The translations under genes were made by a program, and so were the position numbers. Shown here one piece after another: positions 1 through 64,000 of a stretch of 64,000 nucleotides of DNA. The notes beneath the pieces were generated by a model. That model saw only the letters and a program-made list of their open reading frames with translations, did no database searches and was not told where the DNA came from. The first letter of the stretch is position 1; each line of letters opens with the position of its first letter. Source of the stretch: Phyllobacterium sp. T1293 (GTDB lineage: Bacteria; Pseudomonadota; Alphaproteobacteria; Rhizobiales; Rhizobiaceae); the NCBI RefSeq assembly GCF_020731415.2, contig NZ_CP088273.1:315001-379000 (forward strand), in the 5' to 3' direction.

Positions 1-1
1 C

Positions 2-394
2 TCGCCGGGCTATATTGCCAAATATGGCAAGATCGAAAACATCGACGAGATCGACTCCCATCGCATTGTCAGCTTTGGCGAACCCGCACCGTCATATCTG
101 ACCAATCTCAACTGGCTTGAGGTGATCGGCCGCTCCGACGGCAATCTGCGGCCCGCTGTGCTGCAGATCAACAACCTGCTATCGATCAAGCGCGCCATCC
201 AGAAAGGCGTTGGTCTTGGGGTGCTGCCTGATTATATGGTCGAGAAGGATTCGACCCTCGTGCGCCTGTTGCCGGAGATGGAAATGCCATCCTTCGACAC
301 GTTCTTCTGCTACCCCGAGGGAATCAAGAACGCTGCCAAATTGCACGTATTCAGAGATTTCCTTTTCTCGAAGGCGCGCACCTGGTCGTACTGA
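2..394 (+). CDS. LysR-family transcriptional regulator, C-terminal part (5' truncated)
   Basis: The reading frame is open from the window edge and stops at 392-394, leaving 130 residues. They fit the second half of a LysR substrate-binding domain: a segment around SPGYIAKYG, then a stretch ending in KRAIQKGVGLGVLPDY, which is the typical 'G.G...LP.Y' part of the effector pocket, and a C-terminal FYPEGIK-like strand followed by a last helix (VFRDFLFSKA). The N-terminal helix-turn-helix lies outside the window. LysR proteins are cytoplasmic, ligand-responsive DNA-binding proteins, often regulating a divergent neighbour, but that neighbour is not visible. The target is unknown. I am fairly sure of the family from the pocket motif and less sure of anything further. 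Confidence 0.75.
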   Translation, partial: SPGYIAKYGKIENIDEIDSHRIVSFGEPAPSYLTNLNWLEVIGRSDGNLRPAVLQINNLLSIKRAIQKGVGLGVLPDYMVEKDSTLVRLLPEMEMPSFDTFFCYPEGIKNAAKLHVFRDFLFSKARTWSY

Positions 395-556
395 TCGGGT
401 TTTTCAGCGTTTTGGTGGAAAAATATTCTTTCTAAAACACGATCAATTGGAGCATAATGTTGCCCGTTTGATCAGGTAAAGCCGACCATCATTTCAAAAA
501 TGCCGATAAATTGTCGATATGCATTTCGTGCATGGGTGCAATGCACAATTAGGGGA

Positions 557-585
557 TTGAAAGAAACGGTTAATGGGCCCATATC
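557..585 (+). promoter_or_regulatory. Putative sigma70 promoter of the small RNA
   Basis: TTGAAA (557-562) and CATATC (580-585) are 17 bp apart. They would start transcription at about 591-593, exactly at the foot of the hairpin described next. The -35 is good and the -10 is weak (3 of 6), so this is a moderate call. Confidence 0.4.
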
Positions 586-591
586 CACATC

Positions 592-710
592 ACTTGCCGA
601 TGCGTCTCCTCCTCCCATTGCGCATCCGCAAGTGTTCCCCTCTGGAGGTTTTGCCAGAAATGGCATCCTTCAAAACTTAAGGCCGGGCAATTGTCCGGCC
701 TCTTTTCTTT
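592..710 (+). ncRNA. Probable anti-Shine-Dalgarno small RNA (cuckoo / alpha-r14-like)
   Basis: Between the LysR end and msrP lies a strong hairpin. CTTGC-C-GATGCG (593-604) pairs with CGCATC-C-GCAAG (621-632), giving 11 base pairs with one C/C mismatch. Its 16-nt loop contains CCTCCTCCC, a perfect anti-Shine-Dalgarno sequence. A second structured part follows (GCCA/TGGC around 651-664), then an intrinsic terminator at 681-710. A hairpin loop exposing CCUCCUCCC is the hallmark, as I recall it, of the alphaproteobacterial 'cuckoo' sRNAs (including CcsR RNAs of Rhodobacter and alpha-r14 RNAs of rhizobia). These are often stress-induced and are thought to act by binding ribosome-binding sites or sequestering proteins. 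No small protein gene (such as DUF1127) sits beside it here. Strand is set by terminator and promoter direction. Confidence 0.6.
681..710. terminator. Intrinsic terminator between the small RNA and msrP
   Basis: GGCCGGGC-AATT-GTCCGGCC (681-700) forms an 8-bp stem with an AATT tetraloop, followed on the plus strand by TCTTTTCTTT. On the minus strand the stem is followed by TTAAGTTTTG, so it may also end the convergent msrP transcript. Confidence 0.75.
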
Positions 711-730
711 CCGGGGTCTGTTTTCAAAAA

Positions 731-1711
731 TCAGCGATAGAGCGTTTCGGCTTCCAGTCCCGTGTAGAGCGATGCGACCTGATCGCCATAGCCATTGAAC
801 AGCAGCGTCGGCACGCTTTCGCCCGTGTGCAGCACGCGCTCATGCGCCTGACTCCAGCGTGGATGCGCAACCGCCGGATTGACGTTGGCCCAGAAGCCAT
901 ATTCGTTCGATGCCAGCTCTTCCCAGAAACTCACCGGTTGCTTGTCCGTGAAAGTGATCTTGCGGATCGATTTGATCGACTTGAAGCCATATTTCCACGG
1001 CAAAGCAAGCCGGATCGGGGCGCCGAACTGATTGAGCAGCGGTTTGCCATAGGCACCTGTGACCATGAAAGCGAGGTCATTGGCGGCTTCCGCCATGGTA
1101 ACGCCCTCCACATAGGGCCATGTGTAGAGAAAGCCGTTCTGGCCGCTGGCCATGGATGGATCATTGAAGGTCTCGAACCTGAGATATTTGGCTGAAGCGA
1201 GTGGTTTTGCCAGTTCAACCAGTTTGGACAGGGAAAAGCCGGTCCATGGAATGGTCATCGACCATGCTTCGACACAACGATGCCGGTAAAGGCGCTCTTC
1301 CAGCGGGATTTTTGCTTCAAGGTCAGCGAAGTCAATCGTAAAAGGCTTTTCCACCATGCCGTCGATTTCAATCGCCCACGGATTGGTAATCAGGCTTTGC
1401 GCTTCCGCATAAACGCCCTTGTCGGAACCGAATTCATAAAAATTATTGTATTTCGCGTTGATCTCTTCCGGTGTCAGACTGCGATCAAGCTTGTAGGCGT
1501 CGTTGCGTTTGGCAGGATAAAGCGCCGGGTTGCCAGCGGGTTTGCGGTCGCCTTCCGCGCGCGCCATCTTCGGCGAAGCTGCGAGAGCCACGGTTGCCAG
1601 CGCACCAAGCCCCCACGCCTGAAGAATTGCCCGCCGGTTCATGAATGCAGCTTCCAGGGTTGCCAGAGTTTCGGCTATTGCCCAGACGGGCTTGCGGTGG
1701 ATTGCGACCAT
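731..1711 (-). CDS. msrP: Protein-methionine-sulfoxide reductase catalytic subunit MsrP (YedY)
   Basis: MsrP is a periplasmic molybdopterin enzyme that reduces methionine sulfoxide in envelope proteins. This 326-residue protein has a twin-arginine signal (NRRAILQ, RR at 26-27, then a hydrophobic stretch to ARAEG) and the sulfite-oxidase-fold catalytic domain. The molybdenum-ligating Cys is in RHRCVEAW (C146), followed by the family block WTGFSLSKL. The C-terminal NPAVAHPRWSQA segment is also typical. I chose the ATG at 1711 because family members start with a short cytoplasmic leader of the type HRKPVWAIAE; the longest frame starts at TTG 1747. Electrons normally come from the heme protein MsrQ. 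No msrQ is adjacent on either side, so the partner must be encoded elsewhere. Confidence 0.93.
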   Translation of the reverse strand: MVAIHRKPVWAIAETLATLEAAFMNRRAILQAWGLGALATVALAASPKMARAEGDRKPAGNPALYPAKRNDAYKLDRSLTPEEINAKYNNFYEFGSDKGVYAEAQSLITNPWAIEIDGMVEKPFTIDFADLEAKIPLEERLYRHRCVEAWSMTIPWTGFSLSKLVELAKPLASAKYLRFETFNDPSMASGQNGFLYTWPYVEGVTMAEAANDLAFMVTGAYGKPLLNQFGAPIRLALPWKYGFKSIKSIRKITFTDKQPVSFWEELASNEYGFWANVNPAVAHPRWSQAHERVLHTGESVPTLLFNGYGDQVASLYTGLEAETLYR

Positions 1712-1799
1712 GACTGCTCTTTCATTCCTGCGGGGATTGCCCGTCAAAATATGCCATTTCCCGATAATGATGCTTCACACAAAGCTGTGAAGCCAACAT

Positions 1800-1829
1800 G
1801 CCAAAGAAAAAGGGGCCATGGAGGCCCCT
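1800..1829 (-). terminator. Terminator of the aspartate aminotransferase gene
   Basis: AGGGGCC (1811-1817) pairs with GGCCCCT (1823-1829) around a 5-nt loop. On the minus strand the stem is followed by TTTTTCTTTGG, so it ends the transcript coming from the aminotransferase gene before msrP. Confidence 0.8.
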
Positions 1830-1854
1830 CATCATGTCGAACAGGATTGCCAGA

Positions 1855-3108
<1,254 letters not shown>

Positions 3109-3290
3109 CTATGTCGCAATGGCCGGGGAATCGCAAGCAAAAGCATACATTGAAGGCTTCACATCGCGCTGTTTCTATGCAGGGTGTGACATGAAACGTT
3201 CAAAGCATCACGTATGTTTGCAAGATGCTTCACATAAACAGATATGTCAGGACACCAGCGGCTACGGTCGGCCGCCACAGGAGACCAATC

Positions 3291-3917
3291 ATGCCTATAC
3301 TTTATTCGCAGATGACTTCCGGAAATTGCTACAAGCCGCGCCTGTTGATGGCGAAGCTTGGTCTGCCGTTTGAGCATGTGGCTATTTCGTCCATAGACGG
3401 GTCGACGCGGCAACCTGCATTCACCGCCAAGAACCCCAATGGCAAGGTGCCGCTGCTTGAGCTTGATGATGGCCGGTTTCTGGCGGAGTCGAATGCGATC
3501 CTGCTTTATCTGGCTGAGGGAACCCGCTTCATCCCGAAAGATTCCTATGCGCGCGCCCTGATGTATCAATGGCTGTTCTTCGAACAATATACGCATGAGC
3601 CCAATATTGCCGTGCGGCGGGCTTTGCTTGTCTATCCTGAGCGCGCGAAAGACGCGACGCCGGAGCGGCTGGCGGCAACGCTGGAGGGCGGAAACAAGGC
3701 GCTGTTGGTCATGGAGCAGCAATTGCAGAAGACGCCCTATTTTGCCGGTGATACCATCAGCATCGCCGATATCGCGCTTTATGCCTATACCCACGAGGCA
3801 AGCCTGGGCGGCTATGACCTATCGGCCTATCCTTCGGTGGCCAAATGGCTGAGCCGTGTGGCTGGCGATGAGGGGCATGTGCCGATCAGCTGGTTGCCTG
3901 AGGCATCAGGCGGCTGA
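3291..3917 (+). CDS. Glutathione S-transferase family protein
   Basis: A 208-residue protein with an N-terminal thioredoxin-like domain (ILYSQMTSGNCYKPRLLMAKLGL) and the glutathione-binding strand NPNGKVPLLELDDGRFLAESNAILLYLA, whose ES pair contacts the gamma-glutamyl group. An all-helical C-terminal domain follows with FAGDTISIADIALYAYTH, where the conserved Asp caps the folding motif. The ATG at 3291 was chosen because CAGGAG lies 8 bp upstream; the longer frame from 3225 has no ribosome-binding site. The 3' end overlaps the convergent LysR gene by 12 bp. Substrate is not deducible; GSTs of this type serve in detoxification or thiol redox chemistry. Confidence 0.88.
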   Translation: MPILYSQMTSGNCYKPRLLMAKLGLPFEHVAISSIDGSTRQPAFTAKNPNGKVPLLELDDGRFLAESNAILLYLAEGTRFIPKDSYARALMYQWLFFEQYTHEPNIAVRRALLVYPERAKDATPERLAATLEGGNKALLVMEQQLQKTPYFAGDTISIADIALYAYTHEASLGGYDLSAYPSVAKWLSRVAGDEGHVPISWLPEASGG

Positions 3918-4832
3918 TTTGATTTCGCCGTCTGCTCCGGTCATCCCGGGCAGGCGCGAGGCAAGCGCATCGATCAGCACGCGCAGCCGCGCGGGCATGA
4001 AAGGTGCTTTCGGCCAGACGGCATAGGTGTCAAAAACCAGCGGTTCGATGTCGGGCAGTACCCGGACAAGCGTGCCGCTATGCACCCGTTCACGAATGAG
4101 CCAGCAGGGCAGCCACGCCAGCCCCATGCCCGCGACGGCCATATCCGCGGTAGCCTCCAGATCATCGAGGATCAAACGGCTGCGGGCAGGGGCGGCGTAG
4201 GTGCCACCTTTCCCGTTGGGGAAAACCCAAGACCGTGTATTGCCATCGCGGCCATAAACAATGGAGTCATGCTCCGCAATATCCTCAATTTTTCGTGGTA
4301 TTCCACGCGCAGCCAAATAGGCTGGAGCGGCACAAATCGTCATACGTTGCCGCGCGATCCGGCGTGCTGTGAGAACGGCACTATCAGGCAGTGCAGAATT
4401 GCGGACGACGAGATCATAGCTCTCATCAATCAGGTCTACAGGCCGATCGGTGAATGAAACATCAAAACGCAGCTCGCTGTTCTGACGGGCAATATCCGCG
4501 ATAACAGGAGCCACGCAGCGCCGGCCAAAAATTACGGGAACGCTGATGCGCAGGCGGCCAGCCGGTTGCTCCTTGTCCGTGGTCATGGCGTTTTCGGCAA
4601 TATCGAGTTCGGCCAATATCCGCACGCAATGCTCGTAAAAAGCGTGGCCATCGCTTGTCAGCTTGAATGCCCGGGTGGTGCGGTGGCAAAGGCGAACGCC
4701 GAGCCGTTCTTCCAGCCGGGCAATGGCCTTTCCGACGGCAGAGCGGGAAAGGTGAAGTTTCTGGGCAGCGGCAGAAAAGCCTCCGGCATCCACCACTGCG
4801 ACAAATTCCTGAATACCCGCAAGCCGATCCAT
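3906..4832 (-). CDS. LysR-family transcriptional regulator (divergent from oxidoreductase)
   Basis: A 308-residue regulator. The N-terminal winged helix is clear: FVAVVDAGGFSAAAQKLHLSRSAVGKAIARLEERLGVRLCHRTTR. A linker helix and the periplasmic-binding-like effector domain follow, with the usual DLVVRNSALPDS and ATADMAVAGMGLAWLPCWL elements. I placed the start at the ATG at 4832 because GGAG lies 8 bp upstream and the sequence MDRLAGIQEFV is a standard LysR beginning. It is divergent from the MDR oxidoreductase at 4955 with 122 bp between, the classic arrangement in which a LysR protein controls its neighbour and itself. It probably responds to a substrate or inducer of that oxidoreductase; the ligand is unknown. 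Confidence 0.88.
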   Translation of the reverse strand: MDRLAGIQEFVAVVDAGGFSAAAQKLHLSRSAVGKAIARLEERLGVRLCHRTTRAFKLTSDGHAFYEHCVRILAELDIAENAMTTDKEQPAGRLRISVPVIFGRRCVAPVIADIARQNSELRFDVSFTDRPVDLIDESYDLVVRNSALPDSAVLTARRIARQRMTICAAPAYLAARGIPRKIEDIAEHDSIVYGRDGNTRSWVFPNGKGGTYAAPARSRLILDDLEATADMAVAGMGLAWLPCWLIRERVHSGTLVRVLPDIEPLVFDTYAVWPKAPFMPARLRVLIDALASRLPGMTGADGEIKSAA

Positions 4833-4954
4833 TTTATCGCTCCATTGTAGAGTTATAGGATACAATATTGCACAATAAGAGCGCAACTGCATCGTCGATC
4901 GATCATATAGTTTGATGTCCTCCACCCGATGAAAGGGTTTAACGAGGAAGAACG

Positions 4955-5986
4955 ATGAGCAAAACAATGAAGCGCTGGGTGCTGGGCGGTGCCGGGCGCG
5001 AAAACCTCAACTTGATCGAGGCCAACATCCCGACACCCGGCCCAGGTGAAATCCTTGTGAAAGCGAGCGCTGCCTCGCTTAATTATCGCGACAAACTGCT
5101 GGTCGATCTCGGTTTTGGTTTGCCGACACCGCAGACCGAACCGGTCACGCCTCTTTCTGATCTGGCCGGAACTGTTGTGGCTGCCGGGGCTGATGTGACA
5201 CGGTTCGTTGCGGGTGATCGCGTCATCTCGACGTTTCTGCCCGATTGGATCGACGGCAATGGTCCGGGGACTGCCCGCGATCCCAATGACCGTGTTCTTG
5301 GCGGGCCGATGCAGGGCGTTCTTGCTGAATATGTTGTCTTGCACGAGAATTGGGCAGTGCGTGCGCCAAGCAAGCTCACTGATTTGCAGGCAAGCGCGCT
5401 GCCTTGCGCGGGTCTCACCGCATGGACGGCGCTGGTCGAGCGCGGCAAGCTGCGGGCAGGGCAGACGGTGGTTGTCATCGGCACTGGCGGTGTGGCGATC
5501 TTCGGCATGCAGATTGCATTGATGCACGGCGCCGAAGTCATTGTGGTATCAGGCGATGACAAGAAGCTGGCTTGGGCCAAGGAGCTTGGAGCCCATCACG
5601 GTATCAATCGCCAGAAGGAGGATTGGGTGGAAGCGGTCTATCGTCTGACCAATGATCATGGTGCGGACCATATATTGGAGACGATCGGCGGCGCACATCT
5701 CGATAAATCCCTGCGGGCCGCTGCCGTCTGTGGAAGGATATCGCTGATCGGCGTAATTGACGGTTTTGAGATATCGGGCGGTTTCGGCGCTTTTGCACGT
5801 AAGCGTCTGATCGTTGAGGGAATTCAGGTGGGGCACCGGCGTTCGCTGGAAGATCTGGTGTGCGCCTTCGATCTGTCAGGCATGACGCCCGTTATTGATG
5901 CCGTCTACAAGATGGAGGATTTTGCCGCTGCGCTCGACCATCTGGAGCGCGGTCCCTTTGGCAAGGTCGCTGTCGAGATCGGCTGA
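4955..5986 (+). CDS. NAD(P)-dependent medium-chain (zinc-type) alcohol dehydrogenase / quinone oxidoreductase
   Basis: A 343-residue MDR-superfamily protein with the GroES-like N-terminal domain (PGPGEILVKASAASLNYRD) and a Rossmann domain with the dinucleotide loop VVVIGTGGVAIFGMQIA near residues 172-188, then SGDDKKLAWAKELGAHHGIN. The catalytic zinc ligands of true alcohol dehydrogenases are not evident (NYRD replaces the first Cys region), so it is more likely a zinc-free quinone or enone reductase, acting on an unsaturated carbonyl. It is divergent from the LysR gene and ends before a strong terminator, so it is probably monocistronic and LysR-controlled. The exact substrate cannot be read from the sequence. 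Confidence 0.85.
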   Translation: MSKTMKRWVLGGAGRENLNLIEANIPTPGPGEILVKASAASLNYRDKLLVDLGFGLPTPQTEPVTPLSDLAGTVVAAGADVTRFVAGDRVISTFLPDWIDGNGPGTARDPNDRVLGGPMQGVLAEYVVLHENWAVRAPSKLTDLQASALPCAGLTAWTALVERGKLRAGQTVVVIGTGGVAIFGMQIALMHGAEVIVVSGDDKKLAWAKELGAHHGINRQKEDWVEAVYRLTNDHGADHILETIGGAHLDKSLRAAAVCGRISLIGVIDGFEISGGFGAFARKRLIVEGIQVGHRRSLEDLVCAFDLSGMTPVIDAVYKMEDFAAALDHLERGPFGKVAVEIG

Positions 5987-6012
5987 AGCCTGAAACCCAA
6001 CTGATAATATGC

Positions 6013-6042
6013 AAAAAGGCGGGATTAAAATCCCGCCTTTTC
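6013..6042. terminator. Bidirectional terminator between oxidoreductase and cold shock gene
   Basis: AAAGGCGGGA (6015-6024) pairs with TCCCGCCTTT (6031-6040) around TTAAAA. A- and T-rich flanks on both sides allow it to stop both convergent transcripts. Confidence 0.85.
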
Positions 6043-6085
6043 AAATGTATGCGCTGGAAAATCCGGAGATTTTCGCTTGCGGCGA

Positions 6086-6298
6086 TTAGCCAGCAACGCT
6101 GAGGTTGTCTGCGGACGACTTGCCCGAACGACGATCCTGTACGATTTCGTAGTTGATCTTCTGGCCGTCATTGAGGCCGCGCAAACCTGCACGCTCAACA
6201 GCAGAGATGTGTACGAAAACGTCTGCACCGCCGGTGTCAGGCTGGATGAAACCAAAGCCTTTAGTGCTGTTGAACCATTTCACTGTTCCCGTAGCCAT
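6086..6298 (-). CDS. Cold shock protein, CspA family
   Basis: A 70-residue single cold-shock domain (OB-fold) that binds single-stranded RNA and DNA as an RNA chaperone. Both nucleic-acid-binding motifs are intact: RNP1 as KGFGFI (residues 13-18) and RNP2 as VFVHI (27-31), with the leading [12 protein letters not shown] typical of the family. The length equals that of E. coli CspA. GAAAGGAA lies a few bases before the ATG. A leader of about 135 nt appears to precede it, as is common for cspA-type genes, whose leader RNA contributes to temperature control. Alphaproteobacteria carry several paralogues, so I give no specific symbol. Confidence 0.93.
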
Positions 6299-6643
6299 GG
6301 GAAATTCCTTTCAGAGATATAAAACAGGCAACATACAGCTATGCTGCCCAGGGAATCGAACCTATGCAATGGAGTTCATCAGGAAGCGCAACGGGTTGCG
6401 CGGGTCGCAAAGTCACTCGACCGATAAATCGATGCGGGATACATAAGACAGAATCGGAGCAGAAACAAGCCGGATTCAAATCCGCTCATTGTTGGGGTCA
6501 TACTTCCGCCCTTGATTAAGCGAAATTCAGCCTTACTTGCGCTGGGGAAATCCAGCACGTTATCCCGTGCAATTTAACCTTGCTGGCAACCTTTAATGGT
6601 AGAGTGGATGTGGCGAATCATGGTCGTCCACGGGGGCTAACTC
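6299..6643 (-). promoter_or_regulatory. Cold shock gene promoter and long 5' leader
   Basis: On the minus strand, CTTGTT (plus 6464-6469) and TTATGT (plus 6441-6446) are 17 bp apart and would start a leader of about 135 nt. The leader contains the hairpin GCGCAA-CCCG-TTGCGC (6386-6401) close to the middle. Such structured leaders are usual for cold shock genes; the rest of the interval (about 6470-6643) is the upstream region of the divergent ABC gene and shows nothing definite. Confidence 0.45.
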
Positions 6644-8428
6644 ATGGCGGAAGAGAAACAGAGCAAGACGTCCGCCATCGCTGTTGCCGGCGAAGTGCAG
6701 GTGGGACTTCTTTCTCAGCTTCGCGTTATCCTCGACGTTTATTGGATCTCACCCGTCCGCAATCGCCTCATATTGCTGCTGCTGACCCTGTTCGCCATCA
6801 TCATCGTTACATCTGCCGGTCAGGTTCGCCTCGTCCAATGGAACGGGCGCTTTCTTGATGCGCTTTCCCATCGGGATTTTCCGGCATTTCTGAGCGAATT
6901 GCTGGTGTTTCTGGGTATTGCAAGTGTTCTTCTGGTCCTTGCAGTGGCGCAAGCCTGGTTCAATCAGATGACGCGCATGAAACTGCGCGAGGGGCTGACC
7001 CGCGATCTGATCGGCGAGTGGCTGGTTCCCCGCCGCGCGTTCAAGCTTTCCAATTCCGGGCCGATCGGCGTCAACCCCGACCAGCGTCTGCATGAGGATG
7101 CGCGCCATCTGGCTGAAATGTCGACGGACCTCGGTCTTGGCCTGTTGCAGGCGTCCATTCTGGTGGCAAGCTTCATTGGCGTGCTCTGGGGGCTCTCCAG
7201 CGGCTTTGTCTTCAACGTTTATGGCTACAGTTTTTCCATTCCCGGCTACATGGTTTGGGCGGCGATCCTCTATGCGGGCTCAGCGTCGGCGATCAGCTGG
7301 TTCGTCGGGCGCAAGCTGATCAAGCTCAACGCTGACCGGTATCAGCGCGAGTCTGACCTGCGTTTTTCGCTGATGCGCGTCAATGAGCATATTGATGCCA
7401 TTTCGCTCTATCGGGGCGAGCAGGACGAAAAGGTGAGGCTGGGTCTTGATGTCGACAGCCTGATGGGGGCGATCCGCAAACTGGTTTCCGCGTGGACGCA
7501 ACTTGTGTGGGTGACATCGGGCTATGGCTGGTTCACCAATGTCGCGCCCTATCTGGTGGCCGCACCTGTCTATTTCACCGGCAATTTGTCCTTTGGCGGC
7601 ATGATCATCGCTGTTGGTTCGTTCAACCAGCTTCAGGCCTCGCTCAAATGGTTCGTCGATAATTTTGGGGCGATTGCCGACTGGCGCGCCACGCTTTTGC
7701 GCGTCACGTCATTCCGTCAGGCGGTGCAGTCGATGGATACGCTCAACAGCGTCGAGCAGCGGATCAAATTCTCGGAGTCGGATAGCAATCAGCTGGTTTT
7801 CGATGGATTGAAGATTACTGCGCCGCTGGCAACCGTGCGCCTGAAAGAGAAGAAGGCCGTGGTGAAAGAGGGTGAGCGCGTGCTCATCACCAGCGAGCCC
7901 GGCATTGACAGGACATTGCTTTTCCGCGCGATTGCCGGTCTGTGGCCATGGGGTGCAGGCAACATCGCCCTGCCGAAGGACACCTCAATTCTTTATATGC
8001 CGCGCTCGCCCTATTTCCCGCCGGGCAGTCTGCGGGAGGTGATGTCCTATCCGCTCGGCAAAGATGCTTTTGCTGACACGGAGCTTGTCTCTGCCCTGCA
8101 TGAGCTTGGTCTTGATCGTCTGGAAACCATGCTTGATTTCCGCACGCGCTGGGATCGTGAGCTGAGCGACGACGAGCAGCAGTCTCTGGCCTTCGCCCGG
8201 CTGATGCTGCACAAGCCGCAATGGGTTGTTATTGACGAATCTCTTGATGCCATGGAAGCCGAAGCGCATGACCGCGTTCTGGGCGTGCTGCGCGACAAGC
8301 TTGCCAAGTCAACCGTGGTGCATATCGGGCGCGAGGACAAAACCAACCATGTGTTCTCCAAAGTGCTGCATTTTATCAGCGATCCCAGCGGTCACGGTAT
8401 GGAAGAAGAGGGCTTGAGCGGGGTTTAG
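6644..8428 (+). CDS. SbmA/BacA-like ABC transporter, fused permease and ATPase with degenerate nucleotide site
   Basis: A 594-residue inner-membrane protein. The first ~330 residues hold a transmembrane domain of the SbmA/BacA type (DVYWISPVRNRLILLLLTLF, VRLVQWNGRFLDAL, AQAWFNQMTRMKLREGLT), followed by an ABC ATPase domain. In this class the ABC-fused forms (YddA/BclA-like) move peptides or lipid precursors. The ATPase domain is abnormal. The P-loop region reads TSEPGIDRTLLFRAIAG (about 413-430) and lacks the GxxGxGKS/T glycine-lysine core. The signature is LSDDEQQSLAFAR instead of LS(L/G)GEQQR. The switch His is replaced by Arg (HIGRED). Walker B with its Glu (WVVIDES) is kept. The protein therefore may bind ATP poorly or work without hydrolysis. 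It is a single gene followed by a repeat. Confidence 0.82.
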   Translation: MAEEKQSKTSAIAVAGEVQVGLLSQLRVILDVYWISPVRNRLILLLLTLFAIIIVTSAGQVRLVQWNGRFLDALSHRDFPAFLSELLVFLGIASVLLVLAVAQAWFNQMTRMKLREGLTRDLIGEWLVPRRAFKLSNSGPIGVNPDQRLHEDARHLAEMSTDLGLGLLQASILVASFIGVLWGLSSGFVFNVYGYSFSIPGYMVWAAILYAGSASAISWFVGRKLIKLNADRYQRESDLRFSLMRVNEHIDAISLYRGEQDEKVRLGLDVDSLMGAIRKLVSAWTQLVWVTSGYGWFTNVAPYLVAAPVYFTGNLSFGGMIIAVGSFNQLQASLKWFVDNFGAIADWRATLLRVTSFRQAVQSMDTLNSVEQRIKFSESDSNQLVFDGLKITAPLATVRLKEKKAVVKEGERVLITSEPGIDRTLLFRAIAGLWPWGAGNIALPKDTSILYMPRSPYFPPGSLREVMSYPLGKDAFADTELVSALHELGLDRLETMLDFRTRWDRELSDDEQQSLAFARLMLHKPQWVVIDESLDAMEAEAHDRVLGVLRDKLAKSTVVHIGREDKTNHVFSKVLHFISDPSGHGMEEEGLSGV

Positions 8429-8478
8429 GGCCGTGGTTCACGTGTCCTTCGATACGCCTATAGGTCTGCATGTCTATT

Positions 8479-8602
8479 GTTCGTGGTTCGACAGGCTCAC
8501 CATGAGGGAGATGGTGAGGTTGCAGGGTGTTTTATTCTGCAATCTATACGATTAGCGTTGCATCACCCATCTCCCTCATGGTGAGCCTGTCGAACCACGA
8601 AC
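8479..8602. repeat. Interspersed hairpin repeat, complete copy
   Basis: A left arm at 8479-8514 (GTTCGTGGTTCGACAGGCTC start) and its reverse complement at 8567-8602 frame a ~50-bp core containing GCAATC...GATTAGCGTTGCATC. The arms are almost perfectly complementary over about 36 bp, so the whole element can fold into one long hairpin. Related copies occur at 17541, 21431, 27063, 27600 and 34205. It lies between the convergent ABC and NAD(P)-binding genes. Confidence 0.85.
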
Positions 8603-8640
8603 CACATCCCACCCATTACAAAGCACACCCTCTGCCCAAC

Positions 8641-9516
8641 TCACATAAACAGCGGAGCATGCTCTCTCACCCAATGGGTAAAACTTAGGGGCGGGCGGCC
8701 AATCACCTGCTGTACGCTCTTTGTCACCGCACGGCCTTCCACAGGCGGGTTGCTGTTCCATGCCACCACGTAATCAATGACATCCTCGTCAATGCCGAGT
8801 TCGCGCATGGACTGCCTTGTATGCTCCTCGCTGACCTCGACATATGTGATCGGCTTGCCCGTGGCGGCGCTGATCGCCCGGATTTTATCCGGTATGGTCA
8901 GGACTTCCGAACCTGTCAGCTTGAGCGTTTTGCGTGAATGCCCGCCGTCACTCAGGATTTTTGCGGCAACGGCAGCGACATCCGCTTCGTGGATCAAGGT
9001 TTTGGCCATACGGCCATAGGGCTCACGCACCACATTGGCGGATTTGATGCTCTTGATCCAGCCGAGCGTGTTGGACATGAGATCAACAGGCTGCAAAATC
9101 GTCCAGTCCACATCGCTTGCCATAACAGCCTTTTCAACACTGCCAGTACGGCCATCGCTGAGCACGCTGATGCGCTGCACACCCTCCCAACGCGCCAGCT
9201 GCACGATTTCGTCACCGTTTTCGAGTGGCGTGTAATCATCGCCGCCGATGGTGATGAGATGAAGACCCGCAACCCCGGCGAGCGCCCGTTCGAATGTTTC
9301 AGGCCTTGTCAGATCGCCTTCGACCACCTCAACGTAGCGGGGTAGATTGGCACGCTTCGCATCACGGGTCAGCGCCCGGACAAGATAGCCATTTTCCAAT
9401 AGCGTATTGACGATGTGCCGGCCAACATTGCCCGTTGCGCCTGTCACAAGAAATCGTTTTGCCTGAAACAGCCGGAGAAACTGTGCGTCTGTTAGTCTTT
9501 CAATGTCGGTCAACAT
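8641..9516 (-). CDS. NmrA-like NAD(P)-binding protein (atypical SDR)
   Basis: A 291-residue cytoplasmic protein with an N-terminal Rossmann fold. The dinucleotide motif VTGATGNVGRHIVNTLL sits near residues 24-40 and is followed by VRALTRDAKRANLP, where the basic residues favour NADP(H). The chain then reads LTRPETFERALAGV, typical of the NmrA/HSCARG group, which act as redox sensors or as quinone and sugar-epimerase-like reductases. The usual Tyr-x-x-x-Lys catalytic pair is not evident. The start at 9516 is supported by AGGAGC 6 bp upstream. The promoter just upstream has a 19-bp spacer filled by a palindrome, as in genes activated by MerR/SoxR-type regulators, suggesting induction by redox-cycling or electrophilic compounds. 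Confidence 0.85.
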   Translation of the reverse strand: MLTDIERLTDAQFLRLFQAKRFLVTGATGNVGRHIVNTLLENGYLVRALTRDAKRANLPRYVEVVEGDLTRPETFERALAGVAGLHLITIGGDDYTPLENGDEIVQLARWEGVQRISVLSDGRTGSVEKAVMASDVDWTILQPVDLMSNTLGWIKSIKSANVVREPYGRMAKTLIHEADVAAVAAKILSDGGHSRKTLKLTGSEVLTIPDKIRAISAATGKPITYVEVSEEHTRQSMRELGIDEDVIDYVVAWNSNPPVEGRAVTKSVQQVIGRPPLSFTHWVREHAPLFM

Positions 9517-9554
9517 GATTGCTCCTGGATAGGTCGATTCCGCTAGGAGTAGGG

Positions 9555-9585
9555 GTTATAAAACCTCAACTTAAGTTGAGGTCAA
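9555..9585 (-). promoter_or_regulatory. MerR/SoxR-type promoter with palindromic operator
   Basis: The minus strand reads TTGACC (plus 9580-9585), a 19-bp spacer, then TATAAC (plus 9555-9560). The perfect 20-bp palindrome ACCTCAACTTAAGTTGAGGT occupies 9563-9582. A long 19-bp spacer carrying a dyad is the architecture of promoters activated by MerR-family proteins. The half-site CCTCAA...TTGAGG resembles the SoxR box. No MerR-type gene is in the window. Confidence 0.8.
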
Positions 9586-9678
9586 TTGGTCTGTTGAAGG
9601 TCATTTTGTCCAAGCGAGTGTGATGCCTGAAAATAGGCAGAAGCTGATCCGTGGTTGGCTCCAAACTGAAAGAATAGT

Positions 9679-10005
9679 TTACTCAAAAAACGGAACGAAT
9701 GGCAGTCGCTCGCGCTTTGCTGTCAGGGGAAGCAGCTTTTCGATGGCTGCTTTGAAGTGCTCAGTTTCTTGATGTTGTTGCCAACCTGCCTCATCGACAT
9801 AAAGCTCGTACAGAAAGAAATTGGCCGGGTTGGTTGGCGAGCGATACGGCAAGAAGAGTTTGACGCCGGGTTCAGCCATTGTTGGCGCAACGAGCCCCTT
9901 GAGCAGGGCTCCTACAGCCTCTTCTTGGCCTTTCTTGGCTTCAATGCTGATCGCAACAACGAAACCCTCGTTTAGATTGGCGGATGTGTAAAATTGCTTT
10001 TTCAT
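9679..10005 (-). CDS. Antibiotic biosynthesis monooxygenase (ABM)-domain protein, putative quinol monooxygenase
   Basis: A 108-residue ABM-fold protein (dimeric ferredoxin-like barrel, YgiN group). Visible signatures are FVVAISIEAKKGQEEAVGALLKGLVAPTMAEPG at residues 15-47, the strand NFFLYELYVDEAGWQQHQETEHFKA with the family's E.Y.D..A...H..T.HF pattern, and a C-terminal hydrophobic tail. Proteins of this type oxidise quinols without cofactor or help detoxify them, acting in the cytoplasm. It stands upstream of the NmrA-like gene on the same strand but 162 bp away, with the SoxR-like promoter between, so they are probably separate units with a related theme of quinone or redox stress. Specific activity cannot be deduced. 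Confidence 0.82.
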   Translation of the reverse strand: MKKQFYTSANLNEGFVVAISIEAKKGQEEAVGALLKGLVAPTMAEPGVKLFLPYRSPTNPANFFLYELYVDEAGWQQHQETEHFKAAIEKLLPLTAKRERLPFVPFFE

Positions 10006-10043
10006 TTATTTGCTACCTCGTTATCGCACGAGCTAAGCACGTT

Positions 10044-10078
10044 ATCTCAATGAGATACTTCGGCCCTGATCGAAGTAT
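10044..10078. promoter_or_regulatory. Overlapping inverted repeats upstream of the monooxygenase gene
   Basis: ATCTCA-A-TGAGAT (10044-10056) and ATACTTCG (10055-10062) with CGAAGTAT (10071-10078) form two perfect dyads, 40-75 bp before the monooxygenase start. They look like a regulator-binding region; the regulator is unknown. Confidence 0.45.
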
Positions 10079-10243
10079 GAAAGATCGCTTTACACCCTTT
10101 TGCGTTTTTCGTTGGAGCGCTGAATATCGATCAAGATTACACCTCTCAATGCTGATACCATTGCAATGTCGAATCTTGACAATCCCATAGGGTTTGCAGT
10201 ATTAAACTATTTGGTTATTTAACCCAAGGGTAATGTAATAAAT

Positions 10244-10591
10244 ATGACGCCTGACCGTCTCAGTGGCATATTGTCTGCACTCGCCGATCCAACGCGGCGG
10301 GCTATTCTGGCGCGACTGTCCGAAGGCGAAACATCTGTGACTGAATTGGCCGAGCCATTCAACATGAGCATGCCAGCGGTTTCAAAACATCTGAAGGTGC
10401 TGGAGAAGGCGGGCCTGATCGCGCGCGGGCGGGAAGCCCAATGGCGGCCCTGCCGTCTGGAGGCTGGACCTTTGCGTGAAGTATCCGACTGGCTCGAGCA
10501 TTACCGGCGGTTCTGGGATCAGAGCCTCGACCGGCTTGAAGACTATCTGCAGACCTTGCAGAAGGGTGATCCCAACGGGACGCCGAACTAA
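10244..10591 (+). CDS. ArsR-family transcriptional regulator
   Basis: A 115-residue winged-helix protein. The HTH is clear in LADPTRRAILARLSEGETSVTELAEPFNMSMPAVSKHLKVLEKAGLIARGREAQWRPCRLE (about residues 12-72). No Cys-rich metal-binding motif is present, so it is not a typical metal sensor. ArsR proteins with this sequence style usually accompany SRPBCC (AHSA1) or DUF1801 proteins. The next gene, 30 bp downstream on the same strand, is indeed a DUF1801 protein, so the two form an operon. The C-terminal helix (DQSLDRLEDYLQTLQ) is the dimerisation helix. Ligand and targets are unknown; autoregulation is likely. Confidence 0.9.
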   Translation: MTPDRLSGILSALADPTRRAILARLSEGETSVTELAEPFNMSMPAVSKHLKVLEKAGLIARGREAQWRPCRLEAGPLREVSDWLEHYRRFWDQSLDRLEDYLQTLQKGDPNGTPN

Positions 10592-10621
10592 CCAAATTTC
10601 CAAAACATGAGGGGAGTGAAC

Positions 10622-10999
10622 ATGGCCAAGACGGTTGACGACTATATTGCGGGCCTTGGCGGCTGGCAGGCGGAAGCTGTTGTCGCGCTACGCCGGGATA
10701 TATTGAGTGTGGATGGTGTGACGGAGACGTTCAAATGGGGCCATCCGGTTTACGAGTCCAATGGCCCGGTATGTCTGTTCAAAGCGCACAAGTCGCATGT
10801 GGCGTTTGCGCTATGGCGCGGTGCGGAAATGAAGTCGCTTGAACCGAAACTGGAAGAGAGCGGCAGCTTTTTGATGGCATCGCTGAAGCTTCAGGGGCCG
10901 GGCGAAATAAAGACGGCTGTGGTCCACAAGCTTGTCACCGCCGGTGTGGCGCTCAATGCGGAAAAGGGCGATCCGACAAAGGAAGCCAAGCGCGTCTGA
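10622..10999 (+). CDS. DUF1801 (YdhG-like) domain protein
   Basis: A 125-residue small cytoplasmic protein of the DUF1801 family. The N-terminal helix MAKTVDDYIAGLGGWQAEAVVALRRDIL leads into the conserved ETFKWGHPVYESNGPVCLFKAHKSHVAFALWRGAEM, with the K.G.P.Y and VAF..W patterns of the family. I start it at the ATG at 10622, which has AGGGGAG 6 bp upstream, rather than the in-frame ATG at 10607. It is the second gene of an operon with the ArsR regulator. The family's biochemical role is not established; some members bind iron or small molecules (CyaY-like fold). Convergent with carB across a strong terminator. Confidence 0.85.
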   Translation: MAKTVDDYIAGLGGWQAEAVVALRRDILSVDGVTETFKWGHPVYESNGPVCLFKAHKSHVAFALWRGAEMKSLEPKLEESGSFLMASLKLQGPGEIKTAVVHKLVTAGVALNAEKGDPTKEAKRV

Positions 11000-11006
11000 C
11001 AATAGT

Positions 11007-11036
11007 ATCCGGTCACGGCGTAGGCCGTGACCGGAT
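11007..11036. terminator. Bidirectional terminator between DUF1801 gene and carB
   Basis: ATCCGGTCACGG (11007-11018) and CCGTGACCGGAT (11025-11036) form a perfect 12-bp stem with a 6-nt loop, between convergent genes. Confidence 0.8.
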
Positions 11037-11042
11037 CATGTC

Positions 11043-14000
11043 TTAGAAATAATCCTGCAGCGGCCGCACTTCGAGCGAACCGGCTTTCAGCGCTGCAATG
11101 GCTTCCGCCACCGCATCGGCACCCGACAGCGTGGTGTAATAGGGCACCTTCTGCATCAATGTGGCGCGGCGCAGCGATTTGGAGTCCGAGATCGCCTTGG
11201 CGCTATCGGTGGTGTTGAACACCAGCTGCACCTGCCGGTTGCGAATGGCGTCCTCAACATGCGGACGTCCCTCTTGAACCTTGTTGATCTTCTGGGCTGC
11301 TACACCGTTCTCCGCGAGGAAGCGGGCCGTACCGCCTGTTGCCAGTACCTTGAAGCCCAATTCCGAAAGCCGCTTGACTGGGGCCAGAATGCGCTGCTTG
11401 TCCTCATCACGCACCGATACGAACAATGTGCCGTCACGCGGAAGGTCAACACCGGCACCAAGCTGCGCCTTGGCAAAGGCGAGGGCGTAATCATAGTCGA
11501 GGCCCATGACTTCACCGGTCGAGCGCATTTCCGGTCCGAGCAGAATGTCGACACCGGGGAAGCGGGCAAACGGGAAGACCGCTTCCTTGACGGCAATGTG
11601 TTTGCGCGCCGTGCCTGAGGGCTTGCCGCCGTAATTGCCAAGTGCCTCATCCAGTGTTTCACCGGCCATGATGCGCGCGGCGATCTTGGCGATCGGCTTG
11701 CCAATGGTCTTGGCAACGAAGGGCACTGTGCGCGAGGCACGCGGATTAACCTCAAGCACATAGATCGTGCCATCCTTGATAGCGTACTGAACGTTCATCA
11801 GGCCGACAACATTCAGCGACTTCGCCAGTGCAGCGGTTTCCGCTTCGAGCTGCTCAACGATTTCGGCGGAGAGCGAATGTACAGGCAGTGAGCAGGCACT
11901 GTCGCCGGAGTGAATACCGGCTTCCTCGATATGTTCCATGATGCCCGATACCCATGTGTTCTTGCCATCACACAGGCAATCCACATCGACTTCGATGGCT
12001 TCGCTCAAGTAGCGGTCAAACAGCAGCGGGTTCTTGCCGAGCAGCGTGTTGATCTGGCCCGTCTTGTCGTTCGGATATTTTTGCTTGATGTCTTCAGGCA
12101 CGAGTTCGGGCACCGTGTCGAGCAGATAGCTCTGCAAGGCGCGCTCATCATGGATAATCTGCATGGCACGCCCGCCCAGCACATAGGACGGACGGACAAC
12201 CAGCGGGAAGCCGAGTTCACCGGCAATGGTGCGCGCCTGTTCGACGGAGTAAGCAATGCCGTTCTTCGGCTGGGTCAGATCAAGCTTGATGAGCAGTTTC
12301 TGGAAGCGGTCGCGGTCTTCGGCAAGGTCAATCGCATCGGGCGAGGTGCCGAGGATCGGAATGCCCGCCTTTTCAAGTGCATCGGCGAGCTTGAGCGGTG
12401 TCTGGCCGCCGAACTGGACGATGACGCCGTGCAATGTCCCGGCTGTCTGTTCCGTGCGCAGAATTTCCAGCACGTCTTCCGCCGTCAGTGGCTCGAAATA
12501 GAGCCGGTCTGAGGTGTCATAATCCGTTGAAACCGTTTCCGGATTGCAGTTGATCATGATGGCTTCATAGCCCGCATCGCGCAGCGCAAAGGCCGCATGG
12601 CAGCAGCAATAATCGAACTCAATGCCTTGCCCGATCCGGTTGGGACCGCCGCCAAGGATGACCACCTTCTTGCGGTCCGAAACCTGCGCTTCGGAAGCAA
12701 CCGCTCCGGCGAACGGCACTTCATAGGTCGAATACATATAGGCGGTTGGCGAGGCAAATTCGGCGGCGCAGGTGTCAATGCGCTTGAAGACCGGATGTAC
12801 ACCCAGCTTCCTGCGTAGCTTGAACACGTCGTTGGCGTCGATCTTGGCAAGGCTGCCGAGACGGGCATCGGAAAAGCCCATGCCCTTCAGCATACGCAGG
12901 TTCTGGGCATCCTGCGGCAGGCCATGCTCGCGCACACGCTCTTCGGTGGCGATGATTTCAGCCATCTGTTCAAGGAACCATGGATCAATCTTGCAACCCT
13001 CGTGGACTTCCTCGACGGAAAGGCCAAGGCGCAGCGCCTGAGCAACCATGCGCAGACGGTCGGGCGTTGGCGTGCCAATGGCAGCGCGAATGGCATTGTT
13101 GTCACTGCCTTCGCCAAGGCCGGGAATGGCGATTTCATCGAGACCGGTCAGTCCGGTTTCAAGGCCGCGCAGCGCCTTTTGCAGCGATTCCTTGAAGGTA
13201 CGGCCAATGGCCATGACTTCACCAACGGATTTCATAGCCGTTGTCAGTGTGGGTTCGGCACCGGGGAACTTTTCGAAGGCAAAGCGTGGGATCTTGGTGA
13301 CGACATAATCGATGGAGGGTTCGAATGATGCCGGGGTTGCGCCGCCGGTGATATCGTTCTCAAGCTCATCCAAAGTGTAGCCGACGGCAAGCTTGGCTGC
13401 GATCTTGGCAATCGGGAAGCCGGTTGCCTTGGAAGCCAGCGCCGAAGAGCGCGAGACGCGCGGGTTCATTTCAATGACGATCAGACGGCCATTCTCAGGG
13501 TTCACTGCAAACTGCACGTTCGAACCGCCGGTTTCCACGCCAATCTCACGCAGCACCGCAATCGAGGCATTGCGCATAATCTGATATTCCTTGTCCGTCA
13601 GGGTCAAGGCTGGGGCAACGGTGATCGAGTCGCCCGTATGCACACCCATCGGGTCGATATTCTCGATGGAGCAGATGATGATGCAATTGTCCGCCTTGTC
13701 GCGGACGACTTCCATTTCATATTCTTTCCAGCCAAGCACGGATTCTTCAATCAGCACTTCGGTGGTTGGCGATGCATCAAGGCCGCTGCCGATGATCTCG
13801 TAAAATTCAGAGCGGTTATAGGCAATGCCGCCGCCGGTGCCGCCCATGGTGAAGGACGGGCGGATGATGGCGGGCAGGCCGACATGATCGAGCGCCGCAC
13901 CGGCCATCCCCAGCGCATGGGAGACATAGCGCTGCTTGCGGTCGCCTTCGCCGAGCTGCCATTCGGTTTCCAGCTTGTCGAGCGCCGCATCCAGTTCCGG

Positions 14001-14525
14001 GCCAGAATATTTGGCTTTGACGATCTCACGCTGTTCCTTATGCAGGCGGCGGTCGAGATCTTTCACCTCGGTTGCATTGGCCAGCATGGATTTGGGTGTT
14101 TCCAGCCCGATCTTGGCCATGGCCTCGCGGAAAAGCGCGCGGTCTTCGGCCTTGTCGATGGCTTCCGCATTAGCCCCGATCATTTCGACATTGTAGCGTT
14201 CAAGCACACCCATGCGGCGCAGCGACAGGGCGGTGTTCAGCGCAGTCTGTCCGCCCATGGTGGGTAGCAGAGCGTCGGGGCGTTCCTTGGCGATGATCTT
14301 GGCGACCACCTCAGGGGTGATCGGCTCGATATAGGTCGCATCGGCCAGTTCCGGGTCGGTCATGATCGTGGCCGGGTTGGAGTTGACGAGGATGACGCGG
14401 TAGCCTTCCTCTTTCAGCGCTTTACAGGCCTGTGTGCCTGAATAGTCGAATTCACATGCCTGACCGATGATGATCGGTCCTGCGCCGATGATCAGAATAG
14501 ATTTGATGTCGGTGCGTTTTGGCAT
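11043..14525 (-). CDS. carB: Carbamoyl-phosphate synthase large subunit
   Basis: A 1160-residue enzyme that makes carbamoyl phosphate from bicarbonate, ammonia (delivered by CarA) and two ATP for arginine and pyrimidine synthesis. Two homologous ATP-grasp halves are visible, each beginning with an N-terminal pre-ATP-grasp domain ([24 protein letters not shown] at 8-31; [23 protein letters not shown] near 630). An oligomerisation domain lies between them. The C-terminal MGS-like regulatory domain includes [15 protein letters not shown]. It is longer than E. coli CarB (1073) mainly through an insertion around residues 155-210, which I recall as usual in rhizobia. CAGGAAGAAGCC precedes the ATG. 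carA is not adjacent but 7.2 kb away on the same strand. Confidence 0.97.
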
Positions 14526-14895
14526 GGCTTCTTCCTATCAACAGCGTATCTGCGCAAAAAACCGCACGGACTTGACCGTACGGGCAGACACAAAATTCCT
14601 AATGCGAGGCTAAGGCTGCCTTATAGGCAAAGCGATCGCGTTGCGTAACCCCAAAAACGCACAATTCCATGCTTTTTCGCCGCAGTTTTATCAGGATATT
14701 GCGCCTGATGGCCTCTAGTCTCGCTAAGGCCATGGAATGTCTGCTTGAACCTGCATTATTCAGTCACGAAAATTGATTATGAACTGATTGCAGCCAGCAG
14801 TTGAAAATAGCATCGTGCATGGAACAAATATGGGACTATACTGTTGACGTGCAGCATATCGGCCTGTGGGCTGAGGGTTCAACTGGAGGTTGGTA
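14526..14895. other. Intergenic region between carB and the zinc peptidase
   Basis: This 370-bp divergent region must hold both promoters. I see no gene, convincing repeat or riboswitch in it. Confidence 0.5.
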
Positions 14896-15837
14896 ATGCG
14901 CTGGCAAGGCGGTAGACAAAGTGACAATGTTGAGGACCGCCGCACCGAGGGTGACGATGGCGGTATCCCCGGAGGAACGGGCGGTGGTGGATTTCGCTTC
15001 CCGAGCGGCGGCGGCATGCAGTCGGTTCGTGGCGGCGGTATCTCCGGCATCCTTATTCTCGCGGCGATTTTCCTGTTCCTGAAATTCTGCACGAATATTG
15101 ATCCGATGCAGATTCTGGTGAATGGCGGACTGGACCAGCTGGCGCCGGGACAGAGCCAGACCGAGCCATCGTCGGCTTCCCGCCCCACCGCGCAGGCAAA
15201 TGACCAGATGACCCAGTTCGTCAAAACTGTTCTGGCGGAGACCGAGGATGTCTGGAGCGGCATTTTCCAGGCCGAAGGCAAGCAGTATCCGCCACCCACC
15301 ATGGTTCTGTTCAATGGACAGGTTCGTTCTGCCTGCGGTTTTGCCAGTGCGGCCTCCGGACCATTCTATTGCCCTGGTGATCGCAAGCTCTATATCGATC
15401 TGAGTTTCTATGACGAGCTGGACAAGAAATTCGGTGCATCCGGCGATTTCGCTCAAGCCTATGTGCTGGCCCATGAAGTCGGCCATCACGTCCAGAACCT
15501 CATTGGTGTTCTGCCGAAGTTCAACCAGATGCGCCAGAACATGAGCGAGGCCGATGCCAATGCCATGTCTGTACGAGTTGAACTTCAGGCCGATTGCTTT
15601 GCCGGTATCTGGGGACATTTCACCCAGCAGAAGGGCATTCTCGAAGCGGGTGATCTGGAAGAAGCGCTCAATGCCGCCAAGCAGATTGGTGATGACACCC
15701 TGCAGCGGAAAATGCAGGGCTATGTCGTTCCTGAAAGCTTCAACCACGGCACCTCTGCCCAGCGCAGTGCGTGGTTCAAGCGCGGCTTTGACAGCGGTAA
15801 ACTCGACAGCTGCGATACATTCAGCGGCGGTATCTGA
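14896..15837 (+). CDS. ypfJ: Neutral zinc metallopeptidase, YpfJ family
   Basis: A 313-residue protein of the putative neutral zinc metallopeptidase family. Residues 1-45 are Gly/Arg-rich (WQGGRQSDNVEDRR, GGGGFRFPSGGGM), then one transmembrane helix (ISGILILAAIFLFLKFC), so the catalytic part is probably periplasmic. The active-site motif HEVGHH lies near residue 194, with the third ligand in the downstream ELQADCFAGIWGH. FYCPGDRKLYIDLSFYDEL is the other conserved block. I chose the ATG at 14896 because TGGAGG is 6 bp upstream; a TTG lies two codons earlier. The physiological substrate of the family is unknown. It ends in a strong terminator. Confidence 0.9.
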   Translation: MRWQGGRQSDNVEDRRTEGDDGGIPGGTGGGGFRFPSGGGMQSVRGGGISGILILAAIFLFLKFCTNIDPMQILVNGGLDQLAPGQSQTEPSSASRPTAQANDQMTQFVKTVLAETEDVWSGIFQAEGKQYPPPTMVLFNGQVRSACGFASAASGPFYCPGDRKLYIDLSFYDELDKKFGASGDFAQAYVLAHEVGHHVQNLIGVLPKFNQMRQNMSEADANAMSVRVELQADCFAGIWGHFTQQKGILEAGDLEEALNAAKQIGDDTLQRKMQGYVVPESFNHGTSAQRSAWFKRGFDSGKLDSCDTFSGGI

Positions 15838-15857
15838 GATCGCTCACTCACACAAAC

Positions 15858-15888
15858 AAAAGGCGGCAGAGATGCCGCCTTTTTCTTA
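15858..15888 (+). terminator. Terminator of the zinc peptidase gene
   Basis: AAAAGGCGGCA (15858-15868) pairs with TGCCGCCTTTT (15873-15883) around GAGA, followed by CTTATT. Confidence 0.88.
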
Positions 15889-15918
15889 TTGAAGCACGTC
15901 ATCTTGATCATCCACTTC

Positions 15919-16140
15919 TCCGTCATCCCCGGGCTTGACCCGAGGACCCACCATTGGAAAAATTACAATTCCAAAACAGAGATATACCAACTAGCCGACC
16001 GAGATTACGAAACCCGGTTTGTGCTTTTTGCCTTGGGTCCTCGGGTCAAGCCCGAGGATGACGGGTGGGGTGGGGGAGATGAAATGTGCTCCCTTCATCA
16101 CCCCTCTCCCTCATGGTTGTTATGTCGAACCACGCACTGT
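15919..16140. repeat. Interspersed repeats: CCGAGGA-type inverted repeat and one repeat arm
   Basis: CGTCATCCCCGGGCTTGACC (from 15921) and its reverse complement at 16034-16064 bracket ~85 bp without a gene. At 16105-16137 follows a single arm of the long hairpin repeat, in the variant with GTTGTTATGTCG. A related inverted repeat of the first kind lies at 21550-21594. The stretch fills the gap between the zinc peptidase and the racemase gene and contains no gene. Confidence 0.75.
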
Positions 16141-16152
16141 CACCATGCAGGA

Positions 16153-16875
16153 TTAAACAGCGTTCTGCTTGTTTGCCACACCCTCTTCCAGCGCCATGGA
16201 AACGGCAGCATCGGAATGGATCGTTGTGGAATCAAACACTGGCAGGGCCACATTGTCGTCTGTGATGGACAGGCAAATCTCGGTACAGCCGAGAATGACG
16301 CAATCGGCTCCGGCTTCCTTGCCGCGCAGGATGATTTTTTCCAGTGCCTGACGGGACTCCGGCTTGACGATACCGCAGCAGAGTTCATCAAAAATCACCG
16401 AGTGAATTTTCGCGCGGTCGATCTCATTGGGCACCATAACGTCAATGCCGAATTCATCGCGCATGTAATCGGCGTAGAAACCGTGCTCCATTGAGTAGCG
16501 GGTTGCCAGAAGCAGCGGGCGCTTCTTGCCATTGGCGGCCAGCACGCGGCCAGTCTCGCGGCGAATATCGATCAGCGGAATGGTGACGGACTGTGCCACT
16601 TCAGCAGCCACAAGGTGCATGGTGTTGGTGCAGATGAGCACGCAATCGGCGCCAGCAGCTTCAAGGCGCTTGGCCGCATCGGATAGGAGCGCCGCGGCAT
16701 CATCCCAGCGGTCGCTCTTTTGCAGGGCGACGACTTCGGAGAAATCCAGCGATTGCATGGCGACCTTGGCGGAAGCAAGGCCACCCAACCTGATACGGAC
16801 GGCTTCGTTGATCTGCCGGTAATAAACCGCAGTGCTTTCCCAGCTCATTCCGCCAATCAGGCCAATCGTGCGCAT
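16153..16875 (-). CDS. Aspartate/glutamate racemase family protein
   Basis: A 240-residue cofactor-independent amino-acid racemase. The start MRTIGLIGGMSWESTAVYYRQIN is diagnostic of the YgeA/aspartate racemase group. Two catalytic cysteines are visible: C82 in LICTNTMH and C197 in ILGCTEICL, the two-base pair that inverts the alpha carbon. I placed the start at the ATG at 16875, with GGGAG upstream, rather than at the longer frame from 16962. It is divergent from an Lrp/AsnC-family gene 146 bp away, which likely regulates it in response to an amino acid. The substrate may be aspartate, glutamate or a broader set; it cannot be fixed from sequence. Confidence 0.9.
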   Translation of the reverse strand: MRTIGLIGGMSWESTAVYYRQINEAVRIRLGGLASAKVAMQSLDFSEVVALQKSDRWDDAAALLSDAAKRLEAAGADCVLICTNTMHLVAAEVAQSVTIPLIDIRRETGRVLAANGKKRPLLLATRYSMEHGFYADYMRDEFGIDVMVPNEIDRAKIHSVIFDELCCGIVKPESRQALEKIILRGKEAGADCVILGCTEICLSITDDNVALPVFDSTTIHSDAAVSMALEEGVANKQNAV

Positions 16876-16973
16876 TCTTATTCTCCCATTAAAGTCATTA
16901 CAGGAATAATAGTTCGGATAGCGCGCGAAAGGTTCGCGAAGTTTGCGAATAAAATCTGTCATGTCGCAAAAAA

Positions 16974-17001
16974 TAAGCGTATCTTTAGTAGTACACGCTT
17001 A
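16974..17001. promoter_or_regulatory. Putative Lrp-type operator in the racemase/Lrp intergenic region
   Basis: TAAGCGT (16974-16980) and ACGCTTA (16995-17001) form a perfect 7-bp inverted repeat with a 14-bp spacer, 21 bp before the Lrp-type start. Its position suits control of both divergent genes. Confidence 0.45.
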
Positions 17002-17021
17002 AAATTTGCTTGGGAATTGAC

Positions 17022-17486
17022 ATGCTCGATGATCGTGACCGCAAAATCCTTGATTTGCTGCAAGAAGATTCGTCCATAGGGGTATCCGATATGGCCGATC
17101 GCGTTAGCCTTTCCATCTCGGCATGCTCCCGCCGCATCCAACGTCTGGAGGAAGAGGGCTATATTGCCCGAAGAGTCGTTCTTCTCGACCGGCCCGTTAT
17201 GGGCCTGCCAACGACAATGTTCGTTATTGTGCGCACCGCGCGGCACTCCGCCGATTGGCTGGAACAGTTCCGCGCTGCCATCATCGATATCCCTGAAATT
17301 GTCGAAGTACACCGGATGACCGGCACCATTGATTATATCCTGAAGCTGGTCCTGCCGCGCGTCGAAGCCTATGACGGGATTTACAAAACACTGGTGGAAA
17401 AGGTCGAGTTCTTTGACATATCTGCCTCGGTTTCCATGGAGACGCTGAAAGCAACCACGGCTTTGCCAACCCATTATGCGCGGTAG
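17022..17486 (+). CDS. Lrp/AsnC-family transcriptional regulator
   Basis: A 154-residue feast/famine regulator. The N-terminal HTH is MLDDRDRKILDLLQEDSSIGVSDMADRVSLSISACSRRIQRLEEEGYI (1-48), where SISACSRRI is the recognition helix. A RAM effector domain follows (LPTTMFVIVRTARHSADWLEQF, then EVVEVHRMTGTIDYILKLVLP). The ATG at 17022 is chosen over the upstream TTG because the sequence then begins as typical AsnC proteins do. It is divergent from the Asp/Glu racemase gene and is its most likely regulator, sensing an amino acid. A 7-bp inverted repeat with 14-bp spacer lies just upstream. Confidence 0.92.
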   Translation: MLDDRDRKILDLLQEDSSIGVSDMADRVSLSISACSRRIQRLEEEGYIARRVVLLDRPVMGLPTTMFVIVRTARHSADWLEQFRAAIIDIPEIVEVHRMTGTIDYILKLVLPRVEAYDGIYKTLVEKVEFFDISASVSMETLKATTALPTHYAR

Positions 17487-17540
17487 GGTTGATGGGGTGG
17501 TTTTGCCTGTGCATCGGTTGTTGTGGAGTGGATGGTGCGT

Positions 17541-17681
17541 GGTTCGTGGTTCGACATAACAACCATGAGGGAGAGGGGTGATGAAAGGGAGCTATATTCT
17601 GCAATCTTTATGATCTGCAACGTTGGCGACTAGCGTTGCATCCTCGCTCTCCCTCATGGTTGTTATGTCGAACCACGAACC
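17541..17681. repeat. Interspersed hairpin repeat, complete copy (ATAACAACC variant)
   Basis: Arms GGTTCGTGGTTCGACATAAC... (17541-17575) and its exact reverse complement (17647-17681) can form a 35-bp stem. The core between them again contains CTGCAATC and TAGCGTTGCATC. Confidence 0.85.
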
Positions 17682-17710
17682 CCGGATTACGAACAACGCA
17701 GCGGTGGCGC

Positions 17711-17873
17711 TCACCCCCCTCTGTCCTGTCGGACATCTCCCCCACAAGGGGGGAGATCACATTGACATGAACGCTTTCCCACAAGCGGAAAAGTTTCAGA
17801 TTGTGCAAAGGCAGTAGTGAAGGCTGATCTCACCCCTTGTGGGGGAGATGCCCGACAGGGCAGAGGGGGGTGA
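17711..17873. repeat. Second repeat family: CACCCCCCTCTGTCC-type inverted repeat
   Basis: A ~48-bp arm at 17711-17758 (CACCCCCCTCTGTCCTGTCG...) and an imperfect reverse complement at 17826-17873 bracket ~67 bp. A single related element is at 34353-34455. These fill the 530-bp gap before the MFS gene; I see no coding sequence in the gap. Confidence 0.75.
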
Positions 17874-18018
17874 CGGTCGCATCGCACAATCAACTTCAAT
17901 CATCCCCCTCAAACGGCACCACCTTTCAACAATGTTCACGTATTGTTTCGCTAACCCAAATCGTTTAAGACCATTTTCCGGGTCTATTTTGCTCCGCAAT
18001 GCCAGTTGAGGGTTTCCG

Positions 18019-19290
18019 ATGATTGATCCCGTTCTTGCCAAGCGTGGGCTGACACTTGTCTTTGTCATGCTTCTTCTTGATGTCATTGGCATTGCGATCA
18101 TCGTTCCTGTCATGCCTGCCTATCTGGAAGAATTGACGGGGTCTGATGTCAGCCATGCGGCGATTGATGGCGGATGGTTGCTGTTTGTCTATGCGGCGAT
18201 GCAATTTGTCTTTGCGCCGCTGATCGGCAATCTGAGCGACCGGTATGGCCGTCGTCCGGTACTGCTGGCCTCGGTGTTCACCTTCGCCATCGACAATCTG
18301 ATCTGCGCGCTGGCGACAAGTTTCGGCATACTCTTTATCGGACGTGTGCTGGCGGGTATCAGCGGCGCGAGCTTTTCCACAGCGTCCGCCTATATTGCCG
18401 ATGTCAGCAAGGACGAGAATCGCGCCAAGAATTTTGGCCTGCTTGGCATTGCGTTCGGTGTGGGTTTTATTCTCGGTCCGATCATTGGCGGTCTGCTGGG
18501 CGAATTTGGTCCGCGCGTCCCCTTCTATGGTGCGGCGCTGATCGCGTTCCTCAATTTCATCGTCGCCTATTTCTTCCTGCCGGAAACGCTTGATGCGAAA
18601 AACCGCCGGACGTTCGACTGGAAACGTGCCAACCCGCTCGGCGCCTTGAAGCAGATGCGCGGTCATAAGGGCATTCTGTGGATCGGGCTTGTTTTCTTCA
18701 TGCTGACGCTTGGCCATATGGCCTATCCGTCCGTCTGGTCGTTTGTCAGCGATTACCGCTATGGCTGGAACCAGCGGGATATTGGCCTGTCGCTGGGCGT
18801 CTTCGGCATGGGCGGTGCACTGGTTATGGTGTTCATCCTGCCGCGGGTTGTGGCGCGGTTTGGTGAGTGGCGGACGGCGGTGATCGGGCTGGTTTTCACG
18901 GCGCTGGGTTTCTTCGGTTATGCCGCCGCATGGCAGGGCTGGATGGTCTATGCGGTCATCGTGGCGACGTGCCTTGAAAGCATTGCTGATCCAGCCATGC
19001 GCAGTATTGCTTCCGCCAAGGTTCCGCCATCCGAGCAGGGTGAATTGCAGGGTGCGATGACCAGCATGTTCAGCATCACCAATGTGATCGGCCCGCTGAT
19101 TTTCACCCAGATATTTGCGATTTTCACAGCGCCGACGGCAGCTTTTGCCTTTGGCGGCGCGCCCTATGTGCTTGGCGGAATTTTTGTTGTCATCGCCGTG
19201 GCGGTCTTTGTGCTGCGCGTGGAGAAGCCCGCCATAACGACACATGAACCGCTGGAACCGGGTGCCTTGGTGTCCGGTGAAGCTTCATAG
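18019..19290 (+). CDS. MFS transporter of the TetA (tetracycline/H+ antiporter-like) group
   Basis: A 423-residue inner-membrane protein with twelve predicted helices. It carries the MFS motif A in the loop after helix 2 ([16 protein letters not shown]), the motif C antiporter signature on helix 5 ([22 protein letters not shown]), and the start [32 protein letters not shown], all typical of the TCR/Tet family of drug:H+ antiporters. It may export tetracycline-like or other drugs, but chromosomal members often have unknown substrates. The ATG has weak upstream purines. Its 3' end overlaps the convergent TetR gene by 6 bp; the TetR belongs to another operon, so it is not necessarily its regulator. 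Confidence 0.88.
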
Positions 19291-19839
19291 CAAGCGCTTC
19301 TCGATCCTGATCATCGCGCGCTCGAATATGGCTGGATCATTGAGCGCGCGGGCGAGAACCAATGCGCCCTGAATATTGGCAACCGCGTCCTCGGCAAGAT
19401 CGACGGCCTGATCCTGTTGATGACCGGCCTTTTGCAGTGCCGTGGCAAGGGAGCTTTTCCAAACAGCGAAATAATCAAGAATAGCGCTGGCAAAACGGTC
19501 GCGGACATTGTCGAGGGCGAAAGCGCCGACAATGCAGACGCGGCGCCCCGACTGGAAATAATCCGACACGGCCCGGCACATGGCGCTGATTGCTGCTTGT
19601 GGATCATCCGATTGGCGCAGCGGGCGATAGATGCGCTCTTCAAACCACGCATCAATGTGCTGCAACACGGCCGTTGCCATCTCGTCCTTGCCGCCGGGAA
19701 AGAAGTGATAGAGGCTGCCGCGGCCAAGACCGGTTTTTTCGCCAATCACCGAAAGGCTTGCGCCTTCAAAACCATATTCACGGAAGGTTTCAGCAAGGGC
19801 GGGAATGACATCGGCGCGCTCGGCAATGGTTCGTGCCAT
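19285..19839 (-). CDS. TetR/AcrR-family transcriptional regulator
   Basis: A 184-residue regulator. The N-terminal HTH is ALAETFREYGFEGASLSVIGEKTGLGRGSLYHFFPGGKDEM (about 14-54), close to the YxaF/LmrA-like TetR group (GRGSLYHFFPGGK). The C-terminal ligand domain has the family pattern CRAVSDYFQSGRRVCIVGAFAL. It is the second gene of a two-gene operon, 3 bp after the NTF2-like gene, and presumably autoregulates that operon. Direct repeats found in the operon promoter (20344-20371) are candidate binding sites. Its ligand is unknown. Confidence 0.9.
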   Translation of the reverse strand: MARTIAERADVIPALAETFREYGFEGASLSVIGEKTGLGRGSLYHFFPGGKDEMATAVLQHIDAWFEERIYRPLRQSDDPQAAISAMCRAVSDYFQSGRRVCIVGAFALDNVRDRFASAILDYFAVWKSSLATALQKAGHQQDQAVDLAEDAVANIQGALVLARALNDPAIFERAMIRIEKRLL

Positions 19840-19842
19840 GTC

Positions 19843-20316
19843 TCAGAGGCCCAATTCGGTCAATCCGGGATGATCCGCCGGGCGCGGGCCGGACCGGTCC
19901 CAAAAGAATTTCCGCTCGGATTCCTTGATTGGCAGATCGTTGATGCAGGCAAAACGCGTTTGCATCAGGCCGTTTGCATCGAACTCCCAGTTTTCATTGC
20001 CATAGGCGCGAAACCAGTTGCCGGAATCATCGTGATATTCATAGGCGAAACGCACGGCGATGCGATTGTCGGCGAAGGCCCAGAGTTCCTTGATCAGGCG
20101 ATAATCCAGTTCACGGTTCCATTTGCGCGCAAGAAATGCGGCGATGGCCTCGCGCCCCTGCACGAATTCGGCGCGGTTGCGCCAATAGCTATCGGCTGTG
20201 TAGGCCAGCGCCACCCGTTCCGGATTGCGGGTATTCCAGCCATCTTCCGCCGCACGGACTTTCTGGGTGGCGGTTTCGCGGGTGAAGGGCGGAAGGGGTG
20301 GACGCTGCTCGGACAT
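19843..20316 (-). CDS. Nuclear transport factor 2-like protein (DUF1348 family)
   Basis: A 157-residue SnoaL/NTF2-fold protein of the DUF1348 family. The hallmarks are [66 protein letters not shown], then [30 protein letters not shown]. The last residues ([21 protein letters not shown]) are strongly conserved in the family. It is a small cytoplasmic cone-shaped barrel that could bind or isomerise a hydrophobic ligand; no activity is established. It forms an operon with a TetR gene 3 bp downstream, which implies induction by some small molecule. Confidence 0.88.
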
Positions 20317-20343
20317 GGTGTGCTCCTGTCAATCGAATTGTAC

Positions 20344-20371
20344 TGATTGGTAAAGTCTGTGTTGATTGGTA
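20344..20371. promoter_or_regulatory. Direct repeats in the NTF2/TetR operon promoter
   Basis: TGATTGGTA occurs twice (20344-20352 and 20363-20371), 19 bp apart, 28-55 bp before the NTF2-like start. They are candidate regulator sites for the TetR protein of the same operon. Confidence 0.45.
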
Positions 20372-20483
20372 CATTCGACATTTGCGACTGTCAATGGCTG
20401 TTGAGAATTTGAATCCGCCACCTATTTGATTGGTTGCCGCTTTGCGCTATGCAACCTGTCCCACCAGCCGAAAGAGGTTTCCC

Positions 20484-21404
20484 ATGTCCGACGCAAAACG
20501 TATTTCGCTCAATTCTGAAGGTCTGTCGCTGTCCCGGCTGGTACTGGGCGCATGGCGGCTGCTGGATCAGGGTGCAAAGCCGACAGCGGCAGAGGTGGCG
20601 CGGCTGATTGACGAGGCCGTTGATCTCGGACTGACCAGCATTGATCATGCGGATATTTATGGCAATTACGGTGTTGAGGCGGCTTTCGGTGCGGGACTTG
20701 CCGGTTGGAGCGGCAAGCGCCAGTCGATCGAGCTGATTACCAAATGCGATATCATGCTGACATCATCAGAGCGTCCGCAAAACCGGGTGAAACATTACGA
20801 TACCAGCGCGGCGCATATCAAAGCGTCGGTGGATCGTTCGTTGCAGAACCTCAAGACCGATTATATCGATGTGCTGCTGTTGCATCGTCCCGATCCGCTG
20901 ATGGATGCGGATGAAACCGCAGCCGGATTGCAGGACGTGGTGAAGGCGGGAAAAGTGCGCGCCGTGGGCGTGTCGAACTTCACGCCGTCGCAGATGGATC
21001 TGTTGACCTCGCGCCTGCCATTCCCGCTTGTTACCAACCAGATCGAAATGTCGGTAACTTACACGGCGCCGCTGACCGATGGCAGTCTCGATCATGCCCA
21101 GCGGCTGCGCTATTCGCCAATGATCTGGTCGCCGCTGGGTGGCGGCAGCCTGTTCACCGGAACAGGCGAGCAGGAACAGCGGGTGCGTGCCGCGCTGAAA
21201 GCGGTTGGTGATGAGATTGGTGTCGATGACATCTCGGCGATTGCCATCGCCTGGCTCCTGCGCCATCCGGCGCGGCTTATTCCGGTGCTTGGCAGCCTGA
21301 AACGCGATCGTCTGGCAAAGATGGTGTCAGCACTCGATATCAAACTCGAGCGCCAGCAGTGGTTCGCCATTCTGAAAGCCAGCACCGGTGAGGACGTGGC
21401 TTAA
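20484..21404 (+). CDS. Aldo/keto reductase (YdhF-like)
   Basis: A 306-residue NADPH-dependent TIM-barrel oxidoreductase. The AKR pattern LVLGAWRL, then the catalytic Asp and Tyr in TSIDHADIYGNYGVEAAFG, the Lys in ELITKCDI, and the His of DVLLLHRPDPLMD form the catalytic tetrad. IPVLGSLKRDRL near the C terminus binds the 2'-phosphate region of the cofactor. The ATG at 20484 is chosen over the upstream GTG because it matches family starts and has AGAGG upstream. Such enzymes reduce diverse aldehydes and ketones; the substrate is unknown. It is divergent from the NTF2/TetR operon, whose promoter region it shares. Confidence 0.9.
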   Translation: MSDAKRISLNSEGLSLSRLVLGAWRLLDQGAKPTAAEVARLIDEAVDLGLTSIDHADIYGNYGVEAAFGAGLAGWSGKRQSIELITKCDIMLTSSERPQNRVKHYDTSAAHIKASVDRSLQNLKTDYIDVLLLHRPDPLMDADETAAGLQDVVKAGKVRAVGVSNFTPSQMDLLTSRLPFPLVTNQIEMSVTYTAPLTDGSLDHAQRLRYSPMIWSPLGGGSLFTGTGEQEQRVRAALKAVGDEIGVDDISAIAIAWLLRHPARLIPVLGSLKRDRLAKMVSALDIKLERQQWFAILKASTGEDVA

Positions 21405-21430
21405 TTCTGTATTCGTGTGGCTGATGGGTT

Positions 21431-21691
21431 GGGGGCGTGGTTCGTGGTTCGACAAGCTCACCATGAGGGAGAGTGTGGATGCAAAAGCTAATCACTGCGT
21501 TTGCAGACTATAGCTCCCGACATCTCAACCCACTCCGTCATCACCTCAACCCTCTCCGTCATCCTCGGGTCAAGCCCGAGGATGACGGAGAGGGGTAGGT
21601 TGAAGGCTGCCAAGTTCTGCAATCTTTGCGATTAGCGTTGCATCCCCCATGTCCCTCATGGTGAGCTTGTCGAACCACGAACCACGCCCCC
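21431..21691. repeat. Nested interspersed repeats between aldo/keto reductase gene and carA
   Basis: The outer arms of the long hairpin repeat are at 21431-21473 and 21649-21691. Inside lies a complete, nearly perfect palindrome of the other type: CCCTCTCCGTCATCCTCGGG starting at 21550, with its reverse complement ending near 21594. One repeat appears to have been inserted into another. The whole 320-bp gap contains no gene. Confidence 0.8.
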
Positions 21692-21728
21692 GCTCAGTAG
21701 GAAAAATCTAAGCGGGTTGACCCCGCGA

Positions 21729-22958
21729 TCAGGCAGCCTGATCGCGTTCGGGCAGGGGTTCCAGACCCTGACGGGCGCGGATCAGATTGGCGAACCGGCG
21801 GAACAGGTAGTGCGAGTCCTGCGGGCCGGGCGATGCCTCAGGGTGATGTTGCACCGAGAAGATCGATTTGCCAGTTACGCGCAGGCCGCAATTGCTGCCG
21901 TCAAACAGCGATACGTGCGTTTCTTCGACCCCATCGGGCAATGAATCCGCATCCACGGCAAAACCGTGGTTCATTGAAACGATTTCCACCTTGCCCGTTG
22001 TGTCGTCCCGCACCGGATGGTTGGCACCGTGATGGCCCTGATGCATTTTCTTGGTGTCACCGCCGAGCGCCAGCGCCAGCATCTGATGACCAAGGCAGAT
22101 GCCGAAAACGGGAATATCCGTCTTGATCAGTTCCTGAATAGCCGGAACCGCATATTTGCCCGTTGCAGCGGGATCGCCGGGACCGTTTGACAGGAAAATG
22201 CCGTCGGGCTTGTGCGCGAGAACATCGTCAGCCGTTGCCGTTGCCGGAACGATTGTGACCTTGGCACCAAGCCCGGCAATGAGGCGCAGGATATTGCGCT
22301 TGATGCCGTAATCAATGGCGACCACATGGAAATCAGGCGTTGTCTGCTGGTCAAAACCTTCGTTCCACACCCATGGCTTTTCGGTCCATACGGAGCTTTG
22401 GCCTGATGTAACATCCTTGGCGAGATCAAGATCGAGAAGGCCATGCCAGGCGGCGGCGCGTTTGGTCAGGGCCGGGATGTCGAACTTGCCTTCCGGGTCA
22501 TGGGCGATAACGCCATTGGGCATGCCTTTTTCGCGGATGAGAACGGTGAGGGCGCGGGTATCAACACCGGCAAGCGCAATCACGCCGCGCGCCTTCAGCC
22601 AATGGTCGAGGTGCTCGGCGGCGCGGTAGCTTGATGGTGCCGTGATGTCAGCCTTGAAAATGGCGCCGACGGCACCGGCGCGGTTGGCCGGGTTCAGGTC
22701 TTCAATGTCTTCTTTATTGGTGCCGACATTGCCGATATGCGGGAAGGTGAAGGTGACGATCTGGCCCGCATAGGAGGGGTCGGTGAGGATTTCCTCATAG
22801 CCGGTCAGCGCGGTATTGAAGCAGACTTCCGCCTCGCAGGCGCCGGTTGCACCCAGACCCTTGCCCTCAATGACTGTTCCATCGGCCAGAACCAGAACCG
22901 CTGTCGGCTTGAATTCTGTCCAGGCTGCAGTTTTTGCCCCTGCGTCTGTGGTTGTCAT
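21729..22958 (-). CDS. carA: Carbamoyl-phosphate synthase small (glutaminase) subunit
   Basis: A 409-residue glutamine amidotransferase subunit that supplies ammonia to CarB. The N-terminal CPSase small-chain domain (LVLADGTVIEGKGLGATGACEAEVCFNTALTGYEEILTDPSYAGQIVTFTFP) is followed by a class I glutaminase domain with the nucleophile C288 in FGICLGHQM and the His/Glu pair in QHHPEASPGPQD. The ATG at 22958 is chosen because CAGGAG is 6 bp upstream; the longer frame lacks this. It is separate from carB (7.2 kb away on the same strand) and divergent from yqeY, an arrangement also seen, as I recall, in other Rhizobiales. Confidence 0.97.
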   Translation of the reverse strand: MTTTDAGAKTAAWTEFKPTAVLVLADGTVIEGKGLGATGACEAEVCFNTALTGYEEILTDPSYAGQIVTFTFPHIGNVGTNKEDIEDLNPANRAGAVGAIFKADITAPSSYRAAEHLDHWLKARGVIALAGVDTRALTVLIREKGMPNGVIAHDPEGKFDIPALTKRAAAWHGLLDLDLAKDVTSGQSSVWTEKPWVWNEGFDQQTTPDFHVVAIDYGIKRNILRLIAGLGAKVTIVPATATADDVLAHKPDGIFLSNGPGDPAATGKYAVPAIQELIKTDIPVFGICLGHQMLALALGGDTKKMHQGHHGANHPVRDDTTGKVEIVSMNHGFAVDADSLPDGVEETHVSLFDGSNCGLRVTGKSIFSVQHHPEASPGPQDSHYLFRRFANLIRARQGLEPLPERDQAA

Positions 22959-23253
22959 GCGGCACTCCTGAATATGGGCCTGAATGTGGACTGGCGTCGT
23001 CGTTATTGATTGGGCATTGAAAAATGCCCTTCGGTATTCCATATGACATGGCTGAACGCGGTGGTCGATTGACCTTACCACCGCAGCAACAACCCAAAAT
23101 GTCTGGCTAGGTCACGGACCTTAAAGAAAACCGCGCTTCCGGTCAATTGCGACACGAAAACTCTTCGTGGATTTCGGTGCTAACCCCACCTGCCACGATG
23201 ATTGATTTCGTTCGGACCCACCGGTAGTGTGCGCGGAAAAAGGAGAATACGCT

Positions 23254-23706
23254 ATGCTGCGCGATACTATCGCCGGGGCACTGACATCAGCCGTCAAGGC
23301 ACAGGACAAGCGCCGTGTTTCAACGCTGCGCCTGATCATGGCCGCTATTCAGGATCGGGATATTCTCAATCGTGGATCGGGCAAGGACCCGGTTACTTCA
23401 GATGAAATCACCGCGATTCTCGCCAAGATGATCAAGCAGCGCGAAGAATCCGCGAGGCTTTACGAGGAAGGCAACCGCCTTGAACTGGCTGAGCAGGAGC
23501 GCAGCGAGATCGAGATCATCAGCGGTTTTCTGCCCAGGCAGCTTGGCGAAGACGATATCCGTCAGGCCTGCACACAGGTCATTGATGAAATCGGTGCAGG
23601 CGGCTTGCGCGATATGGGCAAGTGCATGAATGCGCTGAAGGAAAAATATGCAGGGCAGATGGACTTCACCAAGGCCAGTGGCATTGTGAAGGAAATCCTG
23701 CAGTGA
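23254..23706 (+). CDS. yqeY: GatB/YqeY domain-containing protein
   Basis: A 150-residue protein made of a single YqeY domain, related to the C-terminal tRNA-binding part of the amidotransferase subunit GatB. The family pattern runs from MLRDTIAGALTSAVKAQDKRRVSTLRLIMAAIQDRDI through EITAILAKMIKQREESARLYEEGNRLELAEQERSEIEIISGFLP to the terminal DFTKASGIVKEIL. The start is set by AAGGAG 8 bp before the ATG. Function is not settled; it may help tRNA handling. In Rhizobiales it commonly lies between carA and dnaG, as here, though several genes intervene. It is convergent with the cyclase gene, 3 bp apart. Confidence 0.93.
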   Translation: MLRDTIAGALTSAVKAQDKRRVSTLRLIMAAIQDRDILNRGSGKDPVTSDEITAILAKMIKQREESARLYEEGNRLELAEQERSEIEIISGFLPRQLGEDDIRQACTQVIDEIGAGGLRDMGKCMNALKEKYAGQMDFTKASGIVKEILQ

Positions 23707-23709
23707 TTT

Positions 23710-24894
23710 CTAGGGTTTGACAGTATGCGCGTTGCCGAATCCGACAACGTCGACAGGACTGTCAAACCCTCTCAACGCATGATTGCCAAATGAGCTACCT
23801 TGTATATTGGCTTTGTCCGCAAGGTTGGCGGTCATGAGCAATTCCGCCCCGACCTCTTTGGCGAGGGCTTGCAGGCGGGCAGCCCGGTTAACAGGCGAGC
23901 CGATGATCGTAAATGAGTATCGGCCAGCCGAACCGATATTGCCATGCACGACTTTCCCCAAGTCGATCCCGATACGGGCGCGCAATGAGGGTCTGTTGTT
24001 TCGTGATGGGTCATCATTCAGCGCGTCCAACGCTTTCAATCCTTCCAGGGCGGCGTTTACCGCCGTGGCACATAATGCGCCCTCATTGGCGGGATCAGTG
24101 ATCGGGAAAAACATCACAACACCATCGCCAACATAGCCCGACACCTGTCCACCGGCGCGCGACAGAGGCCTTGTCACCGTTTCGAAGAAAAGATTGAGAT
24201 TGCTGATAAGCGATTGGGCATCCAGCATCTCCGTCATATGGGTAAACTCGACCAAATCACAGAAAAGCACGATGGCACTGATTTGCTCGACTTCACCAAG
24301 ACCCACGCGCCCGTCGAGCATGGCAGTCGCAGCATTGCTGCCAAGATAGGTCTGGAGCAGCGTGCGGGCAGCGGCGGCGTTTAATCGGGCGCCCAGTGCC
24401 AGTGCAAAAACGGGCGTCACGAGATGCAGCAGGTCAATATCAGAAGGCTTAAAGCCACCGGGCTCCTGCGTGATGAAAAAGCTCATCACATCATCAAAAA
24501 AACCAATCGTGACATCAGGCTCAAGATGGTTCGCGAAGGCAATGGCGTCTGTTCCTCTGCCTTGCAGCACCAATGCAAATCTATCGCTTTCGGCGTTGAG
24601 CCGGAGAACCGTTATTTCCTTTTCCAGCATATAAGGGAAAACATTGACAGAAAGGTCAGTCTTTGCGGCATTGGCCGTATGGCTGTGCCATCGCACCCGG
24701 TGTAGTTCCACTTCAGGATCAACGACATCGCACGCAATCTCAATGGTTGAGATGTTCACTCCGGCCTTTAATAAATGAGTGCCCAAAACCGCTGTAATCT
24801 CGATATCCGTCATTCCGCTAAGCGACGCTTTGACGAGATCCTGACTAATCTGCAGAAATAATGTGGCGAGATAGTCGGTTTCGTTCGGCTTCAT
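23710..24894 (-). CDS. Class III adenylate/guanylate cyclase domain protein
   Basis: A 394-residue protein with an unrecognised N-terminal region (~1-215) and a C-terminal class III cyclase domain. The first metal-binding Asp is in AIVLFCDLVEFTHMTE and the second in GGQVSGYVGDGVVMFFP. The transition-state Asn/Arg pair is in VNRAARLQ. The residue that normally specifies the base (Asp in IGDxVN) is Ser here (TIIGSPVNRAAR), so substrate specificity is open. The N-terminal part has no transmembrane helix and may be a GAF-like sensor. I prefer the ATG at 24894 (AGGATAGAG upstream) to the TTG at 24984. Rhizobia carry many such cyclases; this one lies in no operon. Confidence 0.85.
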   Translation of the reverse strand: MKPNETDYLATLFLQISQDLVKASLSGMTDIEITAVLGTHLLKAGVNISTIEIACDVVDPEVELHRVRWHSHTANAAKTDLSVNVFPYMLEKEITVLRLNAESDRFALVLQGRGTDAIAFANHLEPDVTIGFFDDVMSFFITQEPGGFKPSDIDLLHLVTPVFALALGARLNAAAARTLLQTYLGSNAATAMLDGRVGLGEVEQISAIVLFCDLVEFTHMTEMLDAQSLISNLNLFFETVTRPLSRAGGQVSGYVGDGVVMFFPITDPANEGALCATAVNAALEGLKALDALNDDPSRNNRPSLRARIGIDLGKVVHGNIGSAGRYSFTIIGSPVNRAARLQALAKEVGAELLMTANLADKANIQGSSFGNHALRGFDSPVDVVGFGNAHTVKP

Positions 24895-25016
24895 TTTCTC
24901 TATCCTGCTCGACGGCGCATGCGAATTTTGATTCAGAATTGCCAGCAATCTTAATGCATCCAATTCCAAAAATACCACCTTCAACAGAACCCGCCGGTTT
25001 GCGTATGTTCAAATAA

Positions 25017-25046
25017 AAAGAGCATCGCGGTGTGCGATGCTCTTTA
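25017..25046 (-). terminator. Terminator of the MFS gene
   Basis: AAAGAGCATCGC (25017-25028) and GCGATGCTCTTT (25034-25045) form a 12-bp stem. On the minus strand it is followed by a TTTTTATTTG tract. Confidence 0.85.
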
Positions 25047-25092
25047 TGTTTGTACGGCAGATGCAGATTATGGAAACGAGCAGAAGCCGTTT

Positions 25093-26310
25093 TCAGCAGG
25101 GCACTGAAACGGTCGCTTCAAGGTTGGTGGCGCATGTCGCTCGTGCGTTCCGGTACACCATCAATGCAATTATCAGGGCGATGACACCAGCGGCGATGGA
25201 AACGCAGAAACCGTAGCGCGCGCCATAGGCATCAATGACAAGCCCGGATACTGACGAACCCAATGCCATTCCAATACCGATACCCGTCATCGCCCAGGTT
25301 ATGCCTTCGGTGAGTTTTGCCGGTGGGACAAGGCGCTCGATGAGGCCCATAGAGATAATGATGGTCGGCGATACGGCTGCACCGGCAAGGAATAATATCA
25401 CGGCAAGCGCAGGAATATTGGTGACGAAGAGCAGCGGCAGTGTGGTCAGCATTGCCAGAGTGATGGCATACAGAAATTGCGCCTGCAGAGACTGTTTGAA
25501 TTTGAGCGTGCCGAAGACCAGACCAACAATCAGCGAGCCAGCGGCATAGCTGGCCAGAACAATGCTGGCCGCTGCCTTTTGCCCGTGTTCTTCGGCAAAG
25601 GCGATGGCTGTCACTTCTGCGGTGCCAAATATGGCGCCGATGGCGATCAAGGTCAGCACGATCCATTGCAGGGGGCGAAGGCGGATAACCGAAGTGCCTT
25701 TGCTTTTGTCCTGGGCATGCACAGGCGGTTCCGTTGATCTTTGAGCGACGAACAGAAGAGCGCCAACTGCCAGAAACAGTGTTGCCGCCAGTGGACCGGC
25801 TTCCGGGAAAAGCGCAACGCTCAGTCCGATCGAGATGATCGGTCCCAGCATGTAGATGATTTCATCGACAACTGATTCCAGCGCAAAGGCGGTGTGGAGC
25901 TTGGGCGTGTCGCGATAAATTTCGGTCCAGCGTGCCCGGACCATGGCCGATATGCTTGGCATGAAACCGGCCAGTATGGCGAAAAGAAACAGGACCCAAT
26001 TGGCGGCACCATAACGCGCCGACAACATCAGTGCAGACAGTGCAAGAATGGTGATGATTGTAACTGGGGGAAGAACGCGCCGCTGCCCATACCGATCAAT
26101 GAACCGCGAGACCTGCGGGGCAATCAGCGCATTGGAAAGAGCGAACGCAGCCGATACAGCGCCCGCCAGCCAATAGGCGCCGTGGGTTTGCGAAAGCATT
26201 GTAACGATGCCGAGGGTTATCATGGCAACAGGCAGGCGCGCGATCAATCCGGATGCGGAGAAGGCGAAACTTCCGGGGGCTCTGAAAATATCCCGATAAG
26301 CATTGGTCAT
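25093..26310 (-). CDS. MFS transporter divergent from TetR
   Basis: A 405-residue inner-membrane transporter with about twelve helices. The cytoplasmic loop after helix 2 reads SRFIDRYGQRRVLPP, a motif-A variant, and helix 5 region ESVVDEIIYMLGPIISIGLS resembles the antiporter motif. The central cytoplasmic loop is near residues 195-215. Sequence style is that of the drug/metabolite exporters found beside TetR genes. I start it at the ATG at 26310, which has AAGGAA about 10 bp upstream; the ATG at 26319 overlaps that ribosome-binding site. It is divergent from a TetR gene, with three palindromic operators between, so it is almost surely repressed by it. The substrate is unknown. Confidence 0.88.
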   Translation of the reverse strand: MTNAYRDIFRAPGSFAFSASGLIARLPVAMITLGIVTMLSQTHGAYWLAGAVSAAFALSNALIAPQVSRFIDRYGQRRVLPPVTIITILALSALMLSARYGAANWVLFLFAILAGFMPSISAMVRARWTEIYRDTPKLHTAFALESVVDEIIYMLGPIISIGLSVALFPEAGPLAATLFLAVGALLFVAQRSTEPPVHAQDKSKGTSVIRLRPLQWIVLTLIAIGAIFGTAEVTAIAFAEEHGQKAAASIVLASYAAGSLIVGLVFGTLKFKQSLQAQFLYAITLAMLTTLPLLFVTNIPALAVILFLAGAAVSPTIIISMGLIERLVPPAKLTEGITWAMTGIGIGMALGSSVSGLVIDAYGARYGFCVSIAAGVIALIIALMVYRNARATCATNLEATVSVPC

Positions 26311-26345
26311 GGCGAACATTCCTTATAAGCGAAGACTCGCATTTA

Positions 26346-26413
26346 CATACGTGGCGTATGTTTATTAGATAGTTGCATACGCAGCGTATGTCAATTAATA
26401 TACGTTGTGTATG
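26346..26413. promoter_or_regulatory. Three tandem TetR operators
   Basis: Three 15-bp dyads with the pattern TACG-nnn-CGTA: CATACGTGGCGTATG (26346-26360), CATACGCAGCGTATG (26376-26390) and TATACGTTGTGTATG (26399-26413). Centres are 30 and 23 bp apart. They occupy the whole region between the MFS and TetR genes. Confidence 0.85.
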
Positions 26414-26427
26414 TGAAGGGAATTTGT

Positions 26428-27045
26428 ATGGCTCATAAACCTCGCGCCGAAATGATTGCAGAAACGCGCGCCAAGCTGGTCGCTGCGGCAAGAGCAGCTT
26501 TTGGCGCGGTGGGTTATGCCGATGCTTCCATGGACGATTTTACATCAGCTGTCGGTCTGACACGCGGCGCGCTCTATCACCATTTCGGTGACAAAAAGGG
26601 ACTGCTTGAAGCGGTTATTGCCGAGATCGATGCGGAGATGGATACGCGCCTGCTCGAAGTCTCCGGTAAATCAGCAAGCAGATGGCAGGGTTTTGTCGAT
26701 GAATGTACTGCCTATCTGGAGATGGCGCTGGAGCCGGAAATCCAGCGCATCGTCCTGCGCGATGGCCCTTCTGTGCTTGGTGATCCGGCAATCTGGCCCA
26801 ACCAGAACAAATGCATCCGTTCCATGTCGGCCAGTCTTGAGGGTCTGCATGCGGACGGAATTATCAAGCCGGGTGATCCGGAGGCGCTGGCACGTCTGTT
26901 GAATGGTGCTTTGCTGCACGCCGCCTCGTGGATTGCCAATTCGTCCGAACCGGAAGCCACCTCACGCCGGGCCGTTGAGGCGATCAAGGAACTGCTGAAC
27001 AGCTTGCTTGCAGATGAGCCTGGGACAATGCGGCAGCCGGAGTAG
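26428..27045 (+). CDS. TetR-family transcriptional regulator
   Basis: A 205-residue repressor. The HTH is AARAAFGAVGYADASMDDFTSAVGLTRGALYHHFGDKKGLLEAVI (about 22-66). The C-terminal domain (YLEMALEPEIQRIVLRDGPSVLGDPAIWPNQNK) is typical of TetR proteins with a TetR_C_33-like fold. The ATG at 26428 is preceded by AAGGGAA. It is divergent from the MFS gene and separated from it by three copies of a CATACG/CGTATG dyad, its probable operators. It most likely represses both genes until an exported compound binds it. Confidence 0.92.
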   Translation: MAHKPRAEMIAETRAKLVAAARAAFGAVGYADASMDDFTSAVGLTRGALYHHFGDKKGLLEAVIAEIDAEMDTRLLEVSGKSASRWQGFVDECTAYLEMALEPEIQRIVLRDGPSVLGDPAIWPNQNKCIRSMSASLEGLHADGIIKPGDPEALARLLNGALLHAASWIANSSEPEATSRRAVEAIKELLNSLLADEPGTMRQPE

Positions 27046-27761
27046 GACGCTGCATTGCCGATTGTGCGTGGTTCGTGGTTCGACAAGCTCACCATGAGGG
27101 AGAGTGGTGATGAAAGGGAGCTAGGTTCTGCAATGGTGGAGATTGGTTTTGCAATCAAACCAAACCCCTCATCCTGAGCCTGTCGAAGGGCGCAACCATG
27201 GTTTTGCAAGCATTCACCAGTTGCGGAATATATCTCCTCATTACCACGCCCGCTTTTGCGTCTGGCTATTGATGAGGTGGGAAAGACGGGCGATCCAAAA
27301 GGGGAACGCGGAAGTCTTGGTATTGGTAGTGTAATCAGTGCGTTCCCCGGAGATTTTCCTGTTTCAATCAAGAAAATAACCGGATCACCCGTCCCGATGA
27401 CTGGTTTTACCCTTTTGAGATAAAACCTTTCCCATGCGGTTGGGGTCTCCCCGCAGACGAAATCACCGATCCTTTCCTGACTTCAGAAAGTTTCCGGAGC
27501 ATTCCCGCCGGAAAGGACACCATCAGAATAAGCGAGGTGGGATGGTGTTGGATAAGTTGGCATGATTTATTTTGAAAATGGGTGGTTGCATGAATGTTGT
27601 GCGTGGTTCGACAAGCTCACCATGAGGGAGAGGGAGGATTGCAAAGATAATCGCCGACATTTCAGATCACAGATGTTGCAGCGTGTCCCCAATACAAAGC
27701 TGCATCAAGCATCATCTTACGTTCCCTACTTCGGGGGCGGGCAAGATGCTGCATGCAATAC
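27046..27761. repeat. Long gene-free stretch with repeat fragments
   Basis: No convincing gene. It holds a left arm of the long hairpin repeat at 27063-27110, a CATCCTGAGCCTGTCGAAGG-type repeat at 27167-27195, and another left arm at 27600-27635. A small dyad TTTCCGG/CCGGAAA lies at 27491-27514. Short open frames here are made of repeat sequence. Confidence 0.65.
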
Positions 27762-29432
27762 TCAATTATTCAGCGCGCGCAGGCGGGTTGTGTTGAGCAG
27801 GCCCTGTTCTTCCAGTACCGGATAGGCCATGGCGGCGAGAAGTGAGTTGATCTGCTTCAGGTCGCGGATGGTGTCCAAGTGGATCGAGCTGGTTTCCAGA
27901 CTACGCAGCGTGCCCTCGCGCAACCGGCTGAAATGGCGCTGGCTGCTCTGCTTTTCCAGATCGCGCAGGTGGTCCTTTTCCAGAACCAGCTGGTGCGCCA
28001 TTTCGCTGTCACGCGAAACGAGCACGTTGAACGCCATACGCGCATTGGTTAGCACTTTGGCGTGGAAGTTGCTGAGTTCCAGCCAGCCCTCATCGGTGAA
28101 TTTGAGGTTGCGGTCCATCTTCTTCTGCACCAGCGCCAGCATGTTGCGCACGATGATATCGCCGACCTGTTCAAGCTTGACGCAGGCGCCGAGCAGTTCC
28201 TGCGCACGGCTAACCTCCTGCGGGGAAAGCGAGCGGGTCGTCAGTTTGGCAAGATAAAGCTTGATGGCCGCATGCTTGCGGTCAACCTTGTCATCAAGCC
28301 CGGATAGTTCGTTGATGCGGGGCTGCTCGGGGTTTTCGTAAAGGCCGATGACCCGCTGCAGCATGATTTCCACAGTTTCGCAGACGCGCACGGTCTCGCG
28401 GGTGGCATTGGCAAGTGCAAGATTAGGCATATCCAGCACGCTTTCATCCAATGCGCTCATTTCCGCCTGTTCCAGCGATGGAGCCTGCGGTGCAGGGGCG
28501 TTGAGTGCCACAATCGCCTTGGTGGCTTTCAGGACAAGACCCGACAGCGGCACACCGGCAAGCAGAATGATCACATTGAAGAGGATATGGGCGTGGATAA
28601 TCTGGTCGGTTGGAGCCGAGCCAAGGAAAGCCACGGATGGTTTGAAGGTGAGATAGGCGATCAAAATGATCAGCGAACCGGCGCCGCGCATCAGAAGATT
28701 GCCCATGGGCACAATACGCGCCTGTGGTGCGGCGTTACGGGTGAGCAGCGGCGCAATGAAGGACGAGCCGAGATTGACGCCGAACACCATGACCACGCCC
28801 AGTTCCGGCTCGATCAAGCCGCGCGAGGCGAAGGTGACGAGCAGCAGGATGGCGGCGATGCTCGAATGAAACAGCCATGTCATCAGCGCGGCCAGCATGA
28901 AGGCGGTGATCGGGTCAGTGTTCAGATAGCTGACGATAACCGGCAGGAGATCGCTGTTGCGCAAGGGTTCTGTGGCCTGACCGGTCATCTCAAGCGAAAG
29001 CACGAGCAGGCCGATGCCCACGAGAATGCGGCCAATTTGGCGCCAGTCGCCGCGCTCGGTCGACATGAAAATGACTGTACCGGCGAGAAGACAGACGGGA
29101 ACCAGCAGTGTCAGATCAAAACTGAGGATGAGAACCACAAGCGCCGAACCCACCTCGGCACCGCGCACGGCCATAAGGCCGGAAATGCCGCTGACAATGC
29201 CAGAGCCCACGAAGGAACCAACAAGCAGACTGACCGCCGTTGAACTCTGCAGGGCGATGGAAAGCATCGTTCCCCAAAGGACAGCGAGAACCGGATTGTG
29301 CAGGACGCCGCGCAGGCTTTGGCGCATGCGCTCACCATAGGCGCGCTCGACGCCGGTGCGAACCATGCGGGTCGCCCACAATAAAAGAGCCACTGCACCA
29401 GCAAGATGCAATAAAACTGTCGAACCGTTCAC
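27762..29432 (-). CDS. Na+/phosphate cotransporter family protein with C-terminal PhoU-like domain
   Basis: A 556-residue protein. The N-terminal ~310 residues hold two inverted Na/Pi (NptA/PF02690) repeats with the QSSTAVSLLVGSFVGSGI motif and its partner HSSIAAILLLVTFASRGL. These serine-rich turns bind phosphate and sodium. A cytoplasmic helical PhoU-like domain follows (residues ~350-545: LDDKVDRKHAAIKLYLAKL...). It resembles E. coli YjbB, a phosphate exporter. I prefer GTG at 29432, with AGGA 9 bp upstream, over TTG at 29441, where the spacing is zero. It is a single gene next to dnaG, in the opposite direction. Confidence 0.88.
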   Translation of the reverse strand: MNGSTVLLHLAGAVALLLWATRMVRTGVERAYGERMRQSLRGVLHNPVLAVLWGTMLSIALQSSTAVSLLVGSFVGSGIVSGISGLMAVRGAEVGSALVVLILSFDLTLLVPVCLLAGTVIFMSTERGDWRQIGRILVGIGLLVLSLEMTGQATEPLRNSDLLPVIVSYLNTDPITAFMLAALMTWLFHSSIAAILLLVTFASRGLIEPELGVVMVFGVNLGSSFIAPLLTRNAAPQARIVPMGNLLMRGAGSLIILIAYLTFKPSVAFLGSAPTDQIIHAHILFNVIILLAGVPLSGLVLKATKAIVALNAPAPQAPSLEQAEMSALDESVLDMPNLALANATRETVRVCETVEIMLQRVIGLYENPEQPRINELSGLDDKVDRKHAAIKLYLAKLTTRSLSPQEVSRAQELLGACVKLEQVGDIIVRNMLALVQKKMDRNLKFTDEGWLELSNFHAKVLTNARMAFNVLVSRDSEMAHQLVLEKDHLRDLEKQSSQRHFSRLREGTLRSLETSSIHLDTIRDLKQINSLLAAMAYPVLEEQGLLNTTRLRALNN

Positions 29433-29824
29433 TTGAGCCAATCCTGACTAGGTGGAAAAATGCGGTAGACAACCAGACGAATTCTAGTTGCTAATTATTA
29501 AGATAACATATCATTCCAAAAGGGGAAAAAATATGTTCCGGCTAAGAAGAATTGTGTCGTTTTTGGCAAAGTGTAACAGTTTTATGACAGTTTTTTGATG
29601 AATCGGAAATAATGAGCCGGCTTTCTATAAGGCGAGCCGATATGTTGATAAGGCGAGCTGATATTTAAATCAGAATCGGTGTGATGAGCAGGGGATGATT
29701 GTCTTGCAGGTCTTTCACCGCCACACGATATAATGCAATATGGATTTGGTTCTGCAGGTCGCTGTCAGAGCCATCAAAACAGTGCGGTTTTTAGAACCGC
29801 CAGATTGAGCGAACGAAGAACAGC
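29433..29824. other. Divergent intergenic region before dnaG
   Basis: AT-rich region of ~390 bp. It contains a short imperfect tandem repeat, TAAGGCGAGC(C/T)GATAT, at 29627-29642 and 29648-29663. No gene is seen; both promoters must be here. Confidence 0.5.
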
Positions 29825-31777
29825 ATGCGATTTCCACCATCCTTTCTCGACGAGATCAGGGAGCGTGTACCGATTTCCAGTGTGATCGGCACGCGGGTGT
29901 CATTCGACCGGAAAAAAACCAACGCGCCGAAGGGTGATTTCTGGGCATGCTGTCCGTTCCATGGTGAGAAGTCGCCGAGTTTCCATTGTGAGGACCGCAA
30001 GGGCCGCTACCATTGCTTCGGTTGCGGAGTGACGGGCGATCATTTCAAGTTCCTGACGGAGCTTGAAGGCCTGAGTTTTCCGGAAGCCGTGCAGCGTGTG
30101 GCTGATATGGCGGGTGTTCCCATGCCGGCGCGCGATGCCGAAATGGAAATACGCGAGGCCAAACGCGCAACACTCTATGACGTCATGGATATGGCGACGA
30201 AATTCTTCGAGGAGCAGTTGCAGTCGGCGGCAGGTGCCAAGGCGCGCGCCTATCTGCGTGATCGCGGGCTTTCGGCGACGACGCAACATGCCTATCGTCT
30301 GGGCTATTCACCTGAGAGCCGTAATGCGCTGAAGGAACATCTGGCACTGAAAGGCGCAACCCGGGAGCAGATCGAGGCTTGCGGTCTGGTGGTCTATGGC
30401 GACGACAAGCCGGTTTCCTATGACCGGTTTCGGGATCGCATCATGTTTCCGATCGAGGATTTGCGCGGGCGGGTCATTGCCTTTGGCGGCCGGGCGCTGA
30501 CGCCCAATGCACCGGCCAAATATCTGAACTCCAACGAAACCGAGCTTTTCCACAAGGGCAAGGTGTTGTTCAACGCTTTGCGTGCGCGCAGATTTGCCCA
30601 GCCGCAGGCGGGGCAGGCGGCCAAATCAGTTATTGCCGTTGAAGGCTATATGGATGTCATCGCGCTGGCGCAGGCGGGTTTTGGCCAAGCCGTTGCACCG
30701 CTGGGTACTGCGCTGACGGAAGACCAGCTTGATCTCCTCTGGCGCATGTCACCGGAGCCGGTCCTGTGTTTTGATGGCGATCAGGCGGGGATCAAGGCCG
30801 CTTACCGCGCCATTGATCTTGCCATGCCCGCCCTGAAGCCGGGCCGGTCGCTGCGCTTTGCCGTGCTACCCGAGGGCAAGGACCCGGATGATCTGGTCAA
30901 GGCATCGGGGCCGCAGGCTTTTCAGGCGGTGCTTGATGATGCACGTCCGCTCGCCGACATGCTGTGGGCACGCGAAACCAGCGGCGGCGTGTTTGACACG
31001 CCCGAACGGCGGGCTGAACTGGAATCCCGGCTCAAGCAGATGACGGCGCTGATTGCCGATGAAAATGTGCGCCGCCATTATGCGCAGGATGTGCGCGAGC
31101 GTATCCAGCAGTTCTTCGGATCAAACCAGCGCAACAACAATAATCGCCGTGATGGCGAGCAGCGCGGCAATGGGCAGAACGGTTATGGCCAGCGGGGCCG
31201 GGGCGCGGCATCGGGACGGCTGGCGGTTTCCGACAGTCTGGCCCGCTCGGTGCTGGTCAAGACAACATCAGCCGCGCCGCCTTTGCGCGAGACCGCTATA
31301 TTGATGACGCTGTTCAATCATCCCCGGTTGATCGAAGAGGATTTTGAAACGGTTGTGCGGCTGGAATTCAGCCACCCGGATCTGAAGCGCTTTCATTCGG
31401 CCATGCTGAATGCGCTGGCCGAGCACCATGTGGTGGATGGCGCTGAAATGCGCAAAGCCATGACCGAGGCCGGACATGGCACGCTGATCGAGGCGCTGGA
31501 AGCGCTTGCCCGGCGGGCGCGCATGTGGACGGCGACCGCAGAAGCCGCTGAAGAGGACGCGCTGGAAGCATTACGGCAGGCCGTTCACTTGCATCAGCGC
31601 GCAAGCACACTACATAAAGAGCTGAAAGTAGCTGAAACCGCGTTGGCCACCGATACAACCGACGAAAACCTGAACCGGCTGCTCGATATTCAGAACGATA
31701 TCCGTAACGCGCAAGCTACGGAAGCACTGATCGAGGGCTTCGGAATACCCTCCGGACGCTCCGGAAAGGGTTTTTGA
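29825..31777 (+). CDS. dnaG: DNA primase
   Basis: A 650-residue primase that makes RNA primers at replication forks. The N-terminal CHC2 zinc finger is visible as CCPFH...CFGCG (about 42-70). The catalytic Toprim core includes VIAVEGYMDVIAL (Glu) and LCFDGDQAGIKAAY (Asp-x-Asp), with the RNA-polymerase-like RFRDRIMFPIEDLRGRVIAFGGR before it. A flexible Asn/Arg/Gly/Gln-rich linker (~435-465) precedes the C-terminal DnaB-interacting helical domain. Length is normal for alphaproteobacteria. GAAGAA upstream is a weak ribosome-binding site. rpoD follows after ~300 bp, the conserved macromolecular synthesis arrangement (without rpsU here). Confidence 0.97.
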   Translation: MRFPPSFLDEIRERVPISSVIGTRVSFDRKKTNAPKGDFWACCPFHGEKSPSFHCEDRKGRYHCFGCGVTGDHFKFLTELEGLSFPEAVQRVADMAGVPMPARDAEMEIREAKRATLYDVMDMATKFFEEQLQSAAGAKARAYLRDRGLSATTQHAYRLGYSPESRNALKEHLALKGATREQIEACGLVVYGDDKPVSYDRFRDRIMFPIEDLRGRVIAFGGRALTPNAPAKYLNSNETELFHKGKVLFNALRARRFAQPQAGQAAKSVIAVEGYMDVIALAQAGFGQAVAPLGTALTEDQLDLLWRMSPEPVLCFDGDQAGIKAAYRAIDLAMPALKPGRSLRFAVLPEGKDPDDLVKASGPQAFQAVLDDARPLADMLWARETSGGVFDTPERRAELESRLKQMTALIADENVRRHYAQDVRERIQQFFGSNQRNNNNRRDGEQRGNGQNGYGQRGRGAASGRLAVSDSLARSVLVKTTSAAPPLRETAILMTLFNHPRLIEEDFETVVRLEFSHPDLKRFHSAMLNALAEHHVVDGAEMRKAMTEAGHGTLIEALEALARRARMWTATAEAAEEDALEALRQAVHLHQRASTLHKELKVAETALATDTTDENLNRLLDIQNDIRNAQATEALIEGFGIPSGRSGKGF

Positions 31778-32082
31778 CGGAATTGATTCGCTTTTTTGCC
31801 CCGAATCAGTTGAGTCGGGGTTGACGTGGGTGAATAATGACGGAATCAGATTGCGCGGAATTGAAAATATTGCGTTGATGTTTGTAGGTTTGGCTGAAAA
31901 ACCTGTAAATACGGCAAATATACAATGTGCTCGCCATCGGAATAACAAGGTTAATCCGGCATTAACGGGATTTCGGCTAGTCGATCATTTACTACCTTGA
32001 CGCTGCAGGGGAACCGGTGCGCCACCGCACTCGTTAGTTCCCATGCATGAACAAAGCGAAACGTCGCTTGGAGACATAGAAT
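31778..32082 (+). promoter_or_regulatory. dnaG-rpoD intergenic region
   Basis: About 305 bp. A dyad CCCCGA/TCGGGG lies at 31799-31820. TTGACG boxes occur at 31821 and 31996, the latter a candidate -35 for rpoD. A possible second hairpin is CGAAACGTCG just before the gene. No coding sequence is seen. Confidence 0.4.
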
Positions 32083-34107
32083 ATGGCAACGAAAGCAAAG
32101 GAAAACGAAGAAGTAGAAGTCGAGCGCGAAGGCGCGCCGGACGGACCGCTTCTCGACCTTTCCGATGACGCTGTCAAGAAGATGATCAAGCTCGCCAAGA
32201 AGCGCGGCTATGTGACGATGGACGAGCTTAATGCCGTTCTTCCGTCCGAAGAGGTCACTTCCGAACAGATTGAAGACACGATGGCTATGCTCAGTGATAT
32301 GGGCATCAATGTTGTCGAGGATGACGAACAGGACGCGGACGCCGAAGAGGCTGACAATAGCGACGACGAGAGCGATGCACGCGAACTCGCCGACGCAACC
32401 GGCACAGCCGTCGCACCAACCGTCACCAAGAAAGAACCGACCGATCGTACCGACGACCCTGTTCGCATGTATCTGCGCGAGATGGGCACCGTCGAGCTTC
32501 TGTCGCGCGAAGGCGAGATCGCCATCGCCAAGCGGATCGAGGCCGGGCGCGAGACGATGATCTCAGGGCTGTGCGAAAGCCCGCTGACCTTTCAGGCCAT
32601 CATCATCTGGCGCGATGCCTTGAATGACTCGCAGATTCTTTTGCGCGAAATTATCGATCTTGAAACCACCTATGCGGGCCCTGAAGCCAAGCAGGCGCCG
32701 GTGATCGAGCGCGTCGAGGAAGAAAAGCCTGCCGCTGGCAATGACCGCTCGCGCAGCCGCCGCGACGATGATGACATTACCAATGTCGGTGGTGATACGC
32801 CCGTTGAAGACGATGATGATGAGGACGATGAAGCCAATCTGTCGCTTGCCGCGATGGAAGCTGAACTGCGTCCGCAGGTCATGGAAACGCTCGACGTTAT
32901 CGCCGATACCTATAAGAAGCTGCGCAAGCTGCAGGACCAGCAGGTGGAAAACCGCCTCGCTGCCTCGGGTTCCCTGTCGCCAAGCCAGGAGCGCCGCTAC
33001 AAGGAACTGAAGGATCAGCTGATCAAGGCAGTGAAGTCACTGTCGCTGAACCAGAACCGTATCGAAGCGCTGGTCGCCCAGCTTTATGACATCAACAAGC
33101 GTCTGGTGCAGAATGAAGGCCGCCTCTTGCGTCTTGCCGAATCCTATGGCGTGCGCCGCGAGGACTTCCTGAAGGAATATCAGGGCAACGAGCTTGACCC
33201 GAACTGGCTGAAGGCCGTTTCCAACCTCACCACCCGTGGCTGGAAAGAGTTCACCAAGAACGAAAAAGACACGATCAAGAACCTGCGCACGGAAATCCAG
33301 AACATGGCGCAGGAAACTGCGATCTCGATTTCGGAATTCCGCCGCATCGTCAATCAGGTGCAGAAGGGCGAGCGCGAAGCGGCGCTGGCCAAGAAGGAAA
33401 TGGTCGAGGCAAATCTGCGTCTCGTTATTTCCATCGCCAAGAAGTACACGAACCGCGGTCTGCAGTTCCTCGATCTCATTCAGGAAGGCAATATCGGCCT
33501 GATGAAGGCGGTCGACAAATTCGAATATCGCCGTGGTTACAAGTTCTCGACCTATGCCACATGGTGGATTCGTCAGGCGATTACCCGTTCGATCGCCGAT
33601 CAGGCGCGCACTATCCGTATTCCGGTGCATATGATCGAAACGATCAACAAGATCGTCCGCACATCGCGCCAGATGCTGCATGAAATTGGCCGTGAACCGA
33701 CACCGGAAGAACTGGCTGAAAAGCTGGCCATGCCGCTTGAAAAAGTGCGCAAGGTTCTGAAGATCGCCAAGGAACCGATTTCGCTGGAAACGCCGGTGGG
33801 TGATGAAGAAGATTCGCACCTTGGCGATTTCATCGAAGACAAGAATGCGCTGCTGCCAATCGATGCAGCCATTCAGGCGAACCTGCGTGACACGACAACC
33901 CGGGTTCTGGCTTCGCTGACCCCGCGTGAGGAACGCGTTCTGCGCATGCGTTTTGGTATTGGCATGAACACCGACCATACGCTTGAAGAAGTCGGCCAGC
34001 AGTTCTCGGTTACGCGCGAGCGTATCCGCCAGATCGAAGCGAAAGCACTGCGCAAGCTCAAGCACCCGAGCCGCTCGCGCAAACTGCGCTCGTTCCTCGA
34101 CAGCTAA
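32083..34107 (+). CDS. rpoD: RNA polymerase primary sigma factor (sigma 70 / RpoD)
   Basis: A 674-residue housekeeping sigma factor. Region 1.1 is at the N terminus ([23 protein letters not shown]), followed by an acidic spacer. Region 1.2 ([30 protein letters not shown]), the non-conserved insert, and regions 2.1-2.4 ([62 protein letters not shown]) follow. Region 3 is next, and region 4.2 has the -35-reading HTH ([33 protein letters not shown]). Two Asp/Glu-rich tracts (about residues 85-100 and 240-260) mark the insert. GGAGA lies 8 bp before the ATG. It ends in a perfect terminator. Confidence 0.98.
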
Positions 34108-34130
34108 GCGTTATATCGCCGGTTAAAATG

Positions 34131-34168
34131 AAAACGGGATGGGTGAAAACCCATCCCGTTTTGTGTTT
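34131..34168 (+). terminator. rpoD terminator
   Basis: AAAACGGGATGGGT (34131-34144) and ACCCATCCCGTTTT (34149-34162) form a perfect 14-bp stem with a GAAA tetraloop, followed by GTGTTTT. Confidence 0.92.
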
Positions 34169-34204
34169 TAGATGACAGTGGCAGACATGTTGGGTGTGGT
34201 TTGG

Positions 34205-34457
34205 CGGTTCGTGGTTCGACAAGCTCACCATGAGGGAGAGTGAGGATGCAACGCTAATCGCAGAGTTTGCAGCGCAAGGGTGCAGAATGTGACTCCCTTT
34301 CATCACCTCTCTCCCTCATGGTGAGCTTGTCGAACCACGAACCGGCGGAAATCACCCCCCTCTGTCCTGTCGGACTACCGGGGCGAGCCACGGGTCTCGC
34401 CCGTCCTTCGGACCCCCCCGTGTGGGGGAGATGTCCGACAGGACAGAGGGGGGTGAA
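34205..34457. repeat. Interspersed repeats downstream of rpoD
   Basis: A complete long hairpin repeat has arms at 34205-34240 and 34309-34344, perfectly complementary. It is followed directly by a CACCCCCCTCTGTCC-type element at 34353-34455, whose arms enclose a GGGCGAGCC...GGTCTCGCCC hairpin. No gene lies in the ~420-bp gap. Confidence 0.85.
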
Positions 34458-34524
34458 TACATCCACCAACAGTGCCATCACAAAACCATGCGTTATACCG
34501 CAGTCATAGGCTTGTCTGGTCAGC

Positions 34525-35049
34525 TCAAATCGACGGCTCGTCCGATTTCTTATCGCCTTTCTCCTTGGCCATGATCTTGTCGATATAGGCAAGGAAGAGG
34601 GCGGAGAAGACGAAGGCGAGATGGATCACCGTGAACCATGTCAGCTGTTCGGTTGAGTATTTCGTCAGATTCAGGAACACCTGCAAGAGGTGGATCGATG
34701 AGATGGCGACGATGGTCGAGGCTACCTTGATCTTGAGCGATCCGGCATCAATCGTGCCGAGCCAATGGACATCATCAGCCTGATCGAAACGGCTGACGAA
34801 GTTTTCGTAACCGGAAATGATCACCATCACCACGAGGCTGGCAACCAGCGCTGCATCAATAAGCCCAAGCATTTTGAGGATTGTTTCGGTTTCATCAAGA
34901 GTAGTGACCTTCATGACGAAATCGAAGAGCTTACCGGCGAACGAGAAAGCATAGATCGCCAGCGCGATTGCCAGCCCGAGATAGAACACGACAAGCAGCC
35001 AGCGCGAGGCGAGAATGATGCTTTCGATAAAAACTTCGATACGTTTCAT
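34525..35049 (-). CDS. yqhA: YqhA family (UPF0114) membrane protein
   Basis: A 174-residue inner-membrane protein with four predicted helices (around RWLLVVFYLGLAIALAIYAF, LIDAALVASLVVMVIISGYENF, VASTIVAISSIHLLQVFLNL and WFTVIHLAFVFSALFLAYIDKIMA). The GYENFVSRFD and DAGSLKIKVASTIVAISSI segments are the family's conserved core. The C-terminal tail is charged and cytoplasmic. I chose the ATG at 35049, since family members begin just before the ASRWLL helix; the longer ATG at 35079 has no ribosome-binding site. Function is unknown. It stands alone. Confidence 0.85.
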   Translation of the reverse strand: MKRIEVFIESIILASRWLLVVFYLGLAIALAIYAFSFAGKLFDFVMKVTTLDETETILKMLGLIDAALVASLVVMVIISGYENFVSRFDQADDVHWLGTIDAGSLKIKVASTIVAISSIHLLQVFLNLTKYSTEQLTWFTVIHLAFVFSALFLAYIDKIMAKEKGDKKSDEPSI

Positions 35050-35129
35050 AAACAACTTATTCCAATTGGTTTCCTGCATGAGATAGCGATGCAGATGACG
35101 AACTCAAGACAAAACCACCTATAATCACA

Positions 35130-35158
35130 AAAAACCCGGGTCGAAGCCCGGGTTTTTC
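35130..35158 (-). terminator. Terminator of the OmpA-family gene
   Basis: AAAAACCCGGG (35130-35140) and CCCGGGTTTTT (35147-35157) form the stem. On the minus strand it is followed by TTTTTTGTG. Confidence 0.88.
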
Positions 35159-35178
35159 TGTTTCAATGTCCGATCGGC

Positions 35179-37608
35179 CTACTTGCTGGCCAGCGGCTGC
35201 ACCAGTGGGGTGATGCGGCGGATGGCAACACGGCGATTCTGCTGCTCGGGTCCATCGACCTTGATCTTCAGATAGCGTTCGCCATAGCCTTGGGTGGCCA
35301 TGTTTTCAGGCGGAATGCCGAATACATTGGTCAGGGCCTGGGCGACCGATTCAGCCCGCTTATCCGAGAGAACAAGGTTGGCCTGGTCGGAACCCACGGC
35401 ATCGGTGTGGCCTTCGATGAGGAAGGTTTCAGCCGGGTTCTTTTTCAGGATCTCCGCCATCGCCTTGGCGACGCTGTCGAGATGCGGGACCTGATCGTCG
35501 GTGATGTCAGCCGAACCGAACTTGAAGGTGATCGTATCCAGATCGATACGGCGCACCTTGTCACGGATACGGGCAGAACGCTTGACTTCATCAACGGAGT
35601 AAATGCGTTCAACACGTTCCACCGGCGGGCGGATGAAGAAGTCGTAGACGTCTGCTTCCGGCACCTGATCGGCATCAAGAATATAGTCACGCACCGGTAT
35701 GGTGAGAATGAGCGGTGGCAGATCAAGGCCGGGATCGCGCCATTGATAGCGTTCCTCGCGGTCATAATCGGGCGTATAGCTCAGCAGAATCTCACGGCCA
35801 TCCGGCATGACGCGCGAGCGCTGAATCACATCGCCATAACGATTGCGGATGGTGACGACCTGCACGCCATTGTCACGCACGATGGTTTCGCGGGTACGGC
35901 GGCGCGGCAAGTCCTCGTAATAGACATCCTGCGCATCACGCGACATGCGCGGACGGTCGGAGCTTTCAACAAAGATGTTGTTATTGACTTCAACGATGGT
36001 GCGGTTGTCGATCTTCTGGATAATCTGCACATCGGCAGGACGCTCTTCACGCGGTGCCTGTTTGACGCGGGTGCCTTCCTCGGTGCGGATACCCTCCACC
36101 TTGACCGGTACCAGCGCCTTCTGCACATCCGCGTCATTCTTTGGCGGCGGTGCGGGCGGGGTAGCTGGAACCTGAACGGCAGGCTGCTGGACAACCGGCT
36201 GTTGGACCACCGGCTGTTGACCGGCAGGCTTTTCGACGATCTGACCGCCGGTGCCCTTTACAGGCGGGGCTGGCTTCTGGCTGTCGAGAACCGGGGCGGC
36301 ATTTTCCGGCAAGGGCGAGGCATCCTTTGGTCCGGGCTTTCCGGCTTCGACAGGCGTTGCGGGCTTTTCGCCAGCGGGTTTTTCACCCGTAGGCTGACCG
36401 GCGGCAGGCTCCAGCGCTGGCTTCTGTCCTTCAACCGGCTTGGCAGGCTTTTCTCCCGCAGCAGGTTCTGTAACAGGAGCTGGCTTCTCGCCTGCAGGTT
36501 TTCCGGTCGCGGGTTGTTCACCAGCAGGTTGCTCGGTTGCAGGCTTTTGGCCTTCGACCGGCTTTGCTGGCTTTTCACCCTTGGCAGGTTCCGTAGCGGG
36601 TGCAGGCTTCTCACCTTTGGCAGGTTCGGTGACAGGTGCGGGTTTTTCACCCGCTGGCTGTTCCGCTGCAGGTTTCTTGCCTTCGGCTGGTTTGGCCGGC
36701 TTTTCCGCAGGCTGATTGGTTGCCGGTTCCGTTGCAGGCTTTTGTGCCTCAGCAGGCTTGGCGGGCTTTTCGCCCGTGGCGGGCTCGGCAGCAGGTGCAG
36801 GCTTTTCAGTTGCGGGTTGCTCCGCTGCTGGCTTTTGCTCCTTGGGTTTCTGCGGCTTTTCAACGGCGGGCTCTTGGGCAGCCGGAGCTTCCTTGGCCGC
36901 TTTTTCAGTGGCTTTCCTGGCGTCCTCGGCGGCTTTTTCCGTTTGCTGGTCAGCGGCCTTCTGGGCGCTTTCGGCTTTCTTGCGTGCTTCGGCCTCGATA
37001 GCCTTTTGCTGTTCCGCAGCCTTGTTGGCTTCGGCTTCAGTTGCCTTCTTTGCCTGTTCGGCTTCCTGCGCAGCAGCTTTTTCGGCAGCCTTTGCAGCCT
37101 GCGCCTCTTCGGCAGCTTTCTGCTTGGCTTCAGCTTCTATGGCCTTTTGCTGTTCGGCTTTGGCGGCCTGTGCTTCTGCCGCTGCTCTCTGTTTGGCCTC
37201 GGCTTCAGCAGCTTTTGCAGCCTGCGCCTCCTCGGCGGCCTTCTGCTTGGCTTCTGCTGCGATGGCCTTCTGCTCTTCAGCCGCTTTCTGTGCTTCTTCC
37301 TGCGCAGCGCGCTTGGCCTCCTGCGCACGTTCGGCAGCCTGAGCCTCCGCAGCGCGGGCTTCTTGTTCAGCGCGTTTTCTTGCCTGCTCTTCAGCTTTTT
37401 GCTGGCCACCGGTATCCGCTTCCGGAGCCTGGTTCTGTGCTTCCTCTATCTGAGCGGGCGCTTCACTTTCCGCCTGCGCCAGCAACAACGGAGCTTCGTT
37501 GGTATTGGAAGAGATGTAAGGGCGAGGGAGTGGCGATTGCTCTGCCATCGCCGAGGGCGAGGAGAACAGAATTGCTGTTGAAGCAAAAAAGAGTGCTGTG
37601 CGTTTCAT
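35179..37608 (-). CDS. OmpA-family protein with long Ala/Lys/Glu coiled coil and Pro-rich repeats
   Basis: An 809-residue exported protein. A signal peptide (MKRTALFFASTAILFSSPSAMA) is followed by three blocks. Residues ~75-250 are almost entirely Ala, Glu, Lys and Gln (AEEQKAIAAEAKQKAAEEAQ-type heptads), predicting a very long helix or coiled coil. Residues ~250-450 are Pro/Ala/Lys repeats of the kind GEKPAPVTEPAKGEKPA. The C-terminal OmpA domain (residues ~690-809) has FKFGSADITDD, LIEGHTDAVGSDQANLVLSDKRAESVAQAL and NRRVAIRR, which bind peptidoglycan. The protein probably spans the periplasm and tethers the outer membrane to the wall. The start ATG at 37608 has ACAGGG 6 bp upstream. Confidence 0.88.
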   Translation of the reverse strand: MKRTALFFASTAILFSSPSAMAEQSPLPRPYISSNTNEAPLLLAQAESEAPAQIEEAQNQAPEADTGGQQKAEEQARKRAEQEARAAEAQAAERAQEAKRAAQEEAQKAAEEQKAIAAEAKQKAAEEAQAAKAAEAEAKQRAAAEAQAAKAEQQKAIEAEAKQKAAEEAQAAKAAEKAAAQEAEQAKKATEAEANKAAEQQKAIEAEARKKAESAQKAADQQTEKAAEDARKATEKAAKEAPAAQEPAVEKPQKPKEQKPAAEQPATEKPAPAAEPATGEKPAKPAEAQKPATEPATNQPAEKPAKPAEGKKPAAEQPAGEKPAPVTEPAKGEKPAPATEPAKGEKPAKPVEGQKPATEQPAGEQPATGKPAGEKPAPVTEPAAGEKPAKPVEGQKPALEPAAGQPTGEKPAGEKPATPVEAGKPGPKDASPLPENAAPVLDSQKPAPPVKGTGGQIVEKPAGQQPVVQQPVVQQPAVQVPATPPAPPPKNDADVQKALVPVKVEGIRTEEGTRVKQAPREERPADVQIIQKIDNRTIVEVNNNIFVESSDRPRMSRDAQDVYYEDLPRRRTRETIVRDNGVQVVTIRNRYGDVIQRSRVMPDGREILLSYTPDYDREERYQWRDPGLDLPPLILTIPVRDYILDADQVPEADVYDFFIRPPVERVERIYSVDEVKRSARIRDKVRRIDLDTITFKFGSADITDDQVPHLDSVAKAMAEILKKNPAETFLIEGHTDAVGSDQANLVLSDKRAESVAQALTNVFGIPPENMATQGYGERYLKIKVDGPEQQNRRVAIRRITPLVQPLASK

Positions 37609-37879
37609 TGTCATCCCTGTCTTGCGTTTCTCTCTATTGAAACACGTCAAATATTTGTGACCGCAGGTTGGGCCAGCTTTGTGGCAGCCAATTGACCATC
37701 GCGGTCGTCTCACCAGATTTCTTGCGGGTACACATGTGCAAATGTGATCCTGCCCGAATCCGATTACAGGCAGATTGCACGGGCGAGCCTGTATCGCGTG
37801 TGAAGGTGCCGTTCATTTTGGGTTCATGCAGAAAATGCGCTACACTGGACGGATCGATGTTTGAGATGTATGCGAGCGC

Positions 37880-38335
37880 ATGCCCAAAGAACCATTCTGG
37901 AAAACCAAGACGCTTGATGAGCTGAACCGCTCGGAATGGGAGAGCCTGTGCGATGGTTGCGGGCGCTGCTGTCTGCACAAGCTGGAAGATGAAGACACGG
38001 ATGAAATCTATTTCACCACCGTGGCCTGCACATTGCTTGATGCGGGAACATGCCAGTGCTCAGATTATGTGGGCCGGAAGAAGAAAGTTCCCGACTGCGT
38101 TTTCCTGACGCCGGAGATTGTCCGTGAAGTGCCTTGGCTGCCTGAAACCTGCGGCTATCGCCTCATTGATGAGGGCAGGGATCTCTATTGGTGGCATCCG
38201 CTGGTTTCGGGAAGCGCGGAAACCGTGCATGAAGCCGGAATTTCGGTGCGCGGCAAGGTGACCGCCTATGATCACGACCTGAAAAGGGACGAAGATTATT
38301 TCGACCACATGATGATGGCCGAATCAGAAAGTTAG
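37880..38335 (+). CDS. ycgN: YcgN family (UPF0260) cysteine-cluster protein
   Basis: A 151-residue protein of the YkgJ/YcgN type. The N-terminal [35 protein letters not shown] carries a CxxCxxCC cluster, which with further Cys residues ([27 protein letters not shown]) may bind zinc or an iron-sulfur centre. The pattern [26 protein letters not shown] is fully typical. Length agrees with E. coli YcgN (153). Function is unknown. The ATG at 37880 has GCGAGCGC but no strong ribosome-binding site; the initial MPKEPFWK matches the family. Confidence 0.92.
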
Positions 38336-38459
38336 GGAATTTAATTCTACTGAACGGGAGATGAATGGAACGTTGAAGCTTTGTTCAGGTGATTTGTGGA
38401 ACAAACGATCACCTTCCGGATTTCAGGTCTGGATCAATAAACAATAAAGGAGAAACGCC

Positions 38460-38813
38460 ATGTCCCGCATTTCATTCAAGATGCTCGCTGTGTCCGCCGC
38501 TCTTGGCCTCGGTTCCCTCTTCGGTGTTAGCGCCGCTTCAGCTGCGCCCATCGCCCCGTCGTCTCAGATCGTTGATGTTGCCGGTTCAAATGTCATCAAG
38601 GTCGATCATCGTTATGGCCATCGCTATCATCACGGCTATCGGCCTGTACGTGCGTGCAGTGTCAATCTGGCGTTGAACAAGGCGAGCCGCATGGGCATCC
38701 GTAATCCACGGGCTGTCGTGAACCGGAATGTCGTACGGGTTACTGGTTGGCGTTATGGTCATCGCACCGCTGTCGTCTTTGCCCGTGCGCCCGGCTGCCC
38801 GGTCATCCGTTAA
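38460..38813 (+). CDS. Small exported protein of unknown function
   Basis: A 117-residue protein with an N-terminal signal peptide (MSRISFKMLAVSAALGLGSLFGVSAASA, cleavage near residue 28). The mature part contains a short His/Tyr/Arg stretch (DHRYGHRYHHGYRPVRAC) and a C-terminal segment with two Cys residues and RVTGWRYGHRTAVVFARAPGCPVIR. Similar small periplasmic proteins are common in Rhizobiales and have no assigned function. AAGGAGAAACGCC precedes the ATG, a good ribosome-binding site. The end of the gene is duplicated (see findings). It is a single gene followed by a terminator. Confidence 0.8.
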   Translation: MSRISFKMLAVSAALGLGSLFGVSAASAAPIAPSSQIVDVAGSNVIKVDHRYGHRYHHGYRPVRACSVNLALNKASRMGIRNPRAVVNRNVVRVTGWRYGHRTAVVFARAPGCPVIR

Positions 38814-38863
38814 GCGGCTGCCCGATCATCCGTTAATCCAATTCGACTCACCACAACCTGAAC

Positions 38864-38890
38864 GGGCGAAAGTTTTGCCTTTCGCCCTAT
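38864..38890 (+). terminator. Hairpin terminator after the small exported protein
   Basis: GGGCGAAAG (38864-38872) and CTTTCGCCC (38879-38887) form a 9-bp stem with loop TTTTGC. The downstream T-tract is poor. Confidence 0.6.
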
Positions 38891-38946
38891 TCCGCCCATA
38901 ATCAGCTGCGACGCAGCTCATGTCACTTCATCCGGGGAGATATTCC

Positions 38947-39678
38947 ATGACACCAAAATTTCTAGCCGTGGCTGTTGCCGCAACCGCAATGATGGCCGTT
39001 CCTTTCGCCGCTATGGCCGAGGAAGCACCACGTCCGCACATTACGGTTACAGGGCAAGGCGAAGCTGCTGCTGCACCTGATATGGCCGTGCTTTCACTGG
39101 TTGTATTGCAGGAAAAGCCGACCGCTCGGGAAGCTTTGACCGCTAACAACGAGACCATGGCCAAGGTCCTCGACGCCATGAAGAAGGCCGGAATCGCCGA
39201 GCGCGATCTGCAGACATCAGGCTTCAGCATTGATCCACGCTATGTCTATCCTGAGAACAAGCAGGGTGAACAACCGAAGGCACCGAAGATTGTCGGCTAT
39301 GCGGTTTCCAACTCCCTGTCGGTGCGGGTGCGCGACCTCAAAAAGGTTGGCGATATTCTGGATCAATCGGTGACGCTTGGCGTCAATCAGGGCGGCAATC
39401 TGACCTTCACCAATGACAAGCCGGAAACCATCCTTGAGGAAGCCCGCAAGAAGGCCGTGGCCGACGCCATTGCCAAGGCAAAGACCCTGACGGAAGCCGC
39501 TGGTGTGGAAGTCGGCAAGATCATCGAGATCAGTGAGCAGTCTTTCCAGCCTCGCCCATACGAAATGGCTGGCCGCGCCAAGATGATGGCAGCACCTGCA
39601 TCGGATTCCGTGCCGGTTGCTGCGGGTGAGAACAGCTACAATGTCACCGTCAACGTGACGTTCGAGCTGAAGAACTAA
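38947..39678 (+). CDS. bp26: BP26/Omp28-like periplasmic SIMPL-domain protein
   Basis: A 243-residue exported protein with signal peptide [24 protein letters not shown] and one SIMPL (DUF541) domain. Compared from memory with Brucella BP26 (Omp28, the 26-kDa periplasmic immunogen), long segments coincide: [60 protein letters not shown]26 forms a ring- or channel-like oligomer in the periplasm; its role is uncertain. The ATG at 38947 has GGGGAGA 6-8 bp upstream. Single gene, followed by a weak GGGT/ACCC hairpin with T-tract near 39700-39728. This is among the best phylogenetic markers in the window. Confidence 0.9.
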
Positions 39679-39740
39679 GACGAGCCTCAGCTACAACGAA
39701 AGGGTCCCCTGCGGCACCCTTTTTGTTTTGTGGGGTTATC

Positions 39741-40406
39741 TCAGGTCGCCCGCATCCAATAGGCGATATCTTTCCAGTCTGCGAACACCGCGCTGGCGCC
39801 TTTGTCCAGCAGGGTCTGGGCATGGGATGTGTAGGTATGGCCGCCGCCAGTATAGCCAATGGCTGTCATGCCCGCGGCAACGGCACCTTCCACACCATAG
39901 GGCGAATCTTCAATCACCACGCAGGTGGATGGTTCGTATCCCATTTCTTTTGCCGCGTGCAGGAAGAGATCAGGCGCAGGCTTGCCGCGCTTGACCATGG
40001 ACGAAGAATAGATCGCATCGCCAAAGAAACCGGCAAGTTTCGTTGTCGCCAGGCTGAAATGAATGCGCTCCAGCGATGAGGACGAGGCAACACAGCGTGG
40101 TGTTTCCAGCGCTTCGAGCAGCGCGGTGATACCGGGTGTTGGTTGCAGGAACTGGCTGAAAACATGTTTCGTCTCCGGCCAGAGTTCGGCTTCACCGGCC
40201 TCGGAAAGCTGGAAGCCGCTCAGCTCCGTGATTCGCTTGATGATATCGGCCTGTTTCATGCCAACGCATTGGGCAATGGTGCCTTCAGGCAGGTTCATCC
40301 CATGCCGCGCATAAACATTGTGGTAGGCGCGTTCCGCCAGCGGCTCGCTGTCCACGAGCACACCATCACAATCAAAAATTATCAGATCGAACCTGTTTTG
40401 CGGCAT
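39741..40406 (-). CDS. HAD-superfamily phosphatase, beta-phosphoglucomutase-like
   Basis: A 221-residue HAD-IA hydrolase. Motif I is IIFDCDGVLVDSEPLAERAYH (nucleophile Asp12, acid Asp14), motif II is the Ser in CVASSSSLERI, motif III is the Lys in VKRGKPAPDLFLHAAKEMG, and motif IV is VVIEDSPYGVEGAVAAGM. The helical cap between motifs I and II suits small sugar phosphates. The gene is divergent from the DRL operon, with 177 bp between. It may belong to the same regulon and could dephosphorylate an accumulating sugar phosphate from that pathway, but this is inferred only from position. Such proteins are numerous and broad-specificity. Confidence 0.85.
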   Translation of the reverse strand: MPQNRFDLIIFDCDGVLVDSEPLAERAYHNVYARHGMNLPEGTIAQCVGMKQADIIKRITELSGFQLSEAGEAELWPETKHVFSQFLQPTPGITALLEALETPRCVASSSSLERIHFSLATTKLAGFFGDAIYSSSMVKRGKPAPDLFLHAAKEMGYEPSTCVVIEDSPYGVEGAVAAGMTAIGYTGGGHTYTSHAQTLLDKGASAVFADWKDIAYWMRAT

Positions 40407-40494
40407 TTGCGTCTCTCTTTTGGGGGCGTGCGTTCCGAACGTTCACACGCTTGTTATTTGATCATTGTTACAACTCTTATAATGCACATAGGTG

Positions 40495-40523
40495 TTGACT
40501 AAAATACAAATGTTCAATATTCG
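40495..40523 (+). promoter_or_regulatory. Promoter/operator of the DRL operon
   Basis: TTGACT (40495-40500) is a good -35, with TATTCG 17 bp downstream as a poor -10. The motif ACAAATGTTCAATATT (40506-40521) overlaps this promoter and matches 15 of 16 positions of one at 46067-46082 before gutM. Confidence 0.55.
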
Positions 40524-40583
40524 ATTGATGGAAAGACAGTGGTTCCCGGCGTCGCACCGGAGACCGGCGAGGAGCATATTTGT

Positions 40584-41903
40584 ATGGCGAGCAATGTAGC
40601 ATTGACGGGATTGGCGCGGGATATGCAGGCGCGTGCGGATGCGGGGCGTCCAATCCGCATTGGTCTGATCGGATCGGGCGAGATGGGCACCGATATCGTC
40701 ACCCGCGTCGCCCATATGCCCGGCGTCGAAATCGGGGCGATTTCCGAATTGAACCTGCCCAATGCCCTGAAGGCCGTCGATATCGCCTATCAGGAACCAG
40801 GCCATGCACGCGAGGTGAATACCGCTTCGGCGCTGACCTCAGCCATGGAAAGCGGCAGGATTGCCGTCACCGACAATGCGGATCTGATCCTTGAGAATGA
40901 TCTGATCGATGTGGTGATCGATGCAACAGGTGTTCCGGCTGTCGGTGCCGAAATCGGGCTTCGCGCCATGGAGCATGGCAAGCATCTCGTCATGATGAAT
41001 GTCGAGGCTGATGTGACCATCGGCGCATACCTTAAAAGCGAGGCTGATCGCCTTGGCGTGACCTATTCACTCGGGGCTGGTGACGAGCCTTCCTCCTGCA
41101 TGGAACTGATCGAGTTCGTCTCGGCCATGGGCCATCCGATTGTCGCTGCCGGCAAGGGCAAGAACAACCCGCTCAACATCGATGCCATTCCTGATGATTA
41201 TGAGGAAGAGGCAGCGCGCCGCCATATGAATGTGCGCATGCTGGTGGAATTCGTCGATGGTTCGAAAACCATGGTTGAAATGGCGGCGATTGCCAATGCC
41301 ACCGGACTGGTGCCTGACAAGGCTGGCATGCATGGTCCGGCGGCAACGCTCGACCAGCTCAACAAGACGCTGATCCCGCAAAAGGATGGCGGGTTGCTGT
41401 CGCGCGTTGGTGTTGTCGATTATTCCATCGGCAAGGGTGTTGCCCCCGGCGTGTTCGTCGTTGCCGACATGTCGCATCCGCGCATATCGGAGCGCATGGA
41501 AGATCTGAAGATGGGCAAGGGTCCATACTTTACCTTCCACCGGCCCTATCACCTGACATCGCTGGAAGTGCCGCTGACCTGTGCCCGTGTCGTGCTTTAC
41601 GGCAAGGCGGATATGGTGCCGCTGTCCAAGCCGGTGGCGGAAGTCTGTGCGGTTGCCAAGAAGGACCTCAAGGTCGGCGAGACACTCGATGCGATCGGCG
41701 AATATTGCTACCGCGCCTGGATCATGACGGCGCAGGAGGCACGCGATGCCAGGGCGATCCCCTGCGGCCTTCTGCAGGGCGGCACGGTGACAGCACCGAT
41801 TGCCAAGGGCGAACTCATCACCAGCGCCAATGCCGCACCCATCGCAGGCTCAAAGATCGTCGAACTCAGGCAGCGTCAGGACAAGCTCGTTTATGGCGGG
41901 TGA
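40584..41903 (+). CDS. drl: DXR-like (DRL) / COG4091 NAD(P)-dependent oxidoreductase with SAF domain
   Basis: A 439-residue protein of the homoserine-dehydrogenase-like COG4091 family. It has an N-terminal Rossmann domain (IRIGLIGSGEMGTDIVTRVA, residues 24-43), a central catalytic part (VIDATGVPAVGAEIG, HLVMMNVEADVTIG, YSLGAGDEPSSCMELIEFV, GKGKNNPLN) and a C-terminal SAF domain (IPCGLLQGGTVTAPIAKGELITSANA). Brucella DRL, which replaces DXR and interconverts 1-deoxyxylulose 5-phosphate and 2-C-methylerythritol 4-phosphate, belongs to this family, and the sequence fits my memory of it closely. Clade membership needs a tree. SAF members are often misannotated as FlgA. First gene of an operon with E1/E2 genes. 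GAGGAG precedes the ATG at 40584. Confidence 0.8.
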   Translation: MASNVALTGLARDMQARADAGRPIRIGLIGSGEMGTDIVTRVAHMPGVEIGAISELNLPNALKAVDIAYQEPGHAREVNTASALTSAMESGRIAVTDNADLILENDLIDVVIDATGVPAVGAEIGLRAMEHGKHLVMMNVEADVTIGAYLKSEADRLGVTYSLGAGDEPSSCMELIEFVSAMGHPIVAAGKGKNNPLNIDAIPDDYEEEAARRHMNVRMLVEFVDGSKTMVEMAAIANATGLVPDKAGMHGPAATLDQLNKTLIPQKDGGLLSRVGVVDYSIGKGVAPGVFVVADMSHPRISERMEDLKMGKGPYFTFHRPYHLTSLEVPLTCARVVLYGKADMVPLSKPVAEVCAVAKKDLKVGETLDAIGEYCYRAWIMTAQEARDARAIPCGLLQGGTVTAPIAKGELITSANAAPIAGSKIVELRQRQDKLVYGG

Positions 41904-41949
41904 TATCAGACGGATAGAATTCAGGGCAATCAGCTAAGGAGTGCCAAGC

Positions 41950-42975
41950 ATGGCTCCCGCCACCAACGCTAAATTCAAGGATGATGGTAGCAATCTTCCT
42001 TTCGCGTTCCGGCATTATTCTCCGGATCAGCTGAAGGAAGCGTTGCGCAAAATGTATCTCATCCGCCGCTTCGAGGAAGGCGCGGAAGAATCCTACACGC
42101 GCGGGCTTATCCACGGCACGATGCATCTTTCCATCGGGCAGGAGGCAAGTGCTGTCGGCATTTCTCTGCCGCTTAATGAAGATGATATGATCACCTCCAC
42201 CCATCGCGGGCATGGGCACTGCATCGCCAAGGGCGCGGAAGTGTCAAAGATGTTCGCCGAGTTTTTTGGCAAGGAAACCGGCTATTGCAAGGGCCGTGGC
42301 GGCTCCATGCATATTGCCGATGTGTCCAAGGGCAATCTTGGAGCCAATGGCATCGTTGGTGGCGGAATTCCGATTGCGGTGGGTGCTGCGCTGTCCGCCA
42401 AGAAGCAGAAGAACGGCAAGGTAGTGATTTCCTATTTTGGTGATGGTGCCAACAATGAGGGCGCTTTTCACGAGGCGCTGAATATTGCCGCCATCTGGAA
42501 ACTGCCTGTTGTCTTCGTTTGTGAAAACAATGGTTACGGCATGTCCACTTCGACCCAGCGGTCGACGGCTGTTGCCAACGTGGCGGATCGTGCTGCCGGG
42601 TACAACATGCCGGGTGTGATTGTGGACGGCAATAATCTGTCCGATGTGGCGGAGGCTTCCAACGCCGCTGTCGAACGGGCGCGGCGCGGCGAGGGCCCGA
42701 CGCTGATCGAGTGCAAGACCTACCGGCATCGTGGCCATTCCAAGAGCGACCGCAACCGCTATCGCACCAAGGAAGAGATCGAGGACTGGGTCGCCAACCG
42801 CGATCCCATCGATCTGTTCGAAAGCCAGTTGAAGGAATTCGGCTTTGTCACCGACGGGGATATCGAGGCAATCCGCACAGGTGTGGAGACGGAAATCGCC
42901 GAGGCGATTGAATTTGCCAGAAACAGCCCATCGCCTGATCTGAACAACCTCACACGCGACGTGTACACGGACTGA
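41950..42975 (+). CDS. Thiamine-diphosphate dehydrogenase E1 alpha subunit (acetoin dehydrogenase AcoA-like)
   Basis: A 341-residue E1alpha of the acetoin/pyruvate dehydrogenase type. The thiamine diphosphate motif runs from [10 protein letters not shown] (near 164) to CENNGYG (near 192), preceded by the GAxAALxK-like [16 protein letters not shown] and [35 protein letters not shown]. The regulatory phosphorylation loop of eukaryotic E1 is partly matched by [22 protein letters not shown]. The ATG at 41950 has AAGGA 9 bp upstream. Second gene of the DRL operon (46 bp after it) and 11 bp before E1beta. Acetoin dehydrogenases cleave acyloins; the substrate here is probably the DRL product. Confidence 0.88.
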
Positions 42976-42986
42976 AAGCATACCCG

Positions 42987-43985
42987 ATGAACGAGACAAT
43001 TCGCGAGCTGAGCTATTCGCAGGCTATTCAGGAAGCCATGGCGCTGGCCATGGAAGCAGATGAGCGGGTGTTCCTCATGGGTGAGGATATCGGCGTCTAT
43101 GGCGGTGCCTTTCAGGTCACCGGCGATCTGGTGCATCGCTTTGGTGAAGACCGGGTGATGGACACGCCGATTTCCGAACTTGGTGGCGCTGGCGTTGCCG
43201 TCGGTGCGGCCTTGACTGGTATGCGGCCGATTTTCGAGTTCCAGTTTTCCGACTTTGCCGCGCTTGCCATGGAGCAGATCGTCAATCAGGCGGCCAAAAT
43301 CCGCTATATGCTGGGTGGTGCCGTTTCGGTGCCGCTGGTCATGCGTTTTCCATCGGGTTCCGGTACGGGGGCGGCAGCCCAGCACAGCCAAAGTCTTGAA
43401 GCATGGCTTGGCCATGTGCCCGGTCTGAAAGTTATCCAGCCTTCCACCCCCTATGATGCCAAGGGCATGCTGCTGGCCGCTATCGAAGACCCGGACCCGG
43501 TGATGATCTTTGAGCACAAGTTGCTCTACAAGATGAAGGGGCCGGTGCCCGAGGGCTATTATACGGTGCCAATCGGCAAGGCGGCGGTGGTGCGCGAGGG
43601 TAGCGATCTTACCATCGTTGCTTCCGCCATCATGGTACACAAGGCACTGGAAGCGGCAAAGGAACTGGAAAAGGAAGGGATCAACGTCGAGGTGGTTGAT
43701 CTTCGAAGCATCAGGCCGATGGACAAAGACACGATCATCGCCAGCGTCAAGAAAACGTCCAGACTGATGTGCGTCTATGAGGGTGTAAAGACGCTCGGTA
43801 TCGGTGCGGAAGTCAGCGCCATGATCGCCGAAAGCGAAGCCTTCGATTATCTCGACGCGCCGATTGTGCGGCTTGGCGGCGCGGAAACGCCGATCCCCTA
43901 TAATCCGGAGCTGGAAAAGGCCACCGTGCCGCAACTGCCGGGAATATTGAAGAGCGCCCGCGATCTCGTGAAGGGGGTACGCTAG
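42987..43985 (+). CDS. Thiamine-diphosphate dehydrogenase E1 beta subunit (AcoB-like)
   Basis: A 332-residue transketolase-fold subunit completing the alpha2beta2 E1. Conserved blocks are [85 protein letters not shown] (Glu contacts the thiazolium aminopyrimidine ring) and [22 protein letters not shown]. The C-terminal transketolase domain ends with [16 protein letters not shown]. It starts 11 bp after E1alpha and ends 3 bp before E2, so translation is tightly linked. Length and pattern fit both AcoB and PdhB. The operon partner E2 with a hydrolase domain favours the acetoin type. Confidence 0.9.
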
Positions 43986-43988
43986 GTC

Positions 43989-45302
43989 ATGCCCACCGAA
44001 GTTATCCTGCCCAAGGTCGACATGGATATGGAGACCGGCCAGATATCGCGCTGGTACGCCAAGGAGGGCGACAGCGTATCCAAAGGGCAGCTGCTGTTCG
44101 AAATCGAAACGGATAAGGCGGCCATGGAAGTGGATGCTCCCGCCTCTGGTATCCTGCGCGGCGTGACGGCGCAGGAAGGAACTGTGGTGCCGGTGGGCCA
44201 GTCGGTTGCCTGGATTTATGCCGAGGGCGAGGACTACGCTGCTGTCACGCCGGAAGCGATTGAAGCTGCGCCTGTCAGTGAGGTGATGAAGGTGGCCGAG
44301 CCATCACCATCTCCTGTTGTTGCTGAAAGTCTATCGGTTGCGGCGACGCAAGGAGATGCTGTCCGCGCGACACCATTGGCGCGGCGGATCGCCAGAGAAA
44401 GCGGGATTGATCTGGCATCAGTATCCGGTTCGGGTCCCAAGGGGCGGATTCAGCGGAAAGACGTTGAAGCGAGCGTTGCGCACACGCAGCCAGCTATTGC
44501 CAAACGCGTTGCTGCAAAGGCGGATAAAGCGCCGCTGCATGCGGTCTGGTTGCGGCAGGGCAATGATACAGGTCTGGCGCCGCTGGTGCTGATCCATGGC
44601 TTCGGTTCTGATCTCAATAGTTGGCGGCCGATGCTGGCGGGAACGACACTCGATAGCGCGATCCTTGCTATTGATCTGCCTGGGCATGGCGAGTCGACGC
44701 GGGATATTCCTGCGGATATTGATTCCATTGCTGCGCTGGTGGAGCAGACGATTGCGGCCCATCATACAGGGCCGGTTGTTGTAGTGGCCCATTCCTTCGG
44801 TGCGGCGATTGCAGCGAAGGTCGCTGCTCGTGGCAATCTTGATATCCGCGCCCTGACGCTGATTGCGCCTGCAGGTCTTGGACCTGAGATCAATGGGGCT
44901 TTCCTGCAAGGGTTTGTCCGGGCGAGGGCGGAGCCGAGCCTTCTCGCATGGATGAAACTGCTGGTGCAGGATGAGAGCCTTCTGACCAGATCCTTTGTCA
45001 AGGCAACGCTTGCCCAGTCACAAGACGAAGGCTTGCGCAATGCACAGAAACTTGTCGCTGATCGCTTCTTTGCCGATGGGACGCAAATCTTCGATATCCG
45101 CAGAAGTCTGGCCGGGCTGATTATTCCTGTCAGGGTGATTTTCGGTGCGGCAGACAGGATCATTCCTGCTGCCCATGCGTCAGGTCTGCCGGGTGAGATC
45201 GCGGTTCATGTTTTCGCCGGGACAGGCCACATGCCGCAGCTGGAACAGCGGGAAAAGGTGGTGCGGATATTGCGGGAGGTCGGAGCGTCGTGCCGTCAAT
45301 AA
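43989..45302 (+). CDS. Lipoyl-E2 with alpha/beta-hydrolase domain (AcoC-like)
   Basis: A 437-residue fusion. Residues 1-80 are a lipoyl domain with the lipoylated K43 in EIETDKAAMEVDAPASG. A linker leads to an E1/E3-binding domain (ATPLARRIARESGIDLASVSGSGPKGRIQRKDVEA, ~117-155). From ~185 the C terminus is an alpha/beta hydrolase (LVLIHGFGSDLNSWRPML, VVVVAHSFGAAIAAKVAA with Ser near 268, GAADRIIPAAH, GTGHMPQLEQ), not the chloramphenicol-transacetylase domain of PDH E2. This structure is that of acetoin dehydrogenase AcoC. It would pass an acetyl group from E1 to CoA. The start is 3 bp after E1beta. No E3 gene is nearby. Confidence 0.9.
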   Translation: MPTEVILPKVDMDMETGQISRWYAKEGDSVSKGQLLFEIETDKAAMEVDAPASGILRGVTAQEGTVVPVGQSVAWIYAEGEDYAAVTPEAIEAAPVSEVMKVAEPSPSPVVAESLSVAATQGDAVRATPLARRIARESGIDLASVSGSGPKGRIQRKDVEASVAHTQPAIAKRVAAKADKAPLHAVWLRQGNDTGLAPLVLIHGFGSDLNSWRPMLAGTTLDSAILAIDLPGHGESTRDIPADIDSIAALVEQTIAAHHTGPVVVVAHSFGAAIAAKVAARGNLDIRALTLIAPAGLGPEINGAFLQGFVRARAEPSLLAWMKLLVQDESLLTRSFVKATLAQSQDEGLRNAQKLVADRFFADGTQIFDIRRSLAGLIIPVRVIFGAADRIIPAAHASGLPGEIAVHVFAGTGHMPQLEQREKVVRILREVGASCRQ

Positions 45303-45313
45303 GGCGCGACGCT

Positions 45314-45964
45314 CTAGTCGTTCCGTGGGGTAGGTGCTGTCAGTCGGCTGCCACCCCTTGAAGCGATCAGAGCGCGCTGAATGGCACTGCGGGCAGACGC
45401 CAGATTGGGCATGACCCAGTTTGGCTCTGCGCCGAGGAACTTGTCGAGATAGGCAATGGCATAGCCGGGCATTTCGTTGACATTTTCCTTGTAGGACCAC
45501 CAGGTCCGCAGGTCATTTGCACAACTGGCGATTTGCGGAGCGGCACCAAATTCCTGTTCATAGATGGCGGCAATCGTACCGACGCAGAAGTTGGTGTAGA
45601 GAAAACCTTCCGGCCAGAATGCGATAATATCGGCCATTTTGGCCGCGTCGTTGTTGGCTTGCGGCGTATGGCCCTGAACCTTGGCTGGTGCTTCGGCGAT
45701 CAGCTCTTTCAGCACAAGACCGGCGGCGAAAATAATGAAGTCCTTCCGGTCAATCCGCGAAAAGGATTTCTGCTGCTCGACGGTCTCGATCCAGTTAAGG
45801 AATGCGGCTGTCAGTTTCGTTTCGTCAATGGCAAAGCGGTAGCCATAATGCTCGGCAATCAGCGCGACATTCTTGCGAAAGGCCATGCGGAACCAGCGCA
45901 GCCGCCGCAGGCGGTGACGCAGATCAGGCGTGCTAACCAGTTCATCGCGAAACAGAAAATCCAT
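45314..45964 (-). CDS. Unrecognised protein between the two catabolic operons
   Basis: A 216-residue cytoplasmic protein I do not recognise. There is no signal peptide or membrane helix. The N-terminal part is basic and helical (LRHRLRRLRWFRMAFRKNVALIAEHYGYRF); the rest has DFIIFAAGLVLKELIAEAPAKV, IIAFWPEGFLYTNFCVGTIAAIYEQEFG and WWSYKENVNEMPGYAIAYLDKFLG, with many aromatic residues, suggesting an all-helical fold. It faces the DRL operon tail to tail (11 bp from its end) and is divergent from gutM, with the shared operator motif between. That position suggests it belongs to the regulon. Codon use looks normal. The real-gene call rests on length, composition and context. Confidence 0.7.
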   Translation of the reverse strand: MDFLFRDELVSTPDLRHRLRRLRWFRMAFRKNVALIAEHYGYRFAIDETKLTAAFLNWIETVEQQKSFSRIDRKDFIIFAAGLVLKELIAEAPAKVQGHTPQANNDAAKMADIIAFWPEGFLYTNFCVGTIAAIYEQEFGAAPQIASCANDLRTWWSYKENVNEMPGYAIAYLDKFLGAEPNWVMPNLASARSAIQRALIASRGGSRLTAPTPRND

Positions 45965-46051
45965 GCCGTGTCTCTCTGATGTCTCTTGTGTATGTCTTAC
46001 GCTTCAAAGCAGCGGAAGCCAAGTTTTCAATGATACAAGAAATCATACATA

Positions 46052-46082
46052 TTGACATTACAAAAAACAAATGTTCTATATT
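46052..46082 (+). promoter_or_regulatory. Promoter/operator of the gutM-PTS operon
   Basis: TTGACA (46052-46057) and CTATAT (46076-46081), with 18-bp spacing, form a good promoter. The motif ACAAATGTTCTATATT (46067-46082) overlaps its -10 and is nearly identical to the one in the DRL promoter. Confidence 0.6.
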
Positions 46083-46135
46083 TTTCCGTCCCGGCATAGC
46101 ATATGTATATGGCTGGACAATGGGAGGTTGAAGAC

Positions 46136-46570
46136 ATGGCGATGTGGCAATGGGGATTGCTTGCCCTTGGAATCCTTTGGGCTTTGCAGTCACTGGGTGT
46201 CTGGTATCAGATGCGCCACTATAGCGATGTGATGAAGGGCATTACGTCGAAATATAATGATGGATATGTCGGTGCGGGCAATGTGCGCGGGCGTTTTGGC
46301 AAAGGCGTTATTGCCCTCGTGGTGGTGACGCCCGATCTGGTTGTGCAACGTTTTCTGGTGATGCGTGGCCGTTCGGTCTTTGCAAAATTTACGCGTCGTC
46401 CCGAGTTTGAGGGAATCACACTGAATGCATTGCGCGCTGATCCGCTCATTTCAGGCGTGGAAGACCCGGCTTTGGCCAAAGCGGCGGAGCGTGCGATTGA
46501 ACAGATCGACCGCGCCAGAACCGAGCCGAAGCAGCCGGGCCTTTCGGGAATCAAGACAGTCAACGCTTAG
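46136..46570 (+). CDS. gutM: GutM-like transcriptional activator family protein
   Basis: A 144-residue GutM/SrlM family protein, always found with glucitol-type PTS genes. It has an N-terminal hydrophobic helix (MWQWGLLALGILWALQSLGVW), then YQMRHYSDVMKGITSKYNDGYVGAGNVRGRFGKGVIALVVVTPDLVVQRFLVMRGRSVFAKF, the family core, and a helical tail. In E. coli SrlM is an activator of the srl operon, but its membrane-anchor-like helix suggests signalling at the membrane. The ATG at 46136 was chosen because GGAGG lies 8 bp upstream. First gene of the PTS operon; the next begins 67 bp later. Confidence 0.88.
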   Translation: MAMWQWGLLALGILWALQSLGVWYQMRHYSDVMKGITSKYNDGYVGAGNVRGRFGKGVIALVVVTPDLVVQRFLVMRGRSVFAKFTRRPEFEGITLNALRADPLISGVEDPALAKAAERAIEQIDRARTEPKQPGLSGIKTVNA

Positions 46571-46637
46571 GGTCAGGCGACACATAGAATTAGGGGTGGC
46601 CGTACCCAAGCAAAACGGCCGATAAGGAGGAGGGAAC

Positions 46638-47399
46638 ATGTCAATTCTAACAATGTTGGCGCAGCATGCCGACGTTACCATGCAGCACCTGTCGGTGGCG
46701 GGGTCGATGGTCTCGGACGCTGCCCTGCACGGCAAACAGGCAATACACCATGCGGGCAATGATCTCGTGGTGCTGGCCCAGTCCAGCGGTGGTGATATCA
46801 CCGTCGAAGAATTCAAGAACAAGCTGCAGCACGTCCAGCAGGAGGAGCAGCTGGGCTGGCTTACCAGCGCAGGCAAATATTTCATCGGTATTTTCCAGAA
46901 GGGCGGCGAAGTTTTTGCCGGTTTCGTTACTGGCATTATTCCAACGCTCGTCGTTCTGATGACCGCCTTTTATGCGCTGACTGAACTTGTTGGCGAAGAG
47001 CGCGTGCATGGCATTGCCCGCGGTGCGGGCCGCATTGCCCTGACACGTTATACGGTGCTGCCTCTGCTGTCGGTATTCTTCCTCACCAATCCAATGGCTT
47101 ACACGTTCGGTTCGTTCCTTGAAGAAAAGCACAAGCCGGCATTTTACGATGCTGCGGTTTCCTATGTGCATCCGCCGCTTGGCCTGTTCCCACATATCAA
47201 TCCGGGCGAGTATTTCGTCTGGGGCGGCATTCTCGTTGCGCTGCTCGAACTGGAGAAAAAGGGCGCTGTTCCCGCTGGCTATCATATCAATGTGGCCATC
47301 TGGTACGCGATCGTTGGTCTGGTCGTTATCCTCCTCAAAGGCATGTTGACCGAGCGCATTACCGCCATCATGGCGCGGCGTCAGGGCATCGAGCTTTAA
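46638..47399 (+). CDS. srlA: PTS glucitol/sorbitol-family EIIC subunit (SrlA-like)
   Basis: A 253-residue integral membrane permease subunit. From about residue 78 it matches EIIC-GUT: AGKYFIGIFQKGGEVFAGFVTGIIPTLVVLMTAFYAL, LTRYTVLPLLSVFFLTNPMAYTFGSFLEE, HPPLGLFPHINPGEYFVWGGIL. It conducts the polyol through the inner membrane while EIIB phosphorylates it. The first ~77 residues (MSILTMLAQHADVTMQHLS...) have no counterpart in the 187-residue E. coli protein. AGGAGGAGGG, one of the strongest ribosome-binding sites of the window, sits just before this ATG, so the extension is real. It is translated before srlE with 22 bp between. Confidence 0.92.
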   Translation: MSILTMLAQHADVTMQHLSVAGSMVSDAALHGKQAIHHAGNDLVVLAQSSGGDITVEEFKNKLQHVQQEEQLGWLTSAGKYFIGIFQKGGEVFAGFVTGIIPTLVVLMTAFYALTELVGEERVHGIARGAGRIALTRYTVLPLLSVFFLTNPMAYTFGSFLEEKHKPAFYDAAVSYVHPPLGLFPHINPGEYFVWGGILVALLELEKKGAVPAGYHINVAIWYAIVGLVVILLKGMLTERITAIMARRQGIEL

Positions 47400-47421
47400 A
47401 TCAGCGGTGGGGAGAAAAAGA

Positions 47422-48438
47422 ATGTCAAAGACCTATAAACCAGTCAAAATTTCCAAGGGTTCCAATGGTTGGGGTGGCCCGCTGACGATTCAGTTGACGC
47501 CGCAGCGCAACAAGGTCGTTTCCGTTACCGGTGGCGGTATCCATCCCGTTGCACGCCGTATTGCTGAACTGACCGGCGGTGAGGCCGTCGATGGCTTCAA
47601 GGCACCGCCGGTTGAAGGCGAGATGGGCGTTGTCGTTGTCGATTGCGGCGGCACGGCGCGCTGCGGTGTCTATCCGCGCAAGCGCATTCCCACTGTCAAT
47701 CTGACACCGGTTGGCCAATCGGGCCCGCTGGCGCAGTTCATTACCGAGGACATTTATGTTTCGGGCGTGAAAGAAGCCAATATCGAACTCGCCGATGGAT
47801 CGGAAAGCGCCACGGTTGCAGGCGGAGCCTCCACACCGACACCGGCAGAGATGGCAGCAGCCATGTCCAGCCGCACCGCCGCGGCATCCGATGCAGGCGA
47901 GGGCGGACTGATCGGATTGATCAGTTCTGTTGGCCGGGTCATGGGCCGGGTTGTTGGTATATTCTTCAATGCCGGTCGCCGGACCATCGATCAGGTTGTG
48001 CGCAACGTTCTGCCCTTCATGGCCTTCGTGACGATGCTTATCGGCTTCATCCTTTATACGGGGATTGGCGATGTGCTGGCGCAGCCAATGGGTCCGCTTG
48101 CCAACAATATTGTCGGGTTGCTGATCATTTCGGCCATTTGCGGCCTGCCGTTCCTGTCGCCCATTCTGGGACCGGGCGCGGTGATTGCGCAGGTGATCGG
48201 CGTGGCGATCATCGGTCCGCAGATCGCCAATGGCACGATTTCCCCGGCAATGGCCCTACCTGCGCTGTTCGCTTATAATACGCAGGTTGGCTGCGACTTC
48301 GTGCCAGTTGGTCTGGCACTGGGTGAAGCCAAGCCGAAGACAATTGAAATCGGTGTTCCGGCGGTTCTCATCAGCCGCCAGATCATGGGTCCCGTATCAG
48401 TGCTGATTGCCTGGGTTGTCAGCCTGATCGTATTCTAA
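47422..48438 (+). CDS. srlE: PTS glucitol/sorbitol-family EIIB/C subunit (SrlE-like)
   Basis: A 338-residue protein. The N-terminal EIIB domain has the phosphocysteine region VVVDCGGTARCGVYPRKRIPTVNL, with C75 and C81 as candidate phosphorylation sites. An Ala-rich linker near 135-165 leads to a membrane EIIC2 part (VLPFMAFVTMLIGFILYTGIGD, IVGLLIISAICGLPFLSPILGPGAVIAQ, FAYNTQVGCDFVPVGLALGEAKPKTIEIGVPAVLISR), typical of EII-GUT. It receives phosphate from EIIA and passes it to the incoming polyol. The ATG at 47422 is preceded by GGGGAG. Sugar-specific EIIB/C proteins are rare in alphaproteobacteria. Confidence 0.93.
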   Translation: MSKTYKPVKISKGSNGWGGPLTIQLTPQRNKVVSVTGGGIHPVARRIAELTGGEAVDGFKAPPVEGEMGVVVVDCGGTARCGVYPRKRIPTVNLTPVGQSGPLAQFITEDIYVSGVKEANIELADGSESATVAGGASTPTPAEMAAAMSSRTAAASDAGEGGLIGLISSVGRVMGRVVGIFFNAGRRTIDQVVRNVLPFMAFVTMLIGFILYTGIGDVLAQPMGPLANNIVGLLIISAICGLPFLSPILGPGAVIAQVIGVAIIGPQIANGTISPAMALPALFAYNTQVGCDFVPVGLALGEAKPKTIEIGVPAVLISRQIMGPVSVLIAWVVSLIVF

Positions 48439-48466
48439 ACTCGATTAACAAGAAGAGGTTCGCCAT

Positions 48467-48844
48467 ATGTCAGTTCTTTTGAAAACACGGGTAACAGCCG
48501 TGGGTCCCGAGGTGGCGGACCTCGCAGAGGGAGGTGTCGTCATCCTGTTTGCCGATGGTGCGCCGCCGGAACTTGCCGAAGTTTCCATCCTGCATCTGGT
48601 CGAGGATCAGCCGTCGGAAGCAACGCCGCCTGTCGGTTCTGTGATCCGCATTGGTGATCTTTCGGCCAAGATTACAGGTATTGGCGATTATGCGTGGCAA
48701 AAAGTCCGGGATATCGGCCATGTTGTCATCACATTCAACGGGTCCGATCATGTTGAACGCCCGGGCGAAATCTGCGCATCGGAAGTCGATACCGGCAAGC
48801 TGGTTTCCACACTCAAAGTGGGCGCGACAATAACCATCGGATAA
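48467..48844 (+). CDS. srlB: PTS glucitol/sorbitol-family EIIA subunit (SrlB-like)
   Basis: A 125-residue cytoplasmic EIIA-GUT, which carries phosphate from HPr to EIIB. It has the family pattern VVILFADGAPPELAEVSILH with the likely phospho-histidine H43, then GDYAWQKVRDIGHVVITFNG and the C-terminal ICASEVDTGKLVSTLKVGATITI. Length agrees with E. coli SrlB (123). AGAAGAGG lies about 8 bp upstream of the ATG. The gene lies 28 bp after srlE and 43 bp before the HPr-EI gene, so it belongs to the same transcript. Confidence 0.93.
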   Translation: MSVLLKTRVTAVGPEVADLAEGGVVILFADGAPPELAEVSILHLVEDQPSEATPPVGSVIRIGDLSAKITGIGDYAWQKVRDIGHVVITFNGSDHVERPGEICASEVDTGKLVSTLKVGATITIG

Positions 48845-48887
48845 TTATTCGGACCGCAGCAGAACGAAATACCAAAGAGAGTAAAGC

Positions 48888-50855
48888 ATGGAACGCTCGA
48901 CGATTGTGCGGGTGCATGATGGATTGCATGCGCGGCCAGCCACCCGGTTTGTCAAACTCGCCAAGAGTTTTGAATCGGATATCGAGCTGGTCAAGGATGA
49001 CAGGTCAGTCAGCGCGAAGAGTTCGGTCAAGCTGATGCTGCTTGGCGTCAAGGAGAATGAGGAAATCACCGTTCGGGCAACGGGCGCTGATGCTATCGAG
49101 GCTGTTGAAGCATTGATTGGTTATCTGGAAAATCCACTGGCGGGAACGGAAGAAGAGGGCATAGCGCAGAGCCGCAAGACTGATGCCGGCAAAACCTCCA
49201 GCAAATCAGCAAGTAATCTTCCTGTTGATGGCAAGTTGCGCGGCGTTGCCGCAAGCGAAGGCGTGGCGATTGGCCCCGTCTATGGCTTCTTCCCGGCGGA
49301 GATCAAACAGGAAAACCGCTCGCTTGCGGCCAATGAGATCGCAGATGAGGTTCTGCGCCTCAAACAGGCTATCGCGACCGTACAGAAACGCATGGATGCT
49401 TCACTGGCGGAAACCAGTCTGGCGGATAGTGATCGCGGCATTGTTGCGGCGCTGAAGGACATCGCCAATGATGATGAACTGACCGGCGGTGCCATTGCCG
49501 TTGTCGAAGGCGGCGTTGACGCTGTTTCGGCGGTCATTGGGGCAGCGTCCAAGATCGCTTCGGATTTTGCCACCATGGACGATCCCTATCTCAATGCGCG
49601 CGGGGATGATGTGAATGCGGTCGGGCGGCAGATATGCCTTGCGCTGCTTGGACAGGAAGATGCCAATCTTGATGCGGTTGCGGCAGGTTCCATCCTCGTT
49701 GCCGATGATATCGGCGCATGGGATCTGGCGCGCGCGCCGCTGAAACGTATCGCCGGAGTGATCTGCGGCCATGGCGGCGCGACATCGCATGTCGCCATCA
49801 TTGCGCGCGCCCACGGCATTCCTGCCGTGCTTGGCCTTGGCCGATCCATTCTTGATCTGAAGGGCGCCAAAACAGTCGCGCTCGATGGCGACAATGGCGA
49901 AGTCTTTGCCAATCCCGATGTGGCAGCCGCAAGCCATTTTCAGGCAGAAATTGCCAAGGCGGATGCGGAGAAACGGGCGCTGACAGCCTATAAGGATGTA
50001 ACGCCAAAGCGTGCCGACGGCACGGTCATCGAAATTGCTGCCAATATTGGTTCGCTTGAGGAGATCGATGCGGCCAAGGACGTCGGTGCCATGGGTATCG
50101 GTTTGTTCCGCACCGAGCTTCTGTTCATGCGCCATCTTCATTTGCCTTCGGAAGATTTGCAGGCGGAAACCTATTCAAGCCTTGCCAAGGCCTTCGCACC
50201 CTATCCGGTGATTGTCCGGACACTGGATATTGGCGGTGACAAACCAATTGCCGGTGTCGAGTTTCCCGATGAGGAAAATCCGTTTCTTGGCTGGCGCGGC
50301 ATCCGCATGTGCCTTGACCGCCCTGATGTCTTCAAGCCGCAATTGCGGGCACTTTTGCGCGCCACCGTACATGGCAATGTCAAGGTGATGCTGCCGATGA
50401 TCTCGGGCGTTGGCGAAGTTCAGGCAACGCGGGCACTGATTGATGAATGCGCCAAAGAACTTACCGCCGAAGGCAAGGCATTTGCGCATTTCGATCTTGG
50501 CGTGATGATCGAGACACCCGCTGCGGTGCTGGTTGCACCCGCTCTTGCAAGGGAAGTCGCCTTCTTTTCCATCGGCACCAATGATCTGACGCAATATATC
50601 ATGGCCGCCGACCGGCTTAACCCTGTTGTGGCCAAGCTGAATGACGTAACACACCCCGCCGTGATGGCTGCCATCGAGCTGACAGCCAAGGCCGGGGTCG
50701 AAGCGGGGATCATGGTTGGCATGTGCGGTGAAGCGGCCGGCCGGCCCGATCTGATACCCCGTTTCATTGCCATGGGGCTGACGGAACTCAGCATGAGCCC
50801 GTCATCCATCCAGCGCGCGAAGAAATGTGTTTTGGATACGTTTAAAACAGCTTAG
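48888..50855 (+). CDS. HPr-Enzyme I fusion of the PTS (multiphosphoryl transfer protein)
   Basis: A 655-residue cytoplasmic protein. Residues 1-88 form an HPr domain with the phospho-histidine H14 in HDGLHARPATRFVKLA and a Ser46-like site in SAKSSVKLMLLGV. After a linker (~90-115) comes a complete Enzyme I: VAASEGVAIGPVY, the phospho-histidine H301 in GHGGATSHVAIIARAHG, a PEP-binding barrel with IGLFRTELLFM, RTLDIGGDKP and FSIGTNDLTQYIMAADR, and the Cys in MVGMCGEAAG. It takes phosphate from PEP and hands it to EIIA. It lacks the GAF domain of PTS-Ntr EI. The 3' end overlaps the convergent unknown gene by 4 bp. Confidence 0.95.
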   Translation: MERSTIVRVHDGLHARPATRFVKLAKSFESDIELVKDDRSVSAKSSVKLMLLGVKENEEITVRATGADAIEAVEALIGYLENPLAGTEEEGIAQSRKTDAGKTSSKSASNLPVDGKLRGVAASEGVAIGPVYGFFPAEIKQENRSLAANEIADEVLRLKQAIATVQKRMDASLAETSLADSDRGIVAALKDIANDDELTGGAIAVVEGGVDAVSAVIGAASKIASDFATMDDPYLNARGDDVNAVGRQICLALLGQEDANLDAVAAGSILVADDIGAWDLARAPLKRIAGVICGHGGATSHVAIIARAHGIPAVLGLGRSILDLKGAKTVALDGDNGEVFANPDVAAASHFQAEIAKADAEKRALTAYKDVTPKRADGTVIEIAANIGSLEEIDAAKDVGAMGIGLFRTELLFMRHLHLPSEDLQAETYSSLAKAFAPYPVIVRTLDIGGDKPIAGVEFPDEENPFLGWRGIRMCLDRPDVFKPQLRALLRATVHGNVKVMLPMISGVGEVQATRALIDECAKELTAEGKAFAHFDLGVMIETPAAVLVAPALAREVAFFSIGTNDLTQYIMAADRLNPVVAKLNDVTHPAVMAAIELTAKAGVEAGIMVGMCGEAAGRPDLIPRFIAMGLTELSMSPSSIQRAKKCVLDTFKTA

Positions 50856-51613
50856 GGCAGCAGCGGGATGAGGAATGCAAAGAGGCCGGACAGGCTATTC
50901 GCCCGGTCTTTTCCCTGTACGGCTTCCATCAGCGTCGCCTGACGGGCCTTTAATGCCAGCAGGGCGCTCTCCACCAGTTTTTCATCGCCGGGTTCTTCAT
51001 CGTCGCTATAGCTGGCAAGGCCGATGGCAAGGGCAATTGCCGAAAAACAGAGATATTGTGTTGCTTTATCCGGCGCGCTTTCGCCGGGTACATGTGGCGG
51101 CAATGGCTGGGCCTGATGGCAGGATTGAAGCTCGAATGCCAGCGTTGCACAGGCCTTTGCTACGTCATTCAGGCCGCCCGTTCGGATCGCTGCCTTGATC
51201 TGGTCAGCATGACGGCGAATCATGATTGCATGGGCAGAAGCAAAGGTTGCCTCATGAACAACCGTGTTTTCAGCGCCAAGCACGGTAAAAATACGTTTCG
51301 TCAAGTAATAAACGTCACGGCGGAACAGAGCCTCGCCTTTTGCCGTATCGCTTGAAAAATAGGCACCCAGACTGCGCGCCTCGATTGTGGTCGAATGAGC
51401 CTTAGGGTCTTGAGAAACAAGAGAAATCGAGATTGTCTCGGCAACCGTAAGAGCCTTGTCGACGACGCGCGCCGCATGGCCGAGCAAAATTTCCGGACCT
51501 TCAGGGGCGGTATTTTTGATCTTGTCGCTGCGGCTGGCACGGATCATATGCCTCACATCGCGCAAACGGTCCTTGAGGCCGACGACAATCTCGTTTGAAA
51601 TATCCCTGATCAT
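50852..51613 (-). CDS. Unrecognised protein convergent with the PTS operon
   Basis: A 253-residue cytoplasmic protein that I do not recognise. It appears helical. It starts with DISNEIVVGLKDRLRDVRHMIRASRSDKIKNTAPEG, then ILLGHAARVVDKALTVAETISISLVS, RRDVYYLTKRIFTVLGAENTVVHEATFASAHAIMIRRHADQIKAAI, and ends in a hydrophobic tail (FAFLIPLLP). No signal peptide or enzyme motif is seen. I place the start at the ATG at 51613 because GAGG lies 9 bp upstream; TTG at 51634 gives seven more residues. It lies between the HPr-EI gene and the SorC regulator, divergent from the latter, so it may belong to the same regulon. Confidence 0.75.
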   Translation of the reverse strand: MIRDISNEIVVGLKDRLRDVRHMIRASRSDKIKNTAPEGPEILLGHAARVVDKALTVAETISISLVSQDPKAHSTTIEARSLGAYFSSDTAKGEALFRRDVYYLTKRIFTVLGAENTVVHEATFASAHAIMIRRHADQIKAAIRTGGLNDVAKACATLAFELQSCHQAQPLPPHVPGESAPDKATQYLCFSAIALAIGLASYSDDEEPGDEKLVESALLALKARQATLMEAVQGKDRANSLSGLFAFLIPLLP

Positions 51614-51773
51614 GTGGCAGACCTCGACTTGCAAAGTGGATAATGCTTTGTATCTGCTTTTGGTGACTTGCTAAACAATATTCTGCCGGAGTGTACTGTG
51701 TGCAACGTTCTTTTGTCAGCACACAATTCTGGCACTGGCAAGAAACAGATACGAGCAATTAAGGGGATGAGAA

Positions 51774-52796
51774 TTGACCGATCGACGCAAGCGAGTGAAT
51801 AGCGCGACGAACAGTCCAAAGAAGGCCCCGGTTGACATCGGGCAGCCCGATACGAAGATCAGCCGCATGCGGATGCGCGCTGCGTGGATGTATTACATCG
51901 AGCAGATGACGCAGAACGAGATTGCCGAAGTGCTGGGCGTTGGCCGTGTGACCATTGTGCGTATGCTCGCTGAAGCCCGTGCCCGCAATGAGGTCAAGAT
52001 TGGCATTCAAGGCTATCTGTCCGATCTGATCGCGCTGGAGCGGCAGGTTGAACAGCAATTTGGTCTTGAGAAGGTCATCATCGCTCCCTTGTCGCAGGCA
52101 GACAATGATCCGATTCCTGCTATCAGCGCCGCAACTGGCGACTACCTTTCCGGGGTGGTCTGCAACGGTATGCGTGTGGGCGTGGGTTGGGGACGTACCC
52201 TACTCAGCACACTCTCCTATCTGGAGGCGCGTGCGCTTGAGGATTTCACCGTCATTTCGCTGCTTGGCGGTATCAGCCAGCCGCGCCGGTTTAACCCTGC
52301 TGAATTTGCCTGGCAGTTTGCGCAGTTGTTTCAGGGTAACGGCTATCTCATTCCGGCACCGGCGCTGGTGGACAGTGTCGAAACCAGAACCGCGCTGATT
52401 GAACGCTGCGGCCTGAAGAGCGTGTTTGAGATGGCCGAGGATCTCGATCTCGTCCTGCTCAGTGTTGGTGCCATTGAAACGGCATCAAGCACGCCCTATC
52501 GCATCGGCTTCCTTAACGAAGAGCATCAGTCATCGCTCGCCGAACGTGGTGCCGTTGGCGATATACTGTTCCATTTCTATGACAAGCAGGGACGTCTTGT
52601 CGATCATCCGATCCATGATCTCGTCATGTCCGTCGGTATCGAAACCTTGCAGAAGGTGCCGGTGCGCGTGCTGACGTCAGGCGGCAAGGAAAAGATCAAC
52701 GCCCTGCTTGGGGCGATGAAGCTGATCCGCCCGACGGTTTTCATCACCGACGAGGAAAGCGCCCGTCAATTGCTTGCTCTGGCAGAGAAAGAATAG
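51774..52796 (+). CDS. SorC-family sugar-binding transcriptional regulator
   Basis: A 340-residue regulator. The HTH is in ISRMRMRAAWMYYIEQMTQNEIAEVLGVGRVTIVRMLAEARARNEVKIGI (about 30-78). The large sugar-phosphate-binding domain has GVGWGRTLLSTLSYL, TVISLLGGISQPRRFNPAEFAWQFAQLFQGNGYLIPAPA, ERGAVGDILFHFYDKQGRLVDHPIHDLVMSVGIETL and the family's VRVLTSGGKEKINALLGA. EryD of the Brucella erythritol operon belongs to the same family. The start is TTG at 51774 with AAGGGG upstream. The likely target is the PTS and DRL operons. The ligand could be a phosphorylated polyol. A candidate weak operator lies at 51701. Confidence 0.9.
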   Translation: MTDRRKRVNSATNSPKKAPVDIGQPDTKISRMRMRAAWMYYIEQMTQNEIAEVLGVGRVTIVRMLAEARARNEVKIGIQGYLSDLIALERQVEQQFGLEKVIIAPLSQADNDPIPAISAATGDYLSGVVCNGMRVGVGWGRTLLSTLSYLEARALEDFTVISLLGGISQPRRFNPAEFAWQFAQLFQGNGYLIPAPALVDSVETRTALIERCGLKSVFEMAEDLDLVLLSVGAIETASSTPYRIGFLNEEHQSSLAERGAVGDILFHFYDKQGRLVDHPIHDLVMSVGIETLQKVPVRVLTSGGKEKINALLGAMKLIRPTVFITDEESARQLLALAEKE

Positions 52797-52995
52797 GGCT
52801 TGCTCTTTCGAGCCACGGCGCTGCGCGCTGGTCATCATCGTCCAACCTTATGAAAATTCACAGGAGTTGTGGATTTTTGTCCCGAAATCGTCCTATGAGG
52901 CGATCAGAGCAAATCGGGCATTGCATTCGTGATTTTTCCCGCTATTGATCGCGGGGAAGACGGGCAGGGACCATACGGTTTGCTGCTTTCAGGTG

Positions 52996-53072
52996 GGGCC
53001 TGTAGCTCAATTGGTTAGAGCCGGCGGCTCATAACCGCTTGGTTGGGGGTTCGAGTCCCTCCGGGCCCACCA
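52996..53072 (+). tRNA. tRNA with CAU anticodon, probably tRNA-Ile2 (lysidine)
   Basis: A 77-nt cloverleaf with encoded CCA. The acceptor stem is GGGCCTG/CGGGCCC with discriminator A, the D-arm starts TAGCTC, the anticodon stem-loop is GGCGG-CTCATAA-CCGCT, and the T-arm is GGGGG-TTCGAGT-CCCTC. The anticodon is CAT. The CTCATAA loop and following CCGCTTGGTT match minor isoleucine tRNA (C34 changed to lysidine by TilS) better than elongator methionine tRNA, whose loop is usually TTCATAA. An initiator tRNA is excluded by the paired first base pair. Confidence 0.9.
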
Positions 53073-53615
53073 TTTCCCTTCAAAATGAATGCGTTATGAT
53101 GCAGGTTAGCCAGTCTATTTCGACCGGCCAACTGTTTCCTCGCCAATACCGTAAGTCTTTTGTATCTATGGCAAGATCCCATAGCCCCGCATAATCTCGA
53201 TCTGAACAAGATTAGCTCCAGCATTATGGTAATGCGCATGCCATACGTTCAGACTGATGCTGCCACATGCATGGGAAACACAGACGTTTGGGCGGCAATA
53301 TTCGAAAGGGTTCGTATTCTGCAGTATATGCGTGGGAAACTGCACGCGCCTGAACCCGGCTATTATGTATCTCCCAACTATTTTTAGCAGAATTTTCCCG
53401 GCCCCGTATTCTCTTAATATGGCATCAAAATCGCTCTGACGATCCTTGGGGATCGCACCACGAGCCGGTGGAACCAGAATCCCGTCAGAGTTGTTACTCC
53501 TTACGTCCCTTTCGCTGTGGTAGAAATATCTCACCACCAAGATTGAGAGCAGTGAATGAATTGCGCCTCGTCCACGAGGCGCGGGAGTTTGCATAAGGTA
53601 GGAGTTTGCAAAGCC
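53073..53615. other. Gene-free stretch after the tRNA
   Basis: No gene, repeat or integrase remnant is evident. An open frame of 142 codons on the minus strand (53166-53594) has no ribosome-binding site and no recognisable protein character. I found no copy of the tRNA 3' end to suggest an integrated element. Confidence 0.5.
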
Positions 53616-54410
53616 ATGACCAATTCAACTGACAACGGACAGAAAGGCAGTCAGTCTGCCATGAATACACCACCGGTCGTATCGCCGCAGGCGTGGGAGG
53701 CCGCCCGCGAGGAACTGCTCGTGAAGGAAAAGGCACATTCCCGGGCACGCGACGCCCTTGCCGCCGAACGCCGGCGCATGCCTTGGACGGCAGTGGAAAG
53801 GGAGTATGTGTTCGATGGGCCTGCGGGCAAGGCCAGCCTGCTTGATCTGTTTGACGGACGGCGCCAGCTGATCATCTATCGTGCCTTCTTCGAGCCCGGT
53901 GTATTTGGCTGGCCCGACCATGCGTGTCGAGGTTGCTCCATGGTGGCCGATCAGGTCGCGCATTTGGCCCATCTGAACGCCCGTGACACGACTCTTGTTT
54001 TTATTTCGCGGGCGTCGCAGGCTGAAATAGCGCGACTGAAGTCGCGGATGGGCTGGACGATGCCCTGGTTCACGATCACAGACAATTTTGATGCCGATTT
54101 CGATGTGGGCGAATGGCATGGCACGAACGTGTTTTACCGCGATGGCGAGCGCGTGTTCCGCACCTATTTCGTCAACAATCGTGGTGACGAGCAGATGGGG
54201 AACACCTGGAATTACCTCGATATCACACCACTTGGCCGTCAGGAGGTCTGGGAAAATTCGCCGGAGGGTTATCCTCAGACCCCAACCTACAAGTGGTGGA
54301 ACTGGCATGACAGCTATGTCGCCGATGCGGTGCCTGATAAGAAGTGGGTCGAGGTGTCGGACATCGGAGAGGCGGCATTCCGGAATCAGGATAACGCTGG
54401 GAAGTCCTGA
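53616..54410 (+). CDS. DUF899 family thioredoxin-like protein
   Basis: A 264-residue cytoplasmic protein of the DUF899 family (thioredoxin-like fold). It has SPQAWEAAREELLVKEKAHSRARDALAAERRRMPWTAVEREYVFDGPAGKASLLDLFDGRRQLIIYRAFFEP, then DHACRGCSMVADQVAHLAHLNARDTTLVFISRAS, where the CRGCS motif is the family's version of the thioredoxin CxxC. GWTMPWFTI and EWHGTNVFYRDGERVFRTYFVNNRGDEQMGNTWNYLDITPLGRQE follow. Activity is unknown. I use the ATG at 53616; an ATG at 53661 is the other choice and removes a disordered leader. Ends in a perfect hairpin. Single gene. Confidence 0.9.
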   Translation: MTNSTDNGQKGSQSAMNTPPVVSPQAWEAAREELLVKEKAHSRARDALAAERRRMPWTAVEREYVFDGPAGKASLLDLFDGRRQLIIYRAFFEPGVFGWPDHACRGCSMVADQVAHLAHLNARDTTLVFISRASQAEIARLKSRMGWTMPWFTITDNFDADFDVGEWHGTNVFYRDGERVFRTYFVNNRGDEQMGNTWNYLDITPLGRQEVWENSPEGYPQTPTYKWWNWHDSYVADAVPDKKWVEVSDIGEAAFRNQDNAGKS

Positions 54411-54458
54411 CCGAGCTTTTGATCCTTGAGTGGAAAGTATTGATAAATAGTCGGCAAG

Positions 54459-54485
54459 TGTTGGAGGCAATAATTGCCTCCAACA
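54459..54485 (+). terminator. Hairpin after the DUF899 gene
   Basis: TGTTGGAGGCAA (54459-54470) and TTGCCTCCAACA (54474-54485) form a perfect 12-bp stem with a TAA loop. No T-tract follows, so it may need a cofactor or act as RNA end protection. Confidence 0.6.
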
Positions 54486-54519
54486 GAGCCAGTCCATTGC
54501 ATAAAAGTTTATTCCACCT

Positions 54520-54575
54520 GATGAGGATACAAATGAATGGTCCAGCGTGATTGGGCATCCATTTGTATCCTCATC
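54520..54575. promoter_or_regulatory. Perfect 16-bp inverted repeat upstream of the His-rich gene
   Basis: GATGAGGATACAAATG (54520-54535) and CATTTGTATCCTCATC (54560-54575), 24 bp apart, 45-100 bp before the small exported gene. It could be an operator, an mRNA leader hairpin or the ends of a small element. Confidence 0.6.
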
Positions 54576-54619
54576 GATATAGGCGTAAGCTCCAGAAAAC
54601 TAACGTGGAGGGAGCTGTC

Positions 54620-54910
54620 ATGAAAAATGTTCTTGCTCTGATCGTTGCTGGTTTGATTACGATTGTCGTCAGCCTGACGTCGGTTACGCCGTCTATTGCC
54701 TCACCAATTTCCGTACAGAGGGCCCCGATCGCTTCGAATGTGGAGCAGGTCAGGTATAAGCACCATCATCGTCGGCACTGGGGTCATCGCTACCACTATC
54801 GCCATGGTTGGGGGCGTCACCATCATCGCCGCTACCATTGGAGCAATCATCACTATCGGCACGGGCATTGGAGGCACCATCGCACTCACCGGTACTATTA
54901 TCGCTTCTAG
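54620..54910 (+). CDS. Small exported histidine-rich protein
   Basis: A 96-residue protein. The N-terminal signal peptide (KNVLALIVAGLITIVVSLTSVTPSIAS) is clear. The mature part is extraordinarily rich in His, Arg, Tyr and Trp: YKHHHRRHWGHRYHYRHGWG and similar runs to the end (HYRHGHWRHHRTHRYYYRF). It has no Cys. Such proteins are widespread in rhizobia and have no proven function; binding of Ni, Zn, Cu or Fe in the periplasm is a guess from composition. GGAGGGAG before the ATG at 54620 is a strong ribosome-binding site. A 16-bp inverted repeat lies upstream. Single gene. Confidence 0.8.
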   Translation: MKNVLALIVAGLITIVVSLTSVTPSIASPISVQRAPIASNVEQVRYKHHHRRHWGHRYHYRHGWGRHHHRRYHWSNHHYRHGHWRHHRTHRYYYRF

Positions 54911-55076
54911 CGCCGGACGCCCGCGTTTAATCTGAGGAATGGAATAAAGTCTGTTGCCGTTGAAATAGTTGTCCTCGTGTCCGGGGACAACAGGGCTTTT
55001 TGATCAGGCCAGTAAGGTGCTTGTGGAACCTGCACCTCTTACGCAGTTTGATGCGGATGTTTCGGGAGGAACAGTT

Positions 55077-55301
55077 ATGAGTATTTTCTCTCCAGGGAAT
55101 GCGGATGACAGCCAAGAGCGGGATGCTGAACGCCGGGAGGCAATGCGAGCGCGATTTTTGGATTTCGTTGATTCAAAGGATATGTACCGGATCTATCAGG
55201 AAGGAATGGCCGCTGGCTGGAGCCTGGGAGATGTCCAGAGGGCAATTGACGCTCTTGTCGAAGCAAAGGCTGATGAGTTCCGTACAAAAGAACGACCCTG
55301 A
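55077..55301 (+). CDS. Small protein of unknown function
   Basis: A 74-residue, mostly helical protein rich in Asp, Glu and Arg, with the central DSQERDAERREAMRARFLDFVDSKDMYRIYQEGMAAGWSLGDVQRAIDALVEAKADEFRTKERP. No signal peptide, membrane segment or known motif. The second half, with GMAAGWSLGDVQRAIDAL, looks like a small UBA/helix-turn fold. GGGAGGA lies 6 bp before the ATG at 55077, so translation is likely. I do not recognise it. Neighbours do not suggest a role. Confidence 0.7.
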   Translation: MSIFSPGNADDSQERDAERREAMRARFLDFVDSKDMYRIYQEGMAAGWSLGDVQRAIDALVEAKADEFRTKERP

Positions 55302-55601
55302 TAGGCCAGCTATCGCGATGGTCAGCGGCTGCAATCTGTTCCAATAGCCCAGATACCGTCCATCGGGTCTGCCGACACAACGGGTGTGGTGTTTTCAATA
55401 GCAACGGGAACTGCTCAAAATCAAAAAACGGCGGGCTTTTGGCCCACCGTTTAAAGAAAATGACGTGACTGGAGATCTCATCATCGCAATCTGGAAATGC
55501 AGTCCTTCTACATGCCAGACACTCATTGATATGATGCTTTTTGGGCCGAGGCCTTATAAACCCGGGGGCGTGCCCCCGGGATCTCTCCAAATCTCAGTCG
55601 A
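55302..55601. other. Intergenic region with two hairpins before the porin end
   Basis: An imperfect dyad AAACGGCGGGC/GGCCCACCGTTT spans 55426-55454, and the porin terminator follows at 55559. No gene is seen in these 300 bp. Confidence 0.5.
55559..55582 (-). terminator. Porin gene terminator
   Basis: CCCGGGGGC (55561-55569) and GCCCCCGGG (55572-55580) form a 9-bp GC stem, followed on the minus strand by TTTATAAGG. The T-tract is short. Confidence 0.7.
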
Positions 55602-56657
55602 TTAGAAATTGCGCTGGAAACGGATCATGCCACCGAATGCATCATCATTGCCGCGCTGACCATCAAACTTGGTGTAGTCGATTTCCGGTGTGATGACCAA
55701 GCCAGGTACCAGCTCGTACTGTACGTTCAGAGCAGCAGCCCATGTGCCGTCTTCTTCGTAAGCTACCTGACCGTTAACTGTTGCCTTCTCAGAAACCTTC
55801 GCAGTCAAACCGCCCCAGATTGCGTAATCGCCGTACCAGGTGCCGAACCAGTTGCCATTGGCAGAGGTTGAATCATCCCAGTCGGACTGATAGCCACCCA
55901 TGACGAAGGCAGACACTGTATCGCTGAACTTTACGTCCAAACGCAGCTTGCCAGCCCATTCTTCCACGCGAGAGTCGTAACCGACAACGCCAGAGATTGA
56001 GCCCCAAGCCTGTTCGAACTTCGCGCCGGCCAGAACGTGTGGCATGTAGTCATCGATGCGATGATCGATTGTGCCGCCTGTCGGATAGGTGATAGACGCG
56101 CCCTGTTCAGCAGCGATGATCGCCGAGAAACCGTTGCCGCCTGTGAAGGTGTAGCTAACCTGGTTGGTTGTAGCAGACTGGTAGTTGATCACGTCGTCAT
56201 TGATCACGCCGCCAGCATAACCGGTCCACGAACCGTAGATTTCGTCAGCAACACCGATGCGGAAGCCGCCGAGTTCGATGTACGCCTGAGGAAGTTCCGT
56301 TGCATTGACGCCGTTGGTATACTGAAAACGTGTTTCAATATACGAACGAAGGGTGCCGAGTTCTGTTTCCGAGCGAGCGTCGAAACGGACAGTCGCACGT
56401 GAACGCTTCCACCAGGTGCCGAGTTCGCCGCCGCTGTAGACGTCGTCGCCGCCAACTGCGTCATAACGCAGATAACCGCTGATCTTCAGGCAGGTTTCAG
56501 TTCCTGGAATATAGAAAAATCCGGCGCCGTATGCGTCGCAAACGCGAACGTATTCAACGGCTTCCGGTTCAGCGACAACAACTGCGTCAGCAGCGCGTGC
56601 GCCTGTTACTGCAATCAGGGCTGCAGCAGAGCCGAAGAGAATGCTCTTGATGTTCAT
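55602..56657 (-). CDS. Porin, Brucella Omp2a/Omp2b type
   Basis: A 351-residue outer-membrane trimeric porin of the alphaproteobacterial 16-strand family. The signal peptide MNIKSILFGSAAALIAVTGARAADA is followed by VVVAEPEAVEYVRVCDAYGAGFFYIPGTETCLKISGYLRYD, a block shared with Brucella Omp2b; its two Cys form the usual disulphide. The C terminus ends in IRFQRNF, with the terminal Phe needed for BAM-mediated assembly. Alternating amphipathic strands run throughout (TGGNGFSAIIAAEQG, DDYMPHVLAGAKFEQAWGS, GVVGYDSRVEEWAGKLRLDV). It is highly expressed in relatives. It is monocistronic, with a ~650-bp upstream region. The paralogue pair Omp2a/2b of Brucella is not reproduced here. Confidence 0.95.
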   Translation of the reverse strand: MNIKSILFGSAAALIAVTGARAADAVVVAEPEAVEYVRVCDAYGAGFFYIPGTETCLKISGYLRYDAVGGDDVYSGGELGTWWKRSRATVRFDARSETELGTLRSYIETRFQYTNGVNATELPQAYIELGGFRIGVADEIYGSWTGYAGGVINDDVINYQSATTNQVSYTFTGGNGFSAIIAAEQGASITYPTGGTIDHRIDDYMPHVLAGAKFEQAWGSISGVVGYDSRVEEWAGKLRLDVKFSDTVSAFVMGGYQSDWDDSTSANGNWFGTWYGDYAIWGGLTAKVSEKATVNGQVAYEEDGTWAAALNVQYELVPGLVITPEIDYTKFDGQRGNDDAFGGMIRFQRNF

Positions 56658-57059
56658 ATTGGTCCCCCAATGGTCTTCATTGACCTTTATTGCTTAAATC
56701 ACTTCGACCGGGGGTAGCAACACCCAACTCTTAGTTGAGTTGTAGTTGAGGTCGCAATGTTGCCGCAATGTCACAAATCGGCCACACAATCAGCTGGTTT
56801 TAATATTAAACCATTGTAAAATATATGGAAATAACTGGTCATATTTTGAAATGCGTCGAAAATGTGCCGATCCGCCGCGGTCTATGAAGCGCGAATCACC
56901 ATGTATTGGGTTGCAGAATGCAACTAAATGGTGCGAGGGCGCCAAACTATACAGTCGATATGGAGGTTATTCTGCAAATATTCTATTATGGTCAAACGGC
57001 CTTATCGATGGGCCCACTTGCAATGGGATATTCGGACAATTCTGGTTGCTTATCGCAAC
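56658..57059. other. Porin promoter region and gene-free stretch
   Basis: The porin leader and promoter must lie in the first ~150 bp (AT-rich, with AACTC-TTAGTT-GAGTT near 56731). I see nothing definite in the rest. Confidence 0.45.
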
Positions 57060-57266
57060 TCATTCTTCTCCGCAGCGCCAGCCGCGCAGCATATCGAATG
57101 GCTCCAGACCATCCCAGGCTTGCGCCTTGGTCGTGCTGCGGCCACCAAGACTGCGCAGGGCGGAAAAGCCAGCAAGATCAAACAGGCGCTGAAACAATCG
57201 GGTTTCTGTTGGCGGCGCAAAGTTTGCAGCGCAATCGGACAAGTTGAGTTCGCGTTGGTCGGACAT
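57060..57266 (-). CDS. Possible small protein divergent from TetR, or gene remnant
   Basis: A 68-codon frame from ATG 57266 to a stop at 57060. AGGGAG lies 7 bp upstream, a good ribosome-binding site, and the start points at the TetR promoter region. The sequence (MSDQRELNLSDCAANFAPPTETRLFQRLFDLAGFSALR...) has a normal composition and reads like the beginning of a soluble protein that then stops with WRCGEE. It may be a genuine small protein or a gene cut short, the rest having been lost. I do not recognise it. Confidence 0.45.
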   Translation of the reverse strand: MSDQRELNLSDCAANFAPPTETRLFQRLFDLAGFSALRSLGGRSTTKAQAWDGLEPFDMLRGWRCGEE

Positions 57267-57294
57267 CGGCAATCTCCCTGACAGCCGTTTGTTC

Positions 57295-57341
57295 TATGGC
57301 AATCGCCATACAACGTAGCACTAGACCGATCGCCATACAAC
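57295..57341. promoter_or_regulatory. Putative TetR operators
   Basis: The palindrome TATGGC-AATC-GCCATA (57295-57310) and two direct copies of ATCGCCATACAAC (57302-57314 and 57329-57341), 27 bp apart, lie between the small divergent frame and the TetR gene. Confidence 0.6.
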
Positions 57342-57357
57342 ATGCATAATAGCGATT

Positions 57358-57921
57358 ATGCCACGTCCATCAGATGCAAAGACCCGCTTTATCGACACCG
57401 CAGTGATCCTGTTTCAGGCGCATGGCTATCATGGTGTCGGGTTGTCAGAGATTATCGAGCAGGCAAAGGCGCCCAAGGGCTCCTTCTATTTCCATTTCCC
57501 CGGCGGCAAGGAAGAGCTGGCTGAGCACGCGGTGCGCAGCGCTGGCGGCTATCTTATCTATGTGCTGAATAAGAGTTTTCGAGATGCGCCCAGTTTTCGC
57601 GCCGGTGCGGAGTTGATGATCGCACGCCTCTATGATTCATTTGAGGCGTCCGGATGGACACTGGGGTGCCCCATCACCAGCGTCTTGCTTGATACCACAC
57701 CCAAGTCTGAACGGCTTTCGCTTGCCATCAAGGATGTTATGGAAAGCTGGATCAACTGCCTTGCGGACCAGATAATAAGGTTTCATCCCGAGGCGAATGG
57801 CCGGGCGCTTGCCATGAAAATTCTCGTCTCACTGGAAGGGGCGTGGATATTGGCGCGTATGTTGCGCTCACGCGAACCCTTTGATCAGGTGATGAGCGTT
57901 ATTACCGCAAATGAGGTTTAG
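57358..57921 (+). CDS. TetR/AcrR-family transcriptional regulator (YxaF-like)
   Basis: A 187-residue regulator. The HTH is in KTRFIDTAVILFQAHGYHGVGLSEIIEQAKAPKGSFYFHFPGGKEELAEHAV (8-59); the APKGSFYFHFPGGKEEL string marks the YxaF/LmrA subgroup. The C-terminal ligand domain has ASGWTLGCPITSVLLDTTPKSERLS and ends SLEGAWILARMLRSREPFDQV. Two direct repeats and a palindrome upstream (57295-57341) are its probable operators. A small divergent frame shares that promoter region and could be its target. The ligand is unknown. Confidence 0.9.
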   Translation: MPRPSDAKTRFIDTAVILFQAHGYHGVGLSEIIEQAKAPKGSFYFHFPGGKEELAEHAVRSAGGYLIYVLNKSFRDAPSFRAGAELMIARLYDSFEASGWTLGCPITSVLLDTTPKSERLSLAIKDVMESWINCLADQIIRFHPEANGRALAMKILVSLEGAWILARMLRSREPFDQVMSVITANEV

Positions 57922-57951
57922 AGCATCGTAGCTTATTGACGGACCCATGCT

Positions 57952-58707
57952 CTAGGCCGTCACGACGGCAATCCCCATGTCATCATAGGCGGCCGTGGCG
58001 TCGGCAGGCGTATCTCGTTCAACGATCAGGCATTGCACATAATTCATCGGCACGACCACATAGGGCGAGGCGGCTCCAAGTTTCTCAGATGAAGCGAGCA
58101 CAACTGTTTCGGCTGCATAGCGGCACAGGGTTCGCTTCACGGTTGCTTCCTCGGAATCACCTGTTGTCAGGCCGATTTCCGGATGGATGCCCGTTACCCC
58201 CATGAAATAGATGTCGGCGCGGTAGTACGCGATGGCTTCGATTGTCGACGCACCCACGGCCACCATCGAGTGTTTGAACAAGCGTCCGCCGATCATCTCG
58301 ACCGTAATATTAGGGTGATTGATCAGTTCTACCGCAATGCTCGGGCTGTGAGTGATAATGGTCGCTTCGAGATCAATCGGCAGGTGGCGGGCCAACTGGA
58401 CGGCTGTTGTGCCTCCATCGACAAAAATAACCTGTCCCGGCTGAATCATGGCCGCAGCGGCACGGCCAATGGCTTTCTTGCCATCGGTGGCAATCGTCTG
58501 GCGCCCGGAGAAGTCGGCAAGGGCAGGCGAGGCGGGCAATGCACCGCCATGGACCCGCTGCAACAATCCTTCTGCTGCCAGCTCGCGCAAATCCCGCCGG
58601 ATTGTATCTTCCGAAAGATTGAGGTCGCGGCTGAGCGTCTTGGCGACGATCTCGCCCGTTTCCCGCAAAACCGCGAGAATGTGTGCCTTGCGCTGCTGTG
58701 TCAGCAT
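57952..58707 (-). CDS. DeoR-family transcriptional regulator
   Basis: A 251-residue sugar-catabolism regulator. The N-terminal HTH (RKAHILAVLRETGEIVAKTLSRDLNLSEDTIRRDLRELAAEGLLQRVHGGA, 6-56) is a textbook DeoR motif. The C-terminal domain (VGASTIEAIAYYRADIYFMGVTGIHPEIGLTTGDSEEATVKRTLCRYAAETVVLASSEKLG) resembles sugar-phosphate isomerases and binds a phosphorylated sugar. The ATG at 58707 is chosen as the natural DeoR start (MLTQQRKAHIL); the frame runs open to 58836. It is divergent from the NUDIX gene. The regulated sugar or nucleoside is unknown; the neighbouring NudK and DUF4406 genes suggest nucleotide-sugar metabolism. Confidence 0.9.
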   Translation of the reverse strand: MLTQQRKAHILAVLRETGEIVAKTLSRDLNLSEDTIRRDLRELAAEGLLQRVHGGALPASPALADFSGRQTIATDGKKAIGRAAAAMIQPGQVIFVDGGTTAVQLARHLPIDLEATIITHSPSIAVELINHPNITVEMIGGRLFKHSMVAVGASTIEAIAYYRADIYFMGVTGIHPEIGLTTGDSEEATVKRTLCRYAAETVVLASSEKLGAASPYVVVPMNYVQCLIVERDTPADATAAYDDMGIAVVTA

Positions 58708-58795
58708 ATCTCTCTTACCATTTCTGCATGTTATTTCTTGACTCTGCACGAAATTACACGTTTCATCAAGCCAATCCCGCAACATGGTGGTGTCA

Positions 58796-59380
58796 ATGAC
58801 GAAGCTTGCTGAACGTGTCCGTATCCAGACTGTCAAAACCCTTTCCGATGACTGGTATGTGCTGAAGAAGACGACATTTGACTATCAGCGTGGCGACGGC
58901 ACATGGCAGACACAAAACCGCGAGACCTATGATCGCGGCAACGGTGCAACGATCCTGCTCTGTGACCGTGCGCGGCGCACTGTGATATTGACGCGGCAAT
59001 TCCGCTATCCGGCTTTCGTTAGCGGCTATACGGAACTCCTGATCGAAGCGCCCGCGGGTCTGCTGGACAATATCTCGCCGGAAGAGCGTATTCGCGAGGA
59101 GGTGGAGGAGGAGACCGGATACCGTGTCCACCATGTGCAGAAAGTCTTTGAGGCTTTCATGAGCCCGGGCTCGGTGACGGAGAAACTCTATTTCTTCGTC
59201 GGTGCCTATACCGCTTCGGATCGTATTGCCGATGGTGGCGGCCTTGCATCTGAAGGCGAGGATATCGAGGTGCTGGAACTGCCGTTTGCTGAAGCATTTG
59301 CGATGATCGGAACGGGCGCCATTCAGGACGCCAAGACAATCATGCTGCTCCAATATGCAGCCCTGCATATTTTTGCTTGA
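58796..59380 (+). CDS. nudK: NUDIX hydrolase, GDP-mannose pyrophosphatase NudK-like
   Basis: A 194-residue NUDIX enzyme close to E. coli NudK (191). The divergent Nudix box lies in APAGLLDNISPEERIREEVEEETGYRVHHV, with the metal-binding REEVEEE. GNGATILLCDRARRTVILTRQFRYPAFVSG, EAFMSPGSVTEKLYFFVGAY and the C-terminal DIEVLELPFAEAFAMIGTGAIQDAKTIMLLQYAAL match NudK's dimer-interface and active-site elements. It hydrolyses GDP-mannose or a similar nucleotide sugar (ADP-ribose is the alternative). The start ATG at 58796 fits NudK; an ATG at 58784 is in frame with no better ribosome-binding site. It is followed 27 bp later by the DUF4406 gene, an operon. Confidence 0.85.
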   Translation: MTKLAERVRIQTVKTLSDDWYVLKKTTFDYQRGDGTWQTQNRETYDRGNGATILLCDRARRTVILTRQFRYPAFVSGYTELLIEAPAGLLDNISPEERIREEVEEETGYRVHHVQKVFEAFMSPGSVTEKLYFFVGAYTASDRIADGGGLASEGEDIEVLELPFAEAFAMIGTGAIQDAKTIMLLQYAALHIFA

Positions 59381-59407
59381 ACCATCCAGAACGCACGGAG
59401 AAAGCAG

Positions 59408-59800
59408 ATGCTTATTCTGATTGCCGGTCCATACCGGTCCGGAACCAATGATGATGCCGACAAGATGGCGGCCAACCTGCAACGTCTGGAAGAGGCGTCA
59501 TGGCCGCTGTTTCAGGCCGGGCATTTACCCATGATCGGTGAATGGGTGGCTCTGCCCGTGTGGAATGCGGCAGGCGGCAGACAGGTTGGCGATGAACTCT
59601 ATGACCAGATATTCCATCCGGCAGCAGGGCGATTGATCGCGCTTTGCGATGCGATCCTGCGGCTTCCCGGCGAGTCAAAGGGGGCGGACAATGATGTCCG
59701 CCTTGCCAATGAACGTGGCATTCCAGTCTATTACAGGCTGGAAGATGTGCCGGGTTATGTGGCGGGCACCAGTTCCGGACGCTTTTCCGTGGCAAAATAG
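59408..59800 (+). CDS. DUF4406 / nucleoside 2-deoxyribosyltransferase-like protein
   Basis: A 130-residue protein of the DUF4406 type, related to nucleoside 2-deoxyribosyltransferases. The N terminus LILIAGPYRSGTNDDADKMAANLQRLEEASWPLFQAGHLPMIGEWVALPVW has the family's IAGPYRSG phosphate-binding loop. LCDAILRLPGESKGADNDVRLANERGIPVYYRLEDVP carries the Asp/Glu-Ser pattern of the catalytic region. It probably binds a nucleotide or nucleoside and acts with the upstream NudK. Its 3' end overlaps the convergent MFS gene by 46 bp. The exact activity is not known. Confidence 0.85.
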   Translation: MLILIAGPYRSGTNDDADKMAANLQRLEEASWPLFQAGHLPMIGEWVALPVWNAAGGRQVGDELYDQIFHPAAGRLIALCDAILRLPGESKGADNDVRLANERGIPVYYRLEDVPGYVAGTSSGRFSVAK

Positions 59801-60975
59801 AGAAGCGCCAGAACCGGAAGGGTAAATCCGATCCAGGATGTCAGCCACCAGCCGCCATGGGCAAAAGCCCAGCCACCCACGGCAGAGCCAATTGCACCGC
59901 CTGTAAAGAAGGTAGCCATATAAAGTCCGTTAAGGCGGCTGCGATATTCCGCGCCCAGCGAGAAGATTGTGCGTTGTCCAAGCACGAGACTGGTGGTGAC
60001 ACCAAAATCAAGCAGGATAGCAGCTGCGGTAAGAAGGCCCAGAGCCAGTGTCGAGCCGTGGGGACCCAAATGGGTTATGAGGAACGATGCAGCGACAAGC
60101 AGCATGGCAAAAGCGGTGGCCGGACGTGTGAGGCCGCGATCGGCCCAACGCCCGGCAATCGGTGCTGCGATGGCACCGGCAACGCCTGCAAGCGCAAACA
60201 GAGCAATGCCGCCCTGTGACAGGCCGAATTCAGGACTGGCCAAGAGCAGCGGTGTGGTTGTCCAGAACAGGCTGAATGCACCGAACATGCAGGCCTGATA
60301 AAGTGCGCGGCGTTGCAGGATGGGTGTTGTCACGGCAAGGCGGCCCATGGATGACAGCAAATGGCTGTAGGTGGGTTTCGATGTGGGAACCCGCTTGGGC
60401 AGGGCTAGCGCCAGAACGATCATCAAGACGATCATTGTGGCTGACGACAGATAGAAGACCGCATGCCAGGATGAAACCTGTGCAATGAAACTGGATACCG
60501 GGCGCGCCAGCATGATGCCCAGCATCAACCCGCTAACGACATTGCCGACAACCTTGCCACGAGCCGCTTCCGGCGCCATGTGGGCGGCATAGGGCACGAG
60601 AATCTGCACGGCGACGGAACCGAGGCCGATAAAAAGTGCCGCTGTGAGAAACGGCAATGGATGGGTGACAAGACCTGCAGCCAGCAAGGCAGCGGCGCCA
60701 GCGAGAACGACTGTCAGTATGAGGCGGCGGTTTTCGAAAAGATCGCCAAGCGGCACAATCAGCAGCAGGCCGAGGCCGTAGCCAATCTGCGTCAGCGTGA
60801 CGATGAGGCCGGCTGCTGCCGGTGACATGCCAAGTTCAGCACTGATGGGACCGGCCAGAGGCTGCCCATAATAGAGATTGGCGGCAATCAATCCGCAGGC
60901 TGTTGCAAGCAGAAGGGTCAGCCACGGGGAAATGGCCTGTTGATCAGACGCAGCGTCTGAGTGTGGGGTGGACAT
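59755..60975 (-). CDS. MFS transporter (YnfM-like)
   Basis: A 406-residue inner-membrane protein with twelve predicted helices. It has GLIVTLTQIGYGLGLLLIVPLGDLFENRRLILTVVLAGAAALL (motif A as GDLFENRR), a second half with ALAGVAGAIAAPIAGRWADRGL, and the final FFTGGAIGSAVGGWAFAHGGWWLTSWIGF of the YnfM/DHA1 group, as in E. coli YnfM. The ATG at 60975 has AAGGAG 7 bp upstream. A TetR gene lies 38 bp upstream on the same strand, so the two are co-transcribed and the TetR probably represses the pair. The exported compound is unknown. Confidence 0.88.
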   Translation of the reverse strand: MSTPHSDAASDQQAISPWLTLLLATACGLIAANLYYGQPLAGPISAELGMSPAAAGLIVTLTQIGYGLGLLLIVPLGDLFENRRLILTVVLAGAAALLAAGLVTHPLPFLTAALFIGLGSVAVQILVPYAAHMAPEAARGKVVGNVVSGLMLGIMLARPVSSFIAQVSSWHAVFYLSSATMIVLMIVLALALPKRVPTSKPTYSHLLSSMGRLAVTTPILQRRALYQACMFGAFSLFWTTTPLLLASPEFGLSQGGIALFALAGVAGAIAAPIAGRWADRGLTRPATAFAMLLVAASFLITHLGPHGSTLALGLLTAAAILLDFGVTTSLVLGQRTIFSLGAEYRSRLNGLYMATFFTGGAIGSAVGGWAFAHGGWWLTSWIGFTLPVLALLYFATEKRPELVPAT

Positions 60976-61013
60976 GGGTAGCTCCTTGGGAGGAAATGAA
61001 GTCAAAAGGCAGA

Positions 61014-61637
61014 TCAGATCAGGGTCTTCATGGCCACGTCAACGGTAGCCACCATTTCTTCGCGCGTTCGGCCGGTTTTCCCGACAACGCGCATGCCCTG
61101 CACAAGGCAAAGCATCATTCGGGCAGTAACCTTGCCATCAATATGGGTAGGTACCGAGCCGTCTTTCCGGCCCTGTTCGATCAGTTCCAGAAGCATGGCC
61201 TCATTGGTAGCCATTGCCGTTGCAACCTTTTCCGCCACTTCCGGATCAAACGTTGCCAGTTCCGTGGCACAGTTGACGACAAGACAACCCCGTTTGCCCT
61301 GTATGCCATGGGAAGCATCGGCAAAAAATGTCAGGGCGTCACGGATGCGGTCATAGCCGGGTTTTCCCGTTTCGACAGTGGCGCGCAATTTGCCACTCCG
61401 GATAGCCCGATAGCGATCGAACACCGCCAGAAATACACCGCGCTTGTCCTTGAACGCCTTGTAGACGCTGCCCGACGCCAATTGCATGGCCTCGGTCAGA
61501 TTGCCTATTGAGGTGGCGTGATAGCCCCGGTCGCTAAACACAAGCAAAGCCTTGTCGAGCGCTTCGTTCATGTCGAACTCACGCGGACGGCCACGGCTGC
61601 GCGCAGCAAAAGTGCTTGATGAAGTGGTTTCAGACAT
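61014..61637 (-). CDS. TetR-family regulator in operon with the MFS gene
   Basis: A 207-residue regulator. RGRPREFDMNEALDKALLVFSDRGYHATSIGNLTEAMQLASGSVYKAFKDKRGVFLAVFDRY (about 15-77) is the HTH and start of the ligand domain, typical of TetR_C_6-type repressors (SXXXAFKDKR). ASHGIQGKRGCLVVNCATELA is the family's Cys/Asn motif in the effector pocket. The MFS gene follows 38 bp downstream. The only suitable start is the ATG at 61637, just 6 nt after the -10 box, so the mRNA appears leaderless or nearly so. The ligand is unknown. Confidence 0.9.
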   Translation of the reverse strand: MSETTSSSTFAARSRGRPREFDMNEALDKALLVFSDRGYHATSIGNLTEAMQLASGSVYKAFKDKRGVFLAVFDRYRAIRSGKLRATVETGKPGYDRIRDALTFFADASHGIQGKRGCLVVNCATELATFDPEVAEKVATAMATNEAMLLELIEQGRKDGSVPTHIDGKVTARMMLCLVQGMRVVGKTGRTREEMVATVDVAMKTLI

Positions 61638-61643
61638 TTCCCC

Positions 61644-61672
61644 ATATAGGGAGAGATCGTTTCCTAAATCAA
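61644..61672 (-). promoter_or_regulatory. Promoter of the TetR-MFS operon
   Basis: On the minus strand TTGATT (plus 61667-61672) and CTATAT (plus 61644-61649) are 17 bp apart, close to the alphaproteobacterial consensus. The -10 ends only 6 nt from the start codon. Confidence 0.65.
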
Positions 61673-61714
61673 GCGTTTTGTTCGGCAGCCAGTATTATCA
61701 GATACTTTGTAGCC

Positions 61715-63019
61715 TCATTGCTTGCGCGCGTTGGCGACATTATCAGGCGTGATAGCGGATTGCTTGCCACCGAAATGCCCCAGTACATAATTGCTGAGTG
61801 CCGCGATCTCGACATCCGAATAGGCATTGGCAAAACCCGGCATGGACTGTCTGCCCTGCTGCGTTGTCATATGCGCACCCTTCAGAATGACCTGTATGAG
61901 ATTGGTTCCATCGGGATCGTTGACCGTACGGCTCCCCTTAAGCGAGGCATAGGGGGTTTGCAGGCCTTCGCCATTCCAGCCATGACAGCTTGCACAGGCA
62001 CCCTGGAAAATCTTGAGGCCAAGACTGTCCTGTGTTGCCGCATTCGCAGCAGGGGCATAGGCGGTGGATGCGGTCAGTGTGGCCGGTTCAGCCTTGACGA
62101 TTGCCTTATCAGCCGAGACTTGCGGCGGTACCGATTTCACATAGGTGACAATGGCCTTGATATCCTCGGGCGTCAGATGACGCAGGCTGAAATCCACAGC
62201 TTCACCCATGCTGCCGGTAGCCGAACCGCGACCCTCCGCATGACCCTTGGAGAGGTAGTCGAACAGTTGCTGATCGGTCCAATTGCCGATGCCGGTCTGC
62301 TTGTCGGAACTGATATTGTAGGCTTTCCAGCCCTGTAGTTCGGCTCCAGCGAATTTCTTGCCATTGTTGACTGCAAACATCAGATTACGCGGCGTGTGGC
62401 ACTCGCCGCAATGGGCCATGGCCTCGACCAGATAGGCGCCCCTGTTCCATTCCTCGCTCTGTTTCGGATCAGGCTGCAAGGGGCCGCTTGGCACAAACAG
62501 CAGGTTCCAGAAGCGCATGACGTAGCGCTGGTTGAAAGGGAAACCCAATTCATTCTTCGGTGCTTCTGCGCTGACAGGCGGCAGGCTGAACAGATAGGCT
62601 TTGATGGCCAGCGCGTCTTCCGTCGTCATCTGGGCATAAGCCGCATAGGAAAAGGCCGGGTAGAGATTTTGCCCCTCCTTGTCGATGCCCTGATGCAAAG
62701 CGCGCACGAATTCCGCATCGGTCCAGTTGCCGATGCCGGTTTCCTTATCGGCAGTGATATTGGGGGAATAGATCGTGCCGAATGGCAGCTTGAAGGCAAG
62801 ACCGCCCGCATAGGGCTTGCCGCCCGCCGTGGTGTGGCAGGCAACGCAGTCCGCCGCGCGGGTCAGGTATTCACCGCGATCAATCAGTGCCTGACCGGTC
62901 GGCAGTTTAGCGGCAGCTTCCGATACATCCGGCAGGGATGCCGGTTTGAACAGGAAGATTGCGACGCCCGCAGCGATAACAACCACTGCGGCGAGAAAAA
63001 GGAGGCCCAGTCTCTTCAT
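61715..63019 (-). CDS. Triheme cytochrome c subunit of a molybdenum hydroxylase or dehydrogenase
   Basis: A 434-residue exported or membrane-anchored cytochrome. An N-terminal hydrophobic anchor (LGLLFLAAVVVIAAGVAIFLF) precedes three CxxCH heme sites: CVACH (58-62), CGECH (204-208) and CASCH (342-346). This is the layout of the cytochrome subunit that accompanies membrane-bound alcohol/aldehyde dehydrogenases, nicotinate dehydrogenase and IorAB-like enzymes. The distal Met ligands are probably in the MTTEDALAIKAYLFSLP and similar segments. It passes electrons from the dehydrogenase in the periplasm to the respiratory chain. It starts 10 bp after the molybdopterin subunit gene, clearly the same operon. 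Confidence 0.9.
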   Translation of the reverse strand: MKRLGLLFLAAVVVIAAGVAIFLFKPASLPDVSEAAAKLPTGQALIDRGEYLTRAADCVACHTTAGGKPYAGGLAFKLPFGTIYSPNITADKETGIGNWTDAEFVRALHQGIDKEGQNLYPAFSYAAYAQMTTEDALAIKAYLFSLPPVSAEAPKNELGFPFNQRYVMRFWNLLFVPSGPLQPDPKQSEEWNRGAYLVEAMAHCGECHTPRNLMFAVNNGKKFAGAELQGWKAYNISSDKQTGIGNWTDQQLFDYLSKGHAEGRGSATGSMGEAVDFSLRHLTPEDIKAIVTYVKSVPPQVSADKAIVKAEPATLTASTAYAPAANAATQDSLGLKIFQGACASCHGWNGEGLQTPYASLKGSRTVNDPDGTNLIQVILKGAHMTTQQGRQSMPGFANAYSDVEIAALSNYVLGHFGGKQSAITPDNVANARKQ

Positions 63020-63029
63020 GATTCAGACC

Positions 63030-64000
63030 TCACAATTCTTCAGATGCAGTTTCAGAAGGCTCCTCGGCCTTTGTGGTTGCCAGAGCAGCGAATAAGGGTG
63101 CTGTCAGCGGCGGTATCATCGAGACACTCTTTTTCTCGGTTCCGCCCGTTTTCAGCTCGTCCCGGTTGAAGGGAAGCGTGCGCAGACGCTTGCCGGTTGC
63201 CGAGAAGATGGCATTGCCCAAGGCTGGTGCGGCGGAAACCGTTGCGGTCTCACCGATACCACCGGGGGATTCGGTGCTCTTGACGTGATGGATCTCGATT
63301 TTTGGCGCTTCATTGTTGCGCAGGATGCGGTAGTCGTGGAAGTTGCTCTGGTCTACGCGTCCTTCACTGAAGGTGATGCCACTATAAAGCGCTGCGGAAA
63401 GCCCGAAGATCAGCCCGCCTTCAATCTGTGCTTCAACCGTATTGGGATTGATTGTCACGCCGCAATCAACAGCGACAACTGCGCGGTGCAGTGTGATTTC
63501 ACCTGCGGGTGAGACCGAAATCTCCAGTACCGCCGCCATGAAGCTGCCGAAGGCGTCATGCAGCGAGATACCCCGCCCCATGCCAGCGGCGAGCGGTGTG
63601 CCCCAGCCGGATTTTTCAGCAACAAGTTCAAGCACGCCTGCCACGCGTGGCTGGTTCTTGGTCAATGCCCTCCGGTATTCTACGGGGTCCTTGCCCGCCG
63701 CATGGGCAAGTTCGTCCATGAAGCTTTCAACCACAAACACATTGTGGGTGGGGCCAACCCCGCGCCACCATGTGATCGGAACCGGCGGGTCCTCGCGCAC
63801 CCAGTCGACGTGAATGACGGGCAGGTCATAGGGAGGCTTTGCAGCGCCCTCGACCGCATCGTCATCAAGCTTATCCTCAGGCCAGCCGCTCGGGATGTAA
63901 TTTCCGAGCACCGAACCACCGGCAACATGGTCAACCCACACTGTTGGCAGACCGTCTTCGCCAAGGCCCGCAGATATGCGGTCATAATAGGCGGGGCGGT
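63030..64000 (-). CDS. Xanthine dehydrogenase-family molybdopterin-binding subunit, C-terminal part (truncated by window edge)
   Basis: The frame is open to the right edge, leaving about 323 residues of the C-terminal half of a molybdenum hydroxylase large subunit (Ald_Xan_dh family, IorB-like). Conserved parts are WWRGVGPTHNVFVVESFMDELAHAAGKDPVEYRRAL, ISLHDAFGSFMAAVLEISVSPAGEITLHRAVVAVDCGVTINPNTVEAQIEGGLIFGLSAALYSGITF and the catalytic-Glu motif GGIGETATVSAAPALGNAIFSATGKRLRTLP. It oxidises an aldehyde or N-heterocycle by hydroxylation. The [2Fe-2S] small subunit, usually upstream, would lie beyond the window. The cytochrome gene follows. A Thr/Glu/Ser-rich tail ends the protein. Confidence 0.9.
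   Translation of the reverse strand, partial: RPAYYDRISAGLGEDGLPTVWVDHVAGGSVLGNYIPSGWPEDKLDDDAVEGAAKPPYDLPVIHVDWVREDPPVPITWWRGVGPTHNVFVVESFMDELAHAAGKDPVEYRRALTKNQPRVAGVLELVAEKSGWGTPLAAGMGRGISLHDAFGSFMAAVLEISVSPAGEITLHRAVVAVDCGVTINPNTVEAQIEGGLIFGLSAALYSGITFSEGRVDQSNFHDYRILRNNEAPKIEIHHVKSTESPGGIGETATVSAAPALGNAIFSATGKRLRTLPFNRDELKTGGTEKKSVSMIPPLTAPLFAALATTKAEEPSETASEEL

What the first reader, a model, noticed from the sequence alone, without database searches (positions are those of the whole stretch)
39741..52796. Candidate pathway for catabolism of 2-C-methyl-D-erythritol
Seen: one locus combines a complete glucitol-family PTS (EIIC, EIIB/C, EIIA), a dedicated HPr-Enzyme I, a DRL/COG4091 oxidoreductase, an acetoin-dehydrogenase-type E1alpha/E1beta/E2-hydrolase and a SorC regulator. 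No sorbitol-6-phosphate dehydrogenase, kinase or aldolase is present. Known: Brucella DRL interconverts 1-deoxyxylulose 5-phosphate (DXP) and methylerythritol 4-phosphate (MEP); acetoin dehydrogenase cleaves acyloins to acetyl-CoA and an aldehyde; I recall, unverified, that enteric glucitol PTS can take up methylerythritol. Inference: the PTS makes MEP from methylerythritol, DRL oxidises it to DXP, and E1/E2 cleaves DXP (CH3-CO-CHOH-R, an acyloin like acetoin) to acetyl-CoA and glyceraldehyde 3-phosphate. The set is exactly sufficient, with no step missing except E3. Methylerythritol and its glucoside occur in plants, fitting a plant-associated bacterium. A biosynthetic MEP route would be run backwards for carbon. 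Alternatives: DRL is the organism's only biosynthetic DXR substitute, or the substrate is another branched polyol.
Basis: partly seen in the sequence, partly recalled or inferred. Interest (0 to 1): 0.95.

Follow-up and report, generated by a model that had tools for sequence, protein, structure and literature searches.

The report
Bacterial pathway for eating methylerythritol
This gene cluster, whose core genes recur together in bacteria of three phyla, is predicted to let its owner feed on methylerythritol, a sugar alcohol of plants and isoprene aerosols, by likely running the committed step of isoprenoid synthesis backwards and then likely splitting the product into two ordinary fuels.

Summary
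Observation confirmed: 40.5-52.8 kb holds DRL (DXR-II), AcoABC-type E1alpha/E1beta/E2-hydrolase, GutM, a complete glucitol-family PTS, HPr-Enzyme I and a SorC regulator. The genome has dxs and ispH, no DXR-I, and a second, 98.8% identical DRL gene elsewhere, so this DRL need not be the biosynthetic one. DRL-E1alpha-E1beta-E2 stands in that order in 29 alphaproteobacterial loci: 12 with Gut-PTS, 12 with ABC importer genes + PfkB-type kinase, 5 with neither, none with both. In 57 named, mostly Bacillota loci with long flanks, DRL lies near a Gut-PTS in 52 and near E1a/E1b too in 21. A motif occurring twice in the 5.07-Mb genome precedes both operons. Against: 31 of 79 named loci have the PTS but no known cleavage enzyme in view; E1alpha nearly passes the PDH model; the substrate is inferred. 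Ten literature searches listed no description of the pathway. It would explain functional DXR-II in bacteria without a MEP pathway.

The parts
39741..40406 (-). HAD-IA sugar-phosphate phosphatase-like protein, accessory
   Evidence: PF00702 92.9 bits; recurs in PTS-type loci L005, L006, L008, L009, L047, L065, L074, L076
40506..40519 (+). Operator-like motif ACAAATGTTCAATA upstream of DRL (predicted regulator site)
   Evidence: ACANATGTTCNATA occurs twice in the whole genome, here and at 46067; reversed-pattern control 0; a close form precedes DRL in L004-L009, L066, L074
40584..41903 (+). DRL / DXR-II, predicted MEP to DXP oxidation-isomerisation
   Evidence: DRL_cat 227.9 bits; 721 bits, full length to Brucella DRL 3upl/3upy; K191 K193 T229 H250 R320 Y322 V351 kept
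41941..42975 (+). E1 alpha, ThDP-dependent, predicted DXP cleavage
   Evidence: PF00676 315 bits; groups with E1 of DRL clusters of other phyla; 391.3 bits to the PDH E1alpha model, cut-off 393.85
42987..43985 (+). E1 beta
   Evidence: PF02779/PF02780; NF006667 (PDH E1beta subfamily) 402 bits vs 321
43989..45302 (+). E2: lipoyl domain, E3-binding domain, alpha/beta-hydrolase domain (AcoC type)
   Evidence: NF011457 417 bits vs cut-off 307
45314..45964 (-). Conserved unknown A, accessory of PTS-type and ABC-type clusters
   Evidence: No Pfam hit; homologues in 18 fetched loci with invariant WPEG and W-S--EN
46067..46080 (+). Second copy of the operator-like motif, upstream of the GutM-PTS operon
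46103..46570 (+). GutM-like protein
   Evidence: PF06923 74 bits vs 25; under the enteric GutM equivalog cut-off, 39 vs 148
46638..47399 (+). Glucitol-family PTS EIIC
   Evidence: NF049923 185.6 bits vs 150
47407..48438 (+). Glucitol-family PTS EIIB/C
   Evidence: NF049924 452 bits vs 400
48467..48844 (+). Glucitol-family PTS EIIA
   Evidence: PF03829 90.6 bits vs 25; under TIGR00849 cut-off, 65 vs 189.55
48888..50855 (+). HPr-Enzyme I fusion, dedicated phosphoryl donor
   Evidence: PF00381 + PF05524 + PF00391 + PF02896
50852..51634 (-). Conserved unknown B, beside the regulator
   Evidence: No Pfam hit; homologues in L046, L047, L071 and L185, L186
51774..52796 (+). SorC-family sugar-binding regulator
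   Evidence: PF04198 192.8 bits

Best explanation
[quoted passage not shown] Shown: gene content, conserved order, co-occurrence with uptake-and-phosphorylation genes of two unrelated kinds, a motif found in this genome only before the two operons, a second DRL copy outside the cluster. Inferred: the substrate, the direction of DRL, DXP as E1 substrate, SorC as reader of the motif. E1 chemistry would be the reverse of the carboligation by which DXS makes DXP: hydroxyethyl-ThDP is left on E1, oxidised by lipoyl-E2, passed to CoA, and E3 reoxidises the lipoamide.
For: 1) DRL is DXR-II, not DLO: 3upl/3upy match, signature residues, tree; additional functional paralogues are reported for O. anthropi and M. 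loti (PMC3847144, section 5); Brucella anthropi holds an 89% identical protein. 2) DRL-E1a-E1b-E2 in order in 29 loci: 12 with Gut-PTS, 12 with ABC importer genes + PfkB-type kinase, 5 with neither in view, none with both; 0 of 37 solo DXR-II loci of the survey show E1a/E1b. 3) In 249 order genomes EII-GUT occurs in 14, of which 12 have DXR-II (43 of 249 have it), Fisher p = 1.2e-8; of the other two, one has DRL cut by a contig end, one a 49-residue remnant. 4) In 57 named loci with at least 19 kb, 52 have Gut-PTS, 21 also E1a+E1b, in Bacillota, Gilliamella (PTS), Rubrobacteraceae. 5) 16 of 19 cluster genomes have another MEP-forming candidate. 6) On the DRL tree the E1/E2 label, though strongly clustered, must change at least 5 times. 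7) lpdA in four opened relatives, lipA in one. 8) Motif twice per genome, before both operons. 9) Mutant E. coli PDH E1 leads to DXP (PMC3424233, abstract and passages).
Against: No substrate, activity, growth or expression datum. In 31 of 79 named loci DRL and Gut-PTS have neither E1/E2 nor FSA/transketolase in view, so there DXP's fate, or the substrate, may differ. E1alpha falls just under the PDH E1alpha model (391.3 vs 393.85 bits) and E1beta passes a PDH subfamily model, so pyruvate as E1 substrate is not excluded. G085, G183 and G188 have only cluster-type DRL and no DXR-I, so DRL there may also be biosynthetic; so may the window copy. The motif was not found before GutM in L005, L006, L008, L009, nor in the other fetched clusters outside those listed. 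DXR equilibrium is recalled to favour MEP, so the step needs pull. PMC3994034 speaks of an ATP-dependent kinase for ME in Salmonella. The E1 tree had six comparison sequences, and the branch that sets the DRL-linked E1s (with one C. difficile E1) apart has support 0.87.
Confidence: 0.76

Rival explanations
1. The substrate is another branched polyol (2-C-methyl-threitol, apiitol or the like): PTS phosphorylates it, a DXR-II-type oxidoisomerisation turns it into a linear ketose phosphate, and E1/E2 or an aldolase/transketolase cleaves that.
For: Downstream enzymes vary in Bacillota: FSA and transketolase matches in 9 and 11 of 79 loci (the two Gilliamella transketolase matches lie 8 kb off); class II aldolase, TIM-like and YjbQ genes in 10-11, 2-hydroxyacid dehydrogenase in 10 and zinc alcohol dehydrogenase in 7 of 82 loci.
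Against: Residues reported to bind the DXP analogue fosmidomycin are unchanged; Aco-type acyloin cleavage to an acyl-CoA suits a methyl ketone such as DXP, while apiitol phosphate would give a pentulose phosphate that needs no such complex (chemistry, inferred).
Confidence: 0.13
2. The cluster scavenges ME as an isoprenoid (or thiamine) precursor rather than as carbon.
For: ME rescues dxr-minus Salmonella (PMC3994034, passages); in Rhizobium rhododendri a thiamine biosynthesis operon follows the cluster after two hypothetical genes, and DXP is a thiamine precursor (recalled).
Against: Scavenging MEP needs no DRL and no E1/E2; Finegoldia and Anaerococcus keep DXR-II without MEP or MVA pathway (PMC3847144, section 7).
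Confidence: 0.05
3. The DRL is simply this organism's biosynthetic DXR substitute, lying by chance beside a sorbitol PTS and a 2-oxoacid or acetoin dehydrogenase.
For: No DXR-I in the genome; dxs and ispH present; E1 subunits score near PDH models.
Against: A second DRL exists; the association is conserved across phyla; no sorbitol-6-phosphate dehydrogenase in the cluster; DRL shares its motif with the PTS operon while the C3 copy has none.
Confidence: 0.03

Closest known systems
DXR-II / DRL family (Brucella DRL, PDB 3upl, 3upy)
   Same: Full-length homology, DRL_cat domain, same substrate-site residues
   Different: Sits in an uptake-and-cleavage cluster; predicted to run from MEP to DXP for carbon
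Enteric glucitol/sorbitol operon (srl/gut)
   Same: EIIC, EIIBC, EIIA and GutM of the same Pfam families
   Different: No sorbitol-6-phosphate dehydrogenase; SorC regulator; own HPr-Enzyme I; DRL stands where a dehydrogenase would
Acetoin dehydrogenase complex (AcoABC + Lpd)
   Same: E1alpha, E1beta, E2 with alpha/beta-hydrolase domain; E2 over the AcoC model cut-off
   Different: E1 grouped apart from the E1 of one Acinetobacter aco operon; changes such as E1alpha T60 in 58 of 58; 24 of 29 alphaproteobacterial loci show polyol-type uptake genes
Erythritol catabolism eryABCD with SorC-type EryD (recalled, not tested)
   Same: Polyol phosphate made, then oxidised; SorC-type regulator
   Different: Linear tetritol, other dehydrogenases, isomerisation instead of acyloin cleavage

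Membership tests
DXR-II (DRL) | DRL_cat domain over Pfam cut-off | tested here: met
   227.9 bits vs 27
DXR-II (DRL) | Lys191, Lys193, Thr229 (fosmidomycin anchors) and Arg320, His250, Val351 of PMC3847144 | tested here: met
   All kept in the window protein; each of five DLO-like loci L059-L063 departs at one or more
DXR-II (DRL) | Grouping with DXR-II, not DLO, on a tree | tested here: met
   Within the 68-row alphaproteobacterial DXR-II group, SH-aLRT 99; four of five DLO-like rows outside it together, the fifth (L059) joins Bacillota rows on a long branch
DXR-II (DRL) | Makes MEP from DXP | not testable with these tools
   No assay; paralogues in related genera reported functional
Glucitol/sorbitol PTS operon | EIIC, EIIBC, EIIA of the Gut family | tested here: met
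   All three over Pfam cut-offs; EIIC and EIIBC over NCBIfam equivalog cut-offs, EIIA under its cut-offs
Glucitol/sorbitol PTS operon | Sorbitol-6-phosphate dehydrogenase in the operon | tested here: not met
   No short-chain dehydrogenase hit among 13 cluster genes
Acetoin dehydrogenase complex | E2 with lipoyl and alpha/beta-hydrolase domains | tested here: met
   NF011457 417 vs 307 bits
Acetoin dehydrogenase complex | E1 groups with aco-operon E1 | tested here: not met
   DRL-linked E1s group together, Acinetobacter aco E1 (L165) outside; one aco reference only, branch support 0.87
Acetoin dehydrogenase complex | Cleaves acetoin | not testable with these tools
   No assay

The most novel reading that the evidence does not exclude
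Reverse flux through the committed step of the MEP pathway is the original and still widespread job of DXR-II: bacteria of at least three phyla feed on methyltetritols from plants and isoprene aerosol by a thiamine-dependent oxidative cleavage of DXP, and biosynthetic DXR-II genes, including this genome's C3 copy, were recruited from such catabolic clusters.
Probability: 0.35. Interest if true: 0.96.

Novelty: new variant of a known kind. Interest (0 to 1): 0.88.

Why it matters
It offers a use for DXR-II in organisms where none was known: PMC3847144 (section 7) reports functional DXR-II in Finegoldia magna, which like Anaerococcus prevotii has neither MEP nor MVA pathway, in Chloroflexus, which would use MVA only, and DXR-II beside DXR-I in others. 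An Anaerococcus locus here has DRL near Gut-PTS, FSA and transketolase (L105). It would be a carbon route that runs an isoprenoid step backwards and an oxidative C-C cleavage of a sugar phosphate by an Aco-type complex. Methylerythritol and its glucosides form in plants (PMC11192765, passage), 2-methylerythritol is a marker of isoprene aerosol found even in Antarctic ice (PMC11618991, passages) and 2-methyltetrols are hypothesised to form in leaf wetness (PMC11082906, passage), so a microbial sink for this carbon becomes testable. It also warns that DXR-II presence need not mean a biosynthetic target.

Tried and rejected
Biosynthetic-only DRL beside unrelated genes: rejected on conservation. 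Ordinary sorbitol operon: no dehydrogenase. Housekeeping PDH: the genome's own PDH-type E1 lies at C1:1327120 and falls outside the DRL-linked E1 group; a further E1 at C1:1462651 was not in that tree. A first search for positions fixed in DRL-linked E1s (95%) and absent from seven others, the C. difficile E1 among them, printed none; with that E1 counted in-group, 90% and one stray match allowed, 17 positions appeared. Five are in 58 of 58: E1alpha T60 and S202, found in none of the six comparison E1s, and E1alpha S269, E1beta G36 and A41, each found in one; this is suggestive only. A structure of unknown A was not obtained. Odd cases checked: G104 keeps PTS, HAD, GutM, unknown A and SorC with a 49-residue DRL remnant and no E1/E2; G155 has PTS + E1a-E1b-E2 with DRL on another contig; G210 has the PTS without E1/E2, DRL elsewhere. 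G248 has DXR-I as well as cluster and solo DRL. The seven survey genomes with only 35-39% DLO-like hits were dropped before the count of 43. With two mismatches allowed the longer motif has a third window match at 45083, inside E2, and the looser form a stray match in L022. One search used FastTree, a quick IQ-TREE search with long-branch warnings, among them L156, L059, L157 and L062.
Full report
OBSERVATION. DRL, E1alpha, E1beta and E2 lie head to tail with gaps of 37, 11 and 3 nt; GutM, EIIC, EIIBC, EIIA and HPr-Enzyme I form a second run. The E2 has lipoyl, E3-binding and alpha/beta-hydrolase domains and passes NCBI's acetoin-dehydrogenase E2 model (417 vs 307 bits); E1alpha is just under the PDH E1alpha model (391.3 vs 393.85) and E1beta passes a PDH subfamily model. 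No short-chain dehydrogenase, sugar kinase or aldolase family was found among the 13 genes.

THE ENZYME. The DRL aligns over its whole length with the crystallised Brucella DRL (3upl, 3upy; 721 bits). It keeps the fosmidomycin-anchoring Lys191, Lys193 and Thr229 and other sites that PMC3847144 (abstract, sections 5, 6, 7 and passages) discusses as setting DXR-II apart from the DLO families; that paper says that four tested DLO members failed to replace DXR. Five DLO-like survey sequences depart at one or more of these sites. The paper also says that Ochrobactrum anthropi and Mesorhizobium loti have additional functional DXR-II paralogues; Brucella anthropi has an 89% identical protein, perhaps one of those tested.

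BIOSYNTHESIS IS COVERED. The genome (5.07 Mb, 4 contigs, 96% complete) has dxs and ispH and no DXR-I, but two DRL genes. The second lies on contig C3 behind an ABC importer and an aldose epimerase; a Phyllobacterium plasmid has the same neighbourhood, so the organism is probably close to Phyllobacterium (inferred). The two copies are 98.8% identical over 1316 bp, which is the reading frame almost exactly: a recent gene conversion or transfer (inferred). So one copy can serve isoprenoids and the other catabolism. Three E3 genes and a separate PDH-type E1 exist.

CONSERVATION WITHIN THE ORDER. In 249 genomes drawn evenly from the order, 50 have a DRL-like hit at E 1e-60, 43 of them DXR-II once seven genomes with only 35-39% hits are dropped. 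Neighbourhoods of 60 of the 65 hits in other genomes were fetched; the five left out are of the DLO-like kind. Of the 57 DXR-II places, own genome included, 20 have E1alpha-E1beta-E2 directly behind DRL in that order; none of the 37 others shows E1a/E1b in the stretch held. Nineteen genomes have such a cluster; 16 of 19 have another candidate for making MEP, either DXR-I or a solo DRL; G085, G183 and G188 have not. EII-GUT occurs in 14 of 249 genomes, 12 of them among the 43 (Fisher p = 1.2e-8). The other two are G162, whose cluster is complete but with DRL cut by the contig end, and G104, with a DRL remnant.

UPTAKE IS EXCHANGED. Of 29 E1/E2-linked loci in hand (20 from the survey, 9 of the 15 plasmid records that I opened out of 87), 12 have the Gut-PTS, 12 have sugar ABC importer genes with a PfkB-family kinase (in L020 only the ATPase and the kinase matched), 5 show neither, among them two with full 10-kb flanks (L066, L077), and none has both. 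Two unrelated ways to obtain a phosphorylated polyol in front of the same four genes is what the pathway demands. Of the other six plasmid records opened, four Bacillota ones have DRL with Gut-PTS and no E1/E2, two have neither. Opened clusters of Sinorhizobium (2), Rhizobium (1) and Shinella (1) add lpdA, one also lipA: the missing E3 and the lipoate synthesis that an E2 needs.

OTHER PHYLA. Gut-PTS genes lie in 66 of 79, E1alpha + E1beta in 29, SorC in 66, E3 in 18; among the 57 loci with at least 19 kb the numbers are 52, 21, 52 and 15, and all 21 with E1 also have the PTS. They include Planococcus, Brevibacillus, Enterococcus, Thermovorax, Gilliamella (a proteobacterium; PTS, with a transketolase match 8 kb off) and Rubrobacteraceae (Actinomycetota; PTS and E1). 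In 10 of 79 the PTS stands with FSA or transketolase instead of E1, and in 31 with neither; class II aldolase, TIM-like and YjbQ genes recur in 10-11 of 82 loci. FSA could split DXP into hydroxyacetone and glycolaldehyde phosphate (recalled chemistry). So DRL + Gut-PTS is the widest core, and the last step, or the substrate, differs between groups.

TREES. E1alpha + E1beta of DRL loci from Alphaproteobacteria, Bacillota and Actinomycetota fall on one side of a branch of support 0.87, together with a C. difficile plasmid SorC-E1-E1-E2-lpdA set; the genome's own PDH-type E1, an Acinetobacter aco operon and four others lie on the other side. On the DRL tree, the E1/E2 label of Alphaproteobacteria is strongly clustered (six changes against a shuffled mean of 24.9) but not of one origin: well-supported branches force at least five changes. 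Because many solo DRLs are the only MEP-forming candidate of their genome, such exchange suggests that the cluster DRL carries out the same reaction (inferred).

ONE REGULON. ACANATGTTCNATA occurs exactly twice in the 5.07-Mb genome, 78 nt before the DRL start and 36 nt before the GutM start; the reversed control pattern occurs nowhere. Close forms stand before DRL in L004-L009, L066 and L074 and before GutM in L074 and L065; none was found before GutM in L005, L006, L008, L009, and the C3 copy lacks it. Binding by SorC is inferred.

MECHANISM. PTS: ME to MEP. DRL: MEP + NADP+ to DXP. E1/E2/E3: DXP + CoA + NAD+ to acetyl-CoA + glyceraldehyde 3-phosphate + NADH. Precedents: dxr-minus Salmonella depends on ME, with the sorbitol PTS named as transporter in a cited 2004 title, though the text speaks of an ATP-dependent kinase (PMC3994034, passages); mutants of the PDH E1 gene of E. 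coli bring about DXP in vivo, and 1-deoxyketose formation by PDH and acetoin dehydrogenase is cited (PMC3424233, abstract and passages). The DXR equilibrium is recalled to favour MEP, so PTS-driven MEP and irreversible cleavage would have to pull.

NOVELTY. Ten searches of the open full-text library (of these 88, 89 and 96 asked about occurrence and Listeria genes) were seen as listings of the best 2 to 20 papers each; no listed title or abstract opening describes such a pathway, and phrases such as 'methylerythritol catabolism' gave 0 papers. Subscription papers are mostly not held. Families are known, the pathway seems not to be; hence 'new variant of a known kind'.

Noticed in passing
window 45314-45964 (-): Conserved protein without Pfam match that accompanies both PTS-type and ABC+kinase-type clusters (18 loci), with invariant WPEG and W-S--EN motifs; perhaps a sensor or enzyme of the pathway.
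   Followed up: partly
L065 (Rhizobium rhododendri plasmid) 16817-21314: A thiamine biosynthesis operon (thiC, thiO, thiS, thiazole synthase, thiamine phosphate synthase, thiD) follows the cluster after two hypothetical genes; E1 needs thiamine diphosphate and DXP is a thiamine precursor (recalled).
   Followed up: no
L065 679-2939, L071 14803-17001, and 10 of 79 named loci: A second, galactitol-family PTS stands beside the cluster and could bring in another substrate, such as 1-deoxyxylulose; a relative also lies near solo DRLs L024 and L025.
   Followed up: partly
L164 (Clostridioides difficile plasmid) 5020-14975: SorC, E1alpha, E1beta, E2 and lpdA with another PTS and glycoside hydrolases but no annotated DRL in view: maybe acyloin cleavage of another 1-deoxyketose phosphate.
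   Followed up: no
   Followed up: partly
L083, L084, L085, L093, L102, L108, L119, L123: Bacillota loci, some with two Gut-PTS sets or two DRLs, with a 2-hydroxyacid dehydrogenase and in six of these eight a zinc alcohol dehydrogenase; may serve another branched polyol.
   Followed up: no
L101: Contig titled Candidatus Sphingobacterium carries DRL and Gut-PTS with a SorC gene 99% identical to that of Ligilactobacillus salivarius; probably a misbinned contig.
   Followed up: no
window 35179-37713 (-): Long alanine- and proline-rich repetitive protein with an OmpA-like C-terminal part (seen in the ORF translation, not searched).
   Followed up: no
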